Below, in pieces: positions 1 to 64,000 of a stretch of 64,000 bases of DNA. A model generated the notes under the pieces. That model was not told where the DNA came from, made no database searches, and saw only the letters and a program-made list of their open reading frames with translations. Numbering within the stretch: position 1 is the first letter of the stretch; each line of letters starts with the position of its first letter. Source of the stretch: Methylomonas koyamae (lineage in GTDB: Bacteria; Pseudomonadota; Gammaproteobacteria; Methylococcales; Methylomonadaceae); assembly GCF_006483455.1 (NCBI RefSeq), contig NZ_PPPU01000006.1, positions 186,001 to 250,000 on the forward strand. The letters run 5' to 3'. The position numbers and the translations under genes are program-made.

Positions 1-153
1 GCGATGATCCTGGCCGAGCAATTTCCGCTGCAAGCCCACGATACCTTGTTTGTCGGTACTGCCGGCGTTACCCAGTGGTCGCGGGTGTTGAACCAGATTC
101 TGCCCGGATCGTTTACCGCGATCATGTCGCAAGCGGCACTGATGGGAATGTAG
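1..153 (+). CDS. Polysaccharide export protein (Wza-like), C-terminal end
   Basis: An open frame enters from the left edge and stops at TAG 151-153, giving the last 50 residues of a protein. The tail has the pattern of the end of a Wza/SLBB polysaccharide export outer-membrane protein, with the segment FVGTAGVTQWSRVLNQILPG followed by a short hydrophobic end. Proteins of this family form the outer-membrane channel for exopolysaccharide, working with the Wzc-like protein that follows 44 bases later on the same strand. Only a short piece is visible, so the family call leans partly on the context. Confidence 0.6.
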   Translation, partial: AMILAEQFPLQAHDTLFVGTAGVTQWSRVLNQILPGSFTAIMSQAALMGM

Positions 154-197
154 TTAAAAATCGCCCCCGGCTGCTGGTGTGCGTAGAGGGGAATCGA

Positions 198-2579
198 ATG
201 TTTTCAAGCGAAAAGGTTGTGAAAAGTATGTATCCACCCAATGAAGCCGTTCCGGTGTTACCGTTGCCGAATCCAAACCGCCTGCAAGAGCAGAGCGTCA
301 GCATTCGCGACTACGTGGATTTGCTGATCGAAGGCCGTAAAACCCTCTTGATCGCTCTCGCCGCGGTGTTGACCGTGACGCTGGTCTACCTGGTTTTGGC
401 GCCGCGGACCTACAAAGCCGATGCCTTACTGCGCATCGACAAGAACAAAGCCCTGCTGGCCGCCAATCTGCACGGCGACAACAATCAGACTCCGGCCGAA
501 GCCGAGAGTCCGCGGGCGCAGCGCGAAGTCGAGATTCTGCGTTCGCGTTCGGTGCTGGGTAAGGTGGTCGACAATCTGAATCTGGCGATTGAAATCGAGC
601 CCAGTTATTTTCCGCTGATCGGCGAAACCCTGGCCCGTAAACACGATCGCCACGATGGCGTCGCCGGTGCTTGGTGGGGCTTCGGCCGTTGGGCCTGGGG
701 CGGCGAGAAGGCCAAGGTGGCCGCGTTCGAGGTTCCGGACCGTTACCTGGAACAGGAATTTACGCTGATCGCACTGGAACACGGCCGCTACCAGATCCTG
801 GCACCGAACGGCGCCGAGTTGTTAAGCGGCGAAGTCGGCCAGGTCGTCACGGCCGAAATCGGCGAGAAAACCCCGGTGGCGATTAAAATCGAAGTCCTGG
901 ACGCCCATCCCGGCACCCATTTCGAGCTGGTGCGGCGCACGGCGTTATCGGCGATAGAAACCCTGCAGAAAGCCTTTGCCGTCAAGGAAGTGTCGAAAGA
1001 TACCGACATTTTGAGTGTGGAACTGAAAGGCCGCGATCCCGAGCAATTGGCCAAATCGGTCAACGACATCGCCGCGATTTACGTCAACGCCACGGTGAAT
1101 TGGGAATCGGCCGAAGCCTCGCAAAAATTGGCTTTTCTGGAAAGCCAACTGCCGATCGTCAAAGAGCGCCTGGAAAAAGCCGAGCAGGGTTTGAGCGCCT
1201 ACCGGCAACAGCACGGCGCGGTGGACATTTCCGCCGAGGCCGAGATTCTGTTGAAGCAGGCTTCGGACATGGAAACCCTGAGCATCCAGCTCAAGCAAAA
1301 ATACGACGAACAAAGCCAGCGGCTGGAGTCCGAGCATCCGGACATGATGGCTACCAACGCCCAGATCAAGCGAGTGAATGGCAAGTTGGCGGCCCTGGAA
1401 AAACGCATCAAGGATTTGCCCAAAACCCAGCAAAACATGGTGAGCCTGTCGCGCGATGTGCAGGTTAATACCGAACTGTATACCTCGTTACTGAACAGCG
1501 CCCAGGAGCAACGCATCGCCGCCGCCGGCTCGTTGGGCAACTCGCGGATCGTCGATTTCGCGGTGACGCCGGAAAAACCGTATTGGCCGAAGCCGGGCCT
1601 GCTGTTGGCGATCGCCACTCTGTTGGGTCTGAGCCTGGGATCGGCATGGGTGTTTCTGCGCCACTCGCTGCAGCGCCACGACAATTATCCGGCCTTGCTG
1701 GAATACCAGGTCGGGCTGCCGATGTTCGCTGCCATCCCGCATAGCAAGAAACAACGCAAATTGGCTGGTCTGCTCGGCCGCGACAAAGACGGCGGCATTC
1801 TGGTCAACGAAGATCCGCTGGATATCTCGGTCGAATCGCTGCGCGGCCTGCGCACCACGCTGGAGGCGACGCTGGCCAACCATGAAAGCAAGGTCATCAT
1901 GGTCAGCAGTCCGGCGCCGGCGATGGGCAAGTCGTTTGTCAGCTCCAACCTGGCGGCACTGCTGGCCAGCATCAAGAAGCGGGTGCTGGTGATCGACGCC
2001 GACATGCGTAACGGCCGCCTGCACGAAACTTTCGGCATCGGTAAACAGCCCGGTTTGTCCGATCTGTTGGCCGGCCGCGCCAGCCTGGGCGAAGTCATCG
2101 TCAGTCTGCCGGAAGTCGGTATCGATCTGATTCCGCGCGGCAACATGGTGCTGAATCCGGCCGAATTGCTGGTGCTGGGCGAACTGGCGGAGACCCTGGA
2201 GCAACTGAAAAGCTTTTACAACCACATCGTGATCGACTCGCCGCCGATTCTGGGCGCCACCGACGCCGCGATTCTGGGCAAGCATGCCGACGCCACCTTC
2301 CTGGTGGTCAAGGAAGGCCGTTATACCGCGCAGGAGCTGGAAGTCAGCGCCCGCCGTTTCCAGCAAGTCGGCATCAAACCGAACGGCTTCATCATCAACG
2401 ACATGAAGGAAGGCTCGTCCTACTACCCCTACTACGGCTACGCCTACCAACGTGCCGACCAGGAGCCGGTCGCCGCTGCCGGATGGACCGACAAATACCA
2501 TGCCGTCGGCGATTGGCTGACCAAGCAACTGGAGCGGGACTGGGTACCAGCCGCCGCCGAAACCGACGAGCGGGGTTAA
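198..2579 (+). CDS. Polysaccharide chain-length determinant / tyrosine autokinase (Wzc-like)
   Basis: Inner-membrane co-polymerase and BY-kinase, 793 residues from the chosen start. The ATG at 198 follows a good ribosome site (GAGGGG, about 186-192). An ATG at 228 is possible, and the open frame also runs upstream over the end of the previous gene. N-terminal Wzz domain with a first membrane helix near residues 50-70, a long coiled-coil periplasmic part, and a second helix near 470-490. The cytoplasmic kinase follows: Walker A APAMGKS near 575, the A-prime motif VLVIDADMR near 597 and Walker B HIVIDSPP near 677. A short tyrosine cluster (YYPYYGYAY) near the C-terminus is the usual autophosphorylation site. 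It probably controls length and export of the polymer made by the genes downstream. Confidence 0.9.
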   Translation: MFSSEKVVKSMYPPNEAVPVLPLPNPNRLQEQSVSIRDYVDLLIEGRKTLLIALAAVLTVTLVYLVLAPRTYKADALLRIDKNKALLAANLHGDNNQTPAEAESPRAQREVEILRSRSVLGKVVDNLNLAIEIEPSYFPLIGETLARKHDRHDGVAGAWWGFGRWAWGGEKAKVAAFEVPDRYLEQEFTLIALEHGRYQILAPNGAELLSGEVGQVVTAEIGEKTPVAIKIEVLDAHPGTHFELVRRTALSAIETLQKAFAVKEVSKDTDILSVELKGRDPEQLAKSVNDIAAIYVNATVNWESAEASQKLAFLESQLPIVKERLEKAEQGLSAYRQQHGAVDISAEAEILLKQASDMETLSIQLKQKYDEQSQRLESEHPDMMATNAQIKRVNGKLAALEKRIKDLPKTQQNMVSLSRDVQVNTELYTSLLNSAQEQRIAAAGSLGNSRIVDFAVTPEKPYWPKPGLLLAIATLLGLSLGSAWVFLRHSLQRHDNYPALLEYQVGLPMFAAIPHSKKQRKLAGLLGRDKDGGILVNEDPLDISVESLRGLRTTLEATLANHESKVIMVSSPAPAMGKSFVSSNLAALLASIKKRVLVIDADMRNGRLHETFGIGKQPGLSDLLAGRASLGEVIVSLPEVGIDLIPRGNMVLNPAELLVLGELAETLEQLKSFYNHIVIDSPPILGATDAAILGKHADATFLVVKEGRYTAQELEVSARRFQQVGIKPNGFIINDMKEGSSYYPYYGYAYQRADQEPVAAAGWTDKYHAVGDWLTKQLERDWVPAAAETDERG

Positions 2580-2586
2580 GGCGCCC

Positions 2587-3828
2587 ATGCCGCTGAAGCT
2601 GGAAAAAGATCTGCCGCTGTTGCTGTTCGGCTTGGTCTGTACTTCCACCGTCGCCGCGTTGCCGCAGGTGCAGTCGGCCTGGGCCGGCATCAAGGAAGTC
2701 TACGGCGAACAGGACATGGGCCTGCGCTTGCTGCGCGAAGCGATGCTGGCGCTGCTGGTTTGCTACGCCTGGGCCGAACCGCGTTTGCGCAACGGTATCG
2801 TCAGCGGTCCGGTGCTGGCGTTTTTGAGCGTGGTGGCGGCATATGTTCTGTTCGAAATCGGCTACGCCCTCTATCTGGACTTGCCGCTGGTGGTACCGCT
2901 GACCGGACTCAGAGTGTTCGAATATTTGCCGTTGGCGCTGATCGGCTTCGTCTGCGGTCGGCGCGGCGTTGCCGATTGGGTGATCGGCCGGTTCGCCCGC
3001 TGTTTGCGTTACTACCTGGTATTACAGGCCGGGCTGGCCCTGGCCCAGGCATTGTGGGCGCCGCCCTTGTTCGGCGTGTCGATGCTGGGCGGCGGCCGGC
3101 CGTTCGGTACCTTCGTCAGCCCGAATCTGTTCGGCGCGGCGATGGCGACTTGCGCGCTGGTATTCGCCGTGGTTCCGGGCATGCGCCGCTGGCTGGCGCT
3201 GAGCGTGTTGCTGGCGTTGTTGAGCGGCTCGCGCACCGCATTTCTCAGCGGCTTGCTGGTGGTGTTTTTTCAGATTTATGCCGCGCTGCGACCACGCGAC
3301 CGCTGGGCCTTGTGGATGCCGGCGCCGATGTTGGCGGTCGGCGCCTTGATCCTGGCATCCAGTCCGCTGTTGAGCGGTCGCGACGATGCCGATCCGACCG
3401 AGGACGGCCGCATCGCCCTGTGGCAACGGGTATTCGCCAACCACGTGCACGATGCCGCCGATTTGCTGTTCGGTTGGGGCCTGGGTTTGAGTTCCAATAC
3501 CGTTAACTTGCTGTTCGGCGCCGAGCATTTTCCCGGCCAGTTCGATTCCGACAGTTTGTATCTGTTTTTATTGAACGGCTACGGCCTGATCGGTTTGCTG
3601 GCCTATCTGGGTTTTTTATGGGCAACGACAAGGATGTCGGTCCACCCTGCCAAAGGCTTGGTCGCGATGTTCATTTTCGTCGCCGGTTTGACCTTCAATT
3701 TATGGGAGTACTTTCCGCAGAACGCGGTGCTGATGTTTTTATGGGGGGCGATGCTGGGACGCCACCGTCAGCCCGAATCGACGGCGCCGGCGGACGCCGG
3801 GCTGCAACCGGCGAGGGTTTATGGTTAA
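2587..3828 (+). CDS. O-antigen ligase/polymerase family membrane protein (Wzy-like)
   Basis: A 413-residue protein that is hydrophobic over nearly its whole length, about 10-12 membrane helices, starting 8 bases after the Wzc-like gene. The segment LLSGSRTAFLSGL followed by a large periplasmic loop, and the late YLFLLNGYGLIGLLAYL helix, fit the O-antigen ligase / Wzy polymerase family. In a Wzx/Wzy pathway it would join repeat units on the periplasmic face. Its end overlaps the start of the flippase gene by 8 bases. The family is well supported; whether it polymerises or ligates cannot be told from sequence alone. Confidence 0.8.
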   Translation: MPLKLEKDLPLLLFGLVCTSTVAALPQVQSAWAGIKEVYGEQDMGLRLLREAMLALLVCYAWAEPRLRNGIVSGPVLAFLSVVAAYVLFEIGYALYLDLPLVVPLTGLRVFEYLPLALIGFVCGRRGVADWVIGRFARCLRYYLVLQAGLALAQALWAPPLFGVSMLGGGRPFGTFVSPNLFGAAMATCALVFAVVPGMRRWLALSVLLALLSGSRTAFLSGLLVVFFQIYAALRPRDRWALWMPAPMLAVGALILASSPLLSGRDDADPTEDGRIALWQRVFANHVHDAADLLFGWGLGLSSNTVNLLFGAEHFPGQFDSDSLYLFLLNGYGLIGLLAYLGFLWATTRMSVHPAKGLVAMFIFVAGLTFNLWEYFPQNAVLMFLWGAMLGRHRQPESTAPADAGLQPARVYG

Positions 3829-5155
3829 GCGCAGGCTAATCCGGTTGCGGCAATCGCGCTTATGCGGCGACGCATTCTGGGCCTTGTTCGGCCAATTGGC
3901 CTCGGCGATCGCGCTGTTGGCGGGGACCCGGCTTTTGACCGAGCGGGTGGCGCCGGACGTGTTCGGCCAGGTCACACTATTGAACGGCTGCGTCGCGCTG
4001 GGTGTTGCCGCGTTTTCCTACCCGTTTATCTGCGGCGGCATGCGCTGGCTGCCGGAGTGTACCGGTCCGGCCCAAAGCGCCCAACTTCACCGGGCAGTCG
4101 CCGGCTTGACCTTGCAGGCGACTTTGTTGGCACTTGGTTTGTTGCTGATCGGTGGCGGCTACTACGCTCACCTGAACCAAACGCAGATGATGCCGTTCTT
4201 GTTGGCCGGCGCGTTGCTGGCGGTAACCGTATGGCGCGAATTCGGCGTGCAACTGGCGATCGGCGGCCGCCGCCAACGTCGGGCCGCGTTATGGCAAACC
4301 GGCGACTCAATTTTAAGGCCGGCGTTGGCCGTAGCCGCAGTGAGCTATCTGGGCGCGCGAGTGGAGTGGATTCTGGCCGGCTATGCCGCGGCGACCCTGT
4401 TGTCCAATCTGCTCTGGTGGCGGCCTGATGGCGCCGGCGCAGGCGGGGCGGTAACTCGGGGCTGTGTGCGCCGGTTTGTCGGCAAGATTTGGAATTACGC
4501 CTGGCCTTTGATTCCGATGGAGCTGGTGTTTTGGCTGAATGGGGTGGGGGACCGTTATGCGATCGCCTACTTCCTCGGCGCCGCCGATGTTGGTTTGTAC
4601 GCGGCCGGCTACACCCTGGTCAACGAAGCCTTCAACCGCGGCGCGATGGTGTTGCTGAGGACTTTCCAGCCGGCTTATTTTCAAGCGTTTTCCGCCGCCG
4701 AGTACCGCCGCGCCCATACCGTGTTGCGGTTATGGACCCGCAGTTTGCTGGCCGGCGGCGGCTTGGGCCTGCTGGCCTTGCCCTGGTTGGGCGATTGGCT
4801 GGTGAGTCTGCTGTTGGCCGAGGCCTACCGTCCGGTCGCGGCCCTGTTGCCGGCCATCGGCTGCGGCTGTTTGCTGCATGCGTTGGGTACGGTTTGGGCG
4901 CAGCCGCTGCTGGCGGAAAAACGCACGCGGGTATTGCTGAAAGGGCGCTTGTGCGGGGCTCTGGCGGCTATCACTGCCTTACCGTTGCTGATTCTGCAAT
5001 ACGGTTTGGCCGGTGCGGCCTGGGCCAACCCGGTGTATTTCGGCATCGAAGCCTTGGTATTGGCCTGGTTGGCCAAACCTTGGCGGCTGCGCGACGCCGG
5101 TCCGCAGCCGGCTGATTCGGCTGCCGCCGACGTGGCGCTACGGGTGCCGGCCTGA
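3821..5155 (+). CDS. Polysaccharide flippase (Wzx-like, oligosaccharide transporter family)
   Basis: A 444-residue polytopic membrane protein with about 12 helices and the layout of Wzx/MATE-type lipid-linked oligosaccharide flippases. The segment NGVGDRYAIAYFLGAADVGLY after the midpoint resembles the conserved start of the second half of this family. The ATG at 3821 overlaps the preceding gene. It would move lipid-linked repeat units across the inner membrane for the Wzy-like polymerase beside it. Confidence 0.8.
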   Translation: MVKRRLIRLRQSRLCGDAFWALFGQLASAIALLAGTRLLTERVAPDVFGQVTLLNGCVALGVAAFSYPFICGGMRWLPECTGPAQSAQLHRAVAGLTLQATLLALGLLLIGGGYYAHLNQTQMMPFLLAGALLAVTVWREFGVQLAIGGRRQRRAALWQTGDSILRPALAVAAVSYLGARVEWILAGYAAATLLSNLLWWRPDGAGAGGAVTRGCVRRFVGKIWNYAWPLIPMELVFWLNGVGDRYAIAYFLGAADVGLYAAGYTLVNEAFNRGAMVLLRTFQPAYFQAFSAAEYRRAHTVLRLWTRSLLAGGGLGLLALPWLGDWLVSLLLAEAYRPVAALLPAIGCGCLLHALGTVWAQPLLAEKRTRVLLKGRLCGALAAITALPLLILQYGLAGAAWANPVYFGIEALVLAWLAKPWRLRDAGPQPADSAAADVALRVPA

Positions 5156-5194
5156 TGGGTTTTTTTGACATTAAATCTTTTCGACTTATGGCGG

Positions 5195-6166
5195 ATGCTT
5201 GTGAAAACGATGACTTATGCCAGCATGGCTAACCGAACTTACGGCGAATTGTTGCACCATTGCGTCGCCTGCGGCGGAGAACGCATCCGCTTTTGGCGAC
5301 ACAAACACTACCAGTACACGGCCGACGCCGATGCCGAAGAATTTCGGATTTACCGCTGCCAGGTGTGTGGCACCGGCTTTCTGAATCAGCCGCCGCACCG
5401 GGAGTGGTTGCAGCAGATTTATCGACATTCCGGTCAGGCTCTGACCGCTGAGATCGGCTTGGACGAAGTGTTGCGGCGCGAGCAGCTTTATCCGAATTGC
5501 AAACTGGACGCGAAGCGCATCGCCCACTATGCCGACCGCTACAACAATACCTTGAATTACCGCGCGCTGGATATCGGTTCCGGATTCGGGTTTTATACCC
5601 GGGCCTTGCGCCTGCTGGGATACCGCACGGTCAGCATCAACCCCGGCGCCTACGAAAACAATGTATTCGAACAAATGAACGGCGATTTGCCGTTGCCGGT
5701 GATGTTCGAAGACTACCGCAGCGACGAGCAGTTCGGCGTGGTGGTGATGTCGCAGGTGTTGGAGCATCTGCTGGCGCCGGAGCAAGCGCTGCGCAAGGTG
5801 GCGGCCTTGTTGGAGACCGGCGGGGTATTGGCCTGCGCAGTGCCGAATTACGCCTCGTTTCTGGTCAAGCTGCTGGGCGCCAACGAAAATGCCTGCCTGT
5901 GGGTGCCGGAGCACGTCAATTTCTTTACCGAGCAGGGCTTGCGCACATTGTTCGAACGCAACGGTTTGCAGGTGGTGAAGACCGAGCAGATTACCCGGAT
6001 CCCGTTCGATGCGCTGTCCCGACGCTTGGGCGCCAAAGGCCGACTGGCGGCGGTGCTGAACGGTTTGGTCAAATATGCGCAAATGCCGTTCAACGGCCTG
6101 ATGAATCTGCTGGGCATGGGTATTTACCTGAACGTCTATGCGGTCAAGACCGCGGTCGGCGAGTGA
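5195..6166 (+). CDS. Class I SAM-dependent methyltransferase with N-terminal zinc ribbon
   Basis: About 323 residues from the ATG at 5195; a TTG at 5165 and an ATG at 5210 are alternative starts. An N-terminal four-cysteine knot (CVACGG and CQVCGTG) precedes a Rossmann methyltransferase fold with the SAM-binding segment ALDIGSGFGFYTRAL and the later VVVMSQVLEHL. This architecture is common in exopolysaccharide and LPS loci, where the enzymes methylate sugars. The substrate is not predictable. It lies in the glycosyltransferase run and is probably transcribed with it. Confidence 0.75.
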   Translation: MLVKTMTYASMANRTYGELLHHCVACGGERIRFWRHKHYQYTADADAEEFRIYRCQVCGTGFLNQPPHREWLQQIYRHSGQALTAEIGLDEVLRREQLYPNCKLDAKRIAHYADRYNNTLNYRALDIGSGFGFYTRALRLLGYRTVSINPGAYENNVFEQMNGDLPLPVMFEDYRSDEQFGVVVMSQVLEHLLAPEQALRKVAALLETGGVLACAVPNYASFLVKLLGANENACLWVPEHVNFFTEQGLRTLFERNGLQVVKTEQITRIPFDALSRRLGAKGRLAAVLNGLVKYAQMPFNGLMNLLGMGIYLNVYAVKTAVGE

Positions 6167-6173
6167 GGCGTTT

Positions 6174-6965
6174 ATGCTGACCGTGGTGATTCTGGCCTGT
6201 AACGAAGCGGCGAACCTGCCGCGCTGTCTGGCGGCGATTCCGGAGCGCTACCCGATCGTGCTGGTCGATTCCGGCAGCAGCGACGATACCGTTGCGATCG
6301 CCGAACGCCGCGGTTGTCGGGTGTTGCATAATCCCTGGCCGGGCTTTGCCGAGCAGCGCAATTTTGCGTTGCAGCAGTGCGGCATCGAGACGCCGTGGGT
6401 GTTGTTCGTCGATGCCGACGAAATCTATCCGCCGCTGTTTTACCAGCAATTCGACGCGGAATGGGCCACCTCGCGCGAGATGGATGTGTTGATGGTGCCG
6501 TCGCTGCTGTATTTGCGCGGCAAATGCCTGAAACACGCGCCGGGCTATCCGATTTACCATCCGCGTCTGGTGCGGCGGGAGACGGTAGGGTTCGTCCGCA
6601 ACCACACCGGCCATGGCGAGGCGGTGCTGGACACCTGCCGGGTGGCGGTGACCGATATTCCCTACCAGCATTATTTTTACCACGGCGAGATCGTGGCCTG
6701 GATGCACAAACACGTCGGCAAGGCCGCACAGGAAATCGAGTTGCAACCGACTGCCGGCGCCTTGATGACCGCGCGTGGCCGGATTAGCGTCTGGTTGGGG
6801 CGTTCCTGGCTGCGGATCGTGGCGCGGTTTGCTTACCACTATTTGCTGCGCGGCGGTTTTCTGGACGGTGCGGCCGGTCTGGAGTTTGCGTTGATGTTTA
6901 CCTGGTACGAGGCGACGATTTATCTGCAAGCCAAAGCCGGTAAATGGGCGGAGCCGCGGCCGTGA
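6174..6965 (+). CDS. Family 2 glycosyltransferase (WaaE/KdtX-like)
   Basis: 263 residues from ATG 6174, which gives the usual GT2 N-terminus MLTVVILACNEAANLPRCL. The GT-A fold nucleotide-binding part and the metal-binding DADE motif (WVLFVDADEIYP) are intact. The overall pattern resembles the WaaE/KdtX subgroup, which adds glucose or related sugars to lipid-linked acceptors; the donor here is unknown. It starts 7 bases after the methyltransferase stop and overlaps the next gene. Confidence 0.8.
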   Translation: MLTVVILACNEAANLPRCLAAIPERYPIVLVDSGSSDDTVAIAERRGCRVLHNPWPGFAEQRNFALQQCGIETPWVLFVDADEIYPPLFYQQFDAEWATSREMDVLMVPSLLYLRGKCLKHAPGYPIYHPRLVRRETVGFVRNHTGHGEAVLDTCRVAVTDIPYQHYFYHGEIVAWMHKHVGKAAQEIELQPTAGALMTARGRISVWLGRSWLRIVARFAYHYLLRGGFLDGAAGLEFALMFTWYEATIYLQAKAGKWAEPRP

Positions 6966-7828
6966 CCGTATCCTTGATTCTGGCGACCTTGGGACGGGAC
7001 TGGCAGGTCGCCGAGTTTTTGGCTGGGTTGCAAGCGCAAACCTTGCAAGACTTCGAACTGATCGTCATCGACCAGAACCGGGACGGCAAGATTGACGCGA
7101 TCGTCGAATCGTTTCGGCCGGCGCTGCGCATCGTCCACGTCAAAGTCGATTTCACCGGCAACGCCCGCGCCCGCGACTACGGCATTGGCCTGGCGCAAGG
7201 GACTATCGTGGCCTTTCCGGACGACGATTGCTGCTATGCCGCCGATGTGTTGCAGCGGGTAGTCGCCGAATTCGAGCGGCGGCCGCAGTTGGCAATTCTG
7301 GTCGGGGCGTCTTACGACGCCGACACGCGCGGCTTCAGCATCGGCGTCAACAGCCGCAAAGCCGGTTATTTTTCGCGCCTGGGCATGATGGGAGTGGAGT
7401 TTACCCAGTTCTTCGCGCTCGATCGGCTCGATCGCAGCCAGTTTTATCTGGATCACGATTTCGGGATCGGCGCCAAATATGCCGGCGGCGAGGGCTTTGA
7501 AATGCTGTACCGGCTGCTACGCGCCGGTGGCAAGGCGTTTTATACGCCGGAGATCCGCATCTACCATCCGGACAAGGACCACTACCGCCTGGGCAACGCC
7601 CGGATGTTGATGTACTCGACCGGTATCGGTGCCTATATTCGCAAATTCGCCAATCAACGGGATTGGTTCATCGCTTATTACATCGCCAGAAAAATGTTGC
7701 TGGCGCCGGTTTTGAAAATGCTGCTGGCGGTGTTGTCCGGCAACCGCGCCAAGCTGGCTTACTGGTATTACAGCCTGGTCGGCGTCTGGCGCGGATTTTT
7801 TGCTTACCGCAACAGCGGTTGCCTTTAG
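6962..7828 (+). CDS. Family 2 glycosyltransferase
   Basis: 288 residues from the GTG at 6962, which overlaps the preceding TGA (GTGA) and has GGAG about 7 bases upstream; an ATG at 6944 in frame is an alternative. The N-terminus SLILATLGRDWQVAEFLAGL and the FPDDDCCY metal motif (DDD) identify a GT-A glycosyltransferase. A late GEGFEML segment corresponds to the acceptor-side catalytic region. It acts in the cytoplasm on the growing repeat unit; sugar specificity cannot be read from sequence. Confidence 0.8.
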   Translation: MTVSLILATLGRDWQVAEFLAGLQAQTLQDFELIVIDQNRDGKIDAIVESFRPALRIVHVKVDFTGNARARDYGIGLAQGTIVAFPDDDCCYAADVLQRVVAEFERRPQLAILVGASYDADTRGFSIGVNSRKAGYFSRLGMMGVEFTQFFALDRLDRSQFYLDHDFGIGAKYAGGEGFEMLYRLLRAGGKAFYTPEIRIYHPDKDHYRLGNARMLMYSTGIGAYIRKFANQRDWFIAYYIARKMLLAPVLKMLLAVLSGNRAKLAYWYYSLVGVWRGFFAYRNSGCL

Positions 7829-7843
7829 TTTGAGGAGAAGAGG

Positions 7844-9040
7844 ATGGATGTGGGAATAATCGCGACGCACGTGCCGCCGGCCAAGGGCTACGGCGGAGTA
7901 GCCGTGACTTGCGGCGTATTGACCCAGGCCTGGGCCGAGCGCGGCCATCGCATGGCGCTGGTCGCGTCCGACGAGTCGATTTCCGGCCGCTTGCACGCCG
8001 AAGAGGTGCAATTGGGCGATACGGTCGCGGTCCGGCTCTATCGCTGTTACGGCTGGCGCCGCTGGGGCTTCGGTTTGGGGGCGATTCCGGCAATCTGGAA
8101 TCTATGCCGGCAAGTGCCGCGGGTTTACATTCATGGCATCGCCACCTGGCCGTCGACCTTGGCCGGCTTGTTTTGCCGCCTGCTGCGCAAGCCGTTCATC
8201 GTTGCGGTGCACGGCGGTCTGATGCCGGAACACGTCGAGTTGATCAAAAGCCGCAAGCCGCATAAATGGCTGTTTTACCGCTGGCTGACCTTCCCGAGCT
8301 TACGCCGGGCGCTGGCGGTGCATTGCACCAGCGATACCGAAGCTGCCGGCGTTAGCGCGGCCTTGGCCGGGCAGGGGCGGATACTGTTGGTGCCGAACGG
8401 CATCGACAGCCGGGCGTTTCGTGTCGCGGATTATCCGGCCCGGCCCGGCATGCAGTTATGCTTTCTGGGCCACGTGCAACAGGAGAAAGGCATCAATGGC
8501 TTCATTCGCGCCTGGTTGCAAACCCGGCGTAGCGACGACCGGTTAGTGGTCGCTGGTCGTAGCGTCGACGGCGCCTATTTCGACGAGTTTTTGCAACTGG
8601 TCGCCGCAGCCGACGGTGCGATCGAGTACCGGGGTTATTTGGCGGCCGACGAAGTCAAGGCATTGCTGGCGCAAAGTCATTTTCTGGTGTTGCCGTCCGG
8701 ATTGGAGCAGGCCGGCGGCATGCGCGAGAATTTCGGCAACGTCGTCGCCGAAGCCCTGGCTTGCGGCCGGCCGGCGCTGGTTGCCAAAGGTTTGGCCTGG
8801 GATCATCTGCCGCAGATCGGCGCCGGCTGGGTGTTCGAACGCGACCACACTGCCGTTTGCCAGGTATTGCGGGCGGCGCAAGAGACCGACGCCGACGGCT
8901 GGCGGCAGATGTCGCAATCCGCGCGGCGCCATGCCGAACAAGCGCTGGATGCCGTGTCGCTGGGCGACCGGGTCTGGCGGGCGTTGACCGAACCGGCCGA
9001 ACTCGGTCCGGTTGCCGGTTTGGCGGAGCAGCGCCCATGA
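7844..9040 (+). CDS. Family 4 glycosyltransferase
   Basis: 398 residues, GT-B fold. The ATG at 7844 has a clear ribosome site (TTGAGGAGAAGAGG just upstream). The N-terminal half carries a glycine-rich start (PPAKGYGGV). The C-terminal half has the GT4 signature with its two glutamates around FGNVVAEALACGRPAL at about residues 285-310. Sits between two GT2 genes in the exopolysaccharide run; its stop overlaps the next start (ATGA at 9037). Confidence 0.85.
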   Translation: MDVGIIATHVPPAKGYGGVAVTCGVLTQAWAERGHRMALVASDESISGRLHAEEVQLGDTVAVRLYRCYGWRRWGFGLGAIPAIWNLCRQVPRVYIHGIATWPSTLAGLFCRLLRKPFIVAVHGGLMPEHVELIKSRKPHKWLFYRWLTFPSLRRALAVHCTSDTEAAGVSAALAGQGRILLVPNGIDSRAFRVADYPARPGMQLCFLGHVQQEKGINGFIRAWLQTRRSDDRLVVAGRSVDGAYFDEFLQLVAAADGAIEYRGYLAADEVKALLAQSHFLVLPSGLEQAGGMRENFGNVVAEALACGRPALVAKGLAWDHLPQIGAGWVFERDHTAVCQVLRAAQETDADGWRQMSQSARRHAEQALDAVSLGDRVWRALTEPAELGPVAGLAEQRP

Positions 9041-9987
9041 GCAAAGTGGGACTGATCGTGCCGACGCTGAATGCCGGCAAGATGTGGCCGGAATGGTTGC
9101 GGGCGCTGGCCGGGCAAAGCCGCAAGCCGGACTATCTGTTGCTGATCGATTCGTCGTCCAGCGACGCGACCGTCGAACTGGCGCGGGCGGCCGGATTTGA
9201 AGTGAAAATCATCGCCCGCCAGGAATTCAATCACGGTGGTACCCGCCAATTTGGGGTTGACTATCTGGCGGATGCCGAGATTTTGCTGTTTCTGACCCAG
9301 GATGCCTTGCTGGCCGATCCCGAGGCTTTGGCCAATTTGCTGGCGGCGTTCGAGAATCCGGAAGTAGGTGCCGCCTACGGCCGGCAATTGCCGCACGTCG
9401 GCGCCGGCCCGATCGGCGCTCACGCCCGGTTGTTCAATTATCCCGAGCACAGCCAGTTGCGCGGTCTGGCCGACCGCGACCGCTTCGGCATCAAGACCGT
9501 ATTCATCTCCAATTCTTTTGCCGGCTACCGCCGTAGCGCGCTGGTGCAAGCCGGTGGCTTTCCCCGGCATACGGTGATGAACGAAGATACCTTCGCGGCC
9601 GGGAAGATGTTGCTGTGCGGCTGGAAAATAAAATATTGCGCCGACGCCAGGGTGTTTCATTCCCACGATTACGGTTTTGCCGACGAGTTCCGCCGCTATT
9701 TCGATATCGGCGTGTTCCATAACCGGGTGCCGTGGTTGCAGCGGACTTTCGGCGGCGCTGCCGGCGAGGGCAAGCGTTTTGTCGTGTCGGAAATCCGCTA
9801 TTTACTGCGACACGCTCCGGCAATGCTGCCGTCTGCGTTTGTCAGAACCTTGTTGAAATGGTCGGGCTATAAAATCGGCCGTTCCTGCCACCGGCGTCTG
9901 CCGGCCGGCCTCAACCGCTATTTCAGTTTGCACCGGGCTTACTGGTCGAGTCCGTTTGCCTCATCCATACCGCCGGAAGCGGACTGA
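9037..9987 (+). CDS. Family 2 glycosyltransferase, rhamnosyltransferase-like
   Basis: 316 residues from the ATG at 9037, coupled to the previous stop by an ATGA overlap. The same frame is open further upstream, but the GT2 domain begins at MSKVGLIVPTLNAG, so the longer version is unlikely. The segment LFLTQDALLADPEAL and the later FAGYRRSAL region match the dTDP-rhamnosyltransferase-like subgroup. Last of the four glycosyltransferases in this locus. Rhamnose as donor is a family-level guess. Confidence 0.8.
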   Translation: MSKVGLIVPTLNAGKMWPEWLRALAGQSRKPDYLLLIDSSSSDATVELARAAGFEVKIIARQEFNHGGTRQFGVDYLADAEILLFLTQDALLADPEALANLLAAFENPEVGAAYGRQLPHVGAGPIGAHARLFNYPEHSQLRGLADRDRFGIKTVFISNSFAGYRRSALVQAGGFPRHTVMNEDTFAAGKMLLCGWKIKYCADARVFHSHDYGFADEFRRYFDIGVFHNRVPWLQRTFGGAAGEGKRFVVSEIRYLLRHAPAMLPSAFVRTLLKWSGYKIGRSCHRRLPAGLNRYFSLHRAYWSSPFASSIPPEAD

Positions 9988-10307
9988 TTCCGGCAATTCG
10001 CTGCAAACCCAGGTCGGACAAGGCTTGCAGCTCTAGTAAATTTCCTACTCCTGACGGGCTTTTTTGCTTAGAAAATACCGTTTCTTAATCTTTCCTTAAT
10101 CAAAATTGCAGGATTTCTTTAATCTTAGGCCTGTAGTTTACAAACCGCTATCGCGATTTATCGGCAGAACTACACGCAAATAGCTGAATGGAAAACATTA
10201 TTCCCCGACACGGCGCATGCGAAAGCCGCTTTGCGGTCAAGACAGAGACGCGTTGTACCAGCGCCTGAACATAAGGGATTTGATTAATTTTGTTATGGAG
10301 TTTCACC
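9988..10307 (+). other. Intergenic region, AT-rich, no gene seen
   Basis: About 320 bases between the last glycosyltransferase and the acyltransferase. It becomes AT-rich from about 10,050 and ends in a ribosome site, ATGGAG at 10,295-10,300. It probably holds a promoter for the acyltransferase gene, but no convincing sigma-70 or sigma-54 box could be fixed by eye. Confidence 0.4.
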
Positions 10308-11039
10308 TTGATTTCTGAAAAGCATTCTTTCGACAACTGTTTTGAGGTTTTTTTAGCTGATACGCCGGAAAGCAAGCGAATCCACTACCACCTCAGGTAT
10401 CAAGTTTACTGCGACGAACTCGGATACGAGGATAAGGAACTGTTTCCGCAGCAATTGGAATTCGACGATTGGGACCAGCATGCGGTGCATTTCATTGTCC
10501 GCCACCGTTTCACCGGCCAATGGCTGGGTGCATTGCGCGTAGTCAGTCCGCAGGGGCAAACCTTTCCGTTCGCGGAAAAATACGAACAGGACGAGCCGCT
10601 GGCCGATGCCCATCATCGCGACTCTATCGAAATTTCCCGCCTTTGCGTACTGCGCGAAGCCCGGCGCTTCGCTCCCCGCTCCCAAGCCGCCGTCGACGCC
10701 GATCCGGCCAGCAACGTCAAGTACCTCAACACCTTACGCCAGCAAAGCCGCAGCATCATGTGGGGCCTGTACCGCGCTGCGGTCGACTACTCGGCGGAAA
10801 ACGGCATCAAGCACTGGTTCATTCTAGTGGCGCCGGCTTTGGCTTATGCCGTGAAAAAACAGGGTTTCGACATGCGCCAAGTGGCAGAACCCTGCGAACA
10901 CCGCGGTTTGCGCACGCCGTATATGCTGGATGTCGACCACATTCTGCAAAATCCGCTGTGGGACGAGGACTACCAAATCGGCTACCGACTTTATTCAGAA
11001 CTGGAGCAAGGCGAGTTTGCCGTTCGCCAGAGGGCTTAG
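10308..11039 (+). CDS. PEP-CTERM/exosortase system-associated acyltransferase
   Basis: 243 residues from a TTG at 10308, with GGAG 8 bases upstream; an in-frame TTG at 10290 lacks such a site. The sequence is N-acyltransferase-like (related to autoinducer synthases and the FeeM type): RIHYHLRYQVYCDELGY near the N-terminus, then HFIVRHRFTGQWLGALRVV. It closely fits the family that occurs with exosortase/PEP-CTERM loci and exopolysaccharide genes, which matches four PEP-CTERM proteins in this window. The chemical product is not established for the family. The exosortase gene itself is not in this window. Confidence 0.8.
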   Translation: MISEKHSFDNCFEVFLADTPESKRIHYHLRYQVYCDELGYEDKELFPQQLEFDDWDQHAVHFIVRHRFTGQWLGALRVVSPQGQTFPFAEKYEQDEPLADAHHRDSIEISRLCVLREARRFAPRSQAAVDADPASNVKYLNTLRQQSRSIMWGLYRAAVDYSAENGIKHWFILVAPALAYAVKKQGFDMRQVAEPCEHRGLRTPYMLDVDHILQNPLWDEDYQIGYRLYSELEQGEFAVRQRA

Positions 11040-11133
11040 CGGCTACTCTGCTTGGCCGCGGCGGTTATCGAGTTATCGCCGCCGGCCACATTCAAAACGA
11101 CCTGTTGTAGGTCCGGTTGGTGAAAACAGACCG

Positions 11134-11808
11134 TTATTTTCTGGATGAACCCGGCAAATGTAGTGTCGAGTTTTGTCCATTGTTAGTGGAGTTATCGCTT
11201 TCCCTATGTGATGAAGTATTTTCAAAAATTGGAATATCCAGCGTTTGAGAGGCGCTCTGCATTACAGCGATCAAATCGGGAGGGAGTTGATTCAAATCAG
11301 ATGCTTTATAAGTGCGATTAGTGCAGTTAGCGGAGTAAGCATTATTTTCTAAATTAGTTTTATTTGCCTGCTTGTTGTAATTATTAATATCCATTTGTAA
11401 CTGCTTAACACTTTCCATATATTTCTTGCCATCCTGGTTAAACTCCTTGATCAGCTTGGTATTGTGTGTATCAATTTTTAATCTGCGATCTATCAGGCTT
11501 TGTTCCGTTTGGCTCAAATTTAATTTACGCTTTTCCAGTTCCGTGTTTTTCACCGTCAAAGCGGTACTCATTTCTTTAATGTCGTATAAAGTTTTGGCGC
11601 AAGTTCTTAACTCATCAAGTGTCATGGTTTTTAATTGGTAAGACGAGTTGACCTTCTTACCTGAAGCCTTGCTTGGCATTATGACTAAGTCAGACTCTTT
11701 GGATTGTGTTTCTAAAGGCTTTTCCACACTCTTTTGCGGTGCGGTTTGGCATGCGCTTAACATCAAAGCCGACAAGCAGGCTAGCATCACGCTATATTTC
11801 GGGCTCAT
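11134..11808 (-). CDS. Predicted lipoprotein of unknown function
   Basis: 224 residues from the ATG at 11808; a TTG at 11832 would add eight residues. The N-terminus is a lipoprotein signal with the lipobox LSAC, so the protein should be lipid-anchored. The middle is a charged helical, coiled-coil stretch (about residues 75-150: LTVKNTELEKRKLNLSQTEQ and onward). The C-terminal third is low-complexity and rich in Asn, Ser and Thr. No known domain recognised. It is the last gene of an AT-rich three-gene group on the minus strand; the 37-base gap suggests co-transcription with the retropepsin-like gene. Confidence 0.65.
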   Translation of the reverse strand: MSPKYSVMLACLSALMLSACQTAPQKSVEKPLETQSKESDLVIMPSKASGKKVNSSYQLKTMTLDELRTCAKTLYDIKEMSTALTVKNTELEKRKLNLSQTEQSLIDRRLKIDTHNTKLIKEFNQDGKKYMESVKQLQMDINNYNKQANKTNLENNAYSANCTNRTYKASDLNQLPPDLIAVMQSASQTLDIPIFENTSSHRESDNSTNNGQNSTLHLPGSSRK

Positions 11809-11845
11809 AAGAATGTTTTTTAGTTTAGACAAAGCATGGAAATTT

Positions 11846-13048
11846 CTAACCGGATCTAGCAGTTAAAAGCATATAGCCTTTATCGGAATCCAGTTCAATT
11901 TTAAATCGGTTAAGAAAACTCAACCCGAGCAATCCATCTGATGAACCGAGTTCCTCGGTTATAGCAACTTCGATATGTCTGGCCTCAAGACCTTGCACGG
12001 AAATTGAGTCGACGTAACCCCGGTAAGCCACTCCGATGCCATTGGCCGTTTGGGTTAGCATCTTAGGCCAACTTGCATAATCCAGCTTCAAGCGATCCGC
12101 AAACGATTTGGAAAGAGTGACCAGCGTAGCGCCGGTATCGACCACAAAACTGCCTCGTTGTTGTTTGTTAACACTAACTTGAGAAAGTATGGCCGCGCCT
12201 TGTTTGTTAAGTCGTATTTTGGCTTTACCCTTGCCGTGCATTTCTGAGCATTGCGGATTCTTGTATAAAACACTCAACAGGTTTTCCGCGTTTACGGCGT
12301 CGTTGGGATGCAGATAAGCATACTGTTCAAGCGGCGGTATGCCGGCACAAGGTTGATTGATTCTTTGATACAGATTGGCTAGTTCAAACGGCGTTTGTAT
12401 TTCTCCCGGCATCAGTGCCAGTGTTTGCTCGTATTCGCCAATCGCTGCTTTAAAATCCCCCATTTCGCTTTGTGTTTGCGCACGAATAAAATGGGGATTA
12501 GGCTGCAGTGGAAACAATTCAACTAGTTTATCGGCCGAGTCCATCGCAATCTTCCAGTCTGAAAGTCTTCTGGCGGCGGTATTTCGGTAAATATGCAATT
12601 CATCATATTCGCCGCAGTTTTGGAAAAAATGCTCGCTCAGATTAATGCAGGATCGAGAGTCATCAGTCAAAATCATGTCGTTACAGTGTCTTATCACCGC
12701 CGCTCGATCGCACAATTCCGCTGGTTTATCTTGTAGTTTACTGCCGTAACCGCCGGGTTTGGCTCGGACTTTGGTGCGAATCTCTTTAGCAAAGTTATAT
12801 TGGCTGCCAATGGCCATAAACAGTATCAGCACCGTACCCACTGTAACAACAAGTGAATTGGATTTTATCCACCCGTAACATTGGTTTAACAAAAAGGCTT
12901 TCGGTCTGAATTGAGTGCGTGTATTTACCGGTGCTTCCGAATATCTTCTCGTTACCGATATCTGAATTTTATTACCGCAGAATATACAATAATTGGCGTC
13001 GATTTCATTTTCGCTTTTGCATTTAGAACAATATATTGTGTTGCTCAT
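11846..13048 (-). CDS. Zinc-ribbon, TPR and retropepsin-like aspartic protease domain protein
   Basis: 400 residues from ATG 13048. Order of parts: an N-terminal zinc ribbon (CSKCKSENEIDANYCIFC), one membrane helix near residues 78-96, TPR-like helical repeats about 150-250, and a C-terminal retropepsin-like domain. The protease domain has the catalytic triplet in VVDTGATLVTLS (Asp near 304) and a second hydrophobic-glycine segment, DGLLGLSFLNRF, as in bacterial clan AA single-domain proteases that act as dimers. Topology suggests a cytoplasmic zinc ribbon and a periplasmic protease. Substrate unknown. Preceded by a small zinc-ribbon membrane protein and followed by a lipoprotein. Confidence 0.75.
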   Translation of the reverse strand: MSNTIYCSKCKSENEIDANYCIFCGNKIQISVTRRYSEAPVNTRTQFRPKAFLLNQCYGWIKSNSLVVTVGTVLILFMAIGSQYNFAKEIRTKVRAKPGGYGSKLQDKPAELCDRAAVIRHCNDMILTDDSRSCINLSEHFFQNCGEYDELHIYRNTAARRLSDWKIAMDSADKLVELFPLQPNPHFIRAQTQSEMGDFKAAIGEYEQTLALMPGEIQTPFELANLYQRINQPCAGIPPLEQYAYLHPNDAVNAENLLSVLYKNPQCSEMHGKGKAKIRLNKQGAAILSQVSVNKQQRGSFVVDTGATLVTLSKSFADRLKLDYASWPKMLTQTANGIGVAYRGYVDSISVQGLEARHIEVAITEELGSSDGLLGLSFLNRFKIELDSDKGYMLLTARSG

Positions 13049-13068
13049 ATTATTAAAGGTCCGGCTTT

Positions 13069-13326
13069 CTAGTTCTGAGTACCGTATTTGGCCCACGCCC
13101 AAAGTAAACCATATAGCACGGCAAAAGACACTATTGCAGATATGATAATTTGTATCGTGTACTCCACCATGTTACGAAAAAAGCTAAAAATTTCCCCCAA
13201 AAATCCAGAACTATCCTTACTAGTTTTAACGTTTAAAATAGATTCTTCAATTGCCATTTTAACGCCACATCTTTTGCAAAAAATAGCAATATATTTATTT
13301 TTTTCGCCGCAGTTGTAACAAAACAT
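13069..13326 (-). CDS. Small zinc-ribbon membrane protein
   Basis: 85 residues. The N-terminus holds two CxxC knuckles (CYNCGEKN and CKRCGVKM), and a membrane helix spans about residues 57-78. The stop lies 20 bases before the ATG of the zinc-ribbon/retropepsin gene, which has the same ribbon-plus-helix start, so the two probably form an operon and may associate. Function unknown. Confidence 0.65.
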   Translation of the reverse strand: MFCYNCGEKNKYIAIFCKRCGVKMAIEESILNVKTSKDSSGFLGEIFSFFRNMVEYTIQIIISAIVSFAVLYGLLWAWAKYGTQN

Positions 13327-13628
13327 AAGTATGCAATTGTTTGAGATTTAGCGCATTCTAACAGCAAGTCTGTGTCAGTGGTGTATCGCTTAAGCGCCAA
13401 CTCAGGCGCAAGCGGCTCGGAAGTTCTTGCTTATCAAATAACAGACTGAGAGCTTGAGATTTCAAGACCACTTTACTTTTTAAAATTACGATGCGTTTGA
13501 TTGGTGGGATTTCAACTATGATTGTCCCCAGGGAAGATTGTTGTATTGTTCAGAACAATAAGCCTTACAGCAGTTTCGCGCCAGAAAAAGCCGCGTGGCT
13601 TCTATGTTTTGGCGGATTATCGACGAGT
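13327..13628. other. Intergenic region, nothing clear
   Basis: About 300 bases between the small zinc-ribbon gene and the Sel1 gene, AT-rich. A 49-codon open frame on the plus strand (about 13,490-13,639) overlaps the end of the Sel1 gene and has no recognisable content. No tRNA, repeat or terminator was identified. Confidence 0.3.
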
Positions 13629-14261
13629 TTATTTCCGCAATAGGATTTGTATCTCTGCAATTTGTGCTGGGGTCAGTTTTTGAGCTACCTGCTCTTTAAA
13701 TCTTTCGGAATCAGCATCGCCTTGGTTGGCAGCAAGGCTGAACCACTTGTATGCTTGAATTGAATCTTGAGGAATAACTCTTCCTTCGGAGTACATTTCT
13801 CCAAGCATGATTTGCGCCTTTAAGTGCCCATTTACGCCGGCTTTTTCTAACCATACTATTGCCGCTTGATGATTTTCGGGCACTCCTTCACCGTTCAAAT
13901 ACATTTTTCCTAAAATGTAGTAAGCCGAAACACTGCCATTTCTAGCTGCTTCCTCAATCAGAGCTCTTGATTTTTTAGGATCGCTTGGTTTGCCGTGATT
14001 ATCAATTACATCGAGTAATAATCGGGCTGGTTCAAATCCTTGGTTTGCAGCCTTTTCAATCCATTTTTTTGATTCATCAAGATTCTGTGGCACTCCGTCG
14101 CCTTTAGCATACATTACACCCAATTTAGTTTGCGCTTTCGCGTCACCGAGGTTTGCCATAGCTTTGATTGAAACCACTTTAGATTCAAATTCATCCGCAC
14201 GAACCGGCAAGGTGCCAATCAAAATCGAAAAGCAATGAATAAAAAAGAATAATCTCCGCAT
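13629..14261 (-). CDS. Sel1-repeat (SLR) secreted protein
   Basis: 210 residues from ATG 14261, which gives a clean signal peptide ending near PVRADE; a longer in-frame start at 14297 does not. Four or more Sel1-like repeats of about 36 residues follow, for example AQTKLGVMYAKGDGVPQNLDE and AYYILGKMYLNGEGVPENHQ. Such repeats are protein-binding solenoids. The product is likely periplasmic; the partner is unknown. It reads toward the zinc-ribbon/lipoprotein group and lies just beside the first MITE copy. Confidence 0.8.
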   Translation of the reverse strand: MRRLFFFIHCFSILIGTLPVRADEFESKVVSIKAMANLGDAKAQTKLGVMYAKGDGVPQNLDESKKWIEKAANQGFEPARLLLDVIDNHGKPSDPKKSRALIEEAARNGSVSAYYILGKMYLNGEGVPENHQAAIVWLEKAGVNGHLKAQIMLGEMYSEGRVIPQDSIQAYKWFSLAANQGDADSERFKEQVAQKLTPAQIAEIQILLRK

Positions 14262-14337
14262 CAGTAAGTTCCAATCGAGAATTTGAGAACACAGCAATTA
14301 GTCGACCTTGAATAATTTAATCTTCAACTAGCCAAAC

Positions 14338-14474
14338 CTAGCAGGTTGGTGAAAAACTCATTTTTGACCCTGATTCAGTCTGTATTTAGTTGAAGCATGA
14401 TACTGCAGACACTATATATTGATTAAGCTGACCAAAATTAGCGCCTGAAATATGGTTTTTCACCAACCTGCTAG
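14338..14474. mobile_element. 137-bp MITE, copy 1
   Basis: Non-coding element with perfect 20-bp terminal inverted repeats (starting CTAGCAGGTTGGTG, ending in its complement). It is identical over all 137 bases to the copy at 17355-17491, in the same orientation. The ends and lack of coding content fit a miniature inverted-repeat transposable element moved by a transposase encoded elsewhere. CTAG is present at both ends and may belong to the element or to a target duplication. Copy 1 lies between the Sel1 gene and a PEP-CTERM gene. Confidence 0.85.
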
Positions 14475-14534
14475 GCTGGAACCAAGAGGGATTATTGCCG
14501 ACATTTAGAGAACAAGTGCGCGACCAGAAAATCA

Positions 14535-15719
14535 CTAGGAATAACGACGAACGGCGCGTAAAAATCCTCTTTTACTGCTAGACATCAGCCACAACAGTCC
14601 GCTACCAAATAACCAGAAAGCCGCCGGCGCCGGAACGGGCGCACTCAACGGCGTCATTTTGAAAGAGCTGCCACTACCGGTAAACGTCAATCCGGTGACA
14701 AAACCCAGCGGGTCGCCGGGATCGATCACGGCGGATGTTTCGATGCCGGCTATGCGGAACTTGCCAATGCCGTTTTGAAAACCAAGTTCGCCGAAGTTGA
14801 ACCAGACACCCGCAAGCAATCGGATACCGCTGTCCACGTATTGACCACTGGTTTCATCCCAAATCAGCAGTTCAAATTTGCCATCACCATATTGGTTCGG
14901 AATCATCACATCACCAAACAACGTATCCTGATTCAACGCTTCGTAGGTATAGGCAACAGCAACATCCGGATCATAGAATCCGCCGGGCTTAGGCTTTCCA
15001 TTTTGGTCCAAAGTTGGTTGTGGGGGCGCATCAAAACTAAATCCGTCACCGCTGGATACTGGTAGGACTGGAGTGGTGGGTAACGCCACCCCTGAAAGTG
15101 AATCGCTAACAGAAAAACTATCAATCAGGCCCGTTATACGAAAATCCATCAAACCATTGGTCACTTTGTTTATTTGATATCCAAATTTAAGCGGTTGCGT
15201 TTGAAATACGCTTTTCAGATCGTTCGTTTGAAAAGACCCTATACCGAATTGAGATGGATCAAATAAGGCAGTTATAGAAAACTCGGAGCCTGTGAGGGCC
15301 GCTGTGTCATTTCCCAGATTAATCGCCTCAAACGAAATAACGTCGTAATTTCCCTGATTCACAACCCCATGAAAACCGTTTAAGTCGATTTCCGCCTGTG
15401 TAACATCCCTGTTATCTTGGAAGGCAAAGCCTATGCCCCTGTTACTGACAAACGAAAATTTGTTTGTAATCGCTGTCGACAAATAAGCGTTGTTCCAATA
15501 ATCCCCTTCCCACTCGGTATAAGGCAGAGTGTCTGGATTAAATCGACTATTATCCGGTTGCTCGGGATTGAACAAAAATTGACCTGAAAACAAATTGCCT
15601 ATATTTGCCACACTACCTTCGCTTGAAATAATATGGCCGGTATAAGAAATTTGCTGGGTCGCGTTGGCGTTAATCGACGCAAAAAACAATAGCAACAAAC
15701 CGATGCGGTTTATTTTCAT
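14535..15719 (-). CDS. PEP-CTERM sorting domain protein, unknown function
   Basis: 394 residues. The ATG at 15719 has CTGGAG 7-8 bases upstream. An N-terminal signal peptide (LLLLFFASINANA) opens the protein. The C-terminus is a PEP-CTERM signal: VPAPAAFWLFGSGLLWL, then a basic tail with RR. The body is a beta-rich extracellular domain with no known catalytic motif; segments such as GHIISSEGSVANIGNLFSG resemble domains often found in PEP-CTERM proteins. Exosortase would remove the tail and deliver the protein to the cell surface or matrix. Confidence 0.8.
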   Translation of the reverse strand: MKINRIGLLLLFFASINANATQQISYTGHIISSEGSVANIGNLFSGQFLFNPEQPDNSRFNPDTLPYTEWEGDYWNNAYLSTAITNKFSFVSNRGIGFAFQDNRDVTQAEIDLNGFHGVVNQGNYDVISFEAINLGNDTAALTGSEFSITALFDPSQFGIGSFQTNDLKSVFQTQPLKFGYQINKVTNGLMDFRITGLIDSFSVSDSLSGVALPTTPVLPVSSGDGFSFDAPPQPTLDQNGKPKPGGFYDPDVAVAYTYEALNQDTLFGDVMIPNQYGDGKFELLIWDETSGQYVDSGIRLLAGVWFNFGELGFQNGIGKFRIAGIETSAVIDPGDPLGFVTGLTFTGSGSSFKMTPLSAPVPAPAAFWLFGSGLLWLMSSSKRGFLRAVRRYS

Positions 15720-15777
15720 GACATTCTCCAGTCAAATGGGTTTTAAACAATGCAAGGAGGCAAAGGGCGGCAATGTT

Positions 15778-16770
15778 TTATTTTTTATCAAAATAAAATT
15801 GCGTAATTGTTGGCAAATGGTCACTGATATTGTCTTTGATTTCCGCCAATATTGACCTAACCTCAGCATCCTTCAAATTAGCAGATCTAGCCAATGCCTC
15901 TTCAATAGGCCGCCAGCGAACAGTTTTGGCTACGTGTTCAGGAGGTGGTGTTTCAGAAGACAAAGACAAAGCCGCTAGATCAATTTTAGAAACATATTTG
16001 TTCGTGGAGTTTTCCAGCCATAAATAAGAAAAGTCAGAAGGATCATTGATCGCTTCGAAGTTAACTCCTTCTTGCGACTTTATCGGCTCCCATTCATCGG
16101 CAGTCGGTGGCGCGTTCCAATCGCCGACTACTAAAATGTCCGCATCGACTTCCCGTATGGATTGCGCCATCCAATCAGCTAAAACCTCTGCCGATTTGCG
16201 GCGCCGGCTAGCTCCTTCGGCCATGGCTTTTAAGTGTACGCCAACAGTTTGAAAATCAAACCGTCCCGCTGCCCCTACTTTCGCTTCGAAATGCCCGTGC
16301 AAAGGTGTTCTGTTTGCGAAAGCGTCTTTACCATCCTCGGTTCTGTGCGTGCCGACAGGAAATAAATCCTTCACAGCAGTTTTTGCTCTAATAAAATCCC
16401 GATCCCACATCATCGCAACACGCTGTTCGCCGCCCGCCTGCGTATAATAAACGACATAATCTCCAGCACCGCGAATACCGGTCAATTCGTCGGCTATCGC
16501 GTCAAAAACTCCCTTATAGCGGCCATCTTCCGACGGACCGGCGACTTCCTGAAAAACGAACAAATCGGCGTTAAACGCTTCGAGTATATCGGTAACCAAG
16601 GCTACTCTGCGCTTGTCCTTGGTTGTTGATTTTCTTGCGCCGAACCATTCAATATTCCATTGCACTATGTTTAAAAACGCATCGCTATCCTTATATTTAT
16701 CCGGCACGATACCCGAGAATGCTTTCGATAACCGGTCGTTTGATTCAGTAGTAACTTGGTTGTCACTCAT
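15778..16770 (-). CDS. Endonuclease/exonuclease/phosphatase family protein
   Basis: 330 residues. Start ATG 16770 has a near-perfect ribosome site (AGGAGGAAATAA). The EEP fold motifs are in order: QWNIEWFG near the start, FVFQEVAG (metal-binding Glu), VVGDWNAPP (Asp and Asn), and the C-terminal SDHLPTI with the catalytic Asp-His. There is no signal peptide, so it is probably cytoplasmic. The family covers nucleases and phosphoesterases; the substrate cannot be told. It sits between the two MITE copies together with a PEP-CTERM gene. Confidence 0.8.
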   Translation of the reverse strand: MSDNQVTTESNDRLSKAFSGIVPDKYKDSDAFLNIVQWNIEWFGARKSTTKDKRRVALVTDILEAFNADLFVFQEVAGPSEDGRYKGVFDAIADELTGIRGAGDYVVYYTQAGGEQRVAMMWDRDFIRAKTAVKDLFPVGTHRTEDGKDAFANRTPLHGHFEAKVGAAGRFDFQTVGVHLKAMAEGASRRRKSAEVLADWMAQSIREVDADILVVGDWNAPPTADEWEPIKSQEGVNFEAINDPSDFSYLWLENSTNKYVSKIDLAALSLSSETPPPEHVAKTVRWRPIEEALARSANLKDAEVRSILAEIKDNISDHLPTITQFYFDKK

Positions 16771-16906
16771 ATTTATTTCCTCCTAACTTTGGGCAGGCAG
16801 ATATTATTCGCGTCTTTTTATAGAGCGCTGCTGATTATGACTTGACTCAAGGCTCTTAGCTTACTCCGGGGAGCCGCCATACGGCAGAATCACGGCGCGT
16901 TCCGTC

Positions 16907-17215
16907 TTATTTAGCCAATGTTTTGATGGCCCAAACAAAGACACCAAAACAACTAATCCAAAACATTGCCGGGGCGCAGGGTCTTAAATCAATGCCGAGT
17001 ACTTAAATTTGAATATATCCAGGTTCTTTTACAGACAACTCAAGCATTAAAACAATGCCAAACGATGCGATTGCAGCGCAAGGCAGGCCAAAACATAAAT
17101 AGGGCGTTTTCTCCCATCCAGCCTTTATCTACGGCCACCAATTTAATTTATACATTGTAAAGATGTAAGCCAAAATACCCAATATTAAATAAATACTGTA
17201 AGCGTTTTGAAGGCT
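16907..17215 (-). pseudogene. Decayed small membrane protein gene (candidate)
   Basis: On the minus strand one reading frame from about 17,215 to the TAA at 16907-16909 carries three hydrophobic segments: IYLILGILAYIFTMY, CAAIASFGIVLMLEL and MFWISCFGVFVWA. It is broken by two in-frame stops (TAG after NWWP, TAA after YIQI) and lacks a good start codon. The pattern fits a degraded three-helix membrane protein. AT-rich DNA can give hydrophobic frames by chance, so this is tentative. The rest of 16,771-17,262 shows nothing else. Confidence 0.35.
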
Positions 17216-17262
17216 GTCAACACTTTTTCAAACGATATTATGGTTATTCATAATAATTTAGC

Positions 17263-17688
17263 TCACGGGTTTTTAAATAATTTGTCTATCAAAAACTGCT
17301 CAATCGCCTGTTCGAAAGTTCGCAACGGATTTGTTTTAGCAAGTTTTTTGTTGCCTAGCAGGTTGGTGAAAAACTCATTTTTGACCCTGATTCAGTCTGT
17401 ATTTAGTTGAAGCATGATACTGCAGACACTATATATTGATTAAGCTGACCAAAATTAGCGCCTGAAATATGGTTTTTCACCAACCTGCTAGTGTGATATA
17501 ATTAATTTCCCTGATTCATCAACTAAAACTCTTACGTCAACCCAACCTGAAAGATTGGTTTTCTTGAAGCATCTATAACCGGCAACGTTTTTAGGGGAGT
17601 TTAAATAACCTGCCTGATCCTCATGGATTATTATGGTCGACAATTGCTTTGTGGCAATAGTTATCAAGCTTACGGCAATAATTAACAA
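17263..17688 (-). pseudogene. Gene interrupted by the MITE at 17355-17491
   Basis: The minus-strand frame from the TTG near 17688 encodes about 66 residues (including NVAGYRCFKKTNLSGWVDVR and VLVDESGKL) and stops at a TAG formed by the MITE end. Beyond the element an open frame continues to TGA 17263-17265 with plausible protein (KTNPLRTFEQAIEQFLIDK). The simplest reading is one small protein gene split by the insertion. The Gly-Trp-Val-Asp-Val-Arg stretch is faintly like a TonB C-terminal domain, but that is not firm. The original start is also unclear. Confidence 0.45.
17355..17491. mobile_element. 137-bp MITE, copy 2
   Basis: Identical to the copy at 14338-14474 at every base, with the same perfect 20-bp terminal inverted repeats and the same orientation. 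Perfect identity 3 kb apart points to recent movement or gene conversion. It lies inside a small minus-strand gene and supplies that gene's premature stop. Confidence 0.85.
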
Positions 17689-17844
17689 TAGAAAATTGGT
17701 TATCCGAGATTAATTAATTTAATGCCACTTAATTTCGTATCACAGAGATACCCGACAGAGCCACTCTTTCAATCTGAGACAAATCAATTCCGTCGGCTGT
17801 ATCTACCCATCGCGCTCTCATATTACGGAAATACGCTTTACAAG

Positions 17845-18816
17845 TTATGGAATAATCTTGTGGGCTTTAAGTTCGAAAGCAAATTTTTCAGCAAGCAGCT
17901 CAAATCCCGCCGGATAGGGATGTAACTCGTTATCCCATAGCTCATGTGCAATTTGTACAGTGCGAAGATCAATATGAAAAACCTCTTGATACTGCACTGA
18001 CAATGATTGCACCATTTCATTAAAAGCGTCGATAAAAGTCTTGACGATTTCATATCTAATTTCTAGTTGCTTATGTCTGACATTTTTGTCGAGCGATTCG
18101 TCGTAAGGAAAATTCTTGTCTTCTAAGCTCGGTCCAAACCAGGGACCTACTTTCCAACCCAAAAACTGTAACAATCCTCTGCCGTCGGGCCAGGGGTAGC
18201 TGTATCCATGAATGAATATGGGCATGTCAATTTGGTTTTCTAATGCGGCTTTCAGAGACATGTCGATGACGTATTCATAAGCCGTTTTAAGAGCGCCGAA
18301 AGAATTGTTCATGACCCCATCGTTAACATGGGGAAGACCCGAACGGGAATTATTGATGTAGGGGAAAAACTCGCTACCTGCTATATCATTTCCCCCTGCC
18401 GAAAGCAGTAAAGCACGTGGTTTGATGGAGTTGATTTTAATTACAAGTTCAGCGATTCGAGACGGGGCGTCCACATGGTGGGGGCCAACGCCTGGTATTC
18501 CCCAGAGCTCTCGCGGCACTTTGCCGTAAGCAATGTCATTTAAGGTCGATCCGGCGACCGCAATTTCATCAATTTCATACCCATAATCTAGTTCCAGACA
18601 ATCGATTAAGTCTTTGCCTGGCAAATAGTCGAACCATGAATCTCCTTGCGCCAATATTTTGCTATTATTTGAGACAGAAAACTTTGTAGTGGATTTGAGC
18701 GCAGTCCTGTACCACTTTCGATCATTTCTAACTTTTTCGATTTGTCCAAATAATTCCGCTTTGCCTCTAATTTCCAATTGAATATTTTCTAACGATTCTT
18801 TATGGGTATTATTCAC
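17845..18816 (-). CDS. SGNH/GDSL-type hydrolase
   Basis: 323 residues from a GTG at 18816 with GGAG upstream. Family blocks are visible: GDSWFDY (catalytic Ser near residue 60), AVAGSTLND (block II Gly), SAGGNDIAG (block III Asn near 143), and a late WDNELHPYPAGF segment with the catalytic His near 299. No signal peptide is seen. SGNH enzymes cleave esters; the substrate is unknown. It starts 59 bases after the two-TM SLATT-like gene on the same strand, so the two probably form a unit. Confidence 0.75.
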   Translation of the reverse strand: MNNTHKESLENIQLEIRGKAELFGQIEKVRNDRKWYRTALKSTTKFSVSNNSKILAQGDSWFDYLPGKDLIDCLELDYGYEIDEIAVAGSTLNDIAYGKVPRELWGIPGVGPHHVDAPSRIAELVIKINSIKPRALLLSAGGNDIAGSEFFPYINNSRSGLPHVNDGVMNNSFGALKTAYEYVIDMSLKAALENQIDMPIFIHGYSYPWPDGRGLLQFLGWKVGPWFGPSLEDKNFPYDESLDKNVRHKQLEIRYEIVKTFIDAFNEMVQSLSVQYQEVFHIDLRTVQIAHELWDNELHPYPAGFELLAEKFAFELKAHKIIP

Positions 18817-18875
18817 GACATCTCTCCATTTAAAAAATATTTTTCCGAATAAACCGGGCTTATAACAACTAGGCG

Positions 18876-19280
18876 TTAAGGAGCGTCTATATCCGCGCGG
18901 TTTTCAGGGGGTGTTGTAACGAGGCTTGGATTCCCGTTTATGGCCTCGGCTTGCTCGTAAACGTCAATTAACTGTTGCATGGTGAATTCGGGTTGACGCT
19001 CATAGCGCAGGATAGCTACTGTCAACATTCGCCATGCGGTCCATACATCTTTATTTTTCTGAACCATATTGAATGAGGAGAGAACTCCTGATGTTGCAGC
19101 CGCAACGAACGCGACAGCTCTAGTCCAAAAGCTGCCCAACTCCGGTTCAAAAGTAGACACTACTAAAGATGCAAGAATTGAAACAATCCCTAAAATAATG
19201 AAACCAGATTGGATGTTAATGCAATTTCGATACCAGCTATTGCGTGTTTCTATAATATAATCAGGTATAATTTCTTTCAT
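18876..19280 (-). CDS. Two-helix SLATT/DUF4231-like membrane protein
   Basis: 134 residues from ATG 19280, chosen because AGGA lies 8 bases upstream; a longer frame starts at 19391. The layout is typical of the SLATT/DUF4231 group: a short N-terminal helix with RNSWYRNC, two membrane helices (about residues 25-42 and 52-70), and a C-terminal cytoplasmic helix with LTVAILRYERQPEFT. SLATT proteins are predicted pore-forming effectors in bacterial conflict systems. That role is inference here, supported only by the fold-like pattern and the AT-rich accessory setting. Confidence 0.6.
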   Translation of the reverse strand: MKEIIPDYIIETRNSWYRNCINIQSGFIILGIVSILASLVVSTFEPELGSFWTRAVAFVAAATSGVLSSFNMVQKNKDVWTAWRMLTVAILRYERQPEFTMQQLIDVYEQAEAINGNPSLVTTPPENRADIDAP

Positions 19281-19562
19281 CGGAGTGTCCTGGCGATTTT
19301 TATATAAACAACTGTTTGTTTTTCTAGAAAAATCCAAAAGCGTTTGCTTTAAAATAATATAAAAGTCTTCGTAATAAACTAGTTTAGGCAATACATAACC
19401 ATGTGGCTAATTCTGGCTTAAAAATATCGTAAATATATTAGGCTGCTAGGTGAGTTAAATGAAATCTAGCTTAAGCGGTCAACTCTGGATTTCGCGTTAC
19501 GCAACCCGCCTACGAAACTGATTTGGATTCGTCCGGCGAAAAAGCAACCGCCAGAATGGAAC

Positions 19563-20312
19563 CTATGCAGCTTTCAAACGTCGTTTCAGGCTACTCAAAC
19601 CGATCAAGCCTGCACCCATTAGCCACATCGCCCCTGGAAGCGGCACAGCGGTAACATCGCCGTCACGAACAGCCCAAACATACTCTTGGGCAAAAAACGG
19701 GCTAGCACTTTGATAACCTACGAAGGTAGCAAAATCCCAAGCGTTGCCAGAATTGGGCGCCCATTCGCCGCCAGACCAGTATGCATAGGCTTGGAGGTTA
19801 TTTATTAACCCGATGTTATTTTGCCCCCAACTATTTTGATTGAACCCGTTCCAAGTTCCGTTGCCGAATATTCCGTAATCGGATTGAGCCACACCGGATG
19901 CGTTGAATTGGCTTTTGAGCCCTAGATTGACGCTGTACATATAGGCCAACTCATGTTGACTACTTGTTATGTTGTAGCCTCTATCAGTTGAGCCATCATT
20001 TGATAAGTCATAGTTAAAGCTAATGCCGTTTACAGGTGATACGCCCGGCAATCGCCAGTCGCTGTAATCGACATTTCGCACGCTGTCGTGGAAGACCAGA
20101 TTTTCTGCCCAGGTTTTCGCGCTCTGCCAAGTCATCAAACCATCGGCGTCATATCCCGAGGTCTTGGCGTAATTGGCATCCTGCAGCCAGGTCACATTCA
20201 AGGCATCGTCATAAATCAACCCACCGCCACGATCAAACAACGCAGCATCCGCCGTCGCCATATTCAAGCTCAACGTCATGCCCGCCATCCAGGCTTTTCC
20301 TAACGATTTCAT
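19563..20312 (-). CDS. PEP-CTERM protein with DUF1566 (Lcl-like) domain
   Basis: 249 residues; AGGAG precedes the ATG at 20312. The signal peptide ends near ATADAAL. The body has the DUF1566 pattern seen in surface proteins: GLIYDDALNVTWLQDANYA, then WRLPG and YWSGGEWAP. The C-terminal sorting signal is VPLPGAMWLMGAGLIGL followed by KRRLK. Probably an exosortase-processed surface or matrix protein. It faces the LuxR-type regulator gene, with a shared upstream region of 172 bases. Confidence 0.85.
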   Translation of the reverse strand: MKSLGKAWMAGMTLSLNMATADAALFDRGGGLIYDDALNVTWLQDANYAKTSGYDADGLMTWQSAKTWAENLVFHDSVRNVDYSDWRLPGVSPVNGISFNYDLSNDGSTDRGYNITSSQHELAYMYSVNLGLKSQFNASGVAQSDYGIFGNGTWNGFNQNSWGQNNIGLINNLQAYAYWSGGEWAPNSGNAWDFATFVGYQSASPFFAQEYVWAVRDGDVTAVPLPGAMWLMGAGLIGLSSLKRRLKAA

Positions 20313-20484
20313 CTTTTTCTCCTTTTGTCATCAAGTTTTCATATTTTCAATACACGCTGACGTGGCGCATTAATTTCAATGTCAAGCTAAACTTTCATGG
20401 TCTAGTGTGATTCAGGCCACAAATGCTTGTCATCATGCATTTGCATGAAAAAACGAAAATTTTCTTTGGACTTGGATAGCCGAA

Positions 20485-21657
20485 ATGGCGGACGATGAAC
20501 AACTATCGCATTTGATTGGAATGCTCTATGAGGCGGTGATGGCGCCGGAATGTTGGCCTGACGCGTTGGAGTATTGCTCTAATTACGTCGGCGCGAATGG
20601 CGGCCATTTACTGGTAATCGATAAATCCAGCGGCAGGATACAAAAAGAATTTTATGGCGGACGCTATATCGAAAGTCAGGATTTTACTGATTGGGCCAAT
20701 GGCTATTTGCTTGAAGATCCGCGCATGACATCGGGAATGATGACTAATATCGGCGTTCATGAGTGGCGATTTTGCCACACCTTCCTGGATGAAGGCTTTG
20801 TGGCACGTAATCCGCTTTACCAGGAGTTTTTGATTCCAATCGGGGTGCGATTCACGATGGGCGGACTGGTCGACGAGTCAAATGACAGCAAGATCATGTT
20901 AGGTTTTTTCAGAACGCAGGAGCAATCGCCGTTCGGTATCCAAGAGCAAACCGCTGCCAAGCGCTTAAGCCCTCACTTACAACGGGCTTTCAGACTGCAT
21001 TCGCATACGCAACATCTGCAAGCCAAGGCCGAGCTTGGTGCTCAGGCCATTGAGGCGATAGCATGGCCTTTACTGATTGTCGATGGCGATGCCCACATCC
21101 AGCACTTGAACGCCCGTGCGGAGCAGCTTTTGACGGCGCATTTTGGTGGCTTGTCGTGCCGGTTTGGTCACTTAAGCTGCTTTGAGCCCAGCGCCGCTGA
21201 CGAATTGGCGGCTTTAGTCCGCCAAGCAACAAAACATCCGGCTATTGGCGGCGGCATGTGTTTGCATGCCTTGCCTGGCGCTCGAATTTTGGTGGCACCG
21301 CTGCCAGCAGCAAGCCAATGGATCAAGGATTGGCAGAGGCCGCTGGCCTTGGTGCTGATTGCTGAAAATTCCGAGATGCTGAGCGGCTCCAAGCCGTTTG
21401 ATCTGGACTTTGGCGATTGGCCGTCAATGGACATGGCTAAATGCGATCCGGTTGCCGGCTTTGCCAAAACGTATCAGTTGACCGGGCGAGAAACGGAAGT
21501 GTTGCAAGGCTTGACCGACGGGCTGTCGCCTAAGCAAATCGCCGAGCGCGACGACGTCAGCCGCAACACCGTGCGTACCCAACTAACCAGCCTGATGCAG
21601 AAAACCGACTGTCACAGCCAAAAGGATTTGGTTCGGCTGTTTTTTAGTTTCCGGTAA
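20485..21657 (+). CDS. LuxR-family transcriptional regulator
   Basis: 390 residues. The C-terminal 60 residues are a LuxR/FixJ helix-turn-helix: LTGRETEVLQGLTDGLSPKQ, then IAERDDVSRNTVRTQLTSLM. The N-terminal 300 residues look like a PAS/GAF-type sensing part (around HIQHLNARAEQLLTA) and contain no phosphoacceptor receiver motif. Divergent from the DUF1566 PEP-CTERM gene, so control of that gene is plausible but unproven. A run of hairpins follows the stop. Confidence 0.8.
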   Translation: MADDEQLSHLIGMLYEAVMAPECWPDALEYCSNYVGANGGHLLVIDKSSGRIQKEFYGGRYIESQDFTDWANGYLLEDPRMTSGMMTNIGVHEWRFCHTFLDEGFVARNPLYQEFLIPIGVRFTMGGLVDESNDSKIMLGFFRTQEQSPFGIQEQTAAKRLSPHLQRAFRLHSHTQHLQAKAELGAQAIEAIAWPLLIVDGDAHIQHLNARAEQLLTAHFGGLSCRFGHLSCFEPSAADELAALVRQATKHPAIGGGMCLHALPGARILVAPLPAASQWIKDWQRPLALVLIAENSEMLSGSKPFDLDFGDWPSMDMAKCDPVAGFAKTYQLTGRETEVLQGLTDGLSPKQIAERDDVSRNTVRTQLTSLMQKTDCHSQKDLVRLFFSFR

Positions 21658-21667
21658 AGCCTCAACT

Positions 21668-21778
21668 GATTCCCAAGCTCCAACTTGGGAATCCCGATCT
21701 CGGAAGCTCTAGCTTCCCTTCAAGTTGAATGAAAGCCGGAGCTTTCAAGAAATGGCACCCAAGCAAGAGCTTGGGTGC
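21668..21778. repeat. Row of four short palindromes
   Basis: Four perfect hairpins follow one another: stems of 10 bp (21668-21677/21684-21693), 7 bp (21702-21708/21711-21717), 7 bp (21730-21736/21741-21747) and 10 bp (21755-21764/21769-21778). All share an AGCT-containing core or the words CCAAG/CTTGG, so they look like related units. They lie between two genes that converge (LuxR and the phytase-like gene), where they could end transcription from both sides, but no T-run follows any of them. Confidence 0.75.
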
Positions 21779-21861
21779 GAGAAAAATTCGGCTCTAAGAC
21801 AACCGCTGGGCTTAACTAAATCGCATCATCCTGCCCACCTTCCCGAGCTCTGGTAAAGAAC

Positions 21862-23103
21862 TTATGCTAGTTTCCGGCCTTTTCTCCGCCAGCCATTCAT
21901 GCCCAATCCCAATAACGCAGTGCCGAACAGCGGAAAAGCCGCCGGCAGCGGGACGGCCTTTACTTCGAAGGCCAGGAACTGGGTGAATTGGGTAGCGGAA
22001 AAATTATTGTCCGATGCCAGGATCAGGGTGGGATTGCCGTTGAAGGTTTCGCCCCAGGTGATGGCTTCGATATTGTCCAACGCCAAGGCCGAGCCGTCGC
22101 TGTTGGTCAGCGTGCTTAAATCCAGTAACAATTCCTTACTCATGCTGGTGTAGGTCGGCGTGTTATCCAAATCGTCAACTCCCAGCAGGTTGCTGGCATT
22201 GCTCAAGCTGGTCAGGTAGAGACGGATGTTGTTACCGGTGCCGGGAATACCCGCCGAAAATGAGCGTTCGACTGCAATAAAGCTATCGCTCAAACCAGGT
22301 ATGTTTAACAGTTCCACCAAGCCGTTAGTGGCGAAAGCATTGGTCGGGTTCGGGGCATCCACTACAGCGTCGGTCATATAAACATACTCGCCGATTGCGT
22401 TGCCACTGGCGACATCAAATGCCAGCACCCGGCTTTCCGAGCCGTTTGCAACTGTAGCCGGTAATGGGTCGTCTTGCGCCAACGAGTTTTCGGTCGCGGT
22501 GTAGAGCGTGTTACCGTTGTTGGAAAAGGTCAGACTTTCGAAGGCCAGATTGTTGCGAATACCCTTGTCGCCCGCTGTCAGCGCGATGGCACTACCGCTG
22601 GGATTGTAGTAAGTCGGCACGGCAAAATCCCGCACATAACTGCCGTTCAAATTCATTTCCCGGACTGTCGGATTTTGAAAGCCAGTACCTGAGCGCTGAC
22701 CTTCGTTAGTCCAGAACAAGCTGCCTTTATGCAAACGCATGGACTCGGGATCGACGGTGTTGGCCGCAAATGGGCTGCCGCCCGGGGCCAAAATAGTGGT
22801 AACGCTATTAAATGTCACGCCCGCCGCGCCCGGCGCAACATTCTTGTTGAACTGAGCCAGGTTCAGGCTCAAGTCATAGTATCGGGCTGGATTGAATGTC
22901 GAGCGGTCGTCGCTGATTGCCAAATATCTACCGTTAGCACTGTCGTAGTCGATACCCGACAAGCCGCCTACCGTGGTGCCGTTAAACACGGTGCCGCTGG
23001 TAACAATGTTTTGTCCGATGTAGTCCAAGGAAAAAGGCGCGGCGTGAGCGGTGTTGCCGAGTAGGGCCACCATTACGGCGGTCAGCGGATAGCTAAGTTT
23101 CAT
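21862..23103 (-). CDS. PEP-CTERM protein with esterase/phytase-like beta-propeller
   Basis: 413 residues; GGAG precedes the ATG at 23103. Signal peptide ends near AHAAPF. The body resembles the 'esterase-like activity of phytase' family: GLSGIDYDSANGRYLAISDD near residues 45-70, VDPESMRLHKGSLFWTNEGQ, and IEAITWGETFNGNPTLILAS near the end. C-terminal VPLPAAFPLFGTALLGLG with a basic tail is the PEP-CTERM signal. Likely an extracellular phosphoesterase-type protein. The PhoD-type gene next door is also PEP-CTERM tagged. Confidence 0.85.
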   Translation of the reverse strand: MKLSYPLTAVMVALLGNTAHAAPFSLDYIGQNIVTSGTVFNGTTVGGLSGIDYDSANGRYLAISDDRSTFNPARYYDLSLNLAQFNKNVAPGAAGVTFNSVTTILAPGGSPFAANTVDPESMRLHKGSLFWTNEGQRSGTGFQNPTVREMNLNGSYVRDFAVPTYYNPSGSAIALTAGDKGIRNNLAFESLTFSNNGNTLYTATENSLAQDDPLPATVANGSESRVLAFDVASGNAIGEYVYMTDAVVDAPNPTNAFATNGLVELLNIPGLSDSFIAVERSFSAGIPGTGNNIRLYLTSLSNASNLLGVDDLDNTPTYTSMSKELLLDLSTLTNSDGSALALDNIEAITWGETFNGNPTLILASDNNFSATQFTQFLAFEVKAVPLPAAFPLFGTALLGLGMNGWRRKGRKLA

Positions 23104-23218
23104 GTTGTTTCTCCGGGTTAAATTAAGTTGGCTGTTTATCTAAAAGTTTTTCCAATCGATTGTTTGATAAGGCCAAATGCCATTTAAGGAGCCTCTACCC
23201 CCAACAATTCAACAATTA

Positions 23219-23304
23219 CCTTCTCCGTTCGGGAGAAGGCGGGACGAGGGGATTAAAATCAATTCTTTACCCCCTCACCCTAACCCTCTCCCGGAGGGAG
23301 AGGG
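23219..23304. repeat. REP-like palindromic repeats
   Basis: Two hairpins in the 350-base gap between the phytase-like and PhoD genes: CCTTCTCC/GGAGAAGG (23219-23226/23232-23239) and CCCTCTCCC/GGGAGAGGG (23284-23292/23296-23304). The second belongs to the same sequence family (CCCTCACCC...CCTCTCCC...GGGAGAGG) as the repeats between mxaG and mxaI. The rest of the gap shows no gene. Confidence 0.7.
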
Positions 23305-23452
23305 GATTTCTAAAAGCTCCGTATAGTTAAGGCGCTTCCCACTCTGAAAAAGGGGGATTTATATAGAAAATCTCCCATGGCCCCTCTTTTGCTGAGAGGG
23401 GAGAAAACAACGCCAACGCTTAACTGATTGACATCCTCAGCCTGCTGTCTAA

Positions 23453-25240
23453 CTAAGCTTTTTTGCGCTTGCCAAATACCAAACCCAGCAGCGCGCTGCC
23501 GAACAACCAGGCCGCGCCTGGAACCGGTACCGGTTGCACCGAGGTTGGTGTGATTCTGAATTGGCTGACGATTTGCGGCTTGCGATTAAGGATGTCGGTC
23601 AGATCGGTGGCAATATCGCCGACGTTGTAGGCCGGAATGCCATAAGTGGTAACCAGCAACTGTTGGGTAACTTGGTCGATTTCGAACTCGGTCCAGCCGA
23701 AGGTATGCGTCGCCACATAATCGCCTTGCAGCAGTTCGGCCTGGATTTTGCCTTCGGCCTCTGCCAAATTGGCGTCCAGCCCCAGCGGATCGTAACCCAG
23801 CGGGGTCAAGGCTCCATTGGTAACGGTTTTGATGAAACTATCCTTGGCGGCAATGCTGGGTAAGGCGTCGTAGAAGGCTTTTTGTGCCGGAGATAACAAG
23901 CCTACCGCTGCAGCCAATTGCGCAACTGTTGGGCCAAACGGTGCATCATAGGCCACCGAACCGGTGGTGATTTCAAAGGCGCTGGTGGCTTTTTGCTGGC
24001 CGAAAGGCGTGAGTTGGTAAGTCAGATTGTTGACCAAAGTGCCATGGATGTCGGCTGACAAAAACACCACGTTATCGATCTTGTTGTCGTCGATAAATTT
24101 TAGAATTTCGGTCCGTTCGGCGGCGTATCCTTCAAAGCGGTCGGGCGCACCAACCACGCCCAGATTCTGCATCGGCTCCGGCACGGCAATGAATTTCCAG
24201 GTGACGTTATTTTGTTCGGCGGACAGCAAGTCGGCTTGCAAATCGGCGACTTGTTGCTTGCCAAGCATGGTACGGCTCGGGTCGAACGAATTGGCCAAAA
24301 AGCCGCCGACCGAAACCGGATTGAGCGGATTGGCATCGGCCAGCTCCTTATCCCGGAACGAGCGCGCATCCAGCACCATCAAGGCGGCGTCACTGCCGAA
24401 GGTTTGATTGCGGTAGAGCTTGATCTCGCCGGCGGTGCGGGCGTCGCCGGTGGCGCCGTAGGTTTCGGTGCGAATCGGGTTGTATTCCTGAAAGGCTTGG
24501 ATGCCGTTGTTGTACAAGGTGCTGTCATTGATGCGGGTGCCGGCCGGATCTGCATTGAAACGCGCGTCGATCGCCACATCGGCACCACCGGCAAAGTCGT
24601 TGGTCACTTCGTGGTCGTCTATCGTGGCAAATACTGCGGTGGATTGGCGTAAATCGGCCAGACCGTTCAAACCGCCCTTGGCGCTATAGACTTCCGCATG
24701 CTTATTACGGTAGTCGGCCAAGGTTTGTGCTTGTTGCTGGCCGCCGTTGACGTTGGAGGCTACGTCGCCGTAGATGGTGTCGCCCATCGCCACGAAAAAA
24801 TCCAGATTGCGCTGGCTGGCGTTTTTCACGGCCGGATAGGGCAGCAATTCGCCGCGCCAATCGCCGGATACACCAAAACGCAAGCCGGTAGTGCTTCCCA
24901 GTGCCGCAGCGGTTTTAAACTGGCCGCTAGCGACATTTCCAACGCTATCGGTAGCACGGTAATAATAAGATGTATCGGCGGATAAGCCGGACACATCCCA
25001 TTTTACCGGCGCCAACGGGTCACTAACCGCTTTAAAGCTGGAGCCGATGTTCTGCGTAAAAGCACTGTCGGTCGCGTACTCGAAATATATATCGCCCGGG
25101 GTATCCGACCGGCCCCACAGCACGGCGGAAGTTTGGCTGACATCGCCGGCAGCGACCCCGTTGGGCAATGCGGCGTGTGCATTGCCGCCGATTGCGAGCA
25201 CGGCAGCGACCGCAGTTAGTTGAAATGCAGGGAATTTCAT
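23453..25240 (-). CDS. PhoD-like alkaline phosphatase with PEP-CTERM signal
   Basis: 595 residues from ATG 25240, which gives a signal peptide ending near GNAHAALP. The longer frame from 25315 would hide it. An N-terminal fibronectin-like PhoD domain (GVAAGDVSQTSAVLWGRSDT) precedes the metallophosphatase. Metal-binding motifs: GDWRG, AMGDTIYGD, TIDDHEVTNDF and SADIHGTLV. The C-terminus VPVPGAAWLFGSALLGL with KRKK is a PEP-CTERM sorting signal. The enzyme would hydrolyse phosphate esters outside the cell or in the matrix. Confidence 0.9.
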   Translation of the reverse strand: MKFPAFQLTAVAAVLAIGGNAHAALPNGVAAGDVSQTSAVLWGRSDTPGDIYFEYATDSAFTQNIGSSFKAVSDPLAPVKWDVSGLSADTSYYYRATDSVGNVASGQFKTAAALGSTTGLRFGVSGDWRGELLPYPAVKNASQRNLDFFVAMGDTIYGDVASNVNGGQQQAQTLADYRNKHAEVYSAKGGLNGLADLRQSTAVFATIDDHEVTNDFAGGADVAIDARFNADPAGTRINDSTLYNNGIQAFQEYNPIRTETYGATGDARTAGEIKLYRNQTFGSDAALMVLDARSFRDKELADANPLNPVSVGGFLANSFDPSRTMLGKQQVADLQADLLSAEQNNVTWKFIAVPEPMQNLGVVGAPDRFEGYAAERTEILKFIDDNKIDNVVFLSADIHGTLVNNLTYQLTPFGQQKATSAFEITTGSVAYDAPFGPTVAQLAAAVGLLSPAQKAFYDALPSIAAKDSFIKTVTNGALTPLGYDPLGLDANLAEAEGKIQAELLQGDYVATHTFGWTEFEIDQVTQQLLVTTYGIPAYNVGDIATDLTDILNRKPQIVSQFRITPTSVQPVPVPGAAWLFGSALLGLVFGKRKKA

Positions 25241-25463
25241 GAACGTCTCCGAGGATTTAAGACAAAAAACGTGACCAAGTTCGCAGGCTCGGAGTCTAAA
25301 AGCGCTCGGTGACAATTTGATGAAGGCTGGACGCGAGGCAGCCGCGCTAGGAGCGTCGCTGGTCGAGAATGGAGCTGTTGCGATTGGCAGCGCATCGGCA
25401 GCGCCGGCTAAATATCAGGGCAATGGTTCGGTATTAAACCCGGAAGGCAGCGCCGATAGGATT

Positions 25464-27641
25464 TTAGGTCCGGCGTTGCGAACATGAGCCGGCTTCAATC
25501 CGGCCGGCCAGCAAGGCGCAAAATTCGGCTTCCGGCAGCGGTTGGCCGAACCAATAACCCTGGGCTTCGTCGCAGGCGTTTTCCAGTAGGTATGCCGACT
25601 GCTGGGCGGTTTCGACGCCTTCGGCCACTACTTTGAGGCCCAGGCTGTGACCTAGCGCGATGATGGCTTTCAGAATCGCGGCGTCGGTGGATTCCTGTTC
25701 CAGATTGCCGACGAAAGCCTTGTCGATTTTCAAGCGGTCTACCGGAAAGTCCTTCAGGTAGGCCATGCTGGAGTAGCCGGTGCCGAAATCGTCGATGGCC
25801 AAAGTCAAACCCAGCGCTTTCAAACCGTGCAGGGTTTTGATGAATTGCGGGGTGTCGTGGACCAGGCAGGATTCGGTGATTTCCAGTTCCAGGGTGTGGG
25901 CGGCAACTTGGGTGGCCGCCAGGGTCTCGGCGATGGTGTCGATCAAATCGCGCTGGCGGAATTGGCGCGGCGAGACGTTGACCGCGACCGGCAGCGGCCG
26001 GCCCAGGATGTGCTGGAAGCGGTTGGCGGCCAGACAGGCTTGATGCAGCACCCAACGGCCGATTTGCTCGATTTGGCCGGTTTCCTCGGCGATCGTGATA
26101 AAACTCAACGGCGACACCAGCGGCGCATCGGGCGGTTGCCAGCGGATCAGGGCCTCGGCACCGCAAATCCGGCCGCTGGCCAATTCTATTTTGGGTTGGT
26201 AGTAGAGCAAAAACTCGGCATTTTCGATGGCATGGCGCAGCCGGTACTCTATCGCCATGCGTTCGGTCAAAACCTGGTTCAACTCGCGGGTGTAAAACTG
26301 GAAATTATTGCGGCCGAGTTGTTTGGCTTTGTACATCGCCGAGTCGGCATGTTTCAGCAGCGTGGCCGCGTCGTGGCCGTCGCCGGGATAGACGCCGATA
26401 CCGATGCTGCAGGAGACCACAAACTCCAGGCCGTCGATGGTGCAGGGCGCCGCCACCGCAGCCAGGATTCGCTGCATGCTGTGACTGATGTCTTCGATCT
26501 TTTGCAGGCTGCACAGCAGCAGCACGAATTCGTCGCCACCCAACCTGACCACCGTGTCCGAGTCGCGCACGCACTGCGACAGCCGTTCCGCCATCACCAC
26601 CAGCAGCGAATCGCCGACATGGTGGCCCATGCTGTCGTTGATGAATTTGAACTGGTCCAGGTCGACGAAGGCCACCGCCAGAATATTGCCGTAGCGGGCG
26701 GCGAAATTGATGGCTTGCTGCAGCCGGTCGGATAACACCGTGCGGTTGGGCAGCCCGGTCAGCGTGTCGTGGGTGGCCTGGTATTCGATTTGCTGCTCGT
26801 AATATTTGCGTTCCGAGATGTCTTCCACCGTGCCTTCGTAAAACAGCAGGCGGCCGTCGCGGTCGCGCACTTCGCGGGCGTTCTCGGTAATCCAGATGAT
26901 GTCGCCGTTTTTGCGGTAGACCTGGGCTTCGAAGTGACGCACTTCGCCGTGGGCCTGCATGATGTCGATGTACTCGGCGCGTTTTTCCGGATCGACATAG
27001 AGCTGGCGTTGAATGTCGGAAATGCTGTTGCGTAAATCCTGGATCGAGTCGTAACCGTAGATGCGGGCCAGGGCCGGGTTGAAATCCAGGTACTGGCCGC
27101 TCGGCGTGGTCTGGTAAATCCCTTCGATGGCGTTTTCGAAAATCGAGCGGTAACGGGCTTCGGCGTCGCGGGCCGCTTGCTCGCTGTGTTTGCGGGCCGT
27201 CACGTCCTGAATGAAGCCTTCCAAAGCGACCAGCTCGCCGTGCTCGTTGAACAGCGGAAATCCGCTTTCCTGAACCCAGCGGATGCTGCCGTTGGCATGG
27301 ACGATACGGTATTCCAGGTCGAACTTTTTCCGGGTCCGGGCGGAGGTTTCGATCAGCTGGCGCACCCAGCGCCGGTCTTCCGCCAGAGTCAATTCCTCGT
27401 AGGAAATGCGTTTGTTGAACAGCAAATCACTTGGCGCGTAGCCGGTCAGCGCCCGGCAGCCTTCGCTGACGAAGACCATGGTCCAGTCGGCGTCCAGCAG
27501 GCAGCAATAGACGATGCCCTGCAAATTGCTCATCAACATGCCGAGCATACGCTCGCGGTCTTGGATCAGTGCGCGCAATTTCGGGCTGAGGTGCGGCGAA
27601 AATTCGACCACAGCGGAAGCGGGTTCGGAGTCGGCTGCCAT
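25464..27641 (-). CDS. PAS-GGDEF-EAL cyclic-di-GMP protein
   Basis: 725 residues, no membrane helix. Two PAS/PAC units occupy about 30-290, then GGDEF about 295-455 with an intact active site (RLGGDEFVLLL), and EAL about 465-715 with AEALIRW, VNVSPRQF, ELEITES, DDFGTGYSS and VAEGVET. Both cyclase and phosphodiesterase motifs look complete, so it could have either or both activities. It probably tunes cyclic-di-GMP, which often controls exopolysaccharide; the link to the locus at the left of the window is inference. Confidence 0.9.
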   Translation of the reverse strand: MAADSEPASAVVEFSPHLSPKLRALIQDRERMLGMLMSNLQGIVYCCLLDADWTMVFVSEGCRALTGYAPSDLLFNKRISYEELTLAEDRRWVRQLIETSARTRKKFDLEYRIVHANGSIRWVQESGFPLFNEHGELVALEGFIQDVTARKHSEQAARDAEARYRSIFENAIEGIYQTTPSGQYLDFNPALARIYGYDSIQDLRNSISDIQRQLYVDPEKRAEYIDIMQAHGEVRHFEAQVYRKNGDIIWITENAREVRDRDGRLLFYEGTVEDISERKYYEQQIEYQATHDTLTGLPNRTVLSDRLQQAINFAARYGNILAVAFVDLDQFKFINDSMGHHVGDSLLVVMAERLSQCVRDSDTVVRLGGDEFVLLLCSLQKIEDISHSMQRILAAVAAPCTIDGLEFVVSCSIGIGVYPGDGHDAATLLKHADSAMYKAKQLGRNNFQFYTRELNQVLTERMAIEYRLRHAIENAEFLLYYQPKIELASGRICGAEALIRWQPPDAPLVSPLSFITIAEETGQIEQIGRWVLHQACLAANRFQHILGRPLPVAVNVSPRQFRQRDLIDTIAETLAATQVAAHTLELEITESCLVHDTPQFIKTLHGLKALGLTLAIDDFGTGYSSMAYLKDFPVDRLKIDKAFVGNLEQESTDAAILKAIIALGHSLGLKVVAEGVETAQQSAYLLENACDEAQGYWFGQPLPEAEFCALLAGRIEAGSCSQRRT

Positions 27642-27967
27642 GCAGGTGTTCGGTAATTAAACCAGCTAGGTGACAAGCACATTTCGTACCTGCCCCAAAA
27701 GTCGGGCATTGGCGCCGGCAAATCACATCCGATCCCCGCTTTTCTGCTCGGTTATAGTGCTTTGGGCCTAAATTTGGGCAAAGCAGCGGCGTCATTGTTG
27801 GTGCGTGATGCGTCGGTCTGGTGCATTGTTGGGTGGGGGTGAGATGCATTTCACAAAAGCCGCTGACATTGGTAGTGGTACAAATCCTGCTCCCAAACTC
27901 CGCCGAGGACGCGGCAAATTCGCGGCTGCCGTTCCGTAACCGGTAACCTTGCAGGGATTGAACCACA
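27642..27967. other. Divergent intergenic region
   Basis: 326 bases between the divergent GGDEF-EAL and Cache genes. It must hold both promoters. No convincing promoter boxes, repeats or RNA genes were recognised by eye. Confidence 0.4.
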
Positions 27968-29989
27968 ATGAATGCACTGATCGAGAAACACACGCCCAAA
28001 CTGCTGAATGCAATGGTCGACGTCAGAAATTTCGAAACCCGTCTGGCGAAACTGAACAATTGGTGGGGAAAAATCACACTGATCGGCAAGATCAACAGCC
28101 ACAATGTCGCGCCGACCATTCTGGACGACATGGCGCGCACCCAGAACAAATTCGGCGAGTTGCAGCGCAAGCTGACGCGTAATCTGCTGGTGGAAAACTT
28201 GCAGAAACTGGTGTTGGACAATGCGTCGAAAGCGCAGGTGGCGATCGACCTGCTGGTGCGCAACCTGTTCGAGCGCACCGCCGATGTCGGCTTTCTGGCC
28301 ACCGACGACGACATTCGGGTGTTTTTGGCTCAGGCCGAGCCGGAGCCGGAACAGGTCGGTTTCATCGAAAACCGGCTGCGCGAATACGTTAAAAAATACA
28401 GCGTCTACGACGAAATCGCCATATTCGATGCGCAAGGTTGGCTCAGAGCGCATTTGGACGCCGATAACCGGATCAAGGATACTGATCCGCTGGTGGCGGA
28501 GACGTTACGCAGTGATAGCCCTTATCTGGAAACCTTCCGTTACAGTGCGCTGCAAGCCGACCGCCGCCGCTCGCTGATCTATTCCTGCAAGATCACCGAA
28601 ACCGACCAAAAAAATTCGCGGGTACTGGGCGTACTGTGTCTGTGTTTTCGGTTCGAGGACGAGATGCGCGGTATCTTTGCCGATCTGTTGGCGGCGGGCG
28701 ACCGGGGCATCATTGCCATCCTCGACACCGAGCGGCGGGTGATTGCCAGCAGTAACGAACAGTTGTTGCCGGTGGATACCCGCTTCCATCGCGACGACGC
28801 GATCGGCCTGATCAATTTCCAGGGTCACGATTACATCGTCAATAGCCTGCCCGGTAACGGTTATCAGGGTTATTGCGGTTTGGGCTGGCGCGGGCAGATG
28901 ATGACGCGGCTGGATGTTGCCTTCGGCCGCGAGACGGGCGGGTGCGGCGGTGCCGACTATAGCGAGATTATTGGGCAATCGGACAGCTTTCCGCAGGAGT
29001 TAAAGGAAATCCGTCAGGCTTCGGTCGATATCAACGCCGATTTGGGGCTGCTGGTGTTGAACGGGAAAATCGCTTCCGCCCGACAGAACGCGGCCGAATT
29101 CATGCCGGTGCTGGAAGCGATCAAGCAAGTCGGTACCGACATCGCCGGCATTTTCGCGGCGTCGGTGAATAGCTTGCAGGAAGTGACGGTGATGTCGTCG
29201 CATCTGAACAACGCCGGTTTCCTGGCGTCGCTGGCGGTCAACATCATGGACCGCAATCTGTACGAGCGGGCCAACGATTGCCGTTGGTGGGCCTTGACTT
29301 CGGCTTTCCGCCGCAATCTGGCGAAAGCCGAAATTAGTGCTGCCGAGAAGCGGCAAATGTGCGAAATTCTGGCTTATATCAATGCGCTCTACACGGTCTA
29401 TACCAATCTGTATCTGTACGACGCCCACGGCGAGATCGTCGCGGTCTCGGACGCCACGCAAACATCGCTGATCGGCAGCAAGGTCGAAGAGGCCACCGGC
29501 TACCGAAGCGTCATGGGCCGCGTGGACAGTCAGCATTACGGGGTCTCCGGTTTCGGGCCGACCCGCTTCTATCAAGGTCGCCACACTTATATATACAACG
29601 CCGCGGTGACCGATCCGACCGATAACGGTCGGGTGGTCGGCGGAATCGGCATCGTATTCGACAGCGAGCCGCAATTCAGCGCGATGCTGCGGGAAATCCT
29701 GCCGCAGGAAGCCGGCGGCGCGCCGCTGAAAAACAGTTTTGCGGTTTTTACCGATCGCCAAGGGCGAATTCTGGGGCTTGCCAACCACAACCACTACCGC
29801 ATCGGCGAGCGCTTGCTGCTGGACGACGTCCACTTTGCACTGAAAAACGGCCAGACCAGCTCGTCGCTGTTGCGCCACGAGGGGGCGAATTATGTATTGG
29901 GAGTTGCGGCCGGAAAGGGGTATCGGGAATTCAAAACCGCGGACGCTTACCGCAACGATGTGTTGGCTTTCGTTTTCATTCCGTTGTAA
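27968..29989 (+). CDS. Tandem Cache-domain sensory protein
   Basis: 673 residues. Two similar halves: the first has LLVRNLFERTADVGFLATDD followed by a Cache-type fold (YSVYDEIAIFDAQGWLRAHL). The second has IMDRNLYERANDCRWWALTS followed by another (YTNLYLYDAHGEIVAVSD and GIGIVFDSEPQFSAML). These are ligand-sensing pockets like those of chemoreceptors. No membrane helix and no kinase, cyclase or methyl-accepting output domain is visible, so output must come from a partner. Divergent from the GGDEF-EAL gene, a possible partner. Confidence 0.65.
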   Translation: MNALIEKHTPKLLNAMVDVRNFETRLAKLNNWWGKITLIGKINSHNVAPTILDDMARTQNKFGELQRKLTRNLLVENLQKLVLDNASKAQVAIDLLVRNLFERTADVGFLATDDDIRVFLAQAEPEPEQVGFIENRLREYVKKYSVYDEIAIFDAQGWLRAHLDADNRIKDTDPLVAETLRSDSPYLETFRYSALQADRRRSLIYSCKITETDQKNSRVLGVLCLCFRFEDEMRGIFADLLAAGDRGIIAILDTERRVIASSNEQLLPVDTRFHRDDAIGLINFQGHDYIVNSLPGNGYQGYCGLGWRGQMMTRLDVAFGRETGGCGGADYSEIIGQSDSFPQELKEIRQASVDINADLGLLVLNGKIASARQNAAEFMPVLEAIKQVGTDIAGIFAASVNSLQEVTVMSSHLNNAGFLASLAVNIMDRNLYERANDCRWWALTSAFRRNLAKAEISAAEKRQMCEILAYINALYTVYTNLYLYDAHGEIVAVSDATQTSLIGSKVEEATGYRSVMGRVDSQHYGVSGFGPTRFYQGRHTYIYNAAVTDPTDNGRVVGGIGIVFDSEPQFSAMLREILPQEAGGAPLKNSFAVFTDRQGRILGLANHNHYRIGERLLLDDVHFALKNGQTSSSLLRHEGANYVLGVAAGKGYREFKTADAYRNDVLAFVFIPL

Positions 29990-30260
29990 ACGCGGCGTTG
30001 CCCGGCGCGGGCTTGTTTTTGCAAAATCAGTGGCGCTAATGTGTCCGTTTTAGCTATCTCCAACCTAAACCGAATCAGCACGAGCACCACCGAAGGAAAG
30101 TTACCTTGCAACTTGGCGTAGTCAAGTCGCGGCGTGTTTTCGGGTGGGGATGGCGGCGATCGCCTTCGGATGCGCAACGAGGGATACAGTCTTGACCGGA
30201 CGCCAACCCCGTGGTTTTCAGCTTACCGCGTGCATCGGCGCAGTCAAACCGGGAGCTTGC

Positions 30261-30297
30261 AAAAAAAACCGGACGGACGCTGGTTAGCGTTCGTCCG
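30261..30297 (-). terminator. Rho-independent terminator
   Basis: An 11-bp stem (30270-30280/30287-30297, one G-U pair, 6-base loop) is followed on the minus strand by a run of eight T (30261-30268). It lies 24 bases after the stop of the small secreted protein gene and should end that transcript. The rest of 29,990-30,321 shows no gene. Confidence 0.8.
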
Positions 30298-30321
30298 ACT
30301 GGAGGTTGCTGTTACCGCTGA

Positions 30322-30501
30322 CTAAACAAAATTCGATGGGGGCTTTAAGGTTGTTGATGGTGCTGCATAGATCGACTCGGTGCGTTCCGCCGCCGGCGCA
30401 TTGGCCGTAGCTAGAAACAAACCGACGATTATGAACAGCAGGCTGATGGCGCAGCGTTTCAATTCGTGCAGGCAAGTTGCCAATAGTTTGGAATGATTCA
30501 T
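30322..30501 (-). CDS. Small secreted or membrane-anchored protein, unknown
   Basis: 59 residues from ATG 30501, with AGGAG 7 bases upstream; a longer frame from 30651 lacks such a site. A hydrophobic segment (AISLLFIIVGLFLATANAPA) follows a basic N-terminus, with a possible signal-peptidase site near APAAE. The rest is a short polar tail. Followed by a strong terminator, which supports a real gene. Function unknown. Confidence 0.55.
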   Translation of the reverse strand: MNHSKLLATCLHELKRCAISLLFIIVGLFLATANAPAAERTESIYAAPSTTLKPPSNFV

Positions 30502-30539
30502 TTGCAGGCTCCTGGTGGTGCGGGTGGTTTGCCGGTGGC

Positions 30540-30743
30540 TTACAAGCAAGCGTTTCGGACCGGCCGCAGGCGCGGGGTCTCGGCTTTCCGTGCCAAATTT
30601 TGCTGGTAGATTTCCAAAGCCTCGCAGCGCATTTGCTCGCAGAATCCGCACAAAGCTTCGTCGCCGCTGAACAGTCTTTGTTCGTGTTGGGATAGCGGGT
30701 CACCGCATCTGTCGCAAAAATGAGGATGGCGTGATCTGGTCAT
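30540..30743 (-). CDS. Small zinc-finger protein, unknown function
   Basis: 67 residues with two CxxC pairs (CDRCGDPL and CGFCEQMRC), likely binding one zinc. The ATG at 30743 is preceded by GGAG. The tail is basic. It lies 38 bases before the small secreted protein gene and probably shares its transcript. No family recognised. Confidence 0.55.
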   Translation of the reverse strand: MTRSRHPHFCDRCGDPLSQHEQRLFSGDEALCGFCEQMRCEALEIYQQNLARKAETPRLRPVRNACL

Positions 30744-31037
30744 GGCAATCGGCTCCGGTTCGGTTGAATAGGATTTAACAACTTTTATCGCTGTCGGATA
30801 AGAGAACTATTTCACTTGTGGCAAATCTCGGGCCAAATAACCCAGTCCCGGGCTGTGTTTTTTTAAGTGTTTGAACCCAATAGGTTTTATTGGTTTTTAG
30901 TGGGGGTGTTTCGGGGTCGGCGCCGAGTGGGAATGGCGAAAGTCGTTACTAATATTCGTAGCGGATACGACATTTCGTAAATATTATCGCTTAGCCACGG
31001 GATGGCAGTATCTGGCGGCGGCGATTACGAAATCGCG

Positions 31038-31065
31038 TTAACAATGTTTGGAAATGTGATACATT
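31038..31065 (+). promoter_or_regulatory. Possible sigma-70 promoter of the porin-kinase operon
   Basis: TTAACA (31038-31043) and TACATT (31060-31065) are separated by 16 bases, about 80 bases before the ATG of the porin-like gene. Fit to the consensus is moderate (5/6 and 4/6). The rest of 30,744-31,143 shows no gene. Confidence 0.3.
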
Positions 31066-31143
31066 CCGCTAAATTTTTACCCGGACTTGTACTTTCAACC
31101 AATAGCAATCGAGCCAGGCTGCTTTCGGCAGAGACTCCCCAAC

Positions 31144-32286
31144 ATGCGGCGACCGAACCGTTTAGTGAACTTTTCCCGTAACCTGCGAATGCTGGCTGCG
31201 GCTATTTGCGGCTTGGCCGCCGTTGGCGGTTCGGTGCAAGCGGCCGGCCTCGGCCACGCCGGTCACGCCGGCCATCCCTCGAGTTCCGATTCCAGCCTGT
31301 TGCCGGGCGATCTGCTGCTGTTTCCGGATTTGACCGGCATCGTCCGCTACGACCAGGAGCCGCAAAAGAAGCTCAGTACCGGCGACGTGATCCCCGCGAT
31401 CAACGTGTTTTACACCGCCGATTACCAGCGTTTCCGTTTTCTGGGCGAATGGCTGGTCAGCAGCAAAACCCATAACCTGGAACGCTTTCAACTCGGCCTG
31501 CACCTCGGCGACGAATCCAGCCTGTGGCTGGGGCGGTTTCATAACCCGATCGGTTACTGGAACATGCAATTCCACCACGGCGCGTTTTTGCAGACCACGA
31601 TCAGCCGGCCCGGCATCATGGCCTTCGAAACCGCCGGCGGCGTGATTCCCTACCATCTGACCGGGTTTCTGTGGGAAGGCGTGCACCAGCTCGGCGAAGG
31701 CGGGGTTTATTACACGATCGGCGCCGGCGCCGGCCCGCAAATCAACCGCGGCCTGGAAGCCTTCAATCTGGTCGAACCGGCCGGCTCGCACCGGCCGGCC
31801 GCTTCGTTCCGGCTCGGTTATCAACCGGTCAGTTTCGGCGTCGACGAGTACGGCATCTCCGGCGCTTACAACCAGATCCATTCCGACGAATTGGCGGTCA
31901 ACAACGTCACCCAGTACGTCGCCACCGCCTACGCCAATCACCAGATCGATGCAGTCACGCTGCTCAGCGAACTGGTCTACGTCAATAACCGGCTGGAAAA
32001 TCCGCACGGCGGCGCCAAGAACGACGACTTTCTCAGCGCCTACGGCCAGGTGGAATGGGAGGTGATGCCGCGCTGGACCCTGGTCGGCCGGGTGGAGGGC
32101 ACTTTCGGCGCCAACCGCGACCCCTATCTGGCGATGTTCCCCAAATTCGTCGACGACCGTTTCATGGGCGCCGTACGCTACAAAGTCAATAACAACATGG
32201 CGTTGAAGGTCGAGGCCTCGCGCGATCATTTGCGCGACGACCATTTCGGTGTGGTGATGTTTCAGTGGAGCGCGGTATTCCCATGA
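31144..32286 (+). CDS. Outer-membrane porin-like beta-barrel protein
   Basis: 380 residues from ATG 31144 (ATG 31189 also possible). A signal peptide ends near SVQAAG, followed by a short His-rich stretch (GHAGHAGH). The rest is alternating aromatic/polar beta strands typical of an outer-membrane barrel, ending with the strand FGVVMFQWSAVFP. No plug or substrate motif recognised. First gene of a four-gene operon coupled by start/stop overlaps, so it may pass the signal compound for the kinase encoded downstream. That link is inference. Confidence 0.6.
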   Translation: MRRPNRLVNFSRNLRMLAAAICGLAAVGGSVQAAGLGHAGHAGHPSSSDSSLLPGDLLLFPDLTGIVRYDQEPQKKLSTGDVIPAINVFYTADYQRFRFLGEWLVSSKTHNLERFQLGLHLGDESSLWLGRFHNPIGYWNMQFHHGAFLQTTISRPGIMAFETAGGVIPYHLTGFLWEGVHQLGEGGVYYTIGAGAGPQINRGLEAFNLVEPAGSHRPAASFRLGYQPVSFGVDEYGISGAYNQIHSDELAVNNVTQYVATAYANHQIDAVTLLSELVYVNNRLENPHGGAKNDDFLSAYGQVEWEVMPRWTLVGRVEGTFGANRDPYLAMFPKFVDDRFMGAVRYKVNNNMALKVEASRDHLRDDHFGVVMFQWSAVFP

Positions 32287-32741
32287 AACTGCGCCGGGGC
32301 TTGTACCTGTTCGGATTAGTGATTCTGCTGGGCGTGCCAAGCCTGAAGGCGGTTACCAGACAATCTTTGGTGCTGGTGACCGGCTCGGCCTCGACGATTC
32401 CGGTGCTGACTGTGCAGGAAGCCAGGAAACTGTTTCTCGGGGTGCCGCTGGAAAAAGACGGCGAACGGCCGGTGCCGCTGCTCAATACCAGCGATCCGCT
32501 GATTTACGAAGTATTTCTGCAAAAAGTCGCATTCATGTCGGCCAACGCTTATGAAAACCAGACGATCTCGGTCGTGTTCCGCTTGGGCGGCAAGCGGCCG
32601 GAGAGCTATAGCGATCTGAAAGATTTGCTGGCGGCATTGCAACAGCACCCCGGCACCGTGACCTACTTATGGGAAGACCAGGTGCGGGCCAATCAAGGTA
32701 TCAAAGCGGTTAACGTGTTATGGCAAGGAGCAGCGGAATGA
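32283..32741 (+). CDS. Small PstS-like periplasmic substrate-binding protein
   Basis: 152 residues from ATG 32283, overlapping the previous stop (ATGA). A signal peptide ends near PSLKAV. The body has the pattern of small phosphate-ABC substrate-binding-like proteins: LTVQEARKLFLGVPLEKDGE and RPVPLLNTSDPLIYEVFLQK, then VTYLWEDQVRANQGIKAV. No transporter genes are nearby; such proteins often stand next to sensor kinases. It may present an anion or other ligand to the hybrid kinase that follows with a one-base-frame overlap. Confidence 0.65.
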   Translation: MKLRRGLYLFGLVILLGVPSLKAVTRQSLVLVTGSASTIPVLTVQEARKLFLGVPLEKDGERPVPLLNTSDPLIYEVFLQKVAFMSANAYENQTISVVFRLGGKRPESYSDLKDLLAALQQHPGTVTYLWEDQVRANQGIKAVNVLWQGAAE

Positions 32742-35380
32742 TGCGGTTTTTTCACAGTTTCAACGGGCGGATGATTTTGGCGGTAGTCGGTATCCACCTG
32801 TTGCTGGTGCCGGTATTGTTGTTCGGCATTTATCGGGTGATCAAACCCAGCGTCGAAGAGCAATTCGTTAATTTCGTCCGGTCGGACGCGCTGTTGTTCG
32901 GGAATTTGATTGCCCCGCGCCTGGGCGGCGCCAAAAGCCGGGAGCTGCAGGAATTGTTGGGCGAGTTTTTGCTGAACGGCCGCCTGGCCTATGCCGACAT
33001 CGTTAGCGAGAGCGGCGAATTGCACGCCGACGTCGAACTCAACGCCAAACAGCAATTCCAGGAAGACTTTTTTTTCGGCGAACACGGCGACGACATCTAT
33101 TTTCTGGCCGTGCCGGTCGCCAACCCTAGCGACGGTTCGCTGGTGATGCTGCGGCTGGGTTACGACGAACGCCAGGTGCGGCACGACATTGTCGTCATTT
33201 ACCAGCGCAGCGCCTATTTCGTCGCGGTTTATTTGGGCCTGTCGCTGCTGGTGGTCGGTTTGTTCGGCCGCCGTTTGGTCAGCCCGTTGGAGCGATTGCG
33301 CGACGAAGCCGAACAGATCGCCGCCGGCAACCACGCCCGCCAATTCAGCTCCGGCACCAAGATCAGCGAAGTGCTGGCCTTGACCGAGCATCTGGAAAAA
33401 ATGCGGCTGGCCTTGGTATCGGCCCGCGATGCGGCGTTGCAGGCGGCCGGGGCCAAGACCGAGTTTTTGGCGAACATGAGCCACGAGATTCGCACGCCGA
33501 TGAACGGCATCATGGGCATGATCGGTTTGGCCTTGCGTACCGAATTGACGCCGCAACAGCGCGAGTTTTTAGGGATGGCCAATAGTTCGGCCGACGCCTT
33601 GTTGCGCATCGTCAACGACATTCTGGATTTTTCCAAGATCGACGCCCGCAAGCTGGAACTGGACCACGCACCGTTCAAATTGCGCGAGAGTCTGGGCGAC
33701 ACCTTGAAGCTGCTGGGCGGCCATTCCCATGAAAAGGGCCTGGAACTGATGCTGCGTATCGACCCGGAAACCCCGGACGATCTGATGGGCGATATCGGCC
33801 GTTTGAATCAGGTCATCATCAACCTGGTCGGTAATGCGATCAAATTCACCCAGCACGGCGAGATTGTATTGCAGGTGAAACCCGAGGCGGTCAACGACGA
33901 TCGGGTGCGGCTGCATTTTGCGGTGCAGGACACCGGCATCGGCATTCCGCACGACAAACAACAATTAATCTTCGAGGCCTTCGCTCAAATCGACGCCTCC
34001 TCGACCCGCAAATTCGGCGGCACCGGACTCGGGCTATCGATCTCGTCGCGGCTGGTCGAATTGATGGGCGGCCAGTTATGGCTGGAAAGCGAGGAACACA
34101 AAGGCAGCACCTTTTATTTCAGCGCCTGGTTCGAGCGTTATACCGGCAGCGAAGCCGACGCCGCGGCGCCGGCCCTGATCGACGTCAAAGGCCTGCCGGT
34201 ATTGATCGTCGACGACAATAACATCAATCTGCGGGTGTTCGAGGAGATCCTGCACCATTGGGGCATGGCGCCGACCACGGTCGACAGCGGCGAAGCGGCG
34301 ATCGAGGCCTTGCAGCGCATGGCCGAAACCGGCGGCACCTATTCCCTGATCCTGCTCGATGCGATGATGCCGATCATGGACGGCTTTATGGTCGCGAAAA
34401 CGATCCGGGAAGACCCGCGGCTGGAGCCGGTGACGATCATGATGCTGTCCTCGGCCGACCGTCCCGACGATTCCGAACGCTGCCGCGATTTGGGTATCAA
34501 TTTGTACGTGCGCAAGCCGGTCAAACACTCCGAATTGTGGCATGCGATCCAATCCGCGCTGGGCAAGGCGGATTCCCGGCAAACCGGCAACCAGCCTGTA
34601 ATGTTGGCCCAGCCGCCGCGCTTGCTGAAAATTTTGTTGGCGGAAGACAATCCGGTGAACCAATTCATGGCCGTGGCCTTGTTGGAAGAACGTGGCCACA
34701 GCGTCCAGGTTGCCAATAACGGCCAGGAAGTGCTGGATATTTTGCAGCAGGACCAATTCGATTTGATCCTGATGGACGTGCAAATGCCGGTGATGGACGG
34801 TTTTCAGGCCACCCAGGCGATCCGGGCCGCCGAAGCGCAAACCGGCAAACGCCAGCGCATCGTGGCGATGACCGCTCATGCCCTGAAGGGCGACCGGGAA
34901 CGTTGTCTGGCCGCCGGGATGGACGATTACATCGCCAAGCCGGTGCAGGAACAGGAATTATTGGCAACTGTGGAGTGTTGGAACATGGCAGCGGAACAGC
35001 TTGGTACGCAGGATGGCGGGGCGGCGGCCGAACCGCCGGCGCTGGAATGGCAGGAGGCGTTGAACCGGGTACGGGGCCGCGGCCAATTGCTGGGCAGAAT
35101 GATGTCGCTGTTTCTGGAACAGTCGTCGGGATTGTTGGAAGACGCCGCCCAGGCGATCAAACGCCGCGATGGCGAAGCCTTGCGCCTGTCGGCGCATACT
35201 CTGAAAGGTTCGGCCAACAGCATCGGTGCTTTCGAATTCGGTCAGATCGCCCAGCGCCTGGAAAGCAGCGGCCTGGAAGCCGCATTCGACGATGCCGAAA
35301 CCGATTTGCCGTTGCTGCACGTGGCGATGCGGCGTCTGGAGCCTGAAATTCAAACCTTCCTGGCTGAGCACAGCGTATGA
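32738..35380 (+). CDS. Hybrid sensor histidine kinase (HAMP-HisKA-HATPase-REC-REC-Hpt)
   Basis: 880 residues from ATG 32738 (ATGA overlap, ribosome site AAGGAG). N-terminal helix, periplasmic sensor of about 130 residues, second helix near 155-180, and HAMP. HisKA with SHEIRTPMNGIMGM (His near 249), HATPase with NLVGNAIKF, DTGIGIP and GTGLGL. First receiver Asp near 540 (LLDAMMPIMDG), second near 679 (LMDVQMPVMDG), and a C-terminal Hpt with AHTLKGSANS (His near 819). All phosphorelay residues are present. Coupled by ATGA to the sigma-54 regulator, its likely target. Confidence 0.9.
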   Translation: MMRFFHSFNGRMILAVVGIHLLLVPVLLFGIYRVIKPSVEEQFVNFVRSDALLFGNLIAPRLGGAKSRELQELLGEFLLNGRLAYADIVSESGELHADVELNAKQQFQEDFFFGEHGDDIYFLAVPVANPSDGSLVMLRLGYDERQVRHDIVVIYQRSAYFVAVYLGLSLLVVGLFGRRLVSPLERLRDEAEQIAAGNHARQFSSGTKISEVLALTEHLEKMRLALVSARDAALQAAGAKTEFLANMSHEIRTPMNGIMGMIGLALRTELTPQQREFLGMANSSADALLRIVNDILDFSKIDARKLELDHAPFKLRESLGDTLKLLGGHSHEKGLELMLRIDPETPDDLMGDIGRLNQVIINLVGNAIKFTQHGEIVLQVKPEAVNDDRVRLHFAVQDTGIGIPHDKQQLIFEAFAQIDASSTRKFGGTGLGLSISSRLVELMGGQLWLESEEHKGSTFYFSAWFERYTGSEADAAAPALIDVKGLPVLIVDDNNINLRVFEEILHHWGMAPTTVDSGEAAIEALQRMAETGGTYSLILLDAMMPIMDGFMVAKTIREDPRLEPVTIMMLSSADRPDDSERCRDLGINLYVRKPVKHSELWHAIQSALGKADSRQTGNQPVMLAQPPRLLKILLAEDNPVNQFMAVALLEERGHSVQVANNGQEVLDILQQDQFDLILMDVQMPVMDGFQATQAIRAAEAQTGKRQRIVAMTAHALKGDRERCLAAGMDDYIAKPVQEQELLATVECWNMAAEQLGTQDGGAAAEPPALEWQEALNRVRGRGQLLGRMMSLFLEQSSGLLEDAAQAIKRRDGEALRLSAHTLKGSANSIGAFEFGQIAQRLESSGLEAAFDDAETDLPLLHVAMRRLEPEIQTFLAEHSV

Positions 35381-37167
35381 CAAACCCCGCCCGGTCCGAC
35401 GCCAAACCCACCATCTTGATGGTGGACGACAACCCGGTGAACCTGGAAGAGCTGGCGTTTTTATTGAACGATGCCGGTTTCGACGTGCTGCGCGCCGAAA
35501 CCGGCGAAACCGCGCTGGAATTGGCGAAAAGCCGGCAGCCGGATTTGGTGTTGCTGGACGTGCTGATGCCGGGTGTAGACGGTTTCACCACTTGCGCCAC
35601 ATTGAAAAGCCATCCGGCCACGCGCGAGATTCCGGTACTGTTCATGACGGCGCTGGCCGATACCGCGAATAAGGTGCAGGGCTTTCACGTCGGCGCGGTC
35701 GATTACATCACCAAGCCGTTTCAGTACGAGGAAGTCATCGCCCGGGTACAAACCCATCTGACCTTGCAAAAGCTCAAATCCGAGCTGCAGGAAAAGGAGC
35801 AACGCCTGTCGCGCATCTTCGAAAACGCGATGGATGCGATTCTGGCCTTGGACCAGGAAGGGCGGATTACCATGTTCAATGCCGCCGCCGAGCAGATGTT
35901 CCGCTGCAAGGCCGGCGACAACATCGGCCGTTCTGTGGATCGCTTCCTGTCGCCGGAGTTGTACAAGACCGTGACCAACTTTCGGGCTGGCGTGCCGGCC
36001 AAACAGGCGATCTGGATTTCCGAGGGCATGACCGCCCGCCGCGGCGACGATAGCGAATTCCCGATCGAAGCCACGATATCGCGGGTCGAAGCCTCCGGGC
36101 AGCAGCTCTACATCCTGATTCTGCGCGACATCAACGAACGCAAGGCGCGGGAGCAGGCGGAAGCCGAGTGCCATACCCTGCGCGGCATCAACTCCTACCT
36201 GCAGGAGGAAGTCCTGGCCAGCCGCGACGGCGAGGAATTGATCGGCAACTCGGCCGGCCTGCGTCAGGCCATGGCCCTGGTCAAGCAGGTGGCGGCGACC
36301 GACGCGACGGTTTTGATCACCGGCGAAACCGGTACCGGCAAGGAGTTGATTGCCCGGGCAATCCATAATCTGAGTGGGCGCAAGGACAAGACGCTGGTCA
36401 AATTGAACTGCGCCACGATTCCGGAAAACCTGGCGGAAAGCGAATTGTTCGGTCACGAAAAGGGCGCCTTCACCGGCGCGATCAACCGCAAACTGGGCCG
36501 GTTCGAGCTGGCCAACGGCGGCACGCTGTTTCTCGACGAAATCGGCGAACTGCCGCTGGAAATGCAGGCCAAACTGCTGCGGGTATTGCAGGAAGGCGAA
36601 TACGAGCGGGTCGGCGGCACTCAAACCCTGAAATGCGACGTGCGGGTCATCGCCGCGACCCACCGCGATCTGGCCCAGTTCTCTCAAGAGGGCCGGTTCC
36701 GCGCCGACTTGTATTACCGGATGAACGTGTTTCCGATTCATTTGCCGCCGCTACGCGAACGCAAGGAAGACATCCCGCATCTGGTGCGGCATTTCATCAA
36801 CAAATACGCCGCCAAATTCGGCAAGAAGATCACCGCGATTCCGGATCGGCTGATGTCGGACATGCAAAGCTACATCTGGCCCGGCAATATCCGCGAATTG
36901 CAGCACATCATTGAACGCGCGGTGATCCTGACCAACGGCTCGCAACTGGCCAACGTCGAATGCGTGCACGCCACCGCGCCGGTCGGGGCGACGAGCTCAG
37001 CGCCGATCGTGACGCTGGACGAAGCCGAACGCCAGCACATTCTGAAAGCGCTGGAAGCCACCTCCTGGCGCATCGCCGGCAACCAGGGCGCCGCCAAAAT
37101 CCTCGGTGTGCCGTCAACCACGTTGCGTTCGCGGATGGAGCGTTTGGGTATCAGCAAGCCGGCCTGA
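35377..37167 (+). CDS. Sigma-54-dependent response regulator (REC-PAS-AAA+-HTH)
   Basis: 596 residues. Receiver with Asp 61 ([11 protein letters not shown]), PAS domain about 145-260, and a sigma-54 interaction AAA+ domain with Walker A GETGTGKE near 314-321 and GAFTGA near 363-368. A C-terminal Fis-type helix-turn-helix ([20 protein letters not shown]) ends it. GAFTGA is the loop that contacts sigma-54, so it should activate sigma-54 promoters after phosphorylation by the hybrid kinase. The target genes are not evident in this window. Confidence 0.9.
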
Positions 37168-37379
37168 GCCGGCCGGCGCTTGCCGGCCCTGAAACCGTTC
37201 GCCCCGAGTGTGTGGGAGGGCGGCATCGCATCGGGTTCAAACAGCCCCGAATCCAAGGTCAGACAGCACAGGGCTGGTTTAATAAATGAAAATTGCCTAG
37301 CGCATAACGGGCATTCTTCCCAAGGCAGAATGTGCGCGCTTGCCGATAATGCCGGTTTTAACTTTTACCGGTATTTAGT

Positions 37380-37907
37380 ATGCGCCAGATCATTTACGCC
37401 CTCGGATTCTCTCTGCTCTGCAGCCAAGCTCAGGCCCACGGCCCGACCCCGCAAAAGGCCAAAGAAAGCGTGACGATTCAGGCGCCGGTCGCCAAGGTCT
37501 GGGAAGCGGTGAAAAACTTCGACGATATCGGCCATTGGCATCCGGATTTGAAGGCGGCCGAGGGCGACGGTAAAAACCAGTCCGGCGGTACCCGCAAACT
37601 GACCTTCCAAAACGGCGAAAGCATCGTCGAAGAACTCGATTACTACAACGACGCCGAACACGAATACAGCTACCGGCTGAAAACCGAAAACGTCAAAGCC
37701 TTGCCGACCAGCTCGCACACCGTCGATCTGAAAGTCGCGCACGGCGACAGCGCCGATTCCACTGTCGTCACGCTGAAAAGCCGCTTCTACCGCGGCGACA
37801 CCGGCAACACCCCGCCGGACAACCTGAACGATGCCGCCGCGGTCGAGGCTATGGCCCGGTTTTTTAAAGACGGTTTGAATGGGCTTAAAGCCAAATTGGA
37901 GAAGTAG
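37380..37907 (+). CDS. mxaD: MxaD-like SRPBCC-domain periplasmic protein
   Basis: 175 residues. Signal peptide ends near SQAQAHG. The mature part starts HGPTPQKAKESVTIQAPVAK, then VWEAVKNFDDIGHWHPDLKA, which is the pattern I associate with MxaD, a periplasmic protein thought to aid electron transfer from methanol dehydrogenase to cytochrome cL. The SRPBCC fold also covers unrelated binding proteins. Usually found with the mxa operon; here it lies 3.9 kb upstream of mxaF and is separated from it by the NACHT island and mxaB. Confidence 0.7.
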   Translation: MRQIIYALGFSLLCSQAQAHGPTPQKAKESVTIQAPVAKVWEAVKNFDDIGHWHPDLKAAEGDGKNQSGGTRKLTFQNGESIVEELDYYNDAEHEYSYRLKTENVKALPTSSHTVDLKVAHGDSADSTVVTLKSRFYRGDTGNTPPDNLNDAAAVEAMARFFKDGLNGLKAKLEK

Positions 37908-37940
37908 CGGCCGCTGTTTTGTCCGTCTGTAGGCGTCAGT

Positions 37941-38196
37941 TGTGTCGCTGTCGCGACGGGTTTGTTTTTATGTCGGGTCTCGGCCCGACAGCCGAGATAC
38001 TTTCTTTTGCGTGGCCAAAAGAAAGTATCCAAAGAAAAGGCCACCCCGATGCCGCTTTAATCCTGCGCTCCGAAGGGTTTGAGCGGGGTTTTCGGAAGGG
38101 CTGTCCTAGCCCTCCGAAAACGCGATGCATCCCTGCATCAGCCCCTACGGGCTGATCCGCCCAAACCCTCCGGTGCTCGGCGCGGCATAAGGGGAT
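37941..38196 (+). repeat. Inverted repeat, left copy (flanks NACHT gene)
   Basis: About 256 bases that reappear inverted at 40372-40671. The core 38061-38196 (136 bases) matches the other copy in equal length with only a few differences. Outer parts match in patches (a GTGTCGCT-TCGCGACGG stretch, a hairpin, GATACTTT). Short palindromes inside: GCCCCTACGGGCTGA type and a TACTTTCTTTTG/CAAAAGAAAGTA stem. No coding content. Confidence 0.85.
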
Positions 38197-38337
38197 TAAC
38201 CTCGTCGCGGTAGTGCGGTATTGTATTGGGCAAAAAGTTAAGTTGATGCGTAGGTCGGACAAATTTGTCCGCGTTTTCTATTAATTTTGCTTGGGCACTA
38301 CATCGTGCTCACTCTAGCGGGCTGAAGATATTTAATT

Positions 38338-40125
38338 ATGCTTGAAGACTTAGTAAAAAAGGCAGCGGGCGGTCTAGACGGAGTCGCTAAAGAACTTGTG
38401 AAAGCTGCCAGCGCAAAGATACAGAATAAGATTCAACAAGCATTTGCCCTTCAAAAACTGGAGGCTTTAAAGAATAAAATTGACCAAATTGGAAAGGTTA
38501 AAACTTTTCTTAATCCTGAATCAATAGTCGAGTTAAACGACATATATTACGAGAAAGCGATAGCCTTCTCTGATTTTTCCGAAAAACCAATAAGTTCTTT
38601 CCCAGAAAGACACGTACTGGTTGAAGGCGGGCCTGGGCAGGGTAAATCATTATTCTTAAGATATATGTGCATCAAAGAGGCTAAGGGTAGTCGTTATATA
38701 CCAATATTTATAGAGTTAAGGTATTTAAAGTACAAGAAGACATTAAAAGACGAGATCATGGAGGCAGTTTGTGATTTTGGAATTCAGCTAGACAATGATG
38801 TTTTTGATTACCTGGCAAAATCAAAAAAAATCATGTTTATATTGGATGGGTTTGATGAAATACCAGGCGCTTATAGAAATAAGGCTGCAAGAGATCTTGA
38901 AAATATAGCTCGTGCTTATCCTGATTTAAAAATAATTGTTTCTTCTAGGCCTGATTCCGGGATGGGGGCATCATTTCATTTTGCAAAATATAAAATAAAT
39001 TATCTTACGCCAAAGCAGCAGATTGCTTTTATAAAGCACATTTACAAACAAAATGGTCTGGCGCGAAATGTAATAAGAACGCTTAAAGAGAGTAAGTTTT
39101 TATCAGAAGTAACAAATACCCCTTTGTTACTAAATTTGTATGCAATCACATATAACGCGAGGCAGTTTAATCCGGATAGCTTATCTGAGTTCTACAGCAT
39201 CATATTTCCTACAATGCTATATAGACACGACAGGTTAAAGTTAGGGTATGAACGAGAAAGAAAATCAGAGTTGACTGACTCACAAATGCAAAGGGTTTTT
39301 GAAGTACTAAGTTTTATCTCTCTAAACGATAATCATACGAGCTTTGGAATATCGTTATTCAGGGAATATCTCGCAAAATCCGCGTCAGTTACCAGAATAA
39401 ATGAGAATATTGAAGATAGGCTAATTGATGATTTTACGACAATAACCGCGCTTGTTGTACCTGATGGGTTTGAGAGTTTTTCCTATGCTCACAAAAGCAT
39501 TCAGGAATACTTTGCAGCGACATTTATATCAAAGCAAAGCGAAGAAAAAAAGATTGAATTTTACCAGGCTATAATAAATGATATAAATAAGTTTAGAAAG
39601 TGGCAAAATACTTTGGCTTTTCTGGAAACCATTGATGAAATCAGCTACGTTAAGAATTTCTCTGTTCCGGCAAAAAAGAAAGCTCTTTGCATGGATCAAT
39701 CCAATAAAATTAAAATGGACTATTCATCAGTGCGCGATTTATTGGGTGGCAATTCTATGATAGCGATAGATGATAATGGAGAAATTTTAAGGGAGTATTG
39801 GGATGATACTTTGTATTCTGCAATCCATAAAGGTTATTCGTTGTTTTTAAGGGGGCAGGTCATAAGCTTCCTAAAAACAAAAAGCAGGGAGATTGCTGAA
39901 TATATTAGTTATTGTGATATTAATGATTACAAGGAGTATCAAAAAAGCCCTGGTCAGTATGTGATAAAAATAGATGTTGTTATTAGAAGGTGTAACCTGC
40001 AAAAATTATTATCCGATATTATCTCGTCAAGGCTTGAAGAAACTGAATTTAGGCAGGAGATTATTCACTTCGAGAGGAATGCAGTCGCAGCAGACAATAT
40101 AATCAAAGAGATTTTTGATTTGTAG
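38338..40125 (+). CDS. NACHT-domain NTPase, probable anti-phage protein (bNACHT-like)
   Basis: 595 residues, AT-rich and so unlike its GC-rich neighbours. N-terminal helical part (about 1-85), then a STAND-type P-loop NTPase: Walker A GGPGQGKS at 97-104, Walker B FILDGFDEI at about 167-175, sensor region VSSRPDSG, then winged-helix-like helices. The C-terminal 150 residues (from about 445) carry no leucine-rich or TPR repeats, as in bacterial NACHT proteins with a short C-terminal domain. Family members protect against phage. It is a lone gene between inverted repeats; the effector activity is not identified. Confidence 0.8.
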   Translation: MLEDLVKKAAGGLDGVAKELVKAASAKIQNKIQQAFALQKLEALKNKIDQIGKVKTFLNPESIVELNDIYYEKAIAFSDFSEKPISSFPERHVLVEGGPGQGKSLFLRYMCIKEAKGSRYIPIFIELRYLKYKKTLKDEIMEAVCDFGIQLDNDVFDYLAKSKKIMFILDGFDEIPGAYRNKAARDLENIARAYPDLKIIVSSRPDSGMGASFHFAKYKINYLTPKQQIAFIKHIYKQNGLARNVIRTLKESKFLSEVTNTPLLLNLYAITYNARQFNPDSLSEFYSIIFPTMLYRHDRLKLGYERERKSELTDSQMQRVFEVLSFISLNDNHTSFGISLFREYLAKSASVTRINENIEDRLIDDFTTITALVVPDGFESFSYAHKSIQEYFAATFISKQSEEKKIEFYQAIINDINKFRKWQNTLAFLETIDEISYVKNFSVPAKKKALCMDQSNKIKMDYSSVRDLLGGNSMIAIDDNGEILREYWDDTLYSAIHKGYSLFLRGQVISFLKTKSREIAEYISYCDINDYKEYQKSPGQYVIKIDVVIRRCNLQKLLSDIISSRLEETEFRQEIIHFERNAVAADNIIKEIFDL

Positions 40126-40371
40126 CATTAATCAAATGAAATGGAATCATGCTAATGGTATTTCAGGATTGAATAATAGTTAGTGTTCCTTGCTGTTATT
40201 GAGCCCTAGAAACTTCTGTCGGCATATTTTTATTGTTCCCACGTTTCTTGTTGGAACAAGTTGGGGAGACGCTACCGCATCTCGATCCGCGAAGAGGTAG
40301 AAGTTGCATTCCAACGCTGGAGCATCGGAACGATAAGAAACAAAACGGCTTTAAATTTGGGAGCGGTTTTT

Positions 40372-40671
40372 ATCCCCTTATGCCGCGCCGAGCACCGGAG
40401 GGTTTGGGCGAGTCAGCCCGTCAGGGGCGATGCAGGGATGCATCGCGTTTTCGGAGGGCTAGGACAGCCCTTCCGAAAACCCCGCTCAAACCCTCCGGAG
40501 CGCAGGATATAAGCGCATGGGGGTGTCGTTTCTTTTGGATACTCTTCTTTCGACTGCATGGATGCAGGAGGTAGAGCAATGCAGGAGCAATTGCCGAGGA
40601 CAAGCAAAGAAAAGTATCACGCCCGCCGGTGCGGGAACCGGCATTCAAAAATCCGTCGCGATAGCGACACA
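40372..40671 (-). repeat. Inverted repeat, right copy (flanks NACHT gene)
   Basis: Reverse-complement counterpart of 37941-38196. The core 40372-40507 aligns base for base in length with 38061-38196. The outer part, out to 40671, is longer and more diverged. Together the copies frame a 2.7-kb block with the NACHT gene alone. The remaining gap 40126-40371 holds nothing recognisable. Confidence 0.85.
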
Positions 40672-40721
40672 AAACAAAAAATCAAACACCAACGCCACAG
40701 CAGCGTTGAATTCCAATCCCC

Positions 40722-41384
40722 TTAAGCCGCCGAACTCTTAACAATCCCCTGCCGGCTGGCGAGCAACGTCATTTCCGACATCGTTTTCACGCCCAACTTT
40801 TCTTTGATCGCGGTGCTGTGGTTGCAGACCGTCTTGTAACTCAAGCACAGTTTCTCCGCCGCTTCGCGGGTGCTGAGCCCGTTGGCCAGCAGGCAGAAGA
40901 TGTCGAACTCGCGCGGCGACAGCGATTTGATCTTGTACGACTCGTCCTGACCTACCGCCATGTTGACCGCCAATTGCTGGGCCAGGTCGGGGTCGATGTA
41001 GGTGTTGCCTTCGGAGATGGCGCAGACGGCGGTGACCAAGGTGTCCGGTTCGTTGTTCTTGGTGATGTAGCCCCTGGCGCCGGCTTTGATCGCACGGGTA
41101 ACGTAGACCAGTTCGTTGTGAATGCTGAAGACCAGTATCCGGCAAGCCGGGTGCCGGCTCAGCAGGCGCCGCACCGATTCCAGACCGCCCAGGCCGGGCA
41201 TCGATAAATCCATGACGACGACGTCCGGTGTGTGCCTGGAATAAATTTGGCAGGCGGTTTCGCCGCGGTCGGCTTCGTAGATTTCGCCGATGCGCTCGGA
41301 CAGCGACAGGTAGGTCTTGTAACCGGCTCGGACCACGGCGTGGTCGTCCACCAATAACACGCTGATTTTGTTTGCCACAGGCAA
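40722..41384 (-). CDS. mxaB: Methanol-oxidation response regulator MxaB (NarL/FixJ type)
   Basis: 220 residues. Receiver domain with DD at 13-14, phosphoacceptor Asp 59 (VVVMDLSMPGLGG) and the Lys of YITKNNEPD. C-terminal LuxR-type helix-turn-helix at about 154-200 (LSPREFDIFCLLANGLSTRE). Divergent from mxaF and directly upstream of it, where methylotrophs carry mxaB, a regulator required for mxaF expression. No histidine kinase partner is adjacent. Confidence 0.8.
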   Translation of the reverse strand: MPVANKISVLLVDDHAVVRAGYKTYLSLSERIGEIYEADRGETACQIYSRHTPDVVVMDLSMPGLGGLESVRRLLSRHPACRILVFSIHNELVYVTRAIKAGARGYITKNNEPDTLVTAVCAISEGNTYIDPDLAQQLAVNMAVGQDESYKIKSLSPREFDIFCLLANGLSTREAAEKLCLSYKTVCNHSTAIKEKLGVKTMSEMTLLASRQGIVKSSAA

Positions 41385-41846
41385 TACTTCCTCTTTCGCG
41401 GATTGCTAATTCGTTTCCGACCGCTTCTATGCTCGCGGCCGCGGCCATCATGCCGCTTTTTGAAGCACGAAACCATGGGAGCTTTTCCTGTTTGCAGTTG
41501 GTTGGCGATGGGAAAGATTCCGCTGCTTTTCACGCGATTTTCCCGTGCTTTTCGTGGATTATTCCGTAACGCCGGGCCGGGCGGTTTCTTTACCATTTCT
41601 CGTCAGCATGGCCCGGTAGGTCTAAGTCAATGATGTGTGCGAATTGATCGAGACTGCTGATCTGAAAAAGTCAGGAGATTGCCGTACTGCGGCGTCTCGC
41701 GTTAACGGATAAACGCCAAAATCAAAGCACATCTTGCTATTGATTTTGCCCGGATACGCCCGTCGCGTATCCGCTTTTAACGGAAGGCTCCCCTAACCAA
41801 CCGATTTGCCGGGCCATGCACTCTAATAAACAACATAGGAGGATTC
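41385..41846 (+). promoter_or_regulatory. mxaB-mxaF divergent control region
   Basis: 462 bases between two divergent genes with no gene of its own. A strong ribosome site AGGAGG (41837-41842) precedes the mxaF ATG. A perfect hairpin lies at 41751-41773. The promoter of such a highly expressed operon must be here, but no clear -35/-10 pair could be fixed by eye. Confidence 0.55.
41751..41773 (+). promoter_or_regulatory. Perfect 9-bp hairpin upstream of mxaF
   Basis: CGGATACGC and GCGTATCCG with a 5-base loop, followed by CTTTTAA, about 75 bases before the mxaF start. It could be an operator, a leader RNA stem that stabilises the mRNA, or a weak attenuator. Which one is not shown by the sequence. 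Confidence 0.6.
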
Positions 41847-43655
41847 ATGCAAATTTCACGGTTTGCCAAGAACGTGGCGACATCGGCCGTTTTGACCGGA
41901 GCAGCGTTGAGCGTGCCGCAATCGGCGCAAGCGAATAAAGAGCTGGAGCAACTTTCCAAACAAAACACCAATTGGGTGATGCAGACCAAGGATTACGGCT
42001 CCACCCATTTCAGCGAGATGATCGACATCAACGCCAACAACGTCAAGAACCTGAAAGTGGCATGGTCTTTCTCGACCGGCGTACTGAACGGCCACGAAGG
42101 CGGGCCGCTGGTGGTAGACGGCATCATGTACGTACACACCCCGTATCCGAACAACGTGTTCGCGATCGATTTGAACGAGCCGGACAAGATCCTGTGGCAG
42201 TTCAAACCCAAACAAAACCCGGCGGCCCGCGCGGTGGCCTGCTGCGACGTGGTCAACCGCGGTCTGGCCTATGCGCCGGCCGGTAAGGATTATCCGGCCA
42301 CGATTTTCTTGAACCAGTTGGACGGTCACGTCGTAGCTTTGAACGCCAAGACCGGCGAGCTGCGCTGGAAAATGGAAAACTCCGACATCGCCATGGGTTC
42401 GACCTTGACCGTGGCGCCGTTCGTGGCCAAGGATAAAGTCATCGTCGGCTCCTCCGGCGCCGAGCTCGGCGTGCGCGGTTACGCCACCGCGTTCAATATC
42501 AAAGACGGCAAGCAAGAGTGGCGGGTTTACGCCACCGGTCCCGACGAAGACATCAAGTTGTCGAAAGACTTCAATAAAGCCAATCCGCATTACGGCCAGT
42601 TCGGTCTGGGCCTGAAAACCTGGGAAGGCGACGCCTGGAAAATCGGCGGCGGCACCAACTGGGGTTGGTATGCTTACGACACTGAGTTAGAAATGTTGTA
42701 CTACGGCTCCGGTAACCCGGCACCGTGGAACGAAACCATGCGTCCCGGCGACAACAAATGGACCATGACCATTTGGGGCCGCGACATCAACAGCGGCGAA
42801 GCCAAATTTGGCTACCAAAAAACCCCGCACGACGAGTGGGACTACGCCGGCGTCAACTACATGGGCTTGTCCGAGCAAGTGGTGGACGGCAAGAAACGCA
42901 AGCTGCTGACTCACCCGGACCGTAACGGTATCGTTTACACCCTGGACCGGGAAAACGGCGATCTGATCAATGCCTTCAAGATCGACGACACTGTTAACTG
43001 GGTGAAAAAAGTCGATCTGAAAACCGGTCTGCCGGTGCGCGATCCGGAATATTCGACTCACATGGACCACCAAGCCACCGGCATCTGCCCGTCGGCGATG
43101 GGTTACCACAACCAGGGCATCGAGTCTTACGACCCGAACAAGCAACTGTTCTTCATGGGCGTGAACCACATCTGTATGGATTGGGAACCGTTCATGCTGC
43201 CTTACCGGGCCGGCCAATTCTTCGTCGGCGCGACTTTGAACATGTATCCGGGTCCTAAAGGCACCCTGGGCCAAGTCAAAGCCATGAACTCGGTCACCGG
43301 CAAAATGGAATGGGAAGTTCAGGAGAAATTCGCGGTCTGGGGCGGCACCATGGCCACCGCCGGCGACTTGGTGTTCTACGGCACTCTGGACGGCTACATC
43401 AAAGCCCGCCATTCCAAAACCGGCGAAGAGCTGTGGAAGTTCAAACTGCCTTCCGGCGTTATCGGCCACCCGATCACCTATAAACACAACAACAAACAGT
43501 ATGTTGCGATTTATTACGGTGTCGGCGGCTGGCCCGGCGTTGGCCTGGTATTCGACCTGGCCGACCCGACCGCCGGTCTCGGCGCGGTGGGTGCGTTCAA
43601 GGAATTGGCGCACTACACCCAAATGGGCGGCGGCGTGATGGTGTTCTCTTTATAA
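41847..43655 (+). CDS. mxaF: Methanol dehydrogenase large subunit, calcium/PQQ type
   Basis: 602 residues with a signal peptide ending near [11 protein letters not shown] quinoprotein propeller; oxidises methanol to formaldehyde in the periplasm as a tetramer with MxaI. Visible active-site features: vicinal Cys 132-133 (AVACCDV), calcium ligands near Glu 206 (SGAELG) and Asn 290 (GSGNPAPW), and catalytic Asp 332 in [12 protein letters not shown]. The residue two after the catalytic Asp is Ala, not the Asp that marks lanthanide-dependent XoxF, so this is MxaF. First gene of the mxa operon. Confidence 0.97.
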
Positions 43656-43659
43656 CAAC

Positions 43660-43736
43660 GTAGGTCGGGTTAGCGATAGCGTAACCCGACATTGATGGCC
43701 AATTGTTGGGTTACGGCTTTGCCTAACCCAACCTAC
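43660..43736. repeat. Double-hairpin repeat between mxaF and mxaJ
   Basis: Two stems, GTCGGGTTA/TAACCCGAC (43664-43672/43682-43690) and GTTGGGTTA/TAACCCAAC (43705-43713/43724-43732), enclosed by an outer GTAGG/CCTAC pair. The unit is a REP-like GTAGG-CGGGTTAGCG repeat. A relative lies at 54775-54802. It may protect the mxaF message from 3' decay and so raise MxaF over the downstream products. Confidence 0.75.
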
Positions 43737-43757
43737 AAATTTATTTAAAGAACATCC

Positions 43758-44600
43758 ATGAAAACAACGACACGTATTTTTACCGCATTGGCTTTGGGCC
43801 TGGGTTTTGCCACGGCCCAAGCCGAGCAACCGGCGTTGAAAGTCTGCACCGCCGAAAACGAAATGCCTTATGCCAACCAAGCCGGCGAGGGCTTCGAGAA
43901 CAAGCTGGCGCACTACGTAGCCGAGCAAATGGGCCGCAAGCTGAAAACGGTGACCTGGACCGACCCGCGTTACTTCATCCGCGACTACCTGGACAAGGGC
44001 TTGTGCGATGTGGTGATGGGTGTCGATGCCGGCGATCCGCGCCTGCTGACCACGGCGCCGTATTACCGCTCCGGTTACGTCTTTATCAGCCGCGAGCAGG
44101 ATGCGCTGGATCTGCAGAACTGGGACAGTCCGGCCTTGAAACAAGCCAAACGCATCGCTTTCGCGCCGGGTACCCCAGCCGAGACCATGTTGCGGACCAT
44201 CGGCCGTTACAACGACATGTTCAATTACCAACAAGAATTGGCCGGCTTCAAGTCCAAGCGTAACCAGTACGTCAAATACGACAACGACAAGCTGGTCAAC
44301 GAAGTCGCATCCGGCAAAGCCGAAATCGCGATTTTGTGGGGACCGGCGGCGGCGCGTTACGTGAAGGCTGTGGCGACACCACTGACGATGACGCTGATCC
44401 CGGATAACGCCAAGCGTGCCGACGGCGAAAAAGTCGGTCTGCACTACAGCACCGCGATCGGGGTGCGCAAAGGCGATACCGCATTGCTGGAGCAATTGAA
44501 CAAAATCGTGCGCGAGAAACAGGACGATATCGAGGAACTGCTGGAAGCGGAAGGTATTCCGCTGCTGGAGGAACCCGCTAGCGCCTTGTCCATGAACTAA
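43758..44600 (+). CDS. mxaJ: Methanol oxidation protein MxaJ
   Basis: 280 residues, signal peptide ending near ATAQAEQ. The body is a periplasmic solute-binding fold: LKVCTAENEMPYANQAGEGF at the N-terminus, then DVVMGVDAGDPRLLTTAPYY and SGKAEIAILWGPAAARYVK. MxaJ is needed for active methanol dehydrogenase, probably as an assembly chaperone, though its exact role is unsettled. Position directly after mxaF and before mxaG is the standard order. Confidence 0.92.
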   Translation: MKTTTRIFTALALGLGFATAQAEQPALKVCTAENEMPYANQAGEGFENKLAHYVAEQMGRKLKTVTWTDPRYFIRDYLDKGLCDVVMGVDAGDPRLLTTAPYYRSGYVFISREQDALDLQNWDSPALKQAKRIAFAPGTPAETMLRTIGRYNDMFNYQQELAGFKSKRNQYVKYDNDKLVNEVASGKAEIAILWGPAAARYVKAVATPLTMTLIPDNAKRADGEKVGLHYSTAIGVRKGDTALLEQLNKIVREKQDDIEELLEAEGIPLLEEPASALSMN

Positions 44601-44613
44601 CAGGAATCATTTA

Positions 44614-45090
44614 ATGAAATTGAAGACATTTTTCAACGGCGTAGCGCTGACTCTGTCGCTGGCAACGGTGTCCGCCGTTCAGGCCGACATCACCTTGCGC
44701 CATGCCTTGACCGGCGAAGCGCTGGATTTGAGTTTCGCCAAGAAAGGCGGCAATACCGACAAATTCAAGCAATTCATGCAGACCGGCAAAAACCCGTACA
44801 ACGGCGACGCCGAAGCCGCCAAGAAGGGCGAGAGTCTGTACATGACCGGTTGCTCCGGCTGCCACGGCCACGAAGCCGAAGGCAAACTGGGTCCCGGTCT
44901 GGCCGACGACTACTGGACCTATCCACGCGGTCTGACCGACCAGGGCTTGTTCGAAATCCTGTTCGGCGGCGCCAACGGCATGATGGGCCCGCAATACGTC
45001 AACTTCAGCACCGACGACATGCTGCACATCATGGCGTTCTTGCGCAGCATTTATAAGGGCGATCCGAAGAAGGCGGAGTGGTTGAAATAA
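44614..45090 (+). CDS. mxaG: Cytochrome cL, electron acceptor of methanol dehydrogenase
   Basis: 158 residues, signal peptide ending near SAVQAD. One haem-binding CSGCH at residues 80-84 in a class I cytochrome c fold, with a candidate axial Met in NGMMGPQY. It accepts electrons from PQQ of MxaFI in the periplasm and passes them to a terminal oxidase. 13 bases after mxaJ. Confidence 0.93.
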   Translation: MKLKTFFNGVALTLSLATVSAVQADITLRHALTGEALDLSFAKKGGNTDKFKQFMQTGKNPYNGDAEAAKKGESLYMTGCSGCHGHEAEGKLGPGLADDYWTYPRGLTDQGLFEILFGGANGMMGPQYVNFSTDDMLHIMAFLRSIYKGDPKKAEWLK

Positions 45091-45093
45091 ACA

Positions 45094-45207
45094 CCCTCAC
45101 CCCCGGCCCCTCTCCCAGAGGGAGAGGGGAGATAACCCCTAACCGCTTAAATCGCAACAGGCCAAAAAAAGCCCTCTCTCCCATTGGGAGAGGGGTTGGG
45201 GTGAGGG
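45094..45207. repeat. REP-like repeats between mxaG and mxaI
   Basis: Two inverted units: CCCTCACCC...CCTCTCCC-AGA-GGGAGAGG near 45094-45130 and CTCTCCC-ATT-GGGAGAG...GGGTGAGGG near 45171-45207. They form two local hairpins and, together, a larger one. Same sequence family as the repeat at 23284-23304. Placed inside an operon, they may adjust transcript stability. Confidence 0.75.
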
Positions 45208-45235
45208 ATATTAATTGATTTATCAGGAGATCAAC

Positions 45236-45517
45236 ATGAACAAATTAGTACTGTTAGGTGTGGTATTGCTGGCCCTGGGGCTGTCCGGCACGGCGAAAGC
45301 CTACGACGGCACCAAATGCAAAGAAGCCGGCAACTGCTGGGAACCGAAGCCTGGCTATCCGGCGCAAGTGGCCGGCAGCAAATACGATCCGAAACACGAT
45401 CCGAACGAATTGAACAAACAAGCGCAGTCGATCAAGGAAATGGAAGCGCGTAACGCCAAACGCACCGAAGTTCTGGCGAAAACCGGCAAGTTCGTTTACG
45501 ACGTGGAAGACAAATAA
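45236..45517 (+). CDS. mxaI: Methanol dehydrogenase small subunit
   Basis: 93 residues from ATG 45236, with CAGGAG close upstream; a longer frame from 45215 lacks the site. Signal peptide ends near GTAKAYDG. The mature protein (YDGTKCKEAGNCWEPKPGYP) is the lysine-rich small subunit that wraps MxaF. Two cysteines (KCKEAGNCW) form the family's disulfide. Its presence confirms a two-subunit MxaFI enzyme rather than XoxF alone. Confidence 0.95.
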   Translation: MNKLVLLGVVLLALGLSGTAKAYDGTKCKEAGNCWEPKPGYPAQVAGSKYDPKHDPNELNKQAQSIKEMEARNAKRTEVLAKTGKFVYDVEDK

Positions 45518-45637
45518 CCCGGACCAGGCTTTACCGAACCCTTAGGAAGCCGCCAGGGAAGGCGGGGCCTAATTTCCGCGATTGCCGATCATAAACCTGT
45601 TATTCGGTCCGGGATGAGCGTGTCGATGAGGCGTAGG

Positions 45638-45683
45638 CCGGAATAAGCCGATAGGCGTTTCCGGCGTTTTCAGCTTATTCCGG
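45638..45683. repeat. REP-like palindrome between mxaI and mxaR
   Basis: An 11-bp perfect stem CCGGAATAAGC/GCTTATTCCGG (45638-45648/45673-45683) with a loop that contains a smaller GCGTTTCCGGCG segment. The remainder of 45518-45784 shows no gene. It may separate the highly expressed mxaFJGI part from the maturation genes. Confidence 0.7.
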
Positions 45684-45784
45684 TCTATCTCCCCAAGCGT
45701 TCTCGGCAACGGACTGTGCGGTAAACGCATCCCAACAGGATAAAACCACTCTGCTCCGGCAAAGTAATGCGCCGGGGCTTTTTT

Positions 45785-46810
45785 ATGACTATGAATTCAG
45801 AACATCAACTCAGCGACGGGTGCGAACAGGCCCTGAATTTCGAACGGGATATCAACCGCATCGTGATCGGCCAGCAGGCCGCGGTGCGCAACCTGACCAT
45901 CGCGGTGTTCGCCCGCGGCCACGTGTTATTGGAAGGCCAGGTCGGCGTCGGCAAGACCACCTTGCTGCGTACCGTCGCTCAGGGCTTGGGCGGCCGTTAC
46001 CAACGCATCGAAGGCACGATCGATCTGATGCCGTCGGATTTGGTGTATTACACCTACCTGGACCAGGACGGCCGGCCGCGGGTCGATCCGGGGCCGCTGC
46101 TGAAACAGGGCGAGGAACTGGCGGTATTTTTCTTCAACGAAATCAACCGCGCCCGGCCGCAAGTGCATTCGCTGCTGCTGCGGGTGATGGCCGAGCGCGC
46201 CGTCGGCGCCTTCAACCGCGAATACCGGATGCCGCACATGCTGGTATTCGCCGACCGCAACCGGGTCGAACGCGAGGAGACCTTCGAATTGCCGGCCGCC
46301 GCCCGCGACCGTTTTCTGATGGAAATCAACATCGCCGCGCCCGATGACGACGCGGTACTGGATCAGTTGATGTTCGACCCGCGTTTCCACGATGTCGATG
46401 CCTTGATCGAGGCAATGCCGGCGTCGGCGATCGGTTATCAAAACCTGAACGCGCTGGGCGCAGCGATTCAACAGCGGGTGCAGGCCGCGCCGGCCCTGCA
46501 CAAATATGCGCTGGAGCTGTGGCAGGCGACTGCCAAGCCGCAGGCTTACGGCATTAGCGTCAGCGACGTCGACATCGGCCAATTGCTGCAATCCGGCGCC
46601 AGCCCGCGCGGCATGAGCTATCTGATTCGTGCGGCCAAGGTCAGGGCCTGGCTGGAAGGCCGCGACAGCTTGTGGCCGGAGGACTTGCAGGCCGTGTATG
46701 CGCCGACCATGAGCCATCGCCTGTTTTTAAACCCCATTTACGCCTATCGCCGGGAGGTCTTGCTTCCGGAACTGGTCAACCAAATCTTGCAGCGCATCGC
46801 CGCACCCTAA
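45785..46810 (+). CDS. mxaR: MoxR-type AAA+ ATPase MxaR
   Basis: 341 residues from ATG 45785 (ATG 45791 also possible). MoxR-family ATPase: Walker A GQVGVGKTT near 51-59, Walker B with FFFNEINRARPQ, and the sensor-region LVFADRNRVE. Founding family of MoxR chaperone-like ATPases that work with von Willebrand factor proteins. It is thought to drive maturation, including calcium insertion, of methanol dehydrogenase together with MxaS, C, L. Confidence 0.9.
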   Translation: MTMNSEHQLSDGCEQALNFERDINRIVIGQQAAVRNLTIAVFARGHVLLEGQVGVGKTTLLRTVAQGLGGRYQRIEGTIDLMPSDLVYYTYLDQDGRPRVDPGPLLKQGEELAVFFFNEINRARPQVHSLLLRVMAERAVGAFNREYRMPHMLVFADRNRVEREETFELPAAARDRFLMEINIAAPDDDAVLDQLMFDPRFHDVDALIEAMPASAIGYQNLNALGAAIQQRVQAAPALHKYALELWQATAKPQAYGISVSDVDIGQLLQSGASPRGMSYLIRAAKVRAWLEGRDSLWPEDLQAVYAPTMSHRLFLNPIYAYRREVLLPELVNQILQRIAAP

Positions 46811-46814
46811 ACTT

Positions 46815-47441
46815 ATGGATTGGAAACGATTTTTACCCGCACTGGTCCCGCACGCTGGGCTCGGCCATTTGCTGGAAACCTATTTGACCTGGTCCGGTGT
46901 CGGCATCATCAGTTCCTTGATTGCCAGCATGCTGGACGCCTATTCCGACATTCCGTACGCCGCTTACTACACCAGCGCGCTGAACGATGCGGTCGGCTTC
47001 AAGTTCTGGATTTTGTTGTCGGTGATCGGCATTTTGCTGTTTTGCGTCAGCGTGCCGGTGCTGTACTTGTCCTTGCGCTTGCCGCAACTGGCCGGATTTT
47101 CGGCGCGCTTGCGCCGCTTTACCTACACCTTCTTCCTGGTCGCGTTCGACGAAGGGGCGTTGATGATCGGCATTTTGACCGCCAACTTTTTCGATACCAA
47201 CGAACGCATTTCGCTGTTGGCCAACAAGTCGTTCCTATTCAGCGACGTCGGCTTCTTCACCATTGTTGCGCTGTTGATATTGGACTCGCTGCTGTGGCTG
47301 CTGGGCGAGGCGATTTACAGCCGCAATCAGCGCGGTTATTCCGGCGTGGTGGAACTGCTGGTGAATGCGCCGCTGAAATATGCCTTGCCGGGTTATTTGC
47401 TGGTGACCGGGCTGGTAGTGCAGGTCGTCGTCACCCAATAG
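46815..47441 (+). CDS. Membrane protein of unknown function inside mxa cluster
   Basis: 208 residues, about four to five hydrophobic helices (near 30-45, 60-85, 105-120, 145-165 and 185-205). No family recognised. It begins 5 bases after mxaR and is followed 20 bases later by mxaS, so it is almost certainly part of the operon. In the order commonly described, mxaR is followed directly by mxaS, so this gene is an extra. Possibly a membrane anchor for the maturation complex. Confidence 0.75.
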   Translation: MDWKRFLPALVPHAGLGHLLETYLTWSGVGIISSLIASMLDAYSDIPYAAYYTSALNDAVGFKFWILLSVIGILLFCVSVPVLYLSLRLPQLAGFSARLRRFTYTFFLVAFDEGALMIGILTANFFDTNERISLLANKSFLFSDVGFFTIVALLILDSLLWLLGEAIYSRNQRGYSGVVELLVNAPLKYALPGYLLVTGLVVQVVVTQ

Positions 47442-47461
47442 CCAGACCTCAACCCGTCAGC

Positions 47462-48337
47462 ATGTCTCCGGCTAACCGTGCCATGGCCTCCCGTATCGAA
47501 CCTTTTTGCTATCGCTTGCCCAGACCGGCCGTCGAGGTTTACCCCGGCGCCCATCCCGGCCAGATGGTCGGCAACGGCCAATTATTCAAACGCCATGAGG
47601 CGCTACTGGCGCGGCCCGATCCGCGCCGGCTGGATTTGCGCGCCAGCCTGCTCGATCCGTTCGGCCAATTCCGGGTCAAGGCCTACCAGGAACATGACCG
47701 GGTCGAGGTCATGGTTTTGGCGGACCTGTCGGCGTCGCTGGCTTACCGCGGCGTTTTCGATAAACGCCAAGTCATGCTCGACCTGATTCGTGCCATCGCC
47801 GAATCGGCTTTGGCTTGCGGTGATCGGATCGGTTTTGCCGGTTTCGGTCCCGACGAGAAGCCCTTGTTGTATGCGCCGCCCGGCGGCGATCTGAGTTGGT
47901 TGTCGTCCTTGAGCGGCATCATCGAACAATTGCCGCAGCAACGCGGCTGCCAAGGTTTGTGGCAGGCCGGCGCTTACTTGCCGCGGCGGCGGGCCTTGTT
48001 GTTTTTGCTCGGCGACGGCCATTGGCCGACCGCGCAATTGCCTGCTTTATTGGCGAGCGTAGGTCGCCACGAACTGGTGCCGTTGTTGATCTGGGACGCC
48101 GCCGAATACCGCGCCTTGCCGGATTGGGGGTTGCTGGCGCTGCAGGATCCGGAAAGCGGTCGCCGCCGGCGATTGTGGCTGCGGCCGTCTTTGAAACGGC
48201 GCATCGAGCTAGCCTACAGCCGGCGTCGGTCCCTGTTGCAGCGCTTGTTTCGCGCCGCCGGCAGCGAACCGCTGTTCATCGAACAGGGTTACCGGGTCGA
48301 ACAATTCAATCGTTATTTCCTGGAGCGGGCAGCGTGA
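47462..48337 (+). CDS. mxaS: MxaS, DUF58-domain maturation protein
   Basis: 291 residues from ATG 47462 (ATG 47483 also possible). The same frame is open back to 46820, but that part overlaps the membrane-protein gene and is not coding. DUF58 features: RRLDLRASLLDPFGQFRVKA and a VWA-like VMVLADLSASLAYRG. DUF58 proteins pair with MoxR ATPases. Ends in a GTGA overlap with mxaA. Confidence 0.85.
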   Translation: MSPANRAMASRIEPFCYRLPRPAVEVYPGAHPGQMVGNGQLFKRHEALLARPDPRRLDLRASLLDPFGQFRVKAYQEHDRVEVMVLADLSASLAYRGVFDKRQVMLDLIRAIAESALACGDRIGFAGFGPDEKPLLYAPPGGDLSWLSSLSGIIEQLPQQRGCQGLWQAGAYLPRRRALLFLLGDGHWPTAQLPALLASVGRHELVPLLIWDAAEYRALPDWGLLALQDPESGRRRRLWLRPSLKRRIELAYSRRRSLLQRLFRAAGSEPLFIEQGYRVEQFNRYFLERAA

Positions 48338-49248
48338 AGTCGTGCCGATACCTAGCAGCATTCTCGCGTCTGGTGGCGTTGGCGATTGCGGCAGCGTTGG
48401 CAGCAGCGTGTGCCGGCGGCCCGAGCCGGCCGGTCGAGGCCTTCAATCTGGAAACGCCGCGGCCGTTCGGTTATCAGATCGGCGATACCGTGCCGATGCG
48501 GATTCTGGTGCAGACCCGGCCCGGCGTGCAACTGCAGCCGGCCAGCCTGCCCAAGCCCGGCCCGCTGAACCGTTGGTTGAATCTGCGCCGGATCGAACTG
48601 GTCGAGGCCGGTGCCGACGCGTACCGGATCGACCTGGAATACCAGGTGTTTTATGCGCCGCTGGAAGTGAAAGCCCTGACCATCCCCGGCTTTGCCTTGC
48701 GCTTCAGTCAATACGGCCAAACCGTGGAGGAAAGCGTGCCGCCGTGGCAGTTCACGCTGGCGCCGTTGCGGGAATTGATCGCCCGGCAGGATGTCGACGG
48801 CGAATATTTACGGCCGGATCAACCGCCGGCCTTGTTGTCGACCGCTGCCGTGCGCACCAATCTGGCATTGGCGCTGGCGGCCGCGGCGGTGTTGGGCTTG
48901 AAGCTGGCGCGGCAGTACGGTTATCTGCCCTGGTTTGCCCGGCGTAGTCCGTTCAAAACCGCCGAAAAGCGTTTGCGTCGCTTGGCGCCGGCCGAATTGG
49001 GTGCCGGACTGGCTGCCTTGCACAGCGCGTTTAATGCGACTTATGGTGCACCGGTATTCGGTCATCGTTTGCCGGACTTTTTGCGGGCGCATCCCGAATT
49101 CGGCCAAATCCAATCCGAACTGGTCTGGTTTTTCGATTACTCCAACCGGTTTTTCTTTGCCGGGCAGCCGGACTTGGCCGGCGCCGATTTGGACCGCCTG
49201 CAAAAACTGTGCGGCTGGTGCCGGGCCATAGAGCGGGGCAGCCGGTGA
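48334..49248 (+). CDS. mxaA: MxaA, methanol dehydrogenase maturation protein
   Basis: 304 residues from a GTG at 48334 that overlaps the mxaS stop and has TGGAG upstream. N-terminal signal or anchor (LVALAIAAALAAACAGG), a periplasmic beta-rich domain, then a helix near residues 165-185 and a cytoplasmic C-terminal domain. MxaA is required for calcium incorporation in methylotrophs studied genetically. Next gene overlaps by GTGA. Confidence 0.85.
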   Translation: MKSCRYLAAFSRLVALAIAAALAAACAGGPSRPVEAFNLETPRPFGYQIGDTVPMRILVQTRPGVQLQPASLPKPGPLNRWLNLRRIELVEAGADAYRIDLEYQVFYAPLEVKALTIPGFALRFSQYGQTVEESVPPWQFTLAPLRELIARQDVDGEYLRPDQPPALLSTAAVRTNLALALAAAAVLGLKLARQYGYLPWFARRSPFKTAEKRLRRLAPAELGAGLAALHSAFNATYGAPVFGHRLPDFLRAHPEFGQIQSELVWFFDYSNRFFFAGQPDLAGADLDRLQKLCGWCRAIERGSR

Positions 49249-50228
49249 ATCTGGCCGTCGAACAACCCTGGCTGCTGGCCGGCCTGCTGCTCTGTGCGTT
49301 GCCCTTGCTGCGCTACGGCCAGCGCGTAGCCGGCCATCCGGCGTTGGACCTGATACCGGCGGACGGGCTATCGCTGGCGGTCGACGCCGCCATTCGGCTG
49401 TTGGGCGCGTTAGCCTTGGCGGGACTGGTACTGGGGATGGCCGGGATTTACCGCACCGAACAGCAGGTCGAGCGTATCGGCCACGGCGCGCATATCGTCT
49501 TGCTGCTGGACCGCAGCAACAGCATGGATCAGACCTTTGCCGGTACCGCCGCCGAAACCGGCGGGGCCGAGAGCAAGGCCGCCGCCGCCCGGCGTTTGCT
49601 GAGCCAATTCGTCGAACGCCGCGAACATGACTTGATCGGGGTCGCCGCTTACAGTACCTCGCCGCTATTCGTCACGCCGCTGACCGAGAACAAGCAGGCC
49701 GTAGCCGCCGCCATCGCCGCAACCGCGCGGCCGGCGCTGGCCTATACCAACGTCAGCAAGGGTTTGGCGTTGGCCTTGTCCTACTTCGACCAACGCCCGG
49801 CGGCCGGCGCCCGTATCGTTTTGTTGGTGTCGGACGGCGCCGCGGTGATCGATCCGGACAGCGAAGCCAAGCTCAGAGAATTGTTTCAGCGCCAGCAGGT
49901 ACGCTTGTACTGGGTGTTTTTGCGCACCGCCAATAGCCCCGGCCTGTTCGACCAGCCGAGCGATCCGCGCGACGACAACGCCCAGGCCATGCCGGAGCGC
50001 TATTTGCATTTGTTCTTTTCCAGCCTGCACATTCCCTATCAGGCCTATCAAGCGGAAGACCCCGGCGCGATGCGGCAGGCGATCGAGGATATCAACCGGC
50101 TGGAACAGCAACCGCTGCATTATTTCGAACGGATTCCGAAGCAGGATTTGGCGCCGCTGTGCTACCGCAGCGCGGCGTTGCTGCTGTTACTCCTGATCGC
50201 TGTTAAAGCTTGCGAGGCCAAATGTTAA
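49245..50228 (+). CDS. mxaC: MxaC, VWA-domain maturation protein
   Basis: 327 residues from GTG 49245 (GTGA overlap). Two helices near the N-terminus (residues 8-25 and about 48-68), a von Willebrand A domain with MIDAS motif LLDRSNSMD, and a C-terminal helix. Batten (BatA-like) topology. Works with the MoxR-type ATPase in assembly of the dehydrogenase. Overlaps mxaK by 7 bases. Confidence 0.85.
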   Translation: MNLAVEQPWLLAGLLLCALPLLRYGQRVAGHPALDLIPADGLSLAVDAAIRLLGALALAGLVLGMAGIYRTEQQVERIGHGAHIVLLLDRSNSMDQTFAGTAAETGGAESKAAAARRLLSQFVERREHDLIGVAAYSTSPLFVTPLTENKQAVAAAIAATARPALAYTNVSKGLALALSYFDQRPAAGARIVLLVSDGAAVIDPDSEAKLRELFQRQQVRLYWVFLRTANSPGLFDQPSDPRDDNAQAMPERYLHLFFSSLHIPYQAYQAEDPGAMRQAIEDINRLEQQPLHYFERIPKQDLAPLCYRSAALLLLLLIAVKACEAKC

Positions 50229-50788
50229 TCCGACGCATCAAACACGGTTTTTGGTGGACCGCGCTGGCCGCGGCACTGGCGGTGGCGCTGAGCCAGGCCT
50301 GGCTCTGGGCCGGGATTGCCGGGCAAAACCGGCTGATTGGGCAGTTGCTGGCCGGACGCGATGTTGCGGTCGAGGATTTCGCCAATGCCGATCCGGCGCT
50401 GCGACTGGCGCGGGCGGTGTATTTACGCAAAGCCGGGCGTTACGACGATGCGTTAGCGACCTTGAACCTGTTGTTGCAGCAGGCGCCGCCGGCCTTGCGC
50501 GCTCAGGCCCGTTACAATCTGGGTAATCTGTATCTGACCCAGGCCCAGGAAAAGTTGAAGGCAGGCGGTGTCGATAGTGCGACGCCGCTGGTCGGCTTGG
50601 CCAAACAGGCCTACCGCGAGGCGCTGGCCGCCGACCCCGGCTTTTGGGATGCCAAATACAATCTGGAAGTGGCGATGCGTTTACTGCCGGAAATGGACCG
50701 GATCAACAGCGGCAATCAGGAAGACGACGGTTCGCAAAAGTCCGAACTGTGGACTTCGTTGCCGGGCTTTCCGCGTGGCTTGCCGTAA
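50222..50788 (+). CDS. mxaK: MxaK, maturation protein
   Basis: 188 residues from ATG 50222. One N-terminal membrane helix (FWWTALAAALAVALSQAWLW), then TPR-like helices (KAGRYDDALATLNLLLQQ and ARYNLGNLYLTQAQEKLKAG), so it resembles BatC/BatE-type TPR proteins of MoxR clusters. Proposed to help calcium insertion. Confidence 0.8.
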   Translation: MLIRRIKHGFWWTALAAALAVALSQAWLWAGIAGQNRLIGQLLAGRDVAVEDFANADPALRLARAVYLRKAGRYDDALATLNLLLQQAPPALRAQARYNLGNLYLTQAQEKLKAGGVDSATPLVGLAKQAYREALAADPGFWDAKYNLEVAMRLLPEMDRINSGNQEDDGSQKSELWTSLPGFPRGLP

Positions 50789-50859
50789 TGCCTGGCTTCA
50801 GGTTGGAACATGGCATTCGCTAATCCAGTCGCAAGCTGTCACTGCCGGAGCTATTGCCA

Positions 50860-51786
50860 ATGACGCTAGTCAAGGATTTTCGTTTCTGGCTGTTGGCCGC
50901 GGCGCTGGCGCTGGCCCTGGTCGCGGCGGCCGGGCCGACCCGCGTTGCCCGCCAGCCCCTGTACCGGCTGGTGTTCGTCGTCGACATCACCCGCAGCATG
51001 AACACCGAGGACTACCGGAGCGACGGCCAGTCCGTCAGCCGGCTGGAGTTCGTCAAGCAGACCCTGCGCCAACAACTGCTGGCCTTGCCCTGCCAATCGC
51101 AAGTCGGTTTGGGCGTGTTTACCGAACGGCGTTCGGTAGTGTTGTTCGAACCGATCGAAGTCTGTGCCGGCTTCGCCGAAATCGATGCGGCCATCGCGGC
51201 CTTGGATTGGCGCATGGCCTGGGCGGCGGACAGCCGCATCGCCTCCGGTCTGGCATCGACGCTGGACGCCTTCAAAAACAGCCGGGATAGTTTGGTATTT
51301 TTCAGTGACGGCCAGGAAGCGCCGCCGCCGAATCCGCGCTACCAGCCGGATTTGACCGTATTCAAAGGTCAGGTCAAGGGCTTGATCGTCGGCGTCGGCG
51401 GCGACCAGGCGGCGCCGATTCCGAAATTCGATGCCAACGGCAAGCGTTTGGGGTTTTACCGGCCGGAAGATGTTCCGCACCGCTCCACCTTCGGCGAGTC
51501 CGATTTGAATCCGGAAAAAATCGAAGGCTACGACGCCCGCAACGCGCCGTTCGGCAGTCGGGCGGTGAGCGGCGACGAGCATTTGAGCCGCTTGCACGAA
51601 GACTATCTGCGTAAACTGGCCGGTGACAGCGGCTTGCGCTATCAGCGCCTGCTGGATGCGGAAAGCTTGGGTTTGGCGCTGGCACAGAGCGGCTTTGCCG
51701 AACCGGGGCAGACCGAAACCGACATCGCCTGGCAATTTGCCGGGTTGGCCGGGTTGGCGCTGGCGGCGCTGTACTGGCGCAACTAA
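50860..51786 (+). CDS. mxaL: MxaL, VWA-domain maturation protein
   Basis: 308 residues from ATG 50860; a TTG at 50854 is also open. One helix near the N-terminus, von Willebrand A domain with MIDAS FVVDITRSMN, and a final C-terminal helix (FAGLAGLALAALYW). Paired with MxaC as the second VWA protein of the cluster. Last gene of the operon in this window; mxaD, often found after it, is upstream instead. The next gene is convergent and begins 4 bases away. Confidence 0.85.
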   Translation: MTLVKDFRFWLLAAALALALVAAAGPTRVARQPLYRLVFVVDITRSMNTEDYRSDGQSVSRLEFVKQTLRQQLLALPCQSQVGLGVFTERRSVVLFEPIEVCAGFAEIDAAIAALDWRMAWAADSRIASGLASTLDAFKNSRDSLVFFSDGQEAPPPNPRYQPDLTVFKGQVKGLIVGVGGDQAAPIPKFDANGKRLGFYRPEDVPHRSTFGESDLNPEKIEGYDARNAPFGSRAVSGDEHLSRLHEDYLRKLAGDSGLRYQRLLDAESLGLALAQSGFAEPGQTETDIAWQFAGLAGLALAALYWRN

Positions 51787-51789
51787 GGC

Positions 51790-52923
51790 TTAGTCAGCCG
51801 GCGGGCAGTCGGCGGCAATCGCCAAGGCCCGTTCGATCTCGTCCAGCGAATTGTAAAAATGTGGCGAGAAACGCACGCCGCCGCCGCGCAAGGCGCAGAC
51901 CACGCCGTGCTGTTGCAGATGCCGGTACAGCGTCTCGTTACCGGCTTCGCGGTGTTTGAACACGACGATGCCGGACTTCAGTCTGGGCGCCGCTTCGGAC
52001 AGCAACAACAGATTCGGCTGATTGCGGATGGCGTGACGCAAAAAGTCGCTGCGTTCCAGCACCAGCGTTTCCACGTTTGCCATCCCGGTCTCCAATAACA
52101 ACGACAGGCTGGCCGACAGGGCCTGAATCCCCAGCATGTTCGGGCTGCCGCATTCGAAGCGGCGGGCGCTGGGGTGAATCTCCCAGGGTCGATTCTCGTA
52201 GTTGTGGGTGTCCTTCATCATGTGCCAGCCGTACTGGCTCAAACTCAGCCGCTCCCTCGCCTCAGGTGTCGTGTAAAACACGCCCAAGCCCTCCGGGCCG
52301 AACAGCCATTTGTGGCCGTCGGCCATCGCAAAATCGGCTTGGCAAGTCTGTACGTCGAATTGCACCGCACCCAGGCTTTGAATCGCGTCGACGCAAAACA
52401 GGATGCCGCGCCGCTTGCAGAATTCGCCGATGCGCTCCAAATCCATTCTCAGGCCGGAACCGAATTGAATCGAACTGACGGTCAGCAGCCGGGTGTTTTG
52501 GTCCACCAGCGCAAACAGCGCGTCTTCCGGCGTCGCCGCGCTGCGCAGGTCGGCCTCGCGGAATTCCACGCCCCGAGCCGCCAGGGCTTGCCAGGGCAGG
52601 CGGTTGGAGGGGAACTCTTCGTTGCTGGAAACGATGTTGTCGCCGGCTTGCCAGGGCAGGCCGCAGGCCACGAAGGACAGCGCCTCCGAGGTGTTTTTGA
52701 CCAGGGCGATATCGTCGGCCGACGCCGCGTTGAGCAGTTCCTTGAACTGGCGCCGAATCAGCAATTCTTTTTTCAGCCAATCCGGGTAGTAATGCGAACC
52801 CCAGTCGCGGTTTTGTTCGACAAAGGCGATGACGGCGGCACTGGTGCGTTTCGGCCACGGCGCCACGGCGGCATGGTTCAAGTAGATCAATTCGTCGCTG
52901 AGCGGAAATTCGGGATGTTTCAT
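51790..52923 (-). CDS. Class V aminotransferase (cysteine desulfurase-like)
   Basis: 377 residues from ATG 52923; a longer frame starts at 52983. Fold type I PLP enzyme: IYLNHAAVAPWP at the start, CVDAIQSLGA (PLP-binding Asp), and DGHKWLFGPEG with the Schiff-base Lys. Related to the Csd/IscS/isopenicillin epimerase-like group. No canonical mobile-Cys loop was identified, so sulphur transfer is not assured. Convergent with mxaL. Confidence 0.8.
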   Translation of the reverse strand: MKHPEFPLSDELIYLNHAAVAPWPKRTSAAVIAFVEQNRDWGSHYYPDWLKKELLIRRQFKELLNAASADDIALVKNTSEALSFVACGLPWQAGDNIVSSNEEFPSNRLPWQALAARGVEFREADLRSAATPEDALFALVDQNTRLLTVSSIQFGSGLRMDLERIGEFCKRRGILFCVDAIQSLGAVQFDVQTCQADFAMADGHKWLFGPEGLGVFYTTPEARERLSLSQYGWHMMKDTHNYENRPWEIHPSARRFECGSPNMLGIQALSASLSLLLETGMANVETLVLERSDFLRHAIRNQPNLLLLSEAAPRLKSGIVVFKHREAGNETLYRHLQQHGVVCALRGGGVRFSPHFYNSLDEIERALAIAADCPPAD

Positions 52924-53136
52924 AATCGGGGCTCCGGCTGGTAGGAATGCCGCGCGGGGCACGGGTGACTGGCTCGAGACCAATCATAACGGGGGTGGCG
53001 GCGCAATTTCAATCGATTGTCGGCATTTACCGGCTACCGGCAAAGCTCGGTGTCGGCCAAGCCGTGATATAAAACGCTATTGGCGGCCGCGAACCGTTGC
53101 CGCGACTAAACATTCAGATTTTAATAGTTATCGAAC

Positions 53137-54672
53137 ATGATGGAATTGATTTGGATTAGCGCAGCCTATCTGACCGGCCTGGTCGCCAGCAGGTTGTCGT
53201 TTCCGCCGTTAGTCGGCTATCTGGCGGCCGGCTATGCCCTGAATGCGCTCGGCGTCGCGCCGTTGGCCGATCTGAACCACATCGCCGAGATCGGCATCGA
53301 GTTGCTGTTGTTTTCGGTGGGATTGAAATTGAAACCGGCTTCGTTGATCCGGCGCGAGGTGATCAGCGTCGGCGGCGCCCATCTGTTGATGACCACGTTT
53401 TTTTCGGCGCTGGTATTTTTCTGGTTGGAGCGGCATGTCACCGGCGGCCTGGTGCTGGGCGTCAGTCTGGCTTTTTCCAGTACCGTGCTGGCGATCAAGG
53501 TGCTGGAAGACAACGGCGAATTGTCGTCGCTGCACGGCCGCGACGTGATGAGTATTCTGATTTTGCAGGATATCGTCGCGATCGGGCTGCTGGCGGTGGC
53601 GGAAGGAAAACAGCCGACGCATTGGGCCTTGGCCTTGTTTTTGTTGCCGCTGCTGCGGCCGCTGGCCCATCGGATGCTTGCTGCCAGCCGTTCGTCCGAA
53701 CTATTGCTGCTCCTGGGCGTAACCTTGGCCTTGGCCGGCGGCGTTGCCGCCGAAACGGTCGGAATTTCCGCGGATATCGGCGCGTTACTGACCGGCATCA
53801 TGCTGGCCAATCATGCCAAAATCAACGAATTGACCGACCGCTTGTGGAGCTTGAAAGAACTGTTCCTGGTGGCGTTTTTTCTACAGATCGGTATCAGCGA
53901 TCTCCCCAGCCGGGAACAAGTGTTCATGGCGCTGCAATTGTTGGCGCTGTTGCCGGTGCAAGGCATATTGTTTTTTGGCTTGTTCCTGTTTTCCGGCCTG
54001 CGGGCGCGCACCGCCTTCGTCTCGACGTTGGCGTTAACGACTTATAGCGAATTTGCGTTGATTACGACCCGCGCCGTGGTGGACGCCAACTTGCTGCCCG
54101 GCGAATGGAATGCCGTCATCAGTCTGGCGGTGGCCGGCTCGCTGGCGTTTGCGGCGCCGCTGAACCGCTATTCGCATGCCTTGTTTTCCTGGTTCGAGCC
54201 GTATCTGGTGCGCTTCGAAAAGAAAACCGGCAATCCGGACCGATTGCCGGAATCCTTCGGCGTCGCCGAATGGCTGGTGATCGGCATGGGCCGTACCGGC
54301 CTATCGGCCTACCAGGCCTTGTCGGCTCAGGAACAGCGGGTGGTGGGCCTGGACGCCGACCCCACCGTACTGGAAAACCTGTTGGCCGAGGGCCGGCGCG
54401 TGGTCTACGGCGATGCCGAGGACAGCGAGCTGTGGAGCGGATTGCGCCTGGAGCGAATGAAGGGCGTCGTAATTACCGTGCCGGACGTCGAAACCCGTCT
54501 GCTCGCCATCAGCCAACTGCGCAAACGCGGCTTCAAAGGCCGAATCGGCACACTGTGCCACCACCAGGACGAAGAACCCGAACTAAACCGCGTCGGCGCC
54601 GACTTCGTGATTCATCCGTTGGTTGAAGCGGGTAACCAATTGGCTAGGAATATGCTGGGGGGTGAGGGGTGA
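53137..54672 (+). CDS. Monovalent cation:proton antiporter with RCK domain (Kef-type)
   Basis: 511 residues. CPA2-type transporter of about 12 helices (AEIGIELLLFSVGLKLKPAS and LAFSSTVLAIKVLEDNGEL), then a cytoplasmic RCK/TrkA-N domain from about 370 with GMGRTGLSAYQALS and a bound-nucleotide Asp (VVGLDADPTV). Likely exchanges potassium or sodium for protons across the inner membrane. Stand-alone gene. Confidence 0.85.
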   Translation: MMELIWISAAYLTGLVASRLSFPPLVGYLAAGYALNALGVAPLADLNHIAEIGIELLLFSVGLKLKPASLIRREVISVGGAHLLMTTFFSALVFFWLERHVTGGLVLGVSLAFSSTVLAIKVLEDNGELSSLHGRDVMSILILQDIVAIGLLAVAEGKQPTHWALALFLLPLLRPLAHRMLAASRSSELLLLLGVTLALAGGVAAETVGISADIGALLTGIMLANHAKINELTDRLWSLKELFLVAFFLQIGISDLPSREQVFMALQLLALLPVQGILFFGLFLFSGLRARTAFVSTLALTTYSEFALITTRAVVDANLLPGEWNAVISLAVAGSLAFAAPLNRYSHALFSWFEPYLVRFEKKTGNPDRLPESFGVAEWLVIGMGRTGLSAYQALSAQEQRVVGLDADPTVLENLLAEGRRVVYGDAEDSELWSGLRLERMKGVVITVPDVETRLLAISQLRKRGFKGRIGTLCHHQDEEPELNRVGADFVIHPLVEAGNQLARNMLGGEG

Positions 54673-55330
54673 TGACGGAGTGTTGGGCGGCGAAAGTCGA
54701 GCCATAAGCGAGTTGGTTGAACTTTCCAATGACTGCTAATGGGTCATTGGCTGAATCTGGGTTTGTGGACGTAGGCTGGGTTGAATGATAATGAAACCCA
54801 GCTTCGAAGCCGATAAGTTTCGTTATAAAAAGTGTAGTTTGAATGCAAAGAATCCTGGTTGTTTCAAGACATCTGCTGGGTTTTGCGTTGCTCTACCCAG
54901 CCAACGGTCCTGAGCGGCAAATGTCGACCCTTTCCAGCCGGTCGAACTTCGCTAAACCTGCCAATCACTCAAATCCATATTCTGACAACTGGAAGGATAC
55001 AAAGCAGCCACTTGGGATCTCTCAACCAATCGAACAATTTGATGTCGTACTTTGCTTGCGAAAAGTGGTCATCTGAGTGGCCGTTGAAAGTAATTCTCTG
55101 ATAAGCGCCTCTTGCAGGAGAGTTGGGTATCTTTAACTAACAAGCAGTAACGCCACTTATTGGCTGATTCTTTACAGCTCAAGAAAATTCAATCCGTCAT
55201 TTCATCCAGAATGTCCTTTATCGCAGGGTCAGAACGTGCCAATAACTTATGATCACAAAATTTTTTTGTAAGGTTTGATCCTCTCCTAACGACTTAGAGC
55301 ATATAGTCGAGCCAATCCAGGAGATTTCCC
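54673..55330 (+). other. Intergenic region with a REP-like hairpin
   Basis: 658 bases with no convincing gene; short frames near 54,843-55,101 have no coding character. A hairpin GCTGGGTT/AACCCAGC (54775-54782/54795-54802) is related to the double-hairpin after mxaF. The end must hold the promoter of the arsenic cluster. No ArsR gene or obvious ArsR operator seen. Confidence 0.5.
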
Positions 55331-56446
55331 ATGCTCACCAGTATTTTATTTATCAGCATCTGGTTCCTGGCCTATGCCAACGGTGCGAATGACAACTTTA
55401 AGGGTGTGGCGAGTTTGTTTGGCAGCGGCATTTTGAACTTTCGGCAAGCTCTGACTTGGGCGACGTTAACGACGTTGGCCGGTTCGATTACTTCTTTATT
55501 TCTAGCTCAGACTTTGCTGGTTAAATTTTCCGGCAAAGGCTTAGCTCCGGACGAATTGATACAGTCGCTACCGTTCATGATTGCTGTCGCAGGTGGCGCC
55601 GGAATGACGGTTGTTTTGGCGACTCGTTATGGATTTCCGGTTTCCACAACTCACGCATTGTTGGGCGCTATGGTCGGCGGCACGATATTGGCGAGCTCCG
55701 GCAGTCTCAACCTTACACCTCTGTTGAGCAACTTTGTATTGCCATTGCTTTTGAGTCCGTTGGTGGCTTTACTGGCTACTGGTTTGCTGTATTGGTTTCT
55801 GGCTCTGTGGTCTAGTCGCCTGCGAAGCGAAAACGACTGGTGTATATGCGTTCAACAACCGAACAATCAGGCACTGGCCGGTAACGCCAATATGACCATG
55901 GCGATCGATTCGATATTGATTCCGTCGTTAACCCTCGATCGACAAGAAGTTTGCACCGAGCGGCAAGCTAGCCAGATTTGGGGAATTGAACGCCTGCGTG
56001 ACGGACTCCATTTTTGCAGCGCCGGCGCGGTTTGTTTTGCTCGTGGCCTGAACGACACTCCGAAAATTGCCGCCTTGTTATTGTTGGCCCCCGGTTTTGA
56101 TTTGCATTGGATCATTATTCTGGTTGCTTCGGCGATGATGTTGGGTGGGGTGTTCAATGCACGGCGGGTGGCGGAAACCATGAGTCATAAAATCACTACT
56201 ATCACGCAGGAACAGGGCTTATCGGCTAATCTGGTCACGGCACTGTTAGTGATTTTTGCCAGCAAGTTTGGCATGCCGGTTTCCACCACCCATGTTTCCG
56301 TAGGTTCATTATTCGGCATTGGCTTGGTTAGCGGCAAGGCCAATTCAGGAGTGATCAAGTCAATTGCCTTATCCTGGTTGCTGACCCTGCCGTGTGCAGC
56401 TATTTGTTCGGCAGCAATCACACTCTGCTTTAACACCAAACTTTAA
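55331..56446 (+). CDS. Inorganic phosphate transporter, PitA family
   Basis: 371 residues, about ten helices. Duplicated family signature: ANGANDNFKGVASLFGSG near the N-terminus and ARGLNDTPKIAALLLL near residue 240, plus two similar TRYGFPVSTTHALLG / SKFGMPVSTTHVSVG blocks. Pit carriers take up metal-phosphate, and also arsenate. At the head of an arsenic cluster, it may be a phosphate-preferring carrier that limits arsenate entry, or simply neighbour it. Gap of 110 bases to the aquaporin gene. Confidence 0.85.
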   Translation: MLTSILFISIWFLAYANGANDNFKGVASLFGSGILNFRQALTWATLTTLAGSITSLFLAQTLLVKFSGKGLAPDELIQSLPFMIAVAGGAGMTVVLATRYGFPVSTTHALLGAMVGGTILASSGSLNLTPLLSNFVLPLLLSPLVALLATGLLYWFLALWSSRLRSENDWCICVQQPNNQALAGNANMTMAIDSILIPSLTLDRQEVCTERQASQIWGIERLRDGLHFCSAGAVCFARGLNDTPKIAALLLLAPGFDLHWIIILVASAMMLGGVFNARRVAETMSHKITTITQEQGLSANLVTALLVIFASKFGMPVSTTHVSVGSLFGIGLVSGKANSGVIKSIALSWLLTLPCAAICSAAITLCFNTKL

Positions 56447-56556
56447 AAGTCAAAAAACAAGAAACTGCATGAAGATCGGTTTTGAGTTTAGTCAACCTAC
56501 TCGTTTATGACCGGGCTAACGCTTAAGATGAAGCAACAAACCTACCCTCTGGAAAT

Positions 56557-57366
56557 ATGCCGATAAAATATTTGAGAGAAATGATTGATGAGACGCTTGG
56601 TACATTTGTACTGGTCTTGTTCGGCTGTGGCTCTGTTGCTGTTTCGGTTTTATTTAATGCACATCAAGGATTAATGCAAATTGCGCTAGTCTGGGGAATA
56701 GCTGTGACGCTGGCTATTTACCTGACCCGGCATTTATCCTGTGCACATCTTAACCCTGCCGTCAGTGTAGCGATGGTCGTTGGTGGACGGATGCCAATTG
56801 CCCGATTACCGATTTATGTAATCAGTCAATTTGTTGGAGCCGTAACGGCGGGATTGGTCATTTACGCGCTTTTCGCGCCATCAATTGCGGCTTATGAAAC
56901 AGCTCACGGCATCATTCGAGGCACCGCTGACTCTATCAAAACCGCTATGTTATTTGGTGAGTACTACTTCAGCCCGGGCAGTACAGCGGTCGTATCCATG
57001 CACTTGGCATTGATTGCGGAAGCTTTTGGGACATTGTTGTTAGTATTGATGATATTCGCCTTAACCGAAGGTTGTAACGTTGGCCGCCCGGATGACGGAT
57101 TGGCTCCAGTTTTCATCGGTTTGACTGTAACCTCTTTCATTTGCCTAATTGCTCCTCTCACTCAAGCCGGATTAAACCCGACGCGCGATTTTGGGCCGCG
57201 CATGGTCGCCTTATTAATGGGGTGGAATGGTGCCGCATTCCCGGATCAAGAAGGCGGCTTTTTTTTCGTCTACATCGCCGGTCCTTTGTTGGGTGGTATT
57301 GTCGCCGCCATTTTTTTTGTGCGCATCCTCGAACCAGCCATGAAAACTCCACCCTGCTGTTCGTGA
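56557..57366 (+). CDS. Aquaglyceroporin-like MIP channel (AqpS/GlpF type)
   Basis: 269 residues, six helices. First half-helix NPA motif intact (CAHLNPAVSVA); the second is NPT (AGLNPTRDFGPR) rather than NPA. The Arg of the selectivity filter is present, and Asp follows as in glyceroporins. In ars clusters such channels let arsenite or methylated arsenicals pass out of the cell. Lies between Pit and arsM. Confidence 0.8.
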   Translation: MPIKYLREMIDETLGTFVLVLFGCGSVAVSVLFNAHQGLMQIALVWGIAVTLAIYLTRHLSCAHLNPAVSVAMVVGGRMPIARLPIYVISQFVGAVTAGLVIYALFAPSIAAYETAHGIIRGTADSIKTAMLFGEYYFSPGSTAVVSMHLALIAEAFGTLLLVLMIFALTEGCNVGRPDDGLAPVFIGLTVTSFICLIAPLTQAGLNPTRDFGPRMVALLMGWNGAAFPDQEGGFFFVYIAGPLLGGIVAAIFFVRILEPAMKTPPCCS

Positions 57367-57439
57367 ACACGATAATCCACAATAGTTACATCAATCTTCC
57401 TATTTTCTAAATACAGACATTACCGCTTGAGGTATCCCA

Positions 57440-58483
57440 ATGACTAGCATTATCGAAATCAGCGAATCCGTCCAGCACTACTATGGCCAAGTATTGCAAT
57501 CAAGTAACGATCTGAAAACCAGCGCCTGTTGTAGCATTGATACAATGCCCGGTTATTTGAAAATCCTGTTGGCCGGCTTACACCCTGAGGTATTGGAACG
57601 TTTTTACGGTTGCGGCTCACCTTTACCGCCGGCCCTGGAAGGTAAAACTGTATTGGACTTGGGATGTGGCACCGGTCGAGACTGTTATCTGCTGTCGAAA
57701 TTGGTTGGCCCTACCGGGCGGGTAATTGGCGTCGATATGACACCTGAACAACTGGAAGTGGCTTTACGCCATCGTGAATGGCATGCGGTGCAATTCGGCT
57801 TCGCTAATGTCGAATTTTTGCACGGGCATATCGAAAATCTGCACACCGTTGGCATAGCCGATAACAGCATCGACGTCGTGGTATCCAATTGTGTGATCAA
57901 CCTTTCACCGGAAAAGCCTCGTGTATTGGCGGAAATATTTCGAGTATTAAAGCCAGGCGGTGAACTGTATTTTTCCGATGTGTTCGCCGACCGCCGTATC
58001 CCCGTCGAATTACGTCAAGATCCAATCTTGTTGGGCGAGTGCCTTGGCGGTGCGCTATATTGGGAAGACTTCCGGCGCATATTGCAGGACTTGGGGTGCC
58101 CAGATGTACGCAGGGCTAAAAACAACCCGATCAGCATCGACGACCCAGAAGTATTCGCAAAAATCGGTATGGTTAAATTCGAGTCTGTCACGGTGCGGGC
58201 GTTCAAAATGGCTTTGGAAGATCGTTGCGAAGACTTCGGCCAAGTCGCCGTCTATTTGGGCACCATTGATCAACATCCACACAGCTTTGATTTAGATGAT
58301 CACCACCATTTCGAGACCGGCAGGCCATTAAGAGTATGCGGTAACACTGCCGACATGCTCGCGCTCAGTCGCTACGGCGATCACTTTCAAGTCCTCGGCG
58401 ATAAGTCGCGTCATTTCGGTTTATTTGATTGCACCACTGGCTACAGCGGCGATAACAATCAGACAAGTGGCGCATGTTGTTAA
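57440..58483 (+). CDS. arsM: Arsenite S-adenosylmethionine methyltransferase ArsM
   Basis: 347 residues. SAM-binding motif VLDLGCGTGRDCYLLSKLVG near 71-90. Cysteines expected to bind As(III): SACCSID (30-31), a Cys in VVVSNCVINLSPEK (151) and one in LLGECLGGALYWED (201), besides Cys 58. A C-terminal GACC gives a further pair. It converts arsenite to mono- and dimethyl arsenicals in the cytoplasm, the first step toward arsenosugars. Its last 10 bases overlap the ECF sigma gene. Confidence 0.93.
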   Translation: MTSIIEISESVQHYYGQVLQSSNDLKTSACCSIDTMPGYLKILLAGLHPEVLERFYGCGSPLPPALEGKTVLDLGCGTGRDCYLLSKLVGPTGRVIGVDMTPEQLEVALRHREWHAVQFGFANVEFLHGHIENLHTVGIADNSIDVVVSNCVINLSPEKPRVLAEIFRVLKPGGELYFSDVFADRRIPVELRQDPILLGECLGGALYWEDFRRILQDLGCPDVRRAKNNPISIDDPEVFAKIGMVKFESVTVRAFKMALEDRCEDFGQVAVYLGTIDQHPHSFDLDDHHHFETGRPLRVCGNTADMLALSRYGDHFQVLGDKSRHFGLFDCTTGYSGDNNQTSGACC

Positions 58484-59097
58484 GCACCGGGGTGGGTAAA
58501 TCCGATCAACTGAGCGAAATGGTATTGGCCGAACATCGACCGATACTATTCCGTTACGCCCTACTGCAATTGCATGAACGCGAGCCGGCAGAGGACGCCG
58601 TGCAAGAAACGTTATTGGCCGCCTGGCAATCAGCGTGCTCATTTGACGGTAAAGCTGGCTTACGTACTTGGCTCATCGGTATCTTGAAACACAAGATTGC
58701 CGACCACTGGCGTCGCCATAGCCGCGAGATTGACAATATCGATTTCGGTCGAGCCGAGAACGTCGAAGACATAGAAGACGAAGACGATTTTTTCACCCGC
58801 AACGGTGCTTGGCAGGTTGGCCCCTCAACTTGGAATGATCCCGAGGCAGCGTTCAAGCAACAAGAGTTCTGGGCTATTTACCAGACATGTCAAAACAATC
58901 TGCCAGCTAAAATGGCTCAGGTATTCGTGCTGCGCGAACTGGTGGGATTGGAAGCCGAAGAAGTCTGTCGGGAGACCGGTTTAAGTGAGGCCAATTATTG
59001 GGTCACCATGCACAGAGCCCGTTTGCGACTCCGTGAATGCTTGGAAATCCGCTGGTTTCACAAAACGAAACCTCAAAAGGAGCATCATCATGCATAG
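58474..59097 (+). CDS. ECF-type RNA polymerase sigma factor
   Basis: 207 residues, overlapping arsM by 10 bases. Sigma region 2 (LFRYALLQLHEREPAEDAVQ, then ETLLAAWQ and LRTWLIGILKHKIADHWRR) and region 4 (KMAQVFVLRELVGLEAEEVC and a helix-turn-helix) are both visible, with an acidic linker (EDIEDEDDFF). Probably drives this cluster or other stress genes. A zinc-finger gene starts inside its end. Confidence 0.85.
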   Translation: MLLSTGVGKSDQLSEMVLAEHRPILFRYALLQLHEREPAEDAVQETLLAAWQSACSFDGKAGLRTWLIGILKHKIADHWRRHSREIDNIDFGRAENVEDIEDEDDFFTRNGAWQVGPSTWNDPEAAFKQQEFWAIYQTCQNNLPAKMAQVFVLRELVGLEAEEVCRETGLSEANYWVTMHRARLRLRECLEIRWFHKTKPQKEHHHA

Positions 59098-59293
59098 TTG
59101 CCACGACATTAGCTCACTGGTATCGAAGGGACTAGATAAGAAATTGCCTTTCAGTGATCGATTAGCGATCAGAGTGCATATAACAATGTGTTCGCATTGT
59201 AGAAATTTCGAACGTCAAACGAAGTTTATTCGTAAAACTGCTCAAATCTATATTCAGCGTATTGAGCATTTCACTGATAGGAACGGTCGTTAA
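59090..59293 (+). CDS. Small zinc-finger protein, probable anti-sigma factor (zf-HC2)
   Basis: 67 residues from ATG 59090, with AAAAGGAG upstream and an 8-base overlap with the sigma gene. The core is the anti-sigma zinc motif: Cys 4, then HITMCSHC, i.e. His-x3-Cys-x2-Cys. No membrane helix, so a soluble anti-sigma. The tight coupling to an ECF sigma gene supports the role. Zinc thiolates could be the arsenic or redox sensor; that is inference. Confidence 0.75.
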   Translation: MHSCHDISSLVSKGLDKKLPFSDRLAIRVHITMCSHCRNFERQTKFIRKTAQIYIQRIEHFTDRNGR

Positions 59294-59388
59294 ACTGATA
59301 TGAAGAGTTTATCTATTTTTAGCGTTAGCGGGGCATTGTGTATCGATGGCTGGAGGTATTGGCGCTCATTGTATTTCTTAGGCAGAAA

Positions 59389-60036
59389 GTGAACAAATCG
59401 CTGCTTTTGTTTTCATTAACTTTGCTAGTGCATCAACCTGGACTGGCGGAGTCTGTTTTCCCGATCGGCAATTTCAGCCGCAATGATTTGGACGGTTGGG
59501 AACATAAAAGCTTCAAAGGCGAAACACGCTACCGTTTACTGGCTATCGATGGCGTTATAGCACTGGCGGCCGACAGCCGCGCCGCGGGTTCCGGTTTGTT
59601 CAAGGAGCTAACCGTCGATTTAACCCAAACCCCTTATTTGAATTGGTCGTGGCGTGTTACTCAGCCCTTGGCCGGCTTAAATGAACAGAGCAAGCTCGGC
59701 GACGATTACGCCGCTAGACTCTATGTCGTGGTCAAGGGTGGCCTGGCATTCTGGCAAACCCGGGCCATCAATTACGTCTGGGCCGGAAATAATCAAAAGA
59801 ACAGCGTTTGGCCCAACGCCTTCGCCGGCGACCACGCCATGATGCTGGCTTTGCGGGGCCCGGAAGCGCCAGTTAATATCTGGCAGCACGAAAAACGCAA
59901 CATTAGGGCCGACTTCAAGCAACTTTTCGGTGACGATATCAGCAATATCAATGCGGTTGCAATCATGACCGACACGGACAACAGCGGCCGCGAAGCATCG
60001 GCTGCGTATGGCGACATTTGGTTTTCCAAGGAATAA
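59389..60036 (+). CDS. DUF3047-domain secreted protein
   Basis: 215 residues from GTG 59389, chosen because it gives a clean signal peptide (SLLLFSLTLLVHQPGLAES); a GTG at 59338 is alternative. DUF3047 body: LNWSWRVTQPL, KLGDDYAARLYVVVKGGLA and INYVWAGNNQKNSVWPNAFA. Likely periplasmic and of unknown function; placed between the anti-sigma and arsS genes, with only one base to arsS. Confidence 0.75.
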   Translation: MNKSLLLFSLTLLVHQPGLAESVFPIGNFSRNDLDGWEHKSFKGETRYRLLAIDGVIALAADSRAAGSGLFKELTVDLTQTPYLNWSWRVTQPLAGLNEQSKLGDDYAARLYVVVKGGLAFWQTRAINYVWAGNNQKNSVWPNAFAGDHAMMLALRGPEAPVNIWQHEKRNIRADFKQLFGDDISNINAVAIMTDTDNSGREASAAYGDIWFSKE

Positions 60037-60037
60037 C

Positions 60038-61012
60038 ATGCGAGACAGCAAACCTTTCCTGCTGAACAGCGACTTTCCCGCTATCACTCGGCTACCTCTA
60101 CAGACTCTGCAAGTCAACTTGGGTTATCTGTGTAATCTGAGTTGCGTGCATTGTCATGTCAATGCTGGCCCAAAGCGCACGGAGCTGATGAGTCGTGACG
60201 TCATCGAACAAGTCTTGGCGCTGGCACGTGAAAATAACATTCGGACACTGGATCTCACTGGCGGCGCACCGGAAATGCATCCGGAATTTCGTCATTTGGT
60301 TTGCTCGGCACGCGGGCACGGTATCGAAGTAATCGATCGCTGCAACCTGACTATCTTGGAAGCTCAAGGCTATTGGGACTTGGCCGATTTTTTAGCAGGG
60401 CAACAGGTGCAAATTGTGGCTTCTCTGCCGTGTTATTTGGAAGATAATGTCGATAAACAGCGCGGTAAAGGCGTGTTCCGCGATAGTTTGGCGGCGTTAA
60501 AACGCCTGAACGGACTGGGATACGGTCAAGTGGACAGCGGGCTCGAGTTGCACCTGGTATTCAATCCGCAAGACGCAGTATTGCCACCCGATCAGCGCGC
60601 GTTGGAGCAAGCTTACAAGCAACATTTGCAAGACGACTATGGCATCGTCTTTAACCGTCTATATGCCATCGCTAACATGCCGATTCAACGTTTCGGTAGC
60701 GTGCTTTTAAGCCAGGGGCGCTTCGAAGCCTATATGGCCTTGCTGAAGGACAGTTTTCGGCCTGACAATTTGGATAACCTAATGTGTCGTTCAACCTTGA
60801 GCGTCGACTGGCAAGGTTATGTGTACGACTGCGATTTCAATCAAATGCTGGGTCTACCGTTGGGTGCCGTTGGTAAGCCCCAAATCCATATCCGCGACTT
60901 GCAAGGCATCGATCTTAGTCAAGGCAGTATCACTACCGCCGCTCATTGTTACGGCTGCACCGCTGGCCAAGGCAGTAGTTGCGGGGGGGCCTTGGTCAGC
61001 AATTCAACATGA
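60038..61012 (+). CDS. arsS: Arsenosugar biosynthesis radical SAM protein ArsS
   Basis: 324 residues from ATG 60038. Radical SAM cluster motif CNLSCVHC (Cys 32, 36, 39), then LTGGAPEMHPEF. C-terminal SPASM-like cysteines end in CYGCTAGQGSSCGG, a pattern of ArsS. It joins the 5'-deoxyadenosyl group to a methylated arsenical to start arsenosugar synthesis. The site that is selenocysteine in some ArsS relatives is an ordinary Cys codon (TGC) here. Overlaps the next gene (ATGA at 61009). Confidence 0.9.
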   Translation: MRDSKPFLLNSDFPAITRLPLQTLQVNLGYLCNLSCVHCHVNAGPKRTELMSRDVIEQVLALARENNIRTLDLTGGAPEMHPEFRHLVCSARGHGIEVIDRCNLTILEAQGYWDLADFLAGQQVQIVASLPCYLEDNVDKQRGKGVFRDSLAALKRLNGLGYGQVDSGLELHLVFNPQDAVLPPDQRALEQAYKQHLQDDYGIVFNRLYAIANMPIQRFGSVLLSQGRFEAYMALLKDSFRPDNLDNLMCRSTLSVDWQGYVYDCDFNQMLGLPLGAVGKPQIHIRDLQGIDLSQGSITTAAHCYGCTAGQGSSCGGALVSNST

Positions 61013-63159
61013 AACGGGGTAAGCTGGTTTTAGGCGCGACTCTGGCACTCGGTATTGTCCTGTTTTTTGGCCTGAGCTTGCAGCAGCATTTGACACTGGA
61101 CAGCTTGAAAAGCCATCAAGCGGCCATCGAACAGTACCGGCAAAATCAACCGCTGCTGGCTTACGCATTGTACGGCCTACTCTATATTACGATAACCGGA
61201 CTTTCGCTGCCGGGGGCGGCGGTATTGACACTCGCAGGCGGAGCAATTTTCGGACTATTCTGGAGCATCTTGCTAGTGTCGTTCGCCTCCAGTATCGGCG
61301 CGACTCTGGCGTTCTTGGCTGCCCGGTATTTGCTACGTGATTGGGTCAGGGCTCGTTTCGGCCAGCGCTTACAGGCAATCGAAACCGGTCTGCAGCGGGA
61401 CGGAGCGTATTATTTGTTTACCTTACGTCTCGTGCCGGTTTTCCCTTTTTTTCTGATCAATCTAGCGATGGGTCTGACGCCCATGAAAACTTGGACCTTT
61501 TACTGGATCAGCCAACTCGGCATGCTGGCCGGCACCCTGGTGTACGTCAACGCCGGCACACAGCTAGGCAATATCGATACGCTGTCCGGGATTTTGTCTC
61601 CAGGTCTGTTAGCCTCGTTTGCGTTACTCGGCCTGTTTCCACTGCTGACAAAAAAGCTGGTCGACTTCCTGCAAAGCCGCAAGGTCTATGCAGGCTGGCG
61701 CAAACCCAAACGTTTCGACAACAATCTAATCGTGATAGGCGCGGGCGCGGGTGGCTTGGTTAGCGCTTATATTGCCGCCGCCGTCAAAGCCAAAGTCACA
61801 CTCATCGAACAACAGAAAATGGGCGGCGATTGCCTGAATACGGGCTGCGTGCCGTCCAAAGCCTTGATTCGCTCGGCTAAGTTTCTATCCCACGTCCATC
61901 GCGCAGCGGAATTCGGCATCGCCAGGGCTTCTGCCGATTTCACGTTCGCCGAAGTGATGGAGCGGGTACAGCAGGTGATCAAATCCGTCGAACCGCACGA
62001 TTCGATCGAACGCTACACTGAGCTGGGCGTCGATGTTGTTCGGGGTCGCGCCAAAATCGTTTCACCCTGGGAAGTCGAGGTGAGCACTTCCGACGGCGCC
62101 AAAACCCTTACCAGCCGTTCGATTGTCATTGCTGCCGGCGCCCAGCCATTTTTACCGCCCATTCCGGGAATTGAGCGAATCGACTGCCTGACCTCGGATA
62201 CGATTTGGCAATTGCGCGAACAACCCAAACGCTTGTTGGTGCTCGGTGGCGGCCCGATCGGCTGCGAATTATCGCAAACCTTCGCCCGCCTGGGTTGCAA
62301 AGTGACGCAAGTTGATATGGCTCCCCGCATTCTGGCCCGCGAAGACGCTGACGTTTCGGAGTTAGTGACAAAGCGATTTCAAGGCGACGGTGTGGACGTG
62401 CGGATCAGTCACACGGCAAAGCAATTCTTATTGGAAGACGGCGAACAGAGCTTACTAGCCGAACACGCCGGCCAAACCGTCAAAATTGCGTTCGACCAGG
62501 TATTGGTTGCCGTCGGCCGCGCCGCCAATGTTTCCGGTTATGGCGTCGAGGAATTGGGGATCGCGTTGACACCGCACAATACGGTAGCCGCTAACCCGTT
62601 TCAGCAAACCAATTATCCGAATATTTACGCGGTCGGTGACGTTGCCGGTCCCTATCAGTTCACCCATACCGCGGCGCATCAAGCCTGGTATGCCGCGGTC
62701 AACGCCTTGTTCGGTCATTTTAAAATGTTTCGTACCGATTACTCGGTAATCCCCTGGGCGACTTTCACCGACCCGGAGGTTGCTCGCGTTGGTCTGAATG
62801 AACAGGAAGCGCAAATTCAGAATATCGCGTATGAAGTTTCTACCTACGGCATCGACGATCTGGATAGGGCCATCGCCGACAACGAGGCACACGGTTTCGT
62901 CAAGGTGCTGACCGTGCCGGGCAAGGACAAAATCCTCGGCGTGACCATCGTCGGCGAACATGCCGGCGATTTGCTGGCGGAATTCGTCTTGGCGATGAAA
63001 CACGGTATCGGCCTGAATAAAATCCTCGGCACAATCCACATTTATCCGACCATGGCGGAAGCCAATAAATATGCGGCGGGCGTCTGGAAGCGAAATCACG
63101 CACCCCAGCGTCTGCTGGATTGGCTGGGTCACTACCATGTGTGGCGGCGGAACGCTTAA
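61009..63159 (+). CDS. TVP38/TMEM64 membrane domain fused to flavin disulfide reductase
   Basis: 716 residues from ATG 61009 (overlaps arsS stop). N-terminal 225 residues: TVP38/TMEM64 (SNARE-associated, DedA-related) membrane domain, with GLSLPGAAVLTLAGGAIFGL near 64-83. From about 236 on: class I pyridine nucleotide-disulfide reductase with FAD site IGAGAGGLVSA, redox pair CLNTGC at 275-280, NAD site LGGGPIGCEL, and a dimerisation domain with mercuric-reductase-like features. Likely an inner-membrane-tethered reductase acting on a disulfide or an arsenical; the substrate is unknown. Confidence 0.85.
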   Translation: MKRGKLVLGATLALGIVLFFGLSLQQHLTLDSLKSHQAAIEQYRQNQPLLAYALYGLLYITITGLSLPGAAVLTLAGGAIFGLFWSILLVSFASSIGATLAFLAARYLLRDWVRARFGQRLQAIETGLQRDGAYYLFTLRLVPVFPFFLINLAMGLTPMKTWTFYWISQLGMLAGTLVYVNAGTQLGNIDTLSGILSPGLLASFALLGLFPLLTKKLVDFLQSRKVYAGWRKPKRFDNNLIVIGAGAGGLVSAYIAAAVKAKVTLIEQQKMGGDCLNTGCVPSKALIRSAKFLSHVHRAAEFGIARASADFTFAEVMERVQQVIKSVEPHDSIERYTELGVDVVRGRAKIVSPWEVEVSTSDGAKTLTSRSIVIAAGAQPFLPPIPGIERIDCLTSDTIWQLREQPKRLLVLGGGPIGCELSQTFARLGCKVTQVDMAPRILAREDADVSELVTKRFQGDGVDVRISHTAKQFLLEDGEQSLLAEHAGQTVKIAFDQVLVAVGRAANVSGYGVEELGIALTPHNTVAANPFQQTNYPNIYAVGDVAGPYQFTHTAAHQAWYAAVNALFGHFKMFRTDYSVIPWATFTDPEVARVGLNEQEAQIQNIAYEVSTYGIDDLDRAIADNEAHGFVKVLTVPGKDKILGVTIVGEHAGDLLAEFVLAMKHGIGLNKILGTIHIYPTMAEANKYAAGVWKRNHAPQRLLDWLGHYHVWRRNA

Positions 63160-63176
63160 GGTATAAGTTTCAAGAC

Positions 63177-63860
63177 ATGGCATACCCTATTAGTATTGTC
63201 ATCCCGGTGCTCAACGAGGCCGGACATCTCGCCAGCAAACTACAAGCCTTGCAGAGACTTCGTGATCGTTGCCAACTACTGCTGGTCGATGGCGGCAGTC
63301 ATGATAATAGCTTGGAAATTGCTAAGCCTCTGGTCGATAAGGTCATACTCAGTTCTCGCGGTCGGGCTATACAAATGAATGCAGGCGCTTTACAAGCTGA
63401 TGCGGAGATTCTGCTGTTTTTACATGCCGATACTCGATTGCCGGAGAATGGGATTGATTTGATTAGCCAAGCCATAGCTGAAGGTTTCCACTGGGGGCGT
63501 TTCGATGTGGCATTCGACAACCCTAAACCCGTCTTCACACTAATCGCCTTCATGATGAATCAACGCTCACGGCTGACCAGCATCGCCACCGGTGACCAAG
63601 CTTTGTTCATGACCCGAGCAGCATTTGCAGCGGTAGGTGGATTTCCAGGGATTGCCTTGATGGAGGATATTGCTATTAGCAGCAAGCTAAAAATACTCGG
63701 TAAACCCTGTTGTTTAAAAGCCAAAGTGCTGACTTCTGCGCGACGCTGGCGACAAAACGGCATCTTCAATACCATCCTACTGATGTGGCGGCTACGCTTA
63801 GCGTATTTTTTCGGTGCCGATCCCGATGATCTGGCCATGCGTTATTACGGGAGAAGATGA
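63177..63860 (+). CDS. Family 2 glycosyltransferase, arsenosugar biosynthesis type
   Basis: 227 residues from ATG 63177. GT-A fold: ISIVIPVLNEAGHLASKLQA, ELLLVDGGS region, LFLHADTRLP (metal motif) and the late GDQALFMTRAAF. The ISIVIPVLNE start and the 227-residue size fit the glycosyltransferases found with ArsM/ArsS. Its stop overlaps the next start (ATGA). Confidence 0.8.
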   Translation: MAYPISIVIPVLNEAGHLASKLQALQRLRDRCQLLLVDGGSHDNSLEIAKPLVDKVILSSRGRAIQMNAGALQADAEILLFLHADTRLPENGIDLISQAIAEGFHWGRFDVAFDNPKPVFTLIAFMMNQRSRLTSIATGDQALFMTRAAFAAVGGFPGIALMEDIAISSKLKILGKPCCLKAKVLTSARRWRQNGIFNTILLMWRLRLAYFFGADPDDLAMRYYGRR

Positions 63861-64000
63861 TGGAAGCCATGTTGCGCTTTTGCATGTTTATCGGCATTTT
63901 GTTGTTGATGGCAATTTGGGAAGTACTAAGTCCGACTCGGCATTTAAGCGTCCGGCGTCGTCAACGCTGGATGATCAATCTCGGTTTGGCGGCATTGAAT
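63857..64000 (+). CDS. Sterol desaturase/fatty acid hydroxylase family protein, N-terminus
   Basis: Start ATG 63857 or 63860, running off the right edge after 48 codons. It opens with a hydrophobic helix (MLRFCMFIGILLLMAIWEVL) followed by a basic stretch and RRQRWMINLGLAALN, the usual start of this di-iron membrane oxygenase family. The His box motifs would lie beyond the window. Placed at the end of the arsenosugar genes by overlap. Confidence 0.55.
   Translation, partial: MMEAMLRFCMFIGILLLMAIWEVLSPTRHLSVRRRQRWMINLGLAALN

Follow-up and report, generated by a model that had tools for sequence, protein, structure and literature searches.

Gene content and setting of the operon

Near the end of the window, by which we mean the whole 64,000-base stretch of DNA that was analysed, lies an operon of eleven genes that runs on the + strand from pit (55331) to a TIGR04282 transferase (65321). 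All of the genes named in the original prediction were found on this strand in the order it gave, and the operon is longer than had been noted. The FAH gene continues beyond the window end at 64000 and is complete in the genome sequence; the TIGR04282 gene starts 7 bases after it and is followed by a convergent gene (Table 1). From pit to FAH, successive genes are spaced by gaps of 110 and 73 bases, overlaps of 10 and 8, gaps of 95 and 1, an overlap of 4, a gap of 17 and an overlap of 4 bases. The reading frames of the operon are intact. Neither a nucleosidase nor an arsenic exporter was recognised within it.

The cluster is contained in an accessory segment of ~12 kb that is missing from one genome of the same species. 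The named arsS loci (n=80) are the best 80 of 593 confirmed candidates, and among these the nearest named relatives by ArsS are Methylomonas sp. SURF-2 and LW13, with 74-75% identity. Judged by these relatives, the host looks like a methanotroph.

Table 1. Genes of the operon and the promoter at its head.
Feature	Position	Strand	Match or basis
ECF-type promoter TGTAAGG-N16-CGACT, 36 bp 5' of pit	55267-55294	+	sole exact genome match
pit, PHO4-family phosphate (arsenate?) transporter, head gene	55331-56446	+	PF01384 216 bits
MIP-family channel, aquaglyceroporin-like	56557-57366	+	PF00230 147.5 bits
arsM, As(III) S-adenosylmethionine methyltransferase	57440-58483	+	phmmer against solved ArsM 5evj, 3.3e-109
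ECF sigma factor, TIGR02943 family	58474-59097	+	208.8 bits, cut-off 162.2
Soluble zinc anti-sigma factor, 67 aa	59090-59293	+	NF052368 71.4 bits, cut-off 50; ZAS motif
DUF3047 protein, N-terminal signal-like segment	59389-60036 (GTG; longer frame from GTG 59338)	+	PF11249 202 bits
arsS, radical SAM arsenosugar enzyme	60038-61012 (alternative ATG 60008)	+	TIGR04167 455.5 bits, cut-off 300
VTT (TVP38/DedA-like) domain fused to FAD disulfide oxidoreductase	61009-63159	+	PF09335 85 bits; PF07992 209 bits
TIGR04283 arsenosugar-associated glycosyltransferase (GT2), here GT83	63177-63860	+	269.2 bits, cut-off 182
FA_hydroxylase-family integral membrane oxygenase (FAH)	63857-64651 (window ends 64000)	+	PF04116 100 bits
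TIGR04282 (DUF2064) transferase, here GT82	64659-65321	+	189.8 bits, cut-off 134

The pit product did not reach the NCBIfam cut-off for PitA, and the channel scored 168.5 against TIGR00861, below the cut-off of 171.25. ArsM has the closest solved relatives among the operon enzymes tested, and its cysteines align with those of 5evj, which we take to be the arsenic-binding residues. It remains below the NCBIfam cut-offs, with a score of 121 against the arsenosugar-type model NF038099 (cut-off 400). In ArsS, the CxxxCxxC motif and the C-terminal cysteines are invariant among 14 aligned sequences, and the cysteine-rich DUF3641 end matches PF12345 at 192 bits. From its family, ArsS is predicted to form a 5'-deoxyadenosyl arsenical; the enzyme has reportedly been characterised by Cheng et al. 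in 2021. ArsS, the TIGR04283 protein and the TIGR04282 protein all exceed their cut-offs, and this supports the assignment of the locus as an arsenosugar cluster at the family level.

The oxidoreductase half of the VTT fusion has a CLNTGC redox pair. The fusion is not a MerA mercuric reductase, as it scored 365.9 against a cut-off of 454.45 and has no CC in its last 40 residues, a C-terminal pair expected in MerA. For the DUF3047 protein and FAH, no solved relative was found by sequence.

Partners of arsS in other genomes

A survey of gene neighbourhoods around arsS had been proposed, and it showed that the linkage recurs. We fetched 121 arsS loci, with flanks of only ~8 kb on each side for 40 of them, and removal of 2 duplicates left 119 non-redundant loci. 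The partners found at distances up to 10 kb were GT82 (70 loci), GT83 (69), ArsM (48), VTT (44), PNDR (38), DUF3047 (32), an ECF sigma factor of any type (29), ZF (28), FAH (15), Pit (12) and the channel, which is rare near arsS (2). The ECF protein belonged to the clade of the present sigma factor at 22 of the 29 ECF-bearing loci.

The DUF3047 gene had been put forward as a less explained partner. It was found at 92 strong places in the family, a count that excludes 20 weaker or fragmentary rows, and stands immediately 5' of arsS at 42 of these. It has no linkage to arsS at another 33, all in ArsS-bearing genomes, and a further 12 belong to genomes that lack a full ArsS, although partial ArsS matches exist in three of these genomes (G099, G106 and G116). 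The idea of a partner thus holds for many places, but the 33 unlinked places and the 12 in genomes without full ArsS rule out a protein that serves ArsS only.

The gene originally described as the desaturase-family end belongs to the PF04116 FA_hydroxylase family. The histidine boxes of FAH are invariant among 7 homologues. Among 151 genomes of the family, where a match had to reach E 2.4e-56 to count as FAH and 29 genomes with weaker best matches were scored as lacking it, 98 have both FAH and ArsS, 33 have neither, and 11 and 9 have a single one of the two (Fisher p 6.7e-16). The two genes therefore agree in 131 of the 151 genomes, with 20 discordant, and the highest agreement reached in 5000 within-genus shuffles was 125. 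These data show that FAH is gained and lost together with ArsS, that is, that they co-evolve.

Promoter and sigma/anti-sigma pair

TGTAAGG-N16-CGACT has one exact match in the 4.54-Mb genome, at the head of the operon, and the reversed pattern has 0. The promoter precedes pit in all 11 loci, our own included, where the upstream DNA could be inspected; L040 and L281 were left out because the DNA upstream of pit is missing or another gene heads the unit. In relatives it precedes pit-arsM-ecf-zf, orthologous ecf genes and bufferin-like bufA genes. Across 20 genomes there were 19 exact matches compared to 5 for the reversed pattern, and 17 of the 19 are at pit, ecf, bufA or the VTT gene of an arsS cluster, although 3 of these face away from bufA. 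A scan for sigma-70 promoters gave 9 hits versus 14.4 in shuffles, fewer than expected by chance.

The same promoter is used more widely before arsS operons. In the 119 loci, the exact motif occurred 14 times in the zones upstream of arsS operons (200 permuted motifs: mean 0.03, maximum 2), 4 of these being pit sites that helped to define the motif. A further 11 exact motifs fall outside the upstream zones, some of them before bufA. With a matrix built from Methylomonadaceae sites only, of 8 distinct types, a score of at least 16 was reached in 35 of the 119 loci (control mean 1.05, maximum 8) and, after removal of its own family, in 21 of 72 (control mean 0.4, maximum 2). These 72 loci still include four named as Methylococcaceae or methanotroph (L108, L112, L124 and L142), none of which is among the 21 hits. 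The matrix also matched 14 of 30 previously unused arsS loci that do not overlap with the earlier ones (shuffled controls: mean 0.05, maximum 2), and 12 of the 14 matches sit 21-64 bp before arsS. Because 28 of the 30 new loci come from one other family (f31) and all 14 hits are there, in eight genera, they are not independent. In other Beta- and Gammaproteobacteria, matching promoters are found in front of arsS operons.

The anti-sigma protein has the pattern C4-X25-H-X3-C-X2-C and no membrane helix, its best 19-aa hydropathy being 0.5, and 29 of 30 anti-sigma matches within arsS loci contain the ZAS motif. Chance is a poor explanation for the placement of the sigma gene, as 16 of 68 ECF matches in the family lie at most 10 kb from ArsS where rough arithmetic expects under one. 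We found no separate arsenic-specific sigma clade: in a tree built without the Haemophilus or Neisseria sigma factors, those on the ArsM side and on the Buf side interleave. Carriage of a close sigma factor (at least 61% identity) agreed with that of ArsS in 61 of 151 genomes, which 243 of 5000 within-genus shuffles also reached, so there is no clear tie. Presence of the motif and of the sigma gene were not significantly associated in 41 loci (p 0.17), and at three loci that carry the motif (L042, L052 and L065) a search at E 1e-20 found no such sigma factor. The same sigma lineage also adjoins bufferin-like genes without ArsM; its signal therefore need not be arsenic.

At the sequence level, the predicted control by the operon's own sigma/anti-sigma pair is supported by its unique head promoter, by the occurrence of this promoter in front of orthologous ecf and bufA genes, and by its counterpart at arsS operons of other bacteria. 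From this pattern, we consider it well supported that the operon is probably controlled by its own pair. In the portions of the open-access literature consulted, we found no report of sigma control of arsenosugar genes, and the two texts found to mention both 'arsenosugar' and 'sigma factor' treat them separately there.

The pair resembles Haemophilus RpoE2-HrsE and Neisseria SigE-MseR, described in the cited passages as ECF group 13 systems with a small cytoplasmic ZAS anti-sigma factor (PMC7907618; PMC3240639). Compared by description, the sigma gene in these systems likewise adjoins a small cytoplasmic anti-sigma with C/H-X23-26-H-X3-C-X2-C, 67 aa long both in HrsE and here. The target given for them is msrAB, whereas here it would be arsenic methylation and arsenosugar synthesis.

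Proposed working and alternatives

On balance, we favour the idea that this is one mobile, ECF-controlled operon making an arsenosugar that probably ends up in the membrane, either by delivery into it or by synthesis on it. This builds on the observed gene content and order, the conserved promoter, the wider occurrence of that promoter at arsS operons and the co-evolution of FAH with ArsS. For the inducer, for chemical steps other than the established reactions of ArsM and ArsS, and for a lipid end product, we propose the following. In unstressed cells, the sigma factor would be held by the 67-aa zinc protein; soft metal(loid)s or oxidants may attack the Cys/His zinc site of the anti-sigma, and the released sigma factor would fire the single promoter before pit and raise its own operon. 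Pit and the channel may take in or handle arsenate or arsenite. As(III) would be dimethylated by ArsM with SAM, and ArsS would attach a 5'-deoxyadenosyl group, which yields a dimethylarsenical nucleoside. The base would then be lost, through an enzyme that was not found in the operon. The TIGR04282 protein, nucleotidyltransferase-like by family, could activate the arsenoribose and the TIGR04283 GT2 could move it onto glycerol or a glycerolipid. In the fusion, the flavoreductase half may keep arsenic or thiols reduced while the VTT half carries a lipid-linked intermediate across the membrane. FAH, by family a membrane di-iron oxygenase, may hydroxylate the lipid or aglycone, and DUF3047 may act outside the cytoplasm. 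The predicted arsenolipid or membrane-linked product is plausible, but the sequence evidence does not identify it.

An alternative that we regard as possible, if somewhat doubtful, is that the pair acts as a bufferin-type switch for copper or oxidant stress and travels with the arsenic genes, the signal not being arsenic and the arsenosugar genes being induced in a general thiol or soft-metal response. The interleaved sigma tree fits this, and in relatives the orthologous sigma gene and the same promoter precede bufA-like genes such as those of bufferin/MNIO copper-peptide operons, as far as these are described in the cited text (PMC12452194; PMC12668002). Unlike those operons, the present one has no buf genes, and the main text of neither paper contains 'arsen' (0 occurrences in each). 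The HrsE/RpoE2 and MseR/SigE relatives also respond to HOCl or H2O2 and drive msrAB (PMC7907618; PMC3240639). However, the only exact promoter in this genome belongs to the arsenic operon, and some arsS operons have the promoter with no sigma gene in the locus. The genome has two PF05114 genes, both away from the operon, and inspection by eye of the ~300 bases before their bufA-like neighbours revealed no such promoter, which argues against bufferin regulon membership in this genome.

Slightly less likely, in our judgement, is that only a soluble oxo-glycerol arsenosugar of the cyanobacterial type is made, with FAH, the VTT fusion and DUF3047 serving as envelope housekeeping under arsenic stress. 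The first known steps need no more than ArsM and ArsS, FAH is absent from the DNA examined at 104 of the 119 arsS loci, and cyanobacterial producers are a precedent in the cited text (PMC12159101). Against this, FAH follows the gain and loss of ArsS within genera and keeps its place beside GT83/GT82 even where arsS is on another contig. Much less probable still is plain methylation for detoxification, in which the ArsS and transferase genes would be unrelated or decayed cargo. Some relatives (for example L266, L267 and L270) do have pit-arsM-ecf-zf with no arsS in view, and the closeness of ArsM to solved enzymes fits such a role, but the intact frames, the invariant ArsS cysteines and the presence of ArsS above cut-off in 109 of the 151 family genomes do not.

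The membrane-linked arsenosugar operon that we favour shares ArsM and ArsS with the cyanobacterial pathway, and NCBI names TIGR04282 and TIGR04283 as arsenosugar-associated. In contrast to that pathway, one operon here adds the ECF sigma and ZAS genes, the Pit-ArsM head, DUF3047, the VTT-flavoreductase fusion and FAH. As a tentative generalisation, of which we are far from confident, arsenosugar synthesis in Pseudomonadota may as a rule be an ECF regulon: a thiol-reactive zinc anti-sigma would sense arsenic and other soft metals, and TGTAAGG-N16-CGACT would drive arsM/arsS operons together with copper-binding bufferin peptides. In methanotrophs, a dedicated GT83-FAH-GT82 module, lost along with arsS, would then mount the sugar on a membrane lipid. 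The analysis ties arsenic organification to a regulator lineage found before copper-peptide genes. For tests in culturable methanotrophs it supplies a specific promoter, a sigma/anti-sigma pair and a small set of co-evolving enzymes, among which FAH stands out. Should lipid be the substrate of the FAH module, this would hint at genes for arsenolipids in bacteria. The ornithine-lipid hydroxylase OlsE shares the FA_hydroxylase superfamily with FAH, but FAH is not OlsE, scoring 81.3 bits against NF052566, far below the cut-off of 475. FAH is instead tied to the arsenosugar glycosyltransferases, adjoining GT83 in 23 of 30 loci and GT82 in 16 of 30.

Gene content and surroundings of the operon

The eleven genes of the operon run in one direction; neighbors overlap in four cases, and no gap exceeds 110 bases. 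Family tests identified them, in order, as Pit, MIP channel, ArsM, ECF sigma, zinc anti-sigma, DUF3047, ArsS, a VTT-flavoreductase fusion (VTT being a TVP38/DedA-like domain), the glycosyltransferase TIGR04283, a FA_hydroxylase-family protein (FAH) and the transferase TIGR04282. The end of the window cuts the FAH gene, and the TIGR04282 gene lies beyond it. ArsM matched solved arsenite methyltransferases (5evj, 3.3e-109) with its cysteines aligned; its score was below the NCBIfam cut-offs. Lipid scrambling is known for VTT proteins, and TIGR04282 has a nucleotidyltransferase-like fold. The operon combines familiar types of components in a new arrangement, apparently a regulated and mobile one.

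G061, a genome of the same species, lacks the operon, and its two flanks, 96-97% identical to ours, are separated by ~1 kb. Another genome, G126, has the segment as several blocks of 74-87% identity, ~325 kb away from where its own version of the left neighbor lies, and the shared segment begins 16 bases before the promoter. The G+C content of the segment is 0.509 versus 0.549 in the rest of the window. The segment also includes a gene, haloperoxidase-like by eye, that is convergent with the operon and moves together with it (92% identity in G126). A repeat of ~230 bases lies at the left edge of the island, and G061 holds copies of it (81-84%). Elsewhere in the window, G+C falls to 0.43-0.45 over a region where two proteins have PEP-CTERM-like tails by eye.

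Coordinates of the operon and associated features (window numbering, continued past 64000, unless a locus or contig is named)
Feature	Position	Remark
Flanks present in G061	51764-54930; 67208-74000	
Left-edge repeat	54684-54912	
Left-edge repeat, G061 copies	L339 3147-3376; L339 12381-12496	
Segment shared with G126	55251-67071	
Promoter TGTAAGG-N16-CGACT	55267-55294	upstream of pit, 36 bases to start codon
Operon	55331-65321	
Haloperoxidase-like gene	65364-66962 (L002:10865-12463)	- strand
Low-G+C region	10000-20000	
MNIO (PF05114) genes elsewhere in own genome	C42:7284-8069; C20:101372-102166	BufA-like neighbours

A candidate ECF promoter and its sigma factor

In the 4.54-Mb own genome, the promoter pattern has a single exact match, the site before pit, and the reversed pattern has none. 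A 19-position version likewise had zero mismatches at the pit site only; with 3 mismatches it occurred at three other places versus two for the reversed pattern. Across 20 family genomes there were 19 exact matches versus 5 with the reversed pattern. Seventeen of the 19 were at pit, ecf, bufA (a bufferin-like gene) or the VTT-flavoreductase gene upstream of arsS, 3 of these adjoining bufA yet facing away from it, and 2 were elsewhere. The motif was found upstream of pit in 11 of 11 loci with that DNA in view, the window's included (spacing 15 in L277), upstream of arsM in both loci without a head pit, upstream of ecf in 9 of 11 ecf-led loci (exact core in 7) and upstream of bufA in 14 of 15 loci (spacing 15 or 16). 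In L292, L302 and L304 (from G135, G107 and G060), a conserved exact motif lies ~150 bp upstream of bufA and faces away from it, toward a stretch to which no gene is assigned.

We also scanned 119 non-redundant arsS loci for the exact motif (spacing 15-17, CG[AT]CT), taking the 300 bases before cluster genes as zones. The zones held 14 motifs, whereas 200 permuted motifs averaged 0.03 and never exceeded 2. Of the 14, 4 (L002, L036, L038, L070) are pit sites used in defining the motif. Outside the zones there were 11 more (permuted mean 0.69, maximum 5), and the 72 loci remaining without our own family had 5 in zones and 5 elsewhere. A scoring matrix built from Methylomonadaceae sites (threshold 16 or more) matched 35 of 119 loci versus a mean of 1.05 and a maximum of 8 with shuffled matrices, and 21 of the 72 loci outside the family (shuffled mean 0.4, maximum 2). 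A further 30 arsS loci, previously unused and without overlap with earlier ones, included 28 from a single other family. A match within 300 bases of arsS was present in 14 of the 30 (versus mean 0.05, maximum 2); these 14 are related because all fall within that other family (eight genera). The flanks of their motifs were near background. Two results count against this wider use. In an own-family set of 30 loci (10 used earlier), the motif was within 300 bases of arsS in none and within 1500 bases in 4; DUF3047 is often the first gene there. Also, presence of the sigma gene did not significantly predict the motif. A putative ECF promoter common to arsS operons is one of the two strongest new points of this analysis.

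Among 25 ecf loci compared (L205-L229, ~61% identity or more), ecf was directly 3' of arsM in 14. A bufA-like gene occurred within the larger fetched stretch in 7 of these 14 and in 8 of the remaining 11, and sigma factors of the ArsM and Buf sides interleaved in the tree. Two loci, L288 and L290 (G090 and G053), have short pit-start remnants between promoter and ecf, and L288 alone has an arsM-end remnant there too. Judged from sequence, this is what a deletion sparing the ECF promoter would leave. Because the remnants lie between promoter and ecf, these two loci have probably lost arsM, and pit-arsM-ecf is probably an old gene order. Four loci (L038, L265, L070, L281) hold the arsM-ecf-zf unit (zf encoding the small zinc anti-sigma), a bufA-like gene and arsS in a single neighborhood; L280 holds the unit with a bufA-like gene and DUF3047, with no arsS in view. 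An ECF gene is in view in 29 arsS loci, and in 22 of these it belongs to the window sigma's clade. Another ECF type with a zinc anti-sigma is divergent next to arsS in L147, L168, L169 and L177, and since this pair differs, the association of ECF pairs with arsS seems to have arisen repeatedly. One of the two MNIO genes elsewhere in the own genome adjoins a gene that is DedA-like by eye.

The anti-sigma has 67 residues, a C-X25-H-X3-C-X2-C motif and no membrane helix, and the motif is kept in 29 of 30 anti-sigma matches of arsS loci. Its zinc site may serve as an As(III) sensor. HrsE, the partner of Haemophilus RpoE2, is described as an ECF group 13 anti-sigma that is cytoplasmic, 67 aa long and carries a ZAS motif (PMC7907618), and MseR is its meningococcal counterpart (PMC7907618, PMC3240639); going by these descriptions, the window protein is built like both.

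FAH and DUF3047 in relation to ArsS

The histidine boxes of FAH are invariant among 7 homologues. Counting close homologues (E 2.4e-56 or better) and ArsS matches over the cut-off, FAH was found in 107 and ArsS in 109 of 151 family genomes. Both were present in 98 and neither in 33; ArsS was alone in 11 and FAH in 9, 4 of which (G021, G099, G106, G116) have partial ArsS matches. This concordance of 131 compares with a maximum of 125 in 5000 within-genus shuffles. In the best 30 FAH loci, which are often on a different contig from arsS, TIGR04283 was adjacent in 23 and TIGR04282 in 16. FAH was less frequent in the mixed set, with 15 of the 119 loci. The co-occurrence with ArsS and the adjacency to TIGR04283 and TIGR04282 argue most strongly for a membrane oxygenase as a likely part of the arsenosugar pathway, and the apparent co-evolution of FAH and ArsS is the other of the two strongest points.

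The N-terminus of the DUF3047 protein is signal-like, and some of its Trp and Asp residues are invariant; a search for a solved relative found none. Of 92 strong DUF3047 places across the 151 genomes, 42 preceded a same-strand arsS by at most 300 bases and another 5 were within 10 kb, 33 were unlinked despite ArsS in the genome and 12 were in genomes without a full ArsS. Within-genus concordance with ArsS was 106 of 151, a value reached by 4 of 5000 shuffles and weaker than that of FAH.
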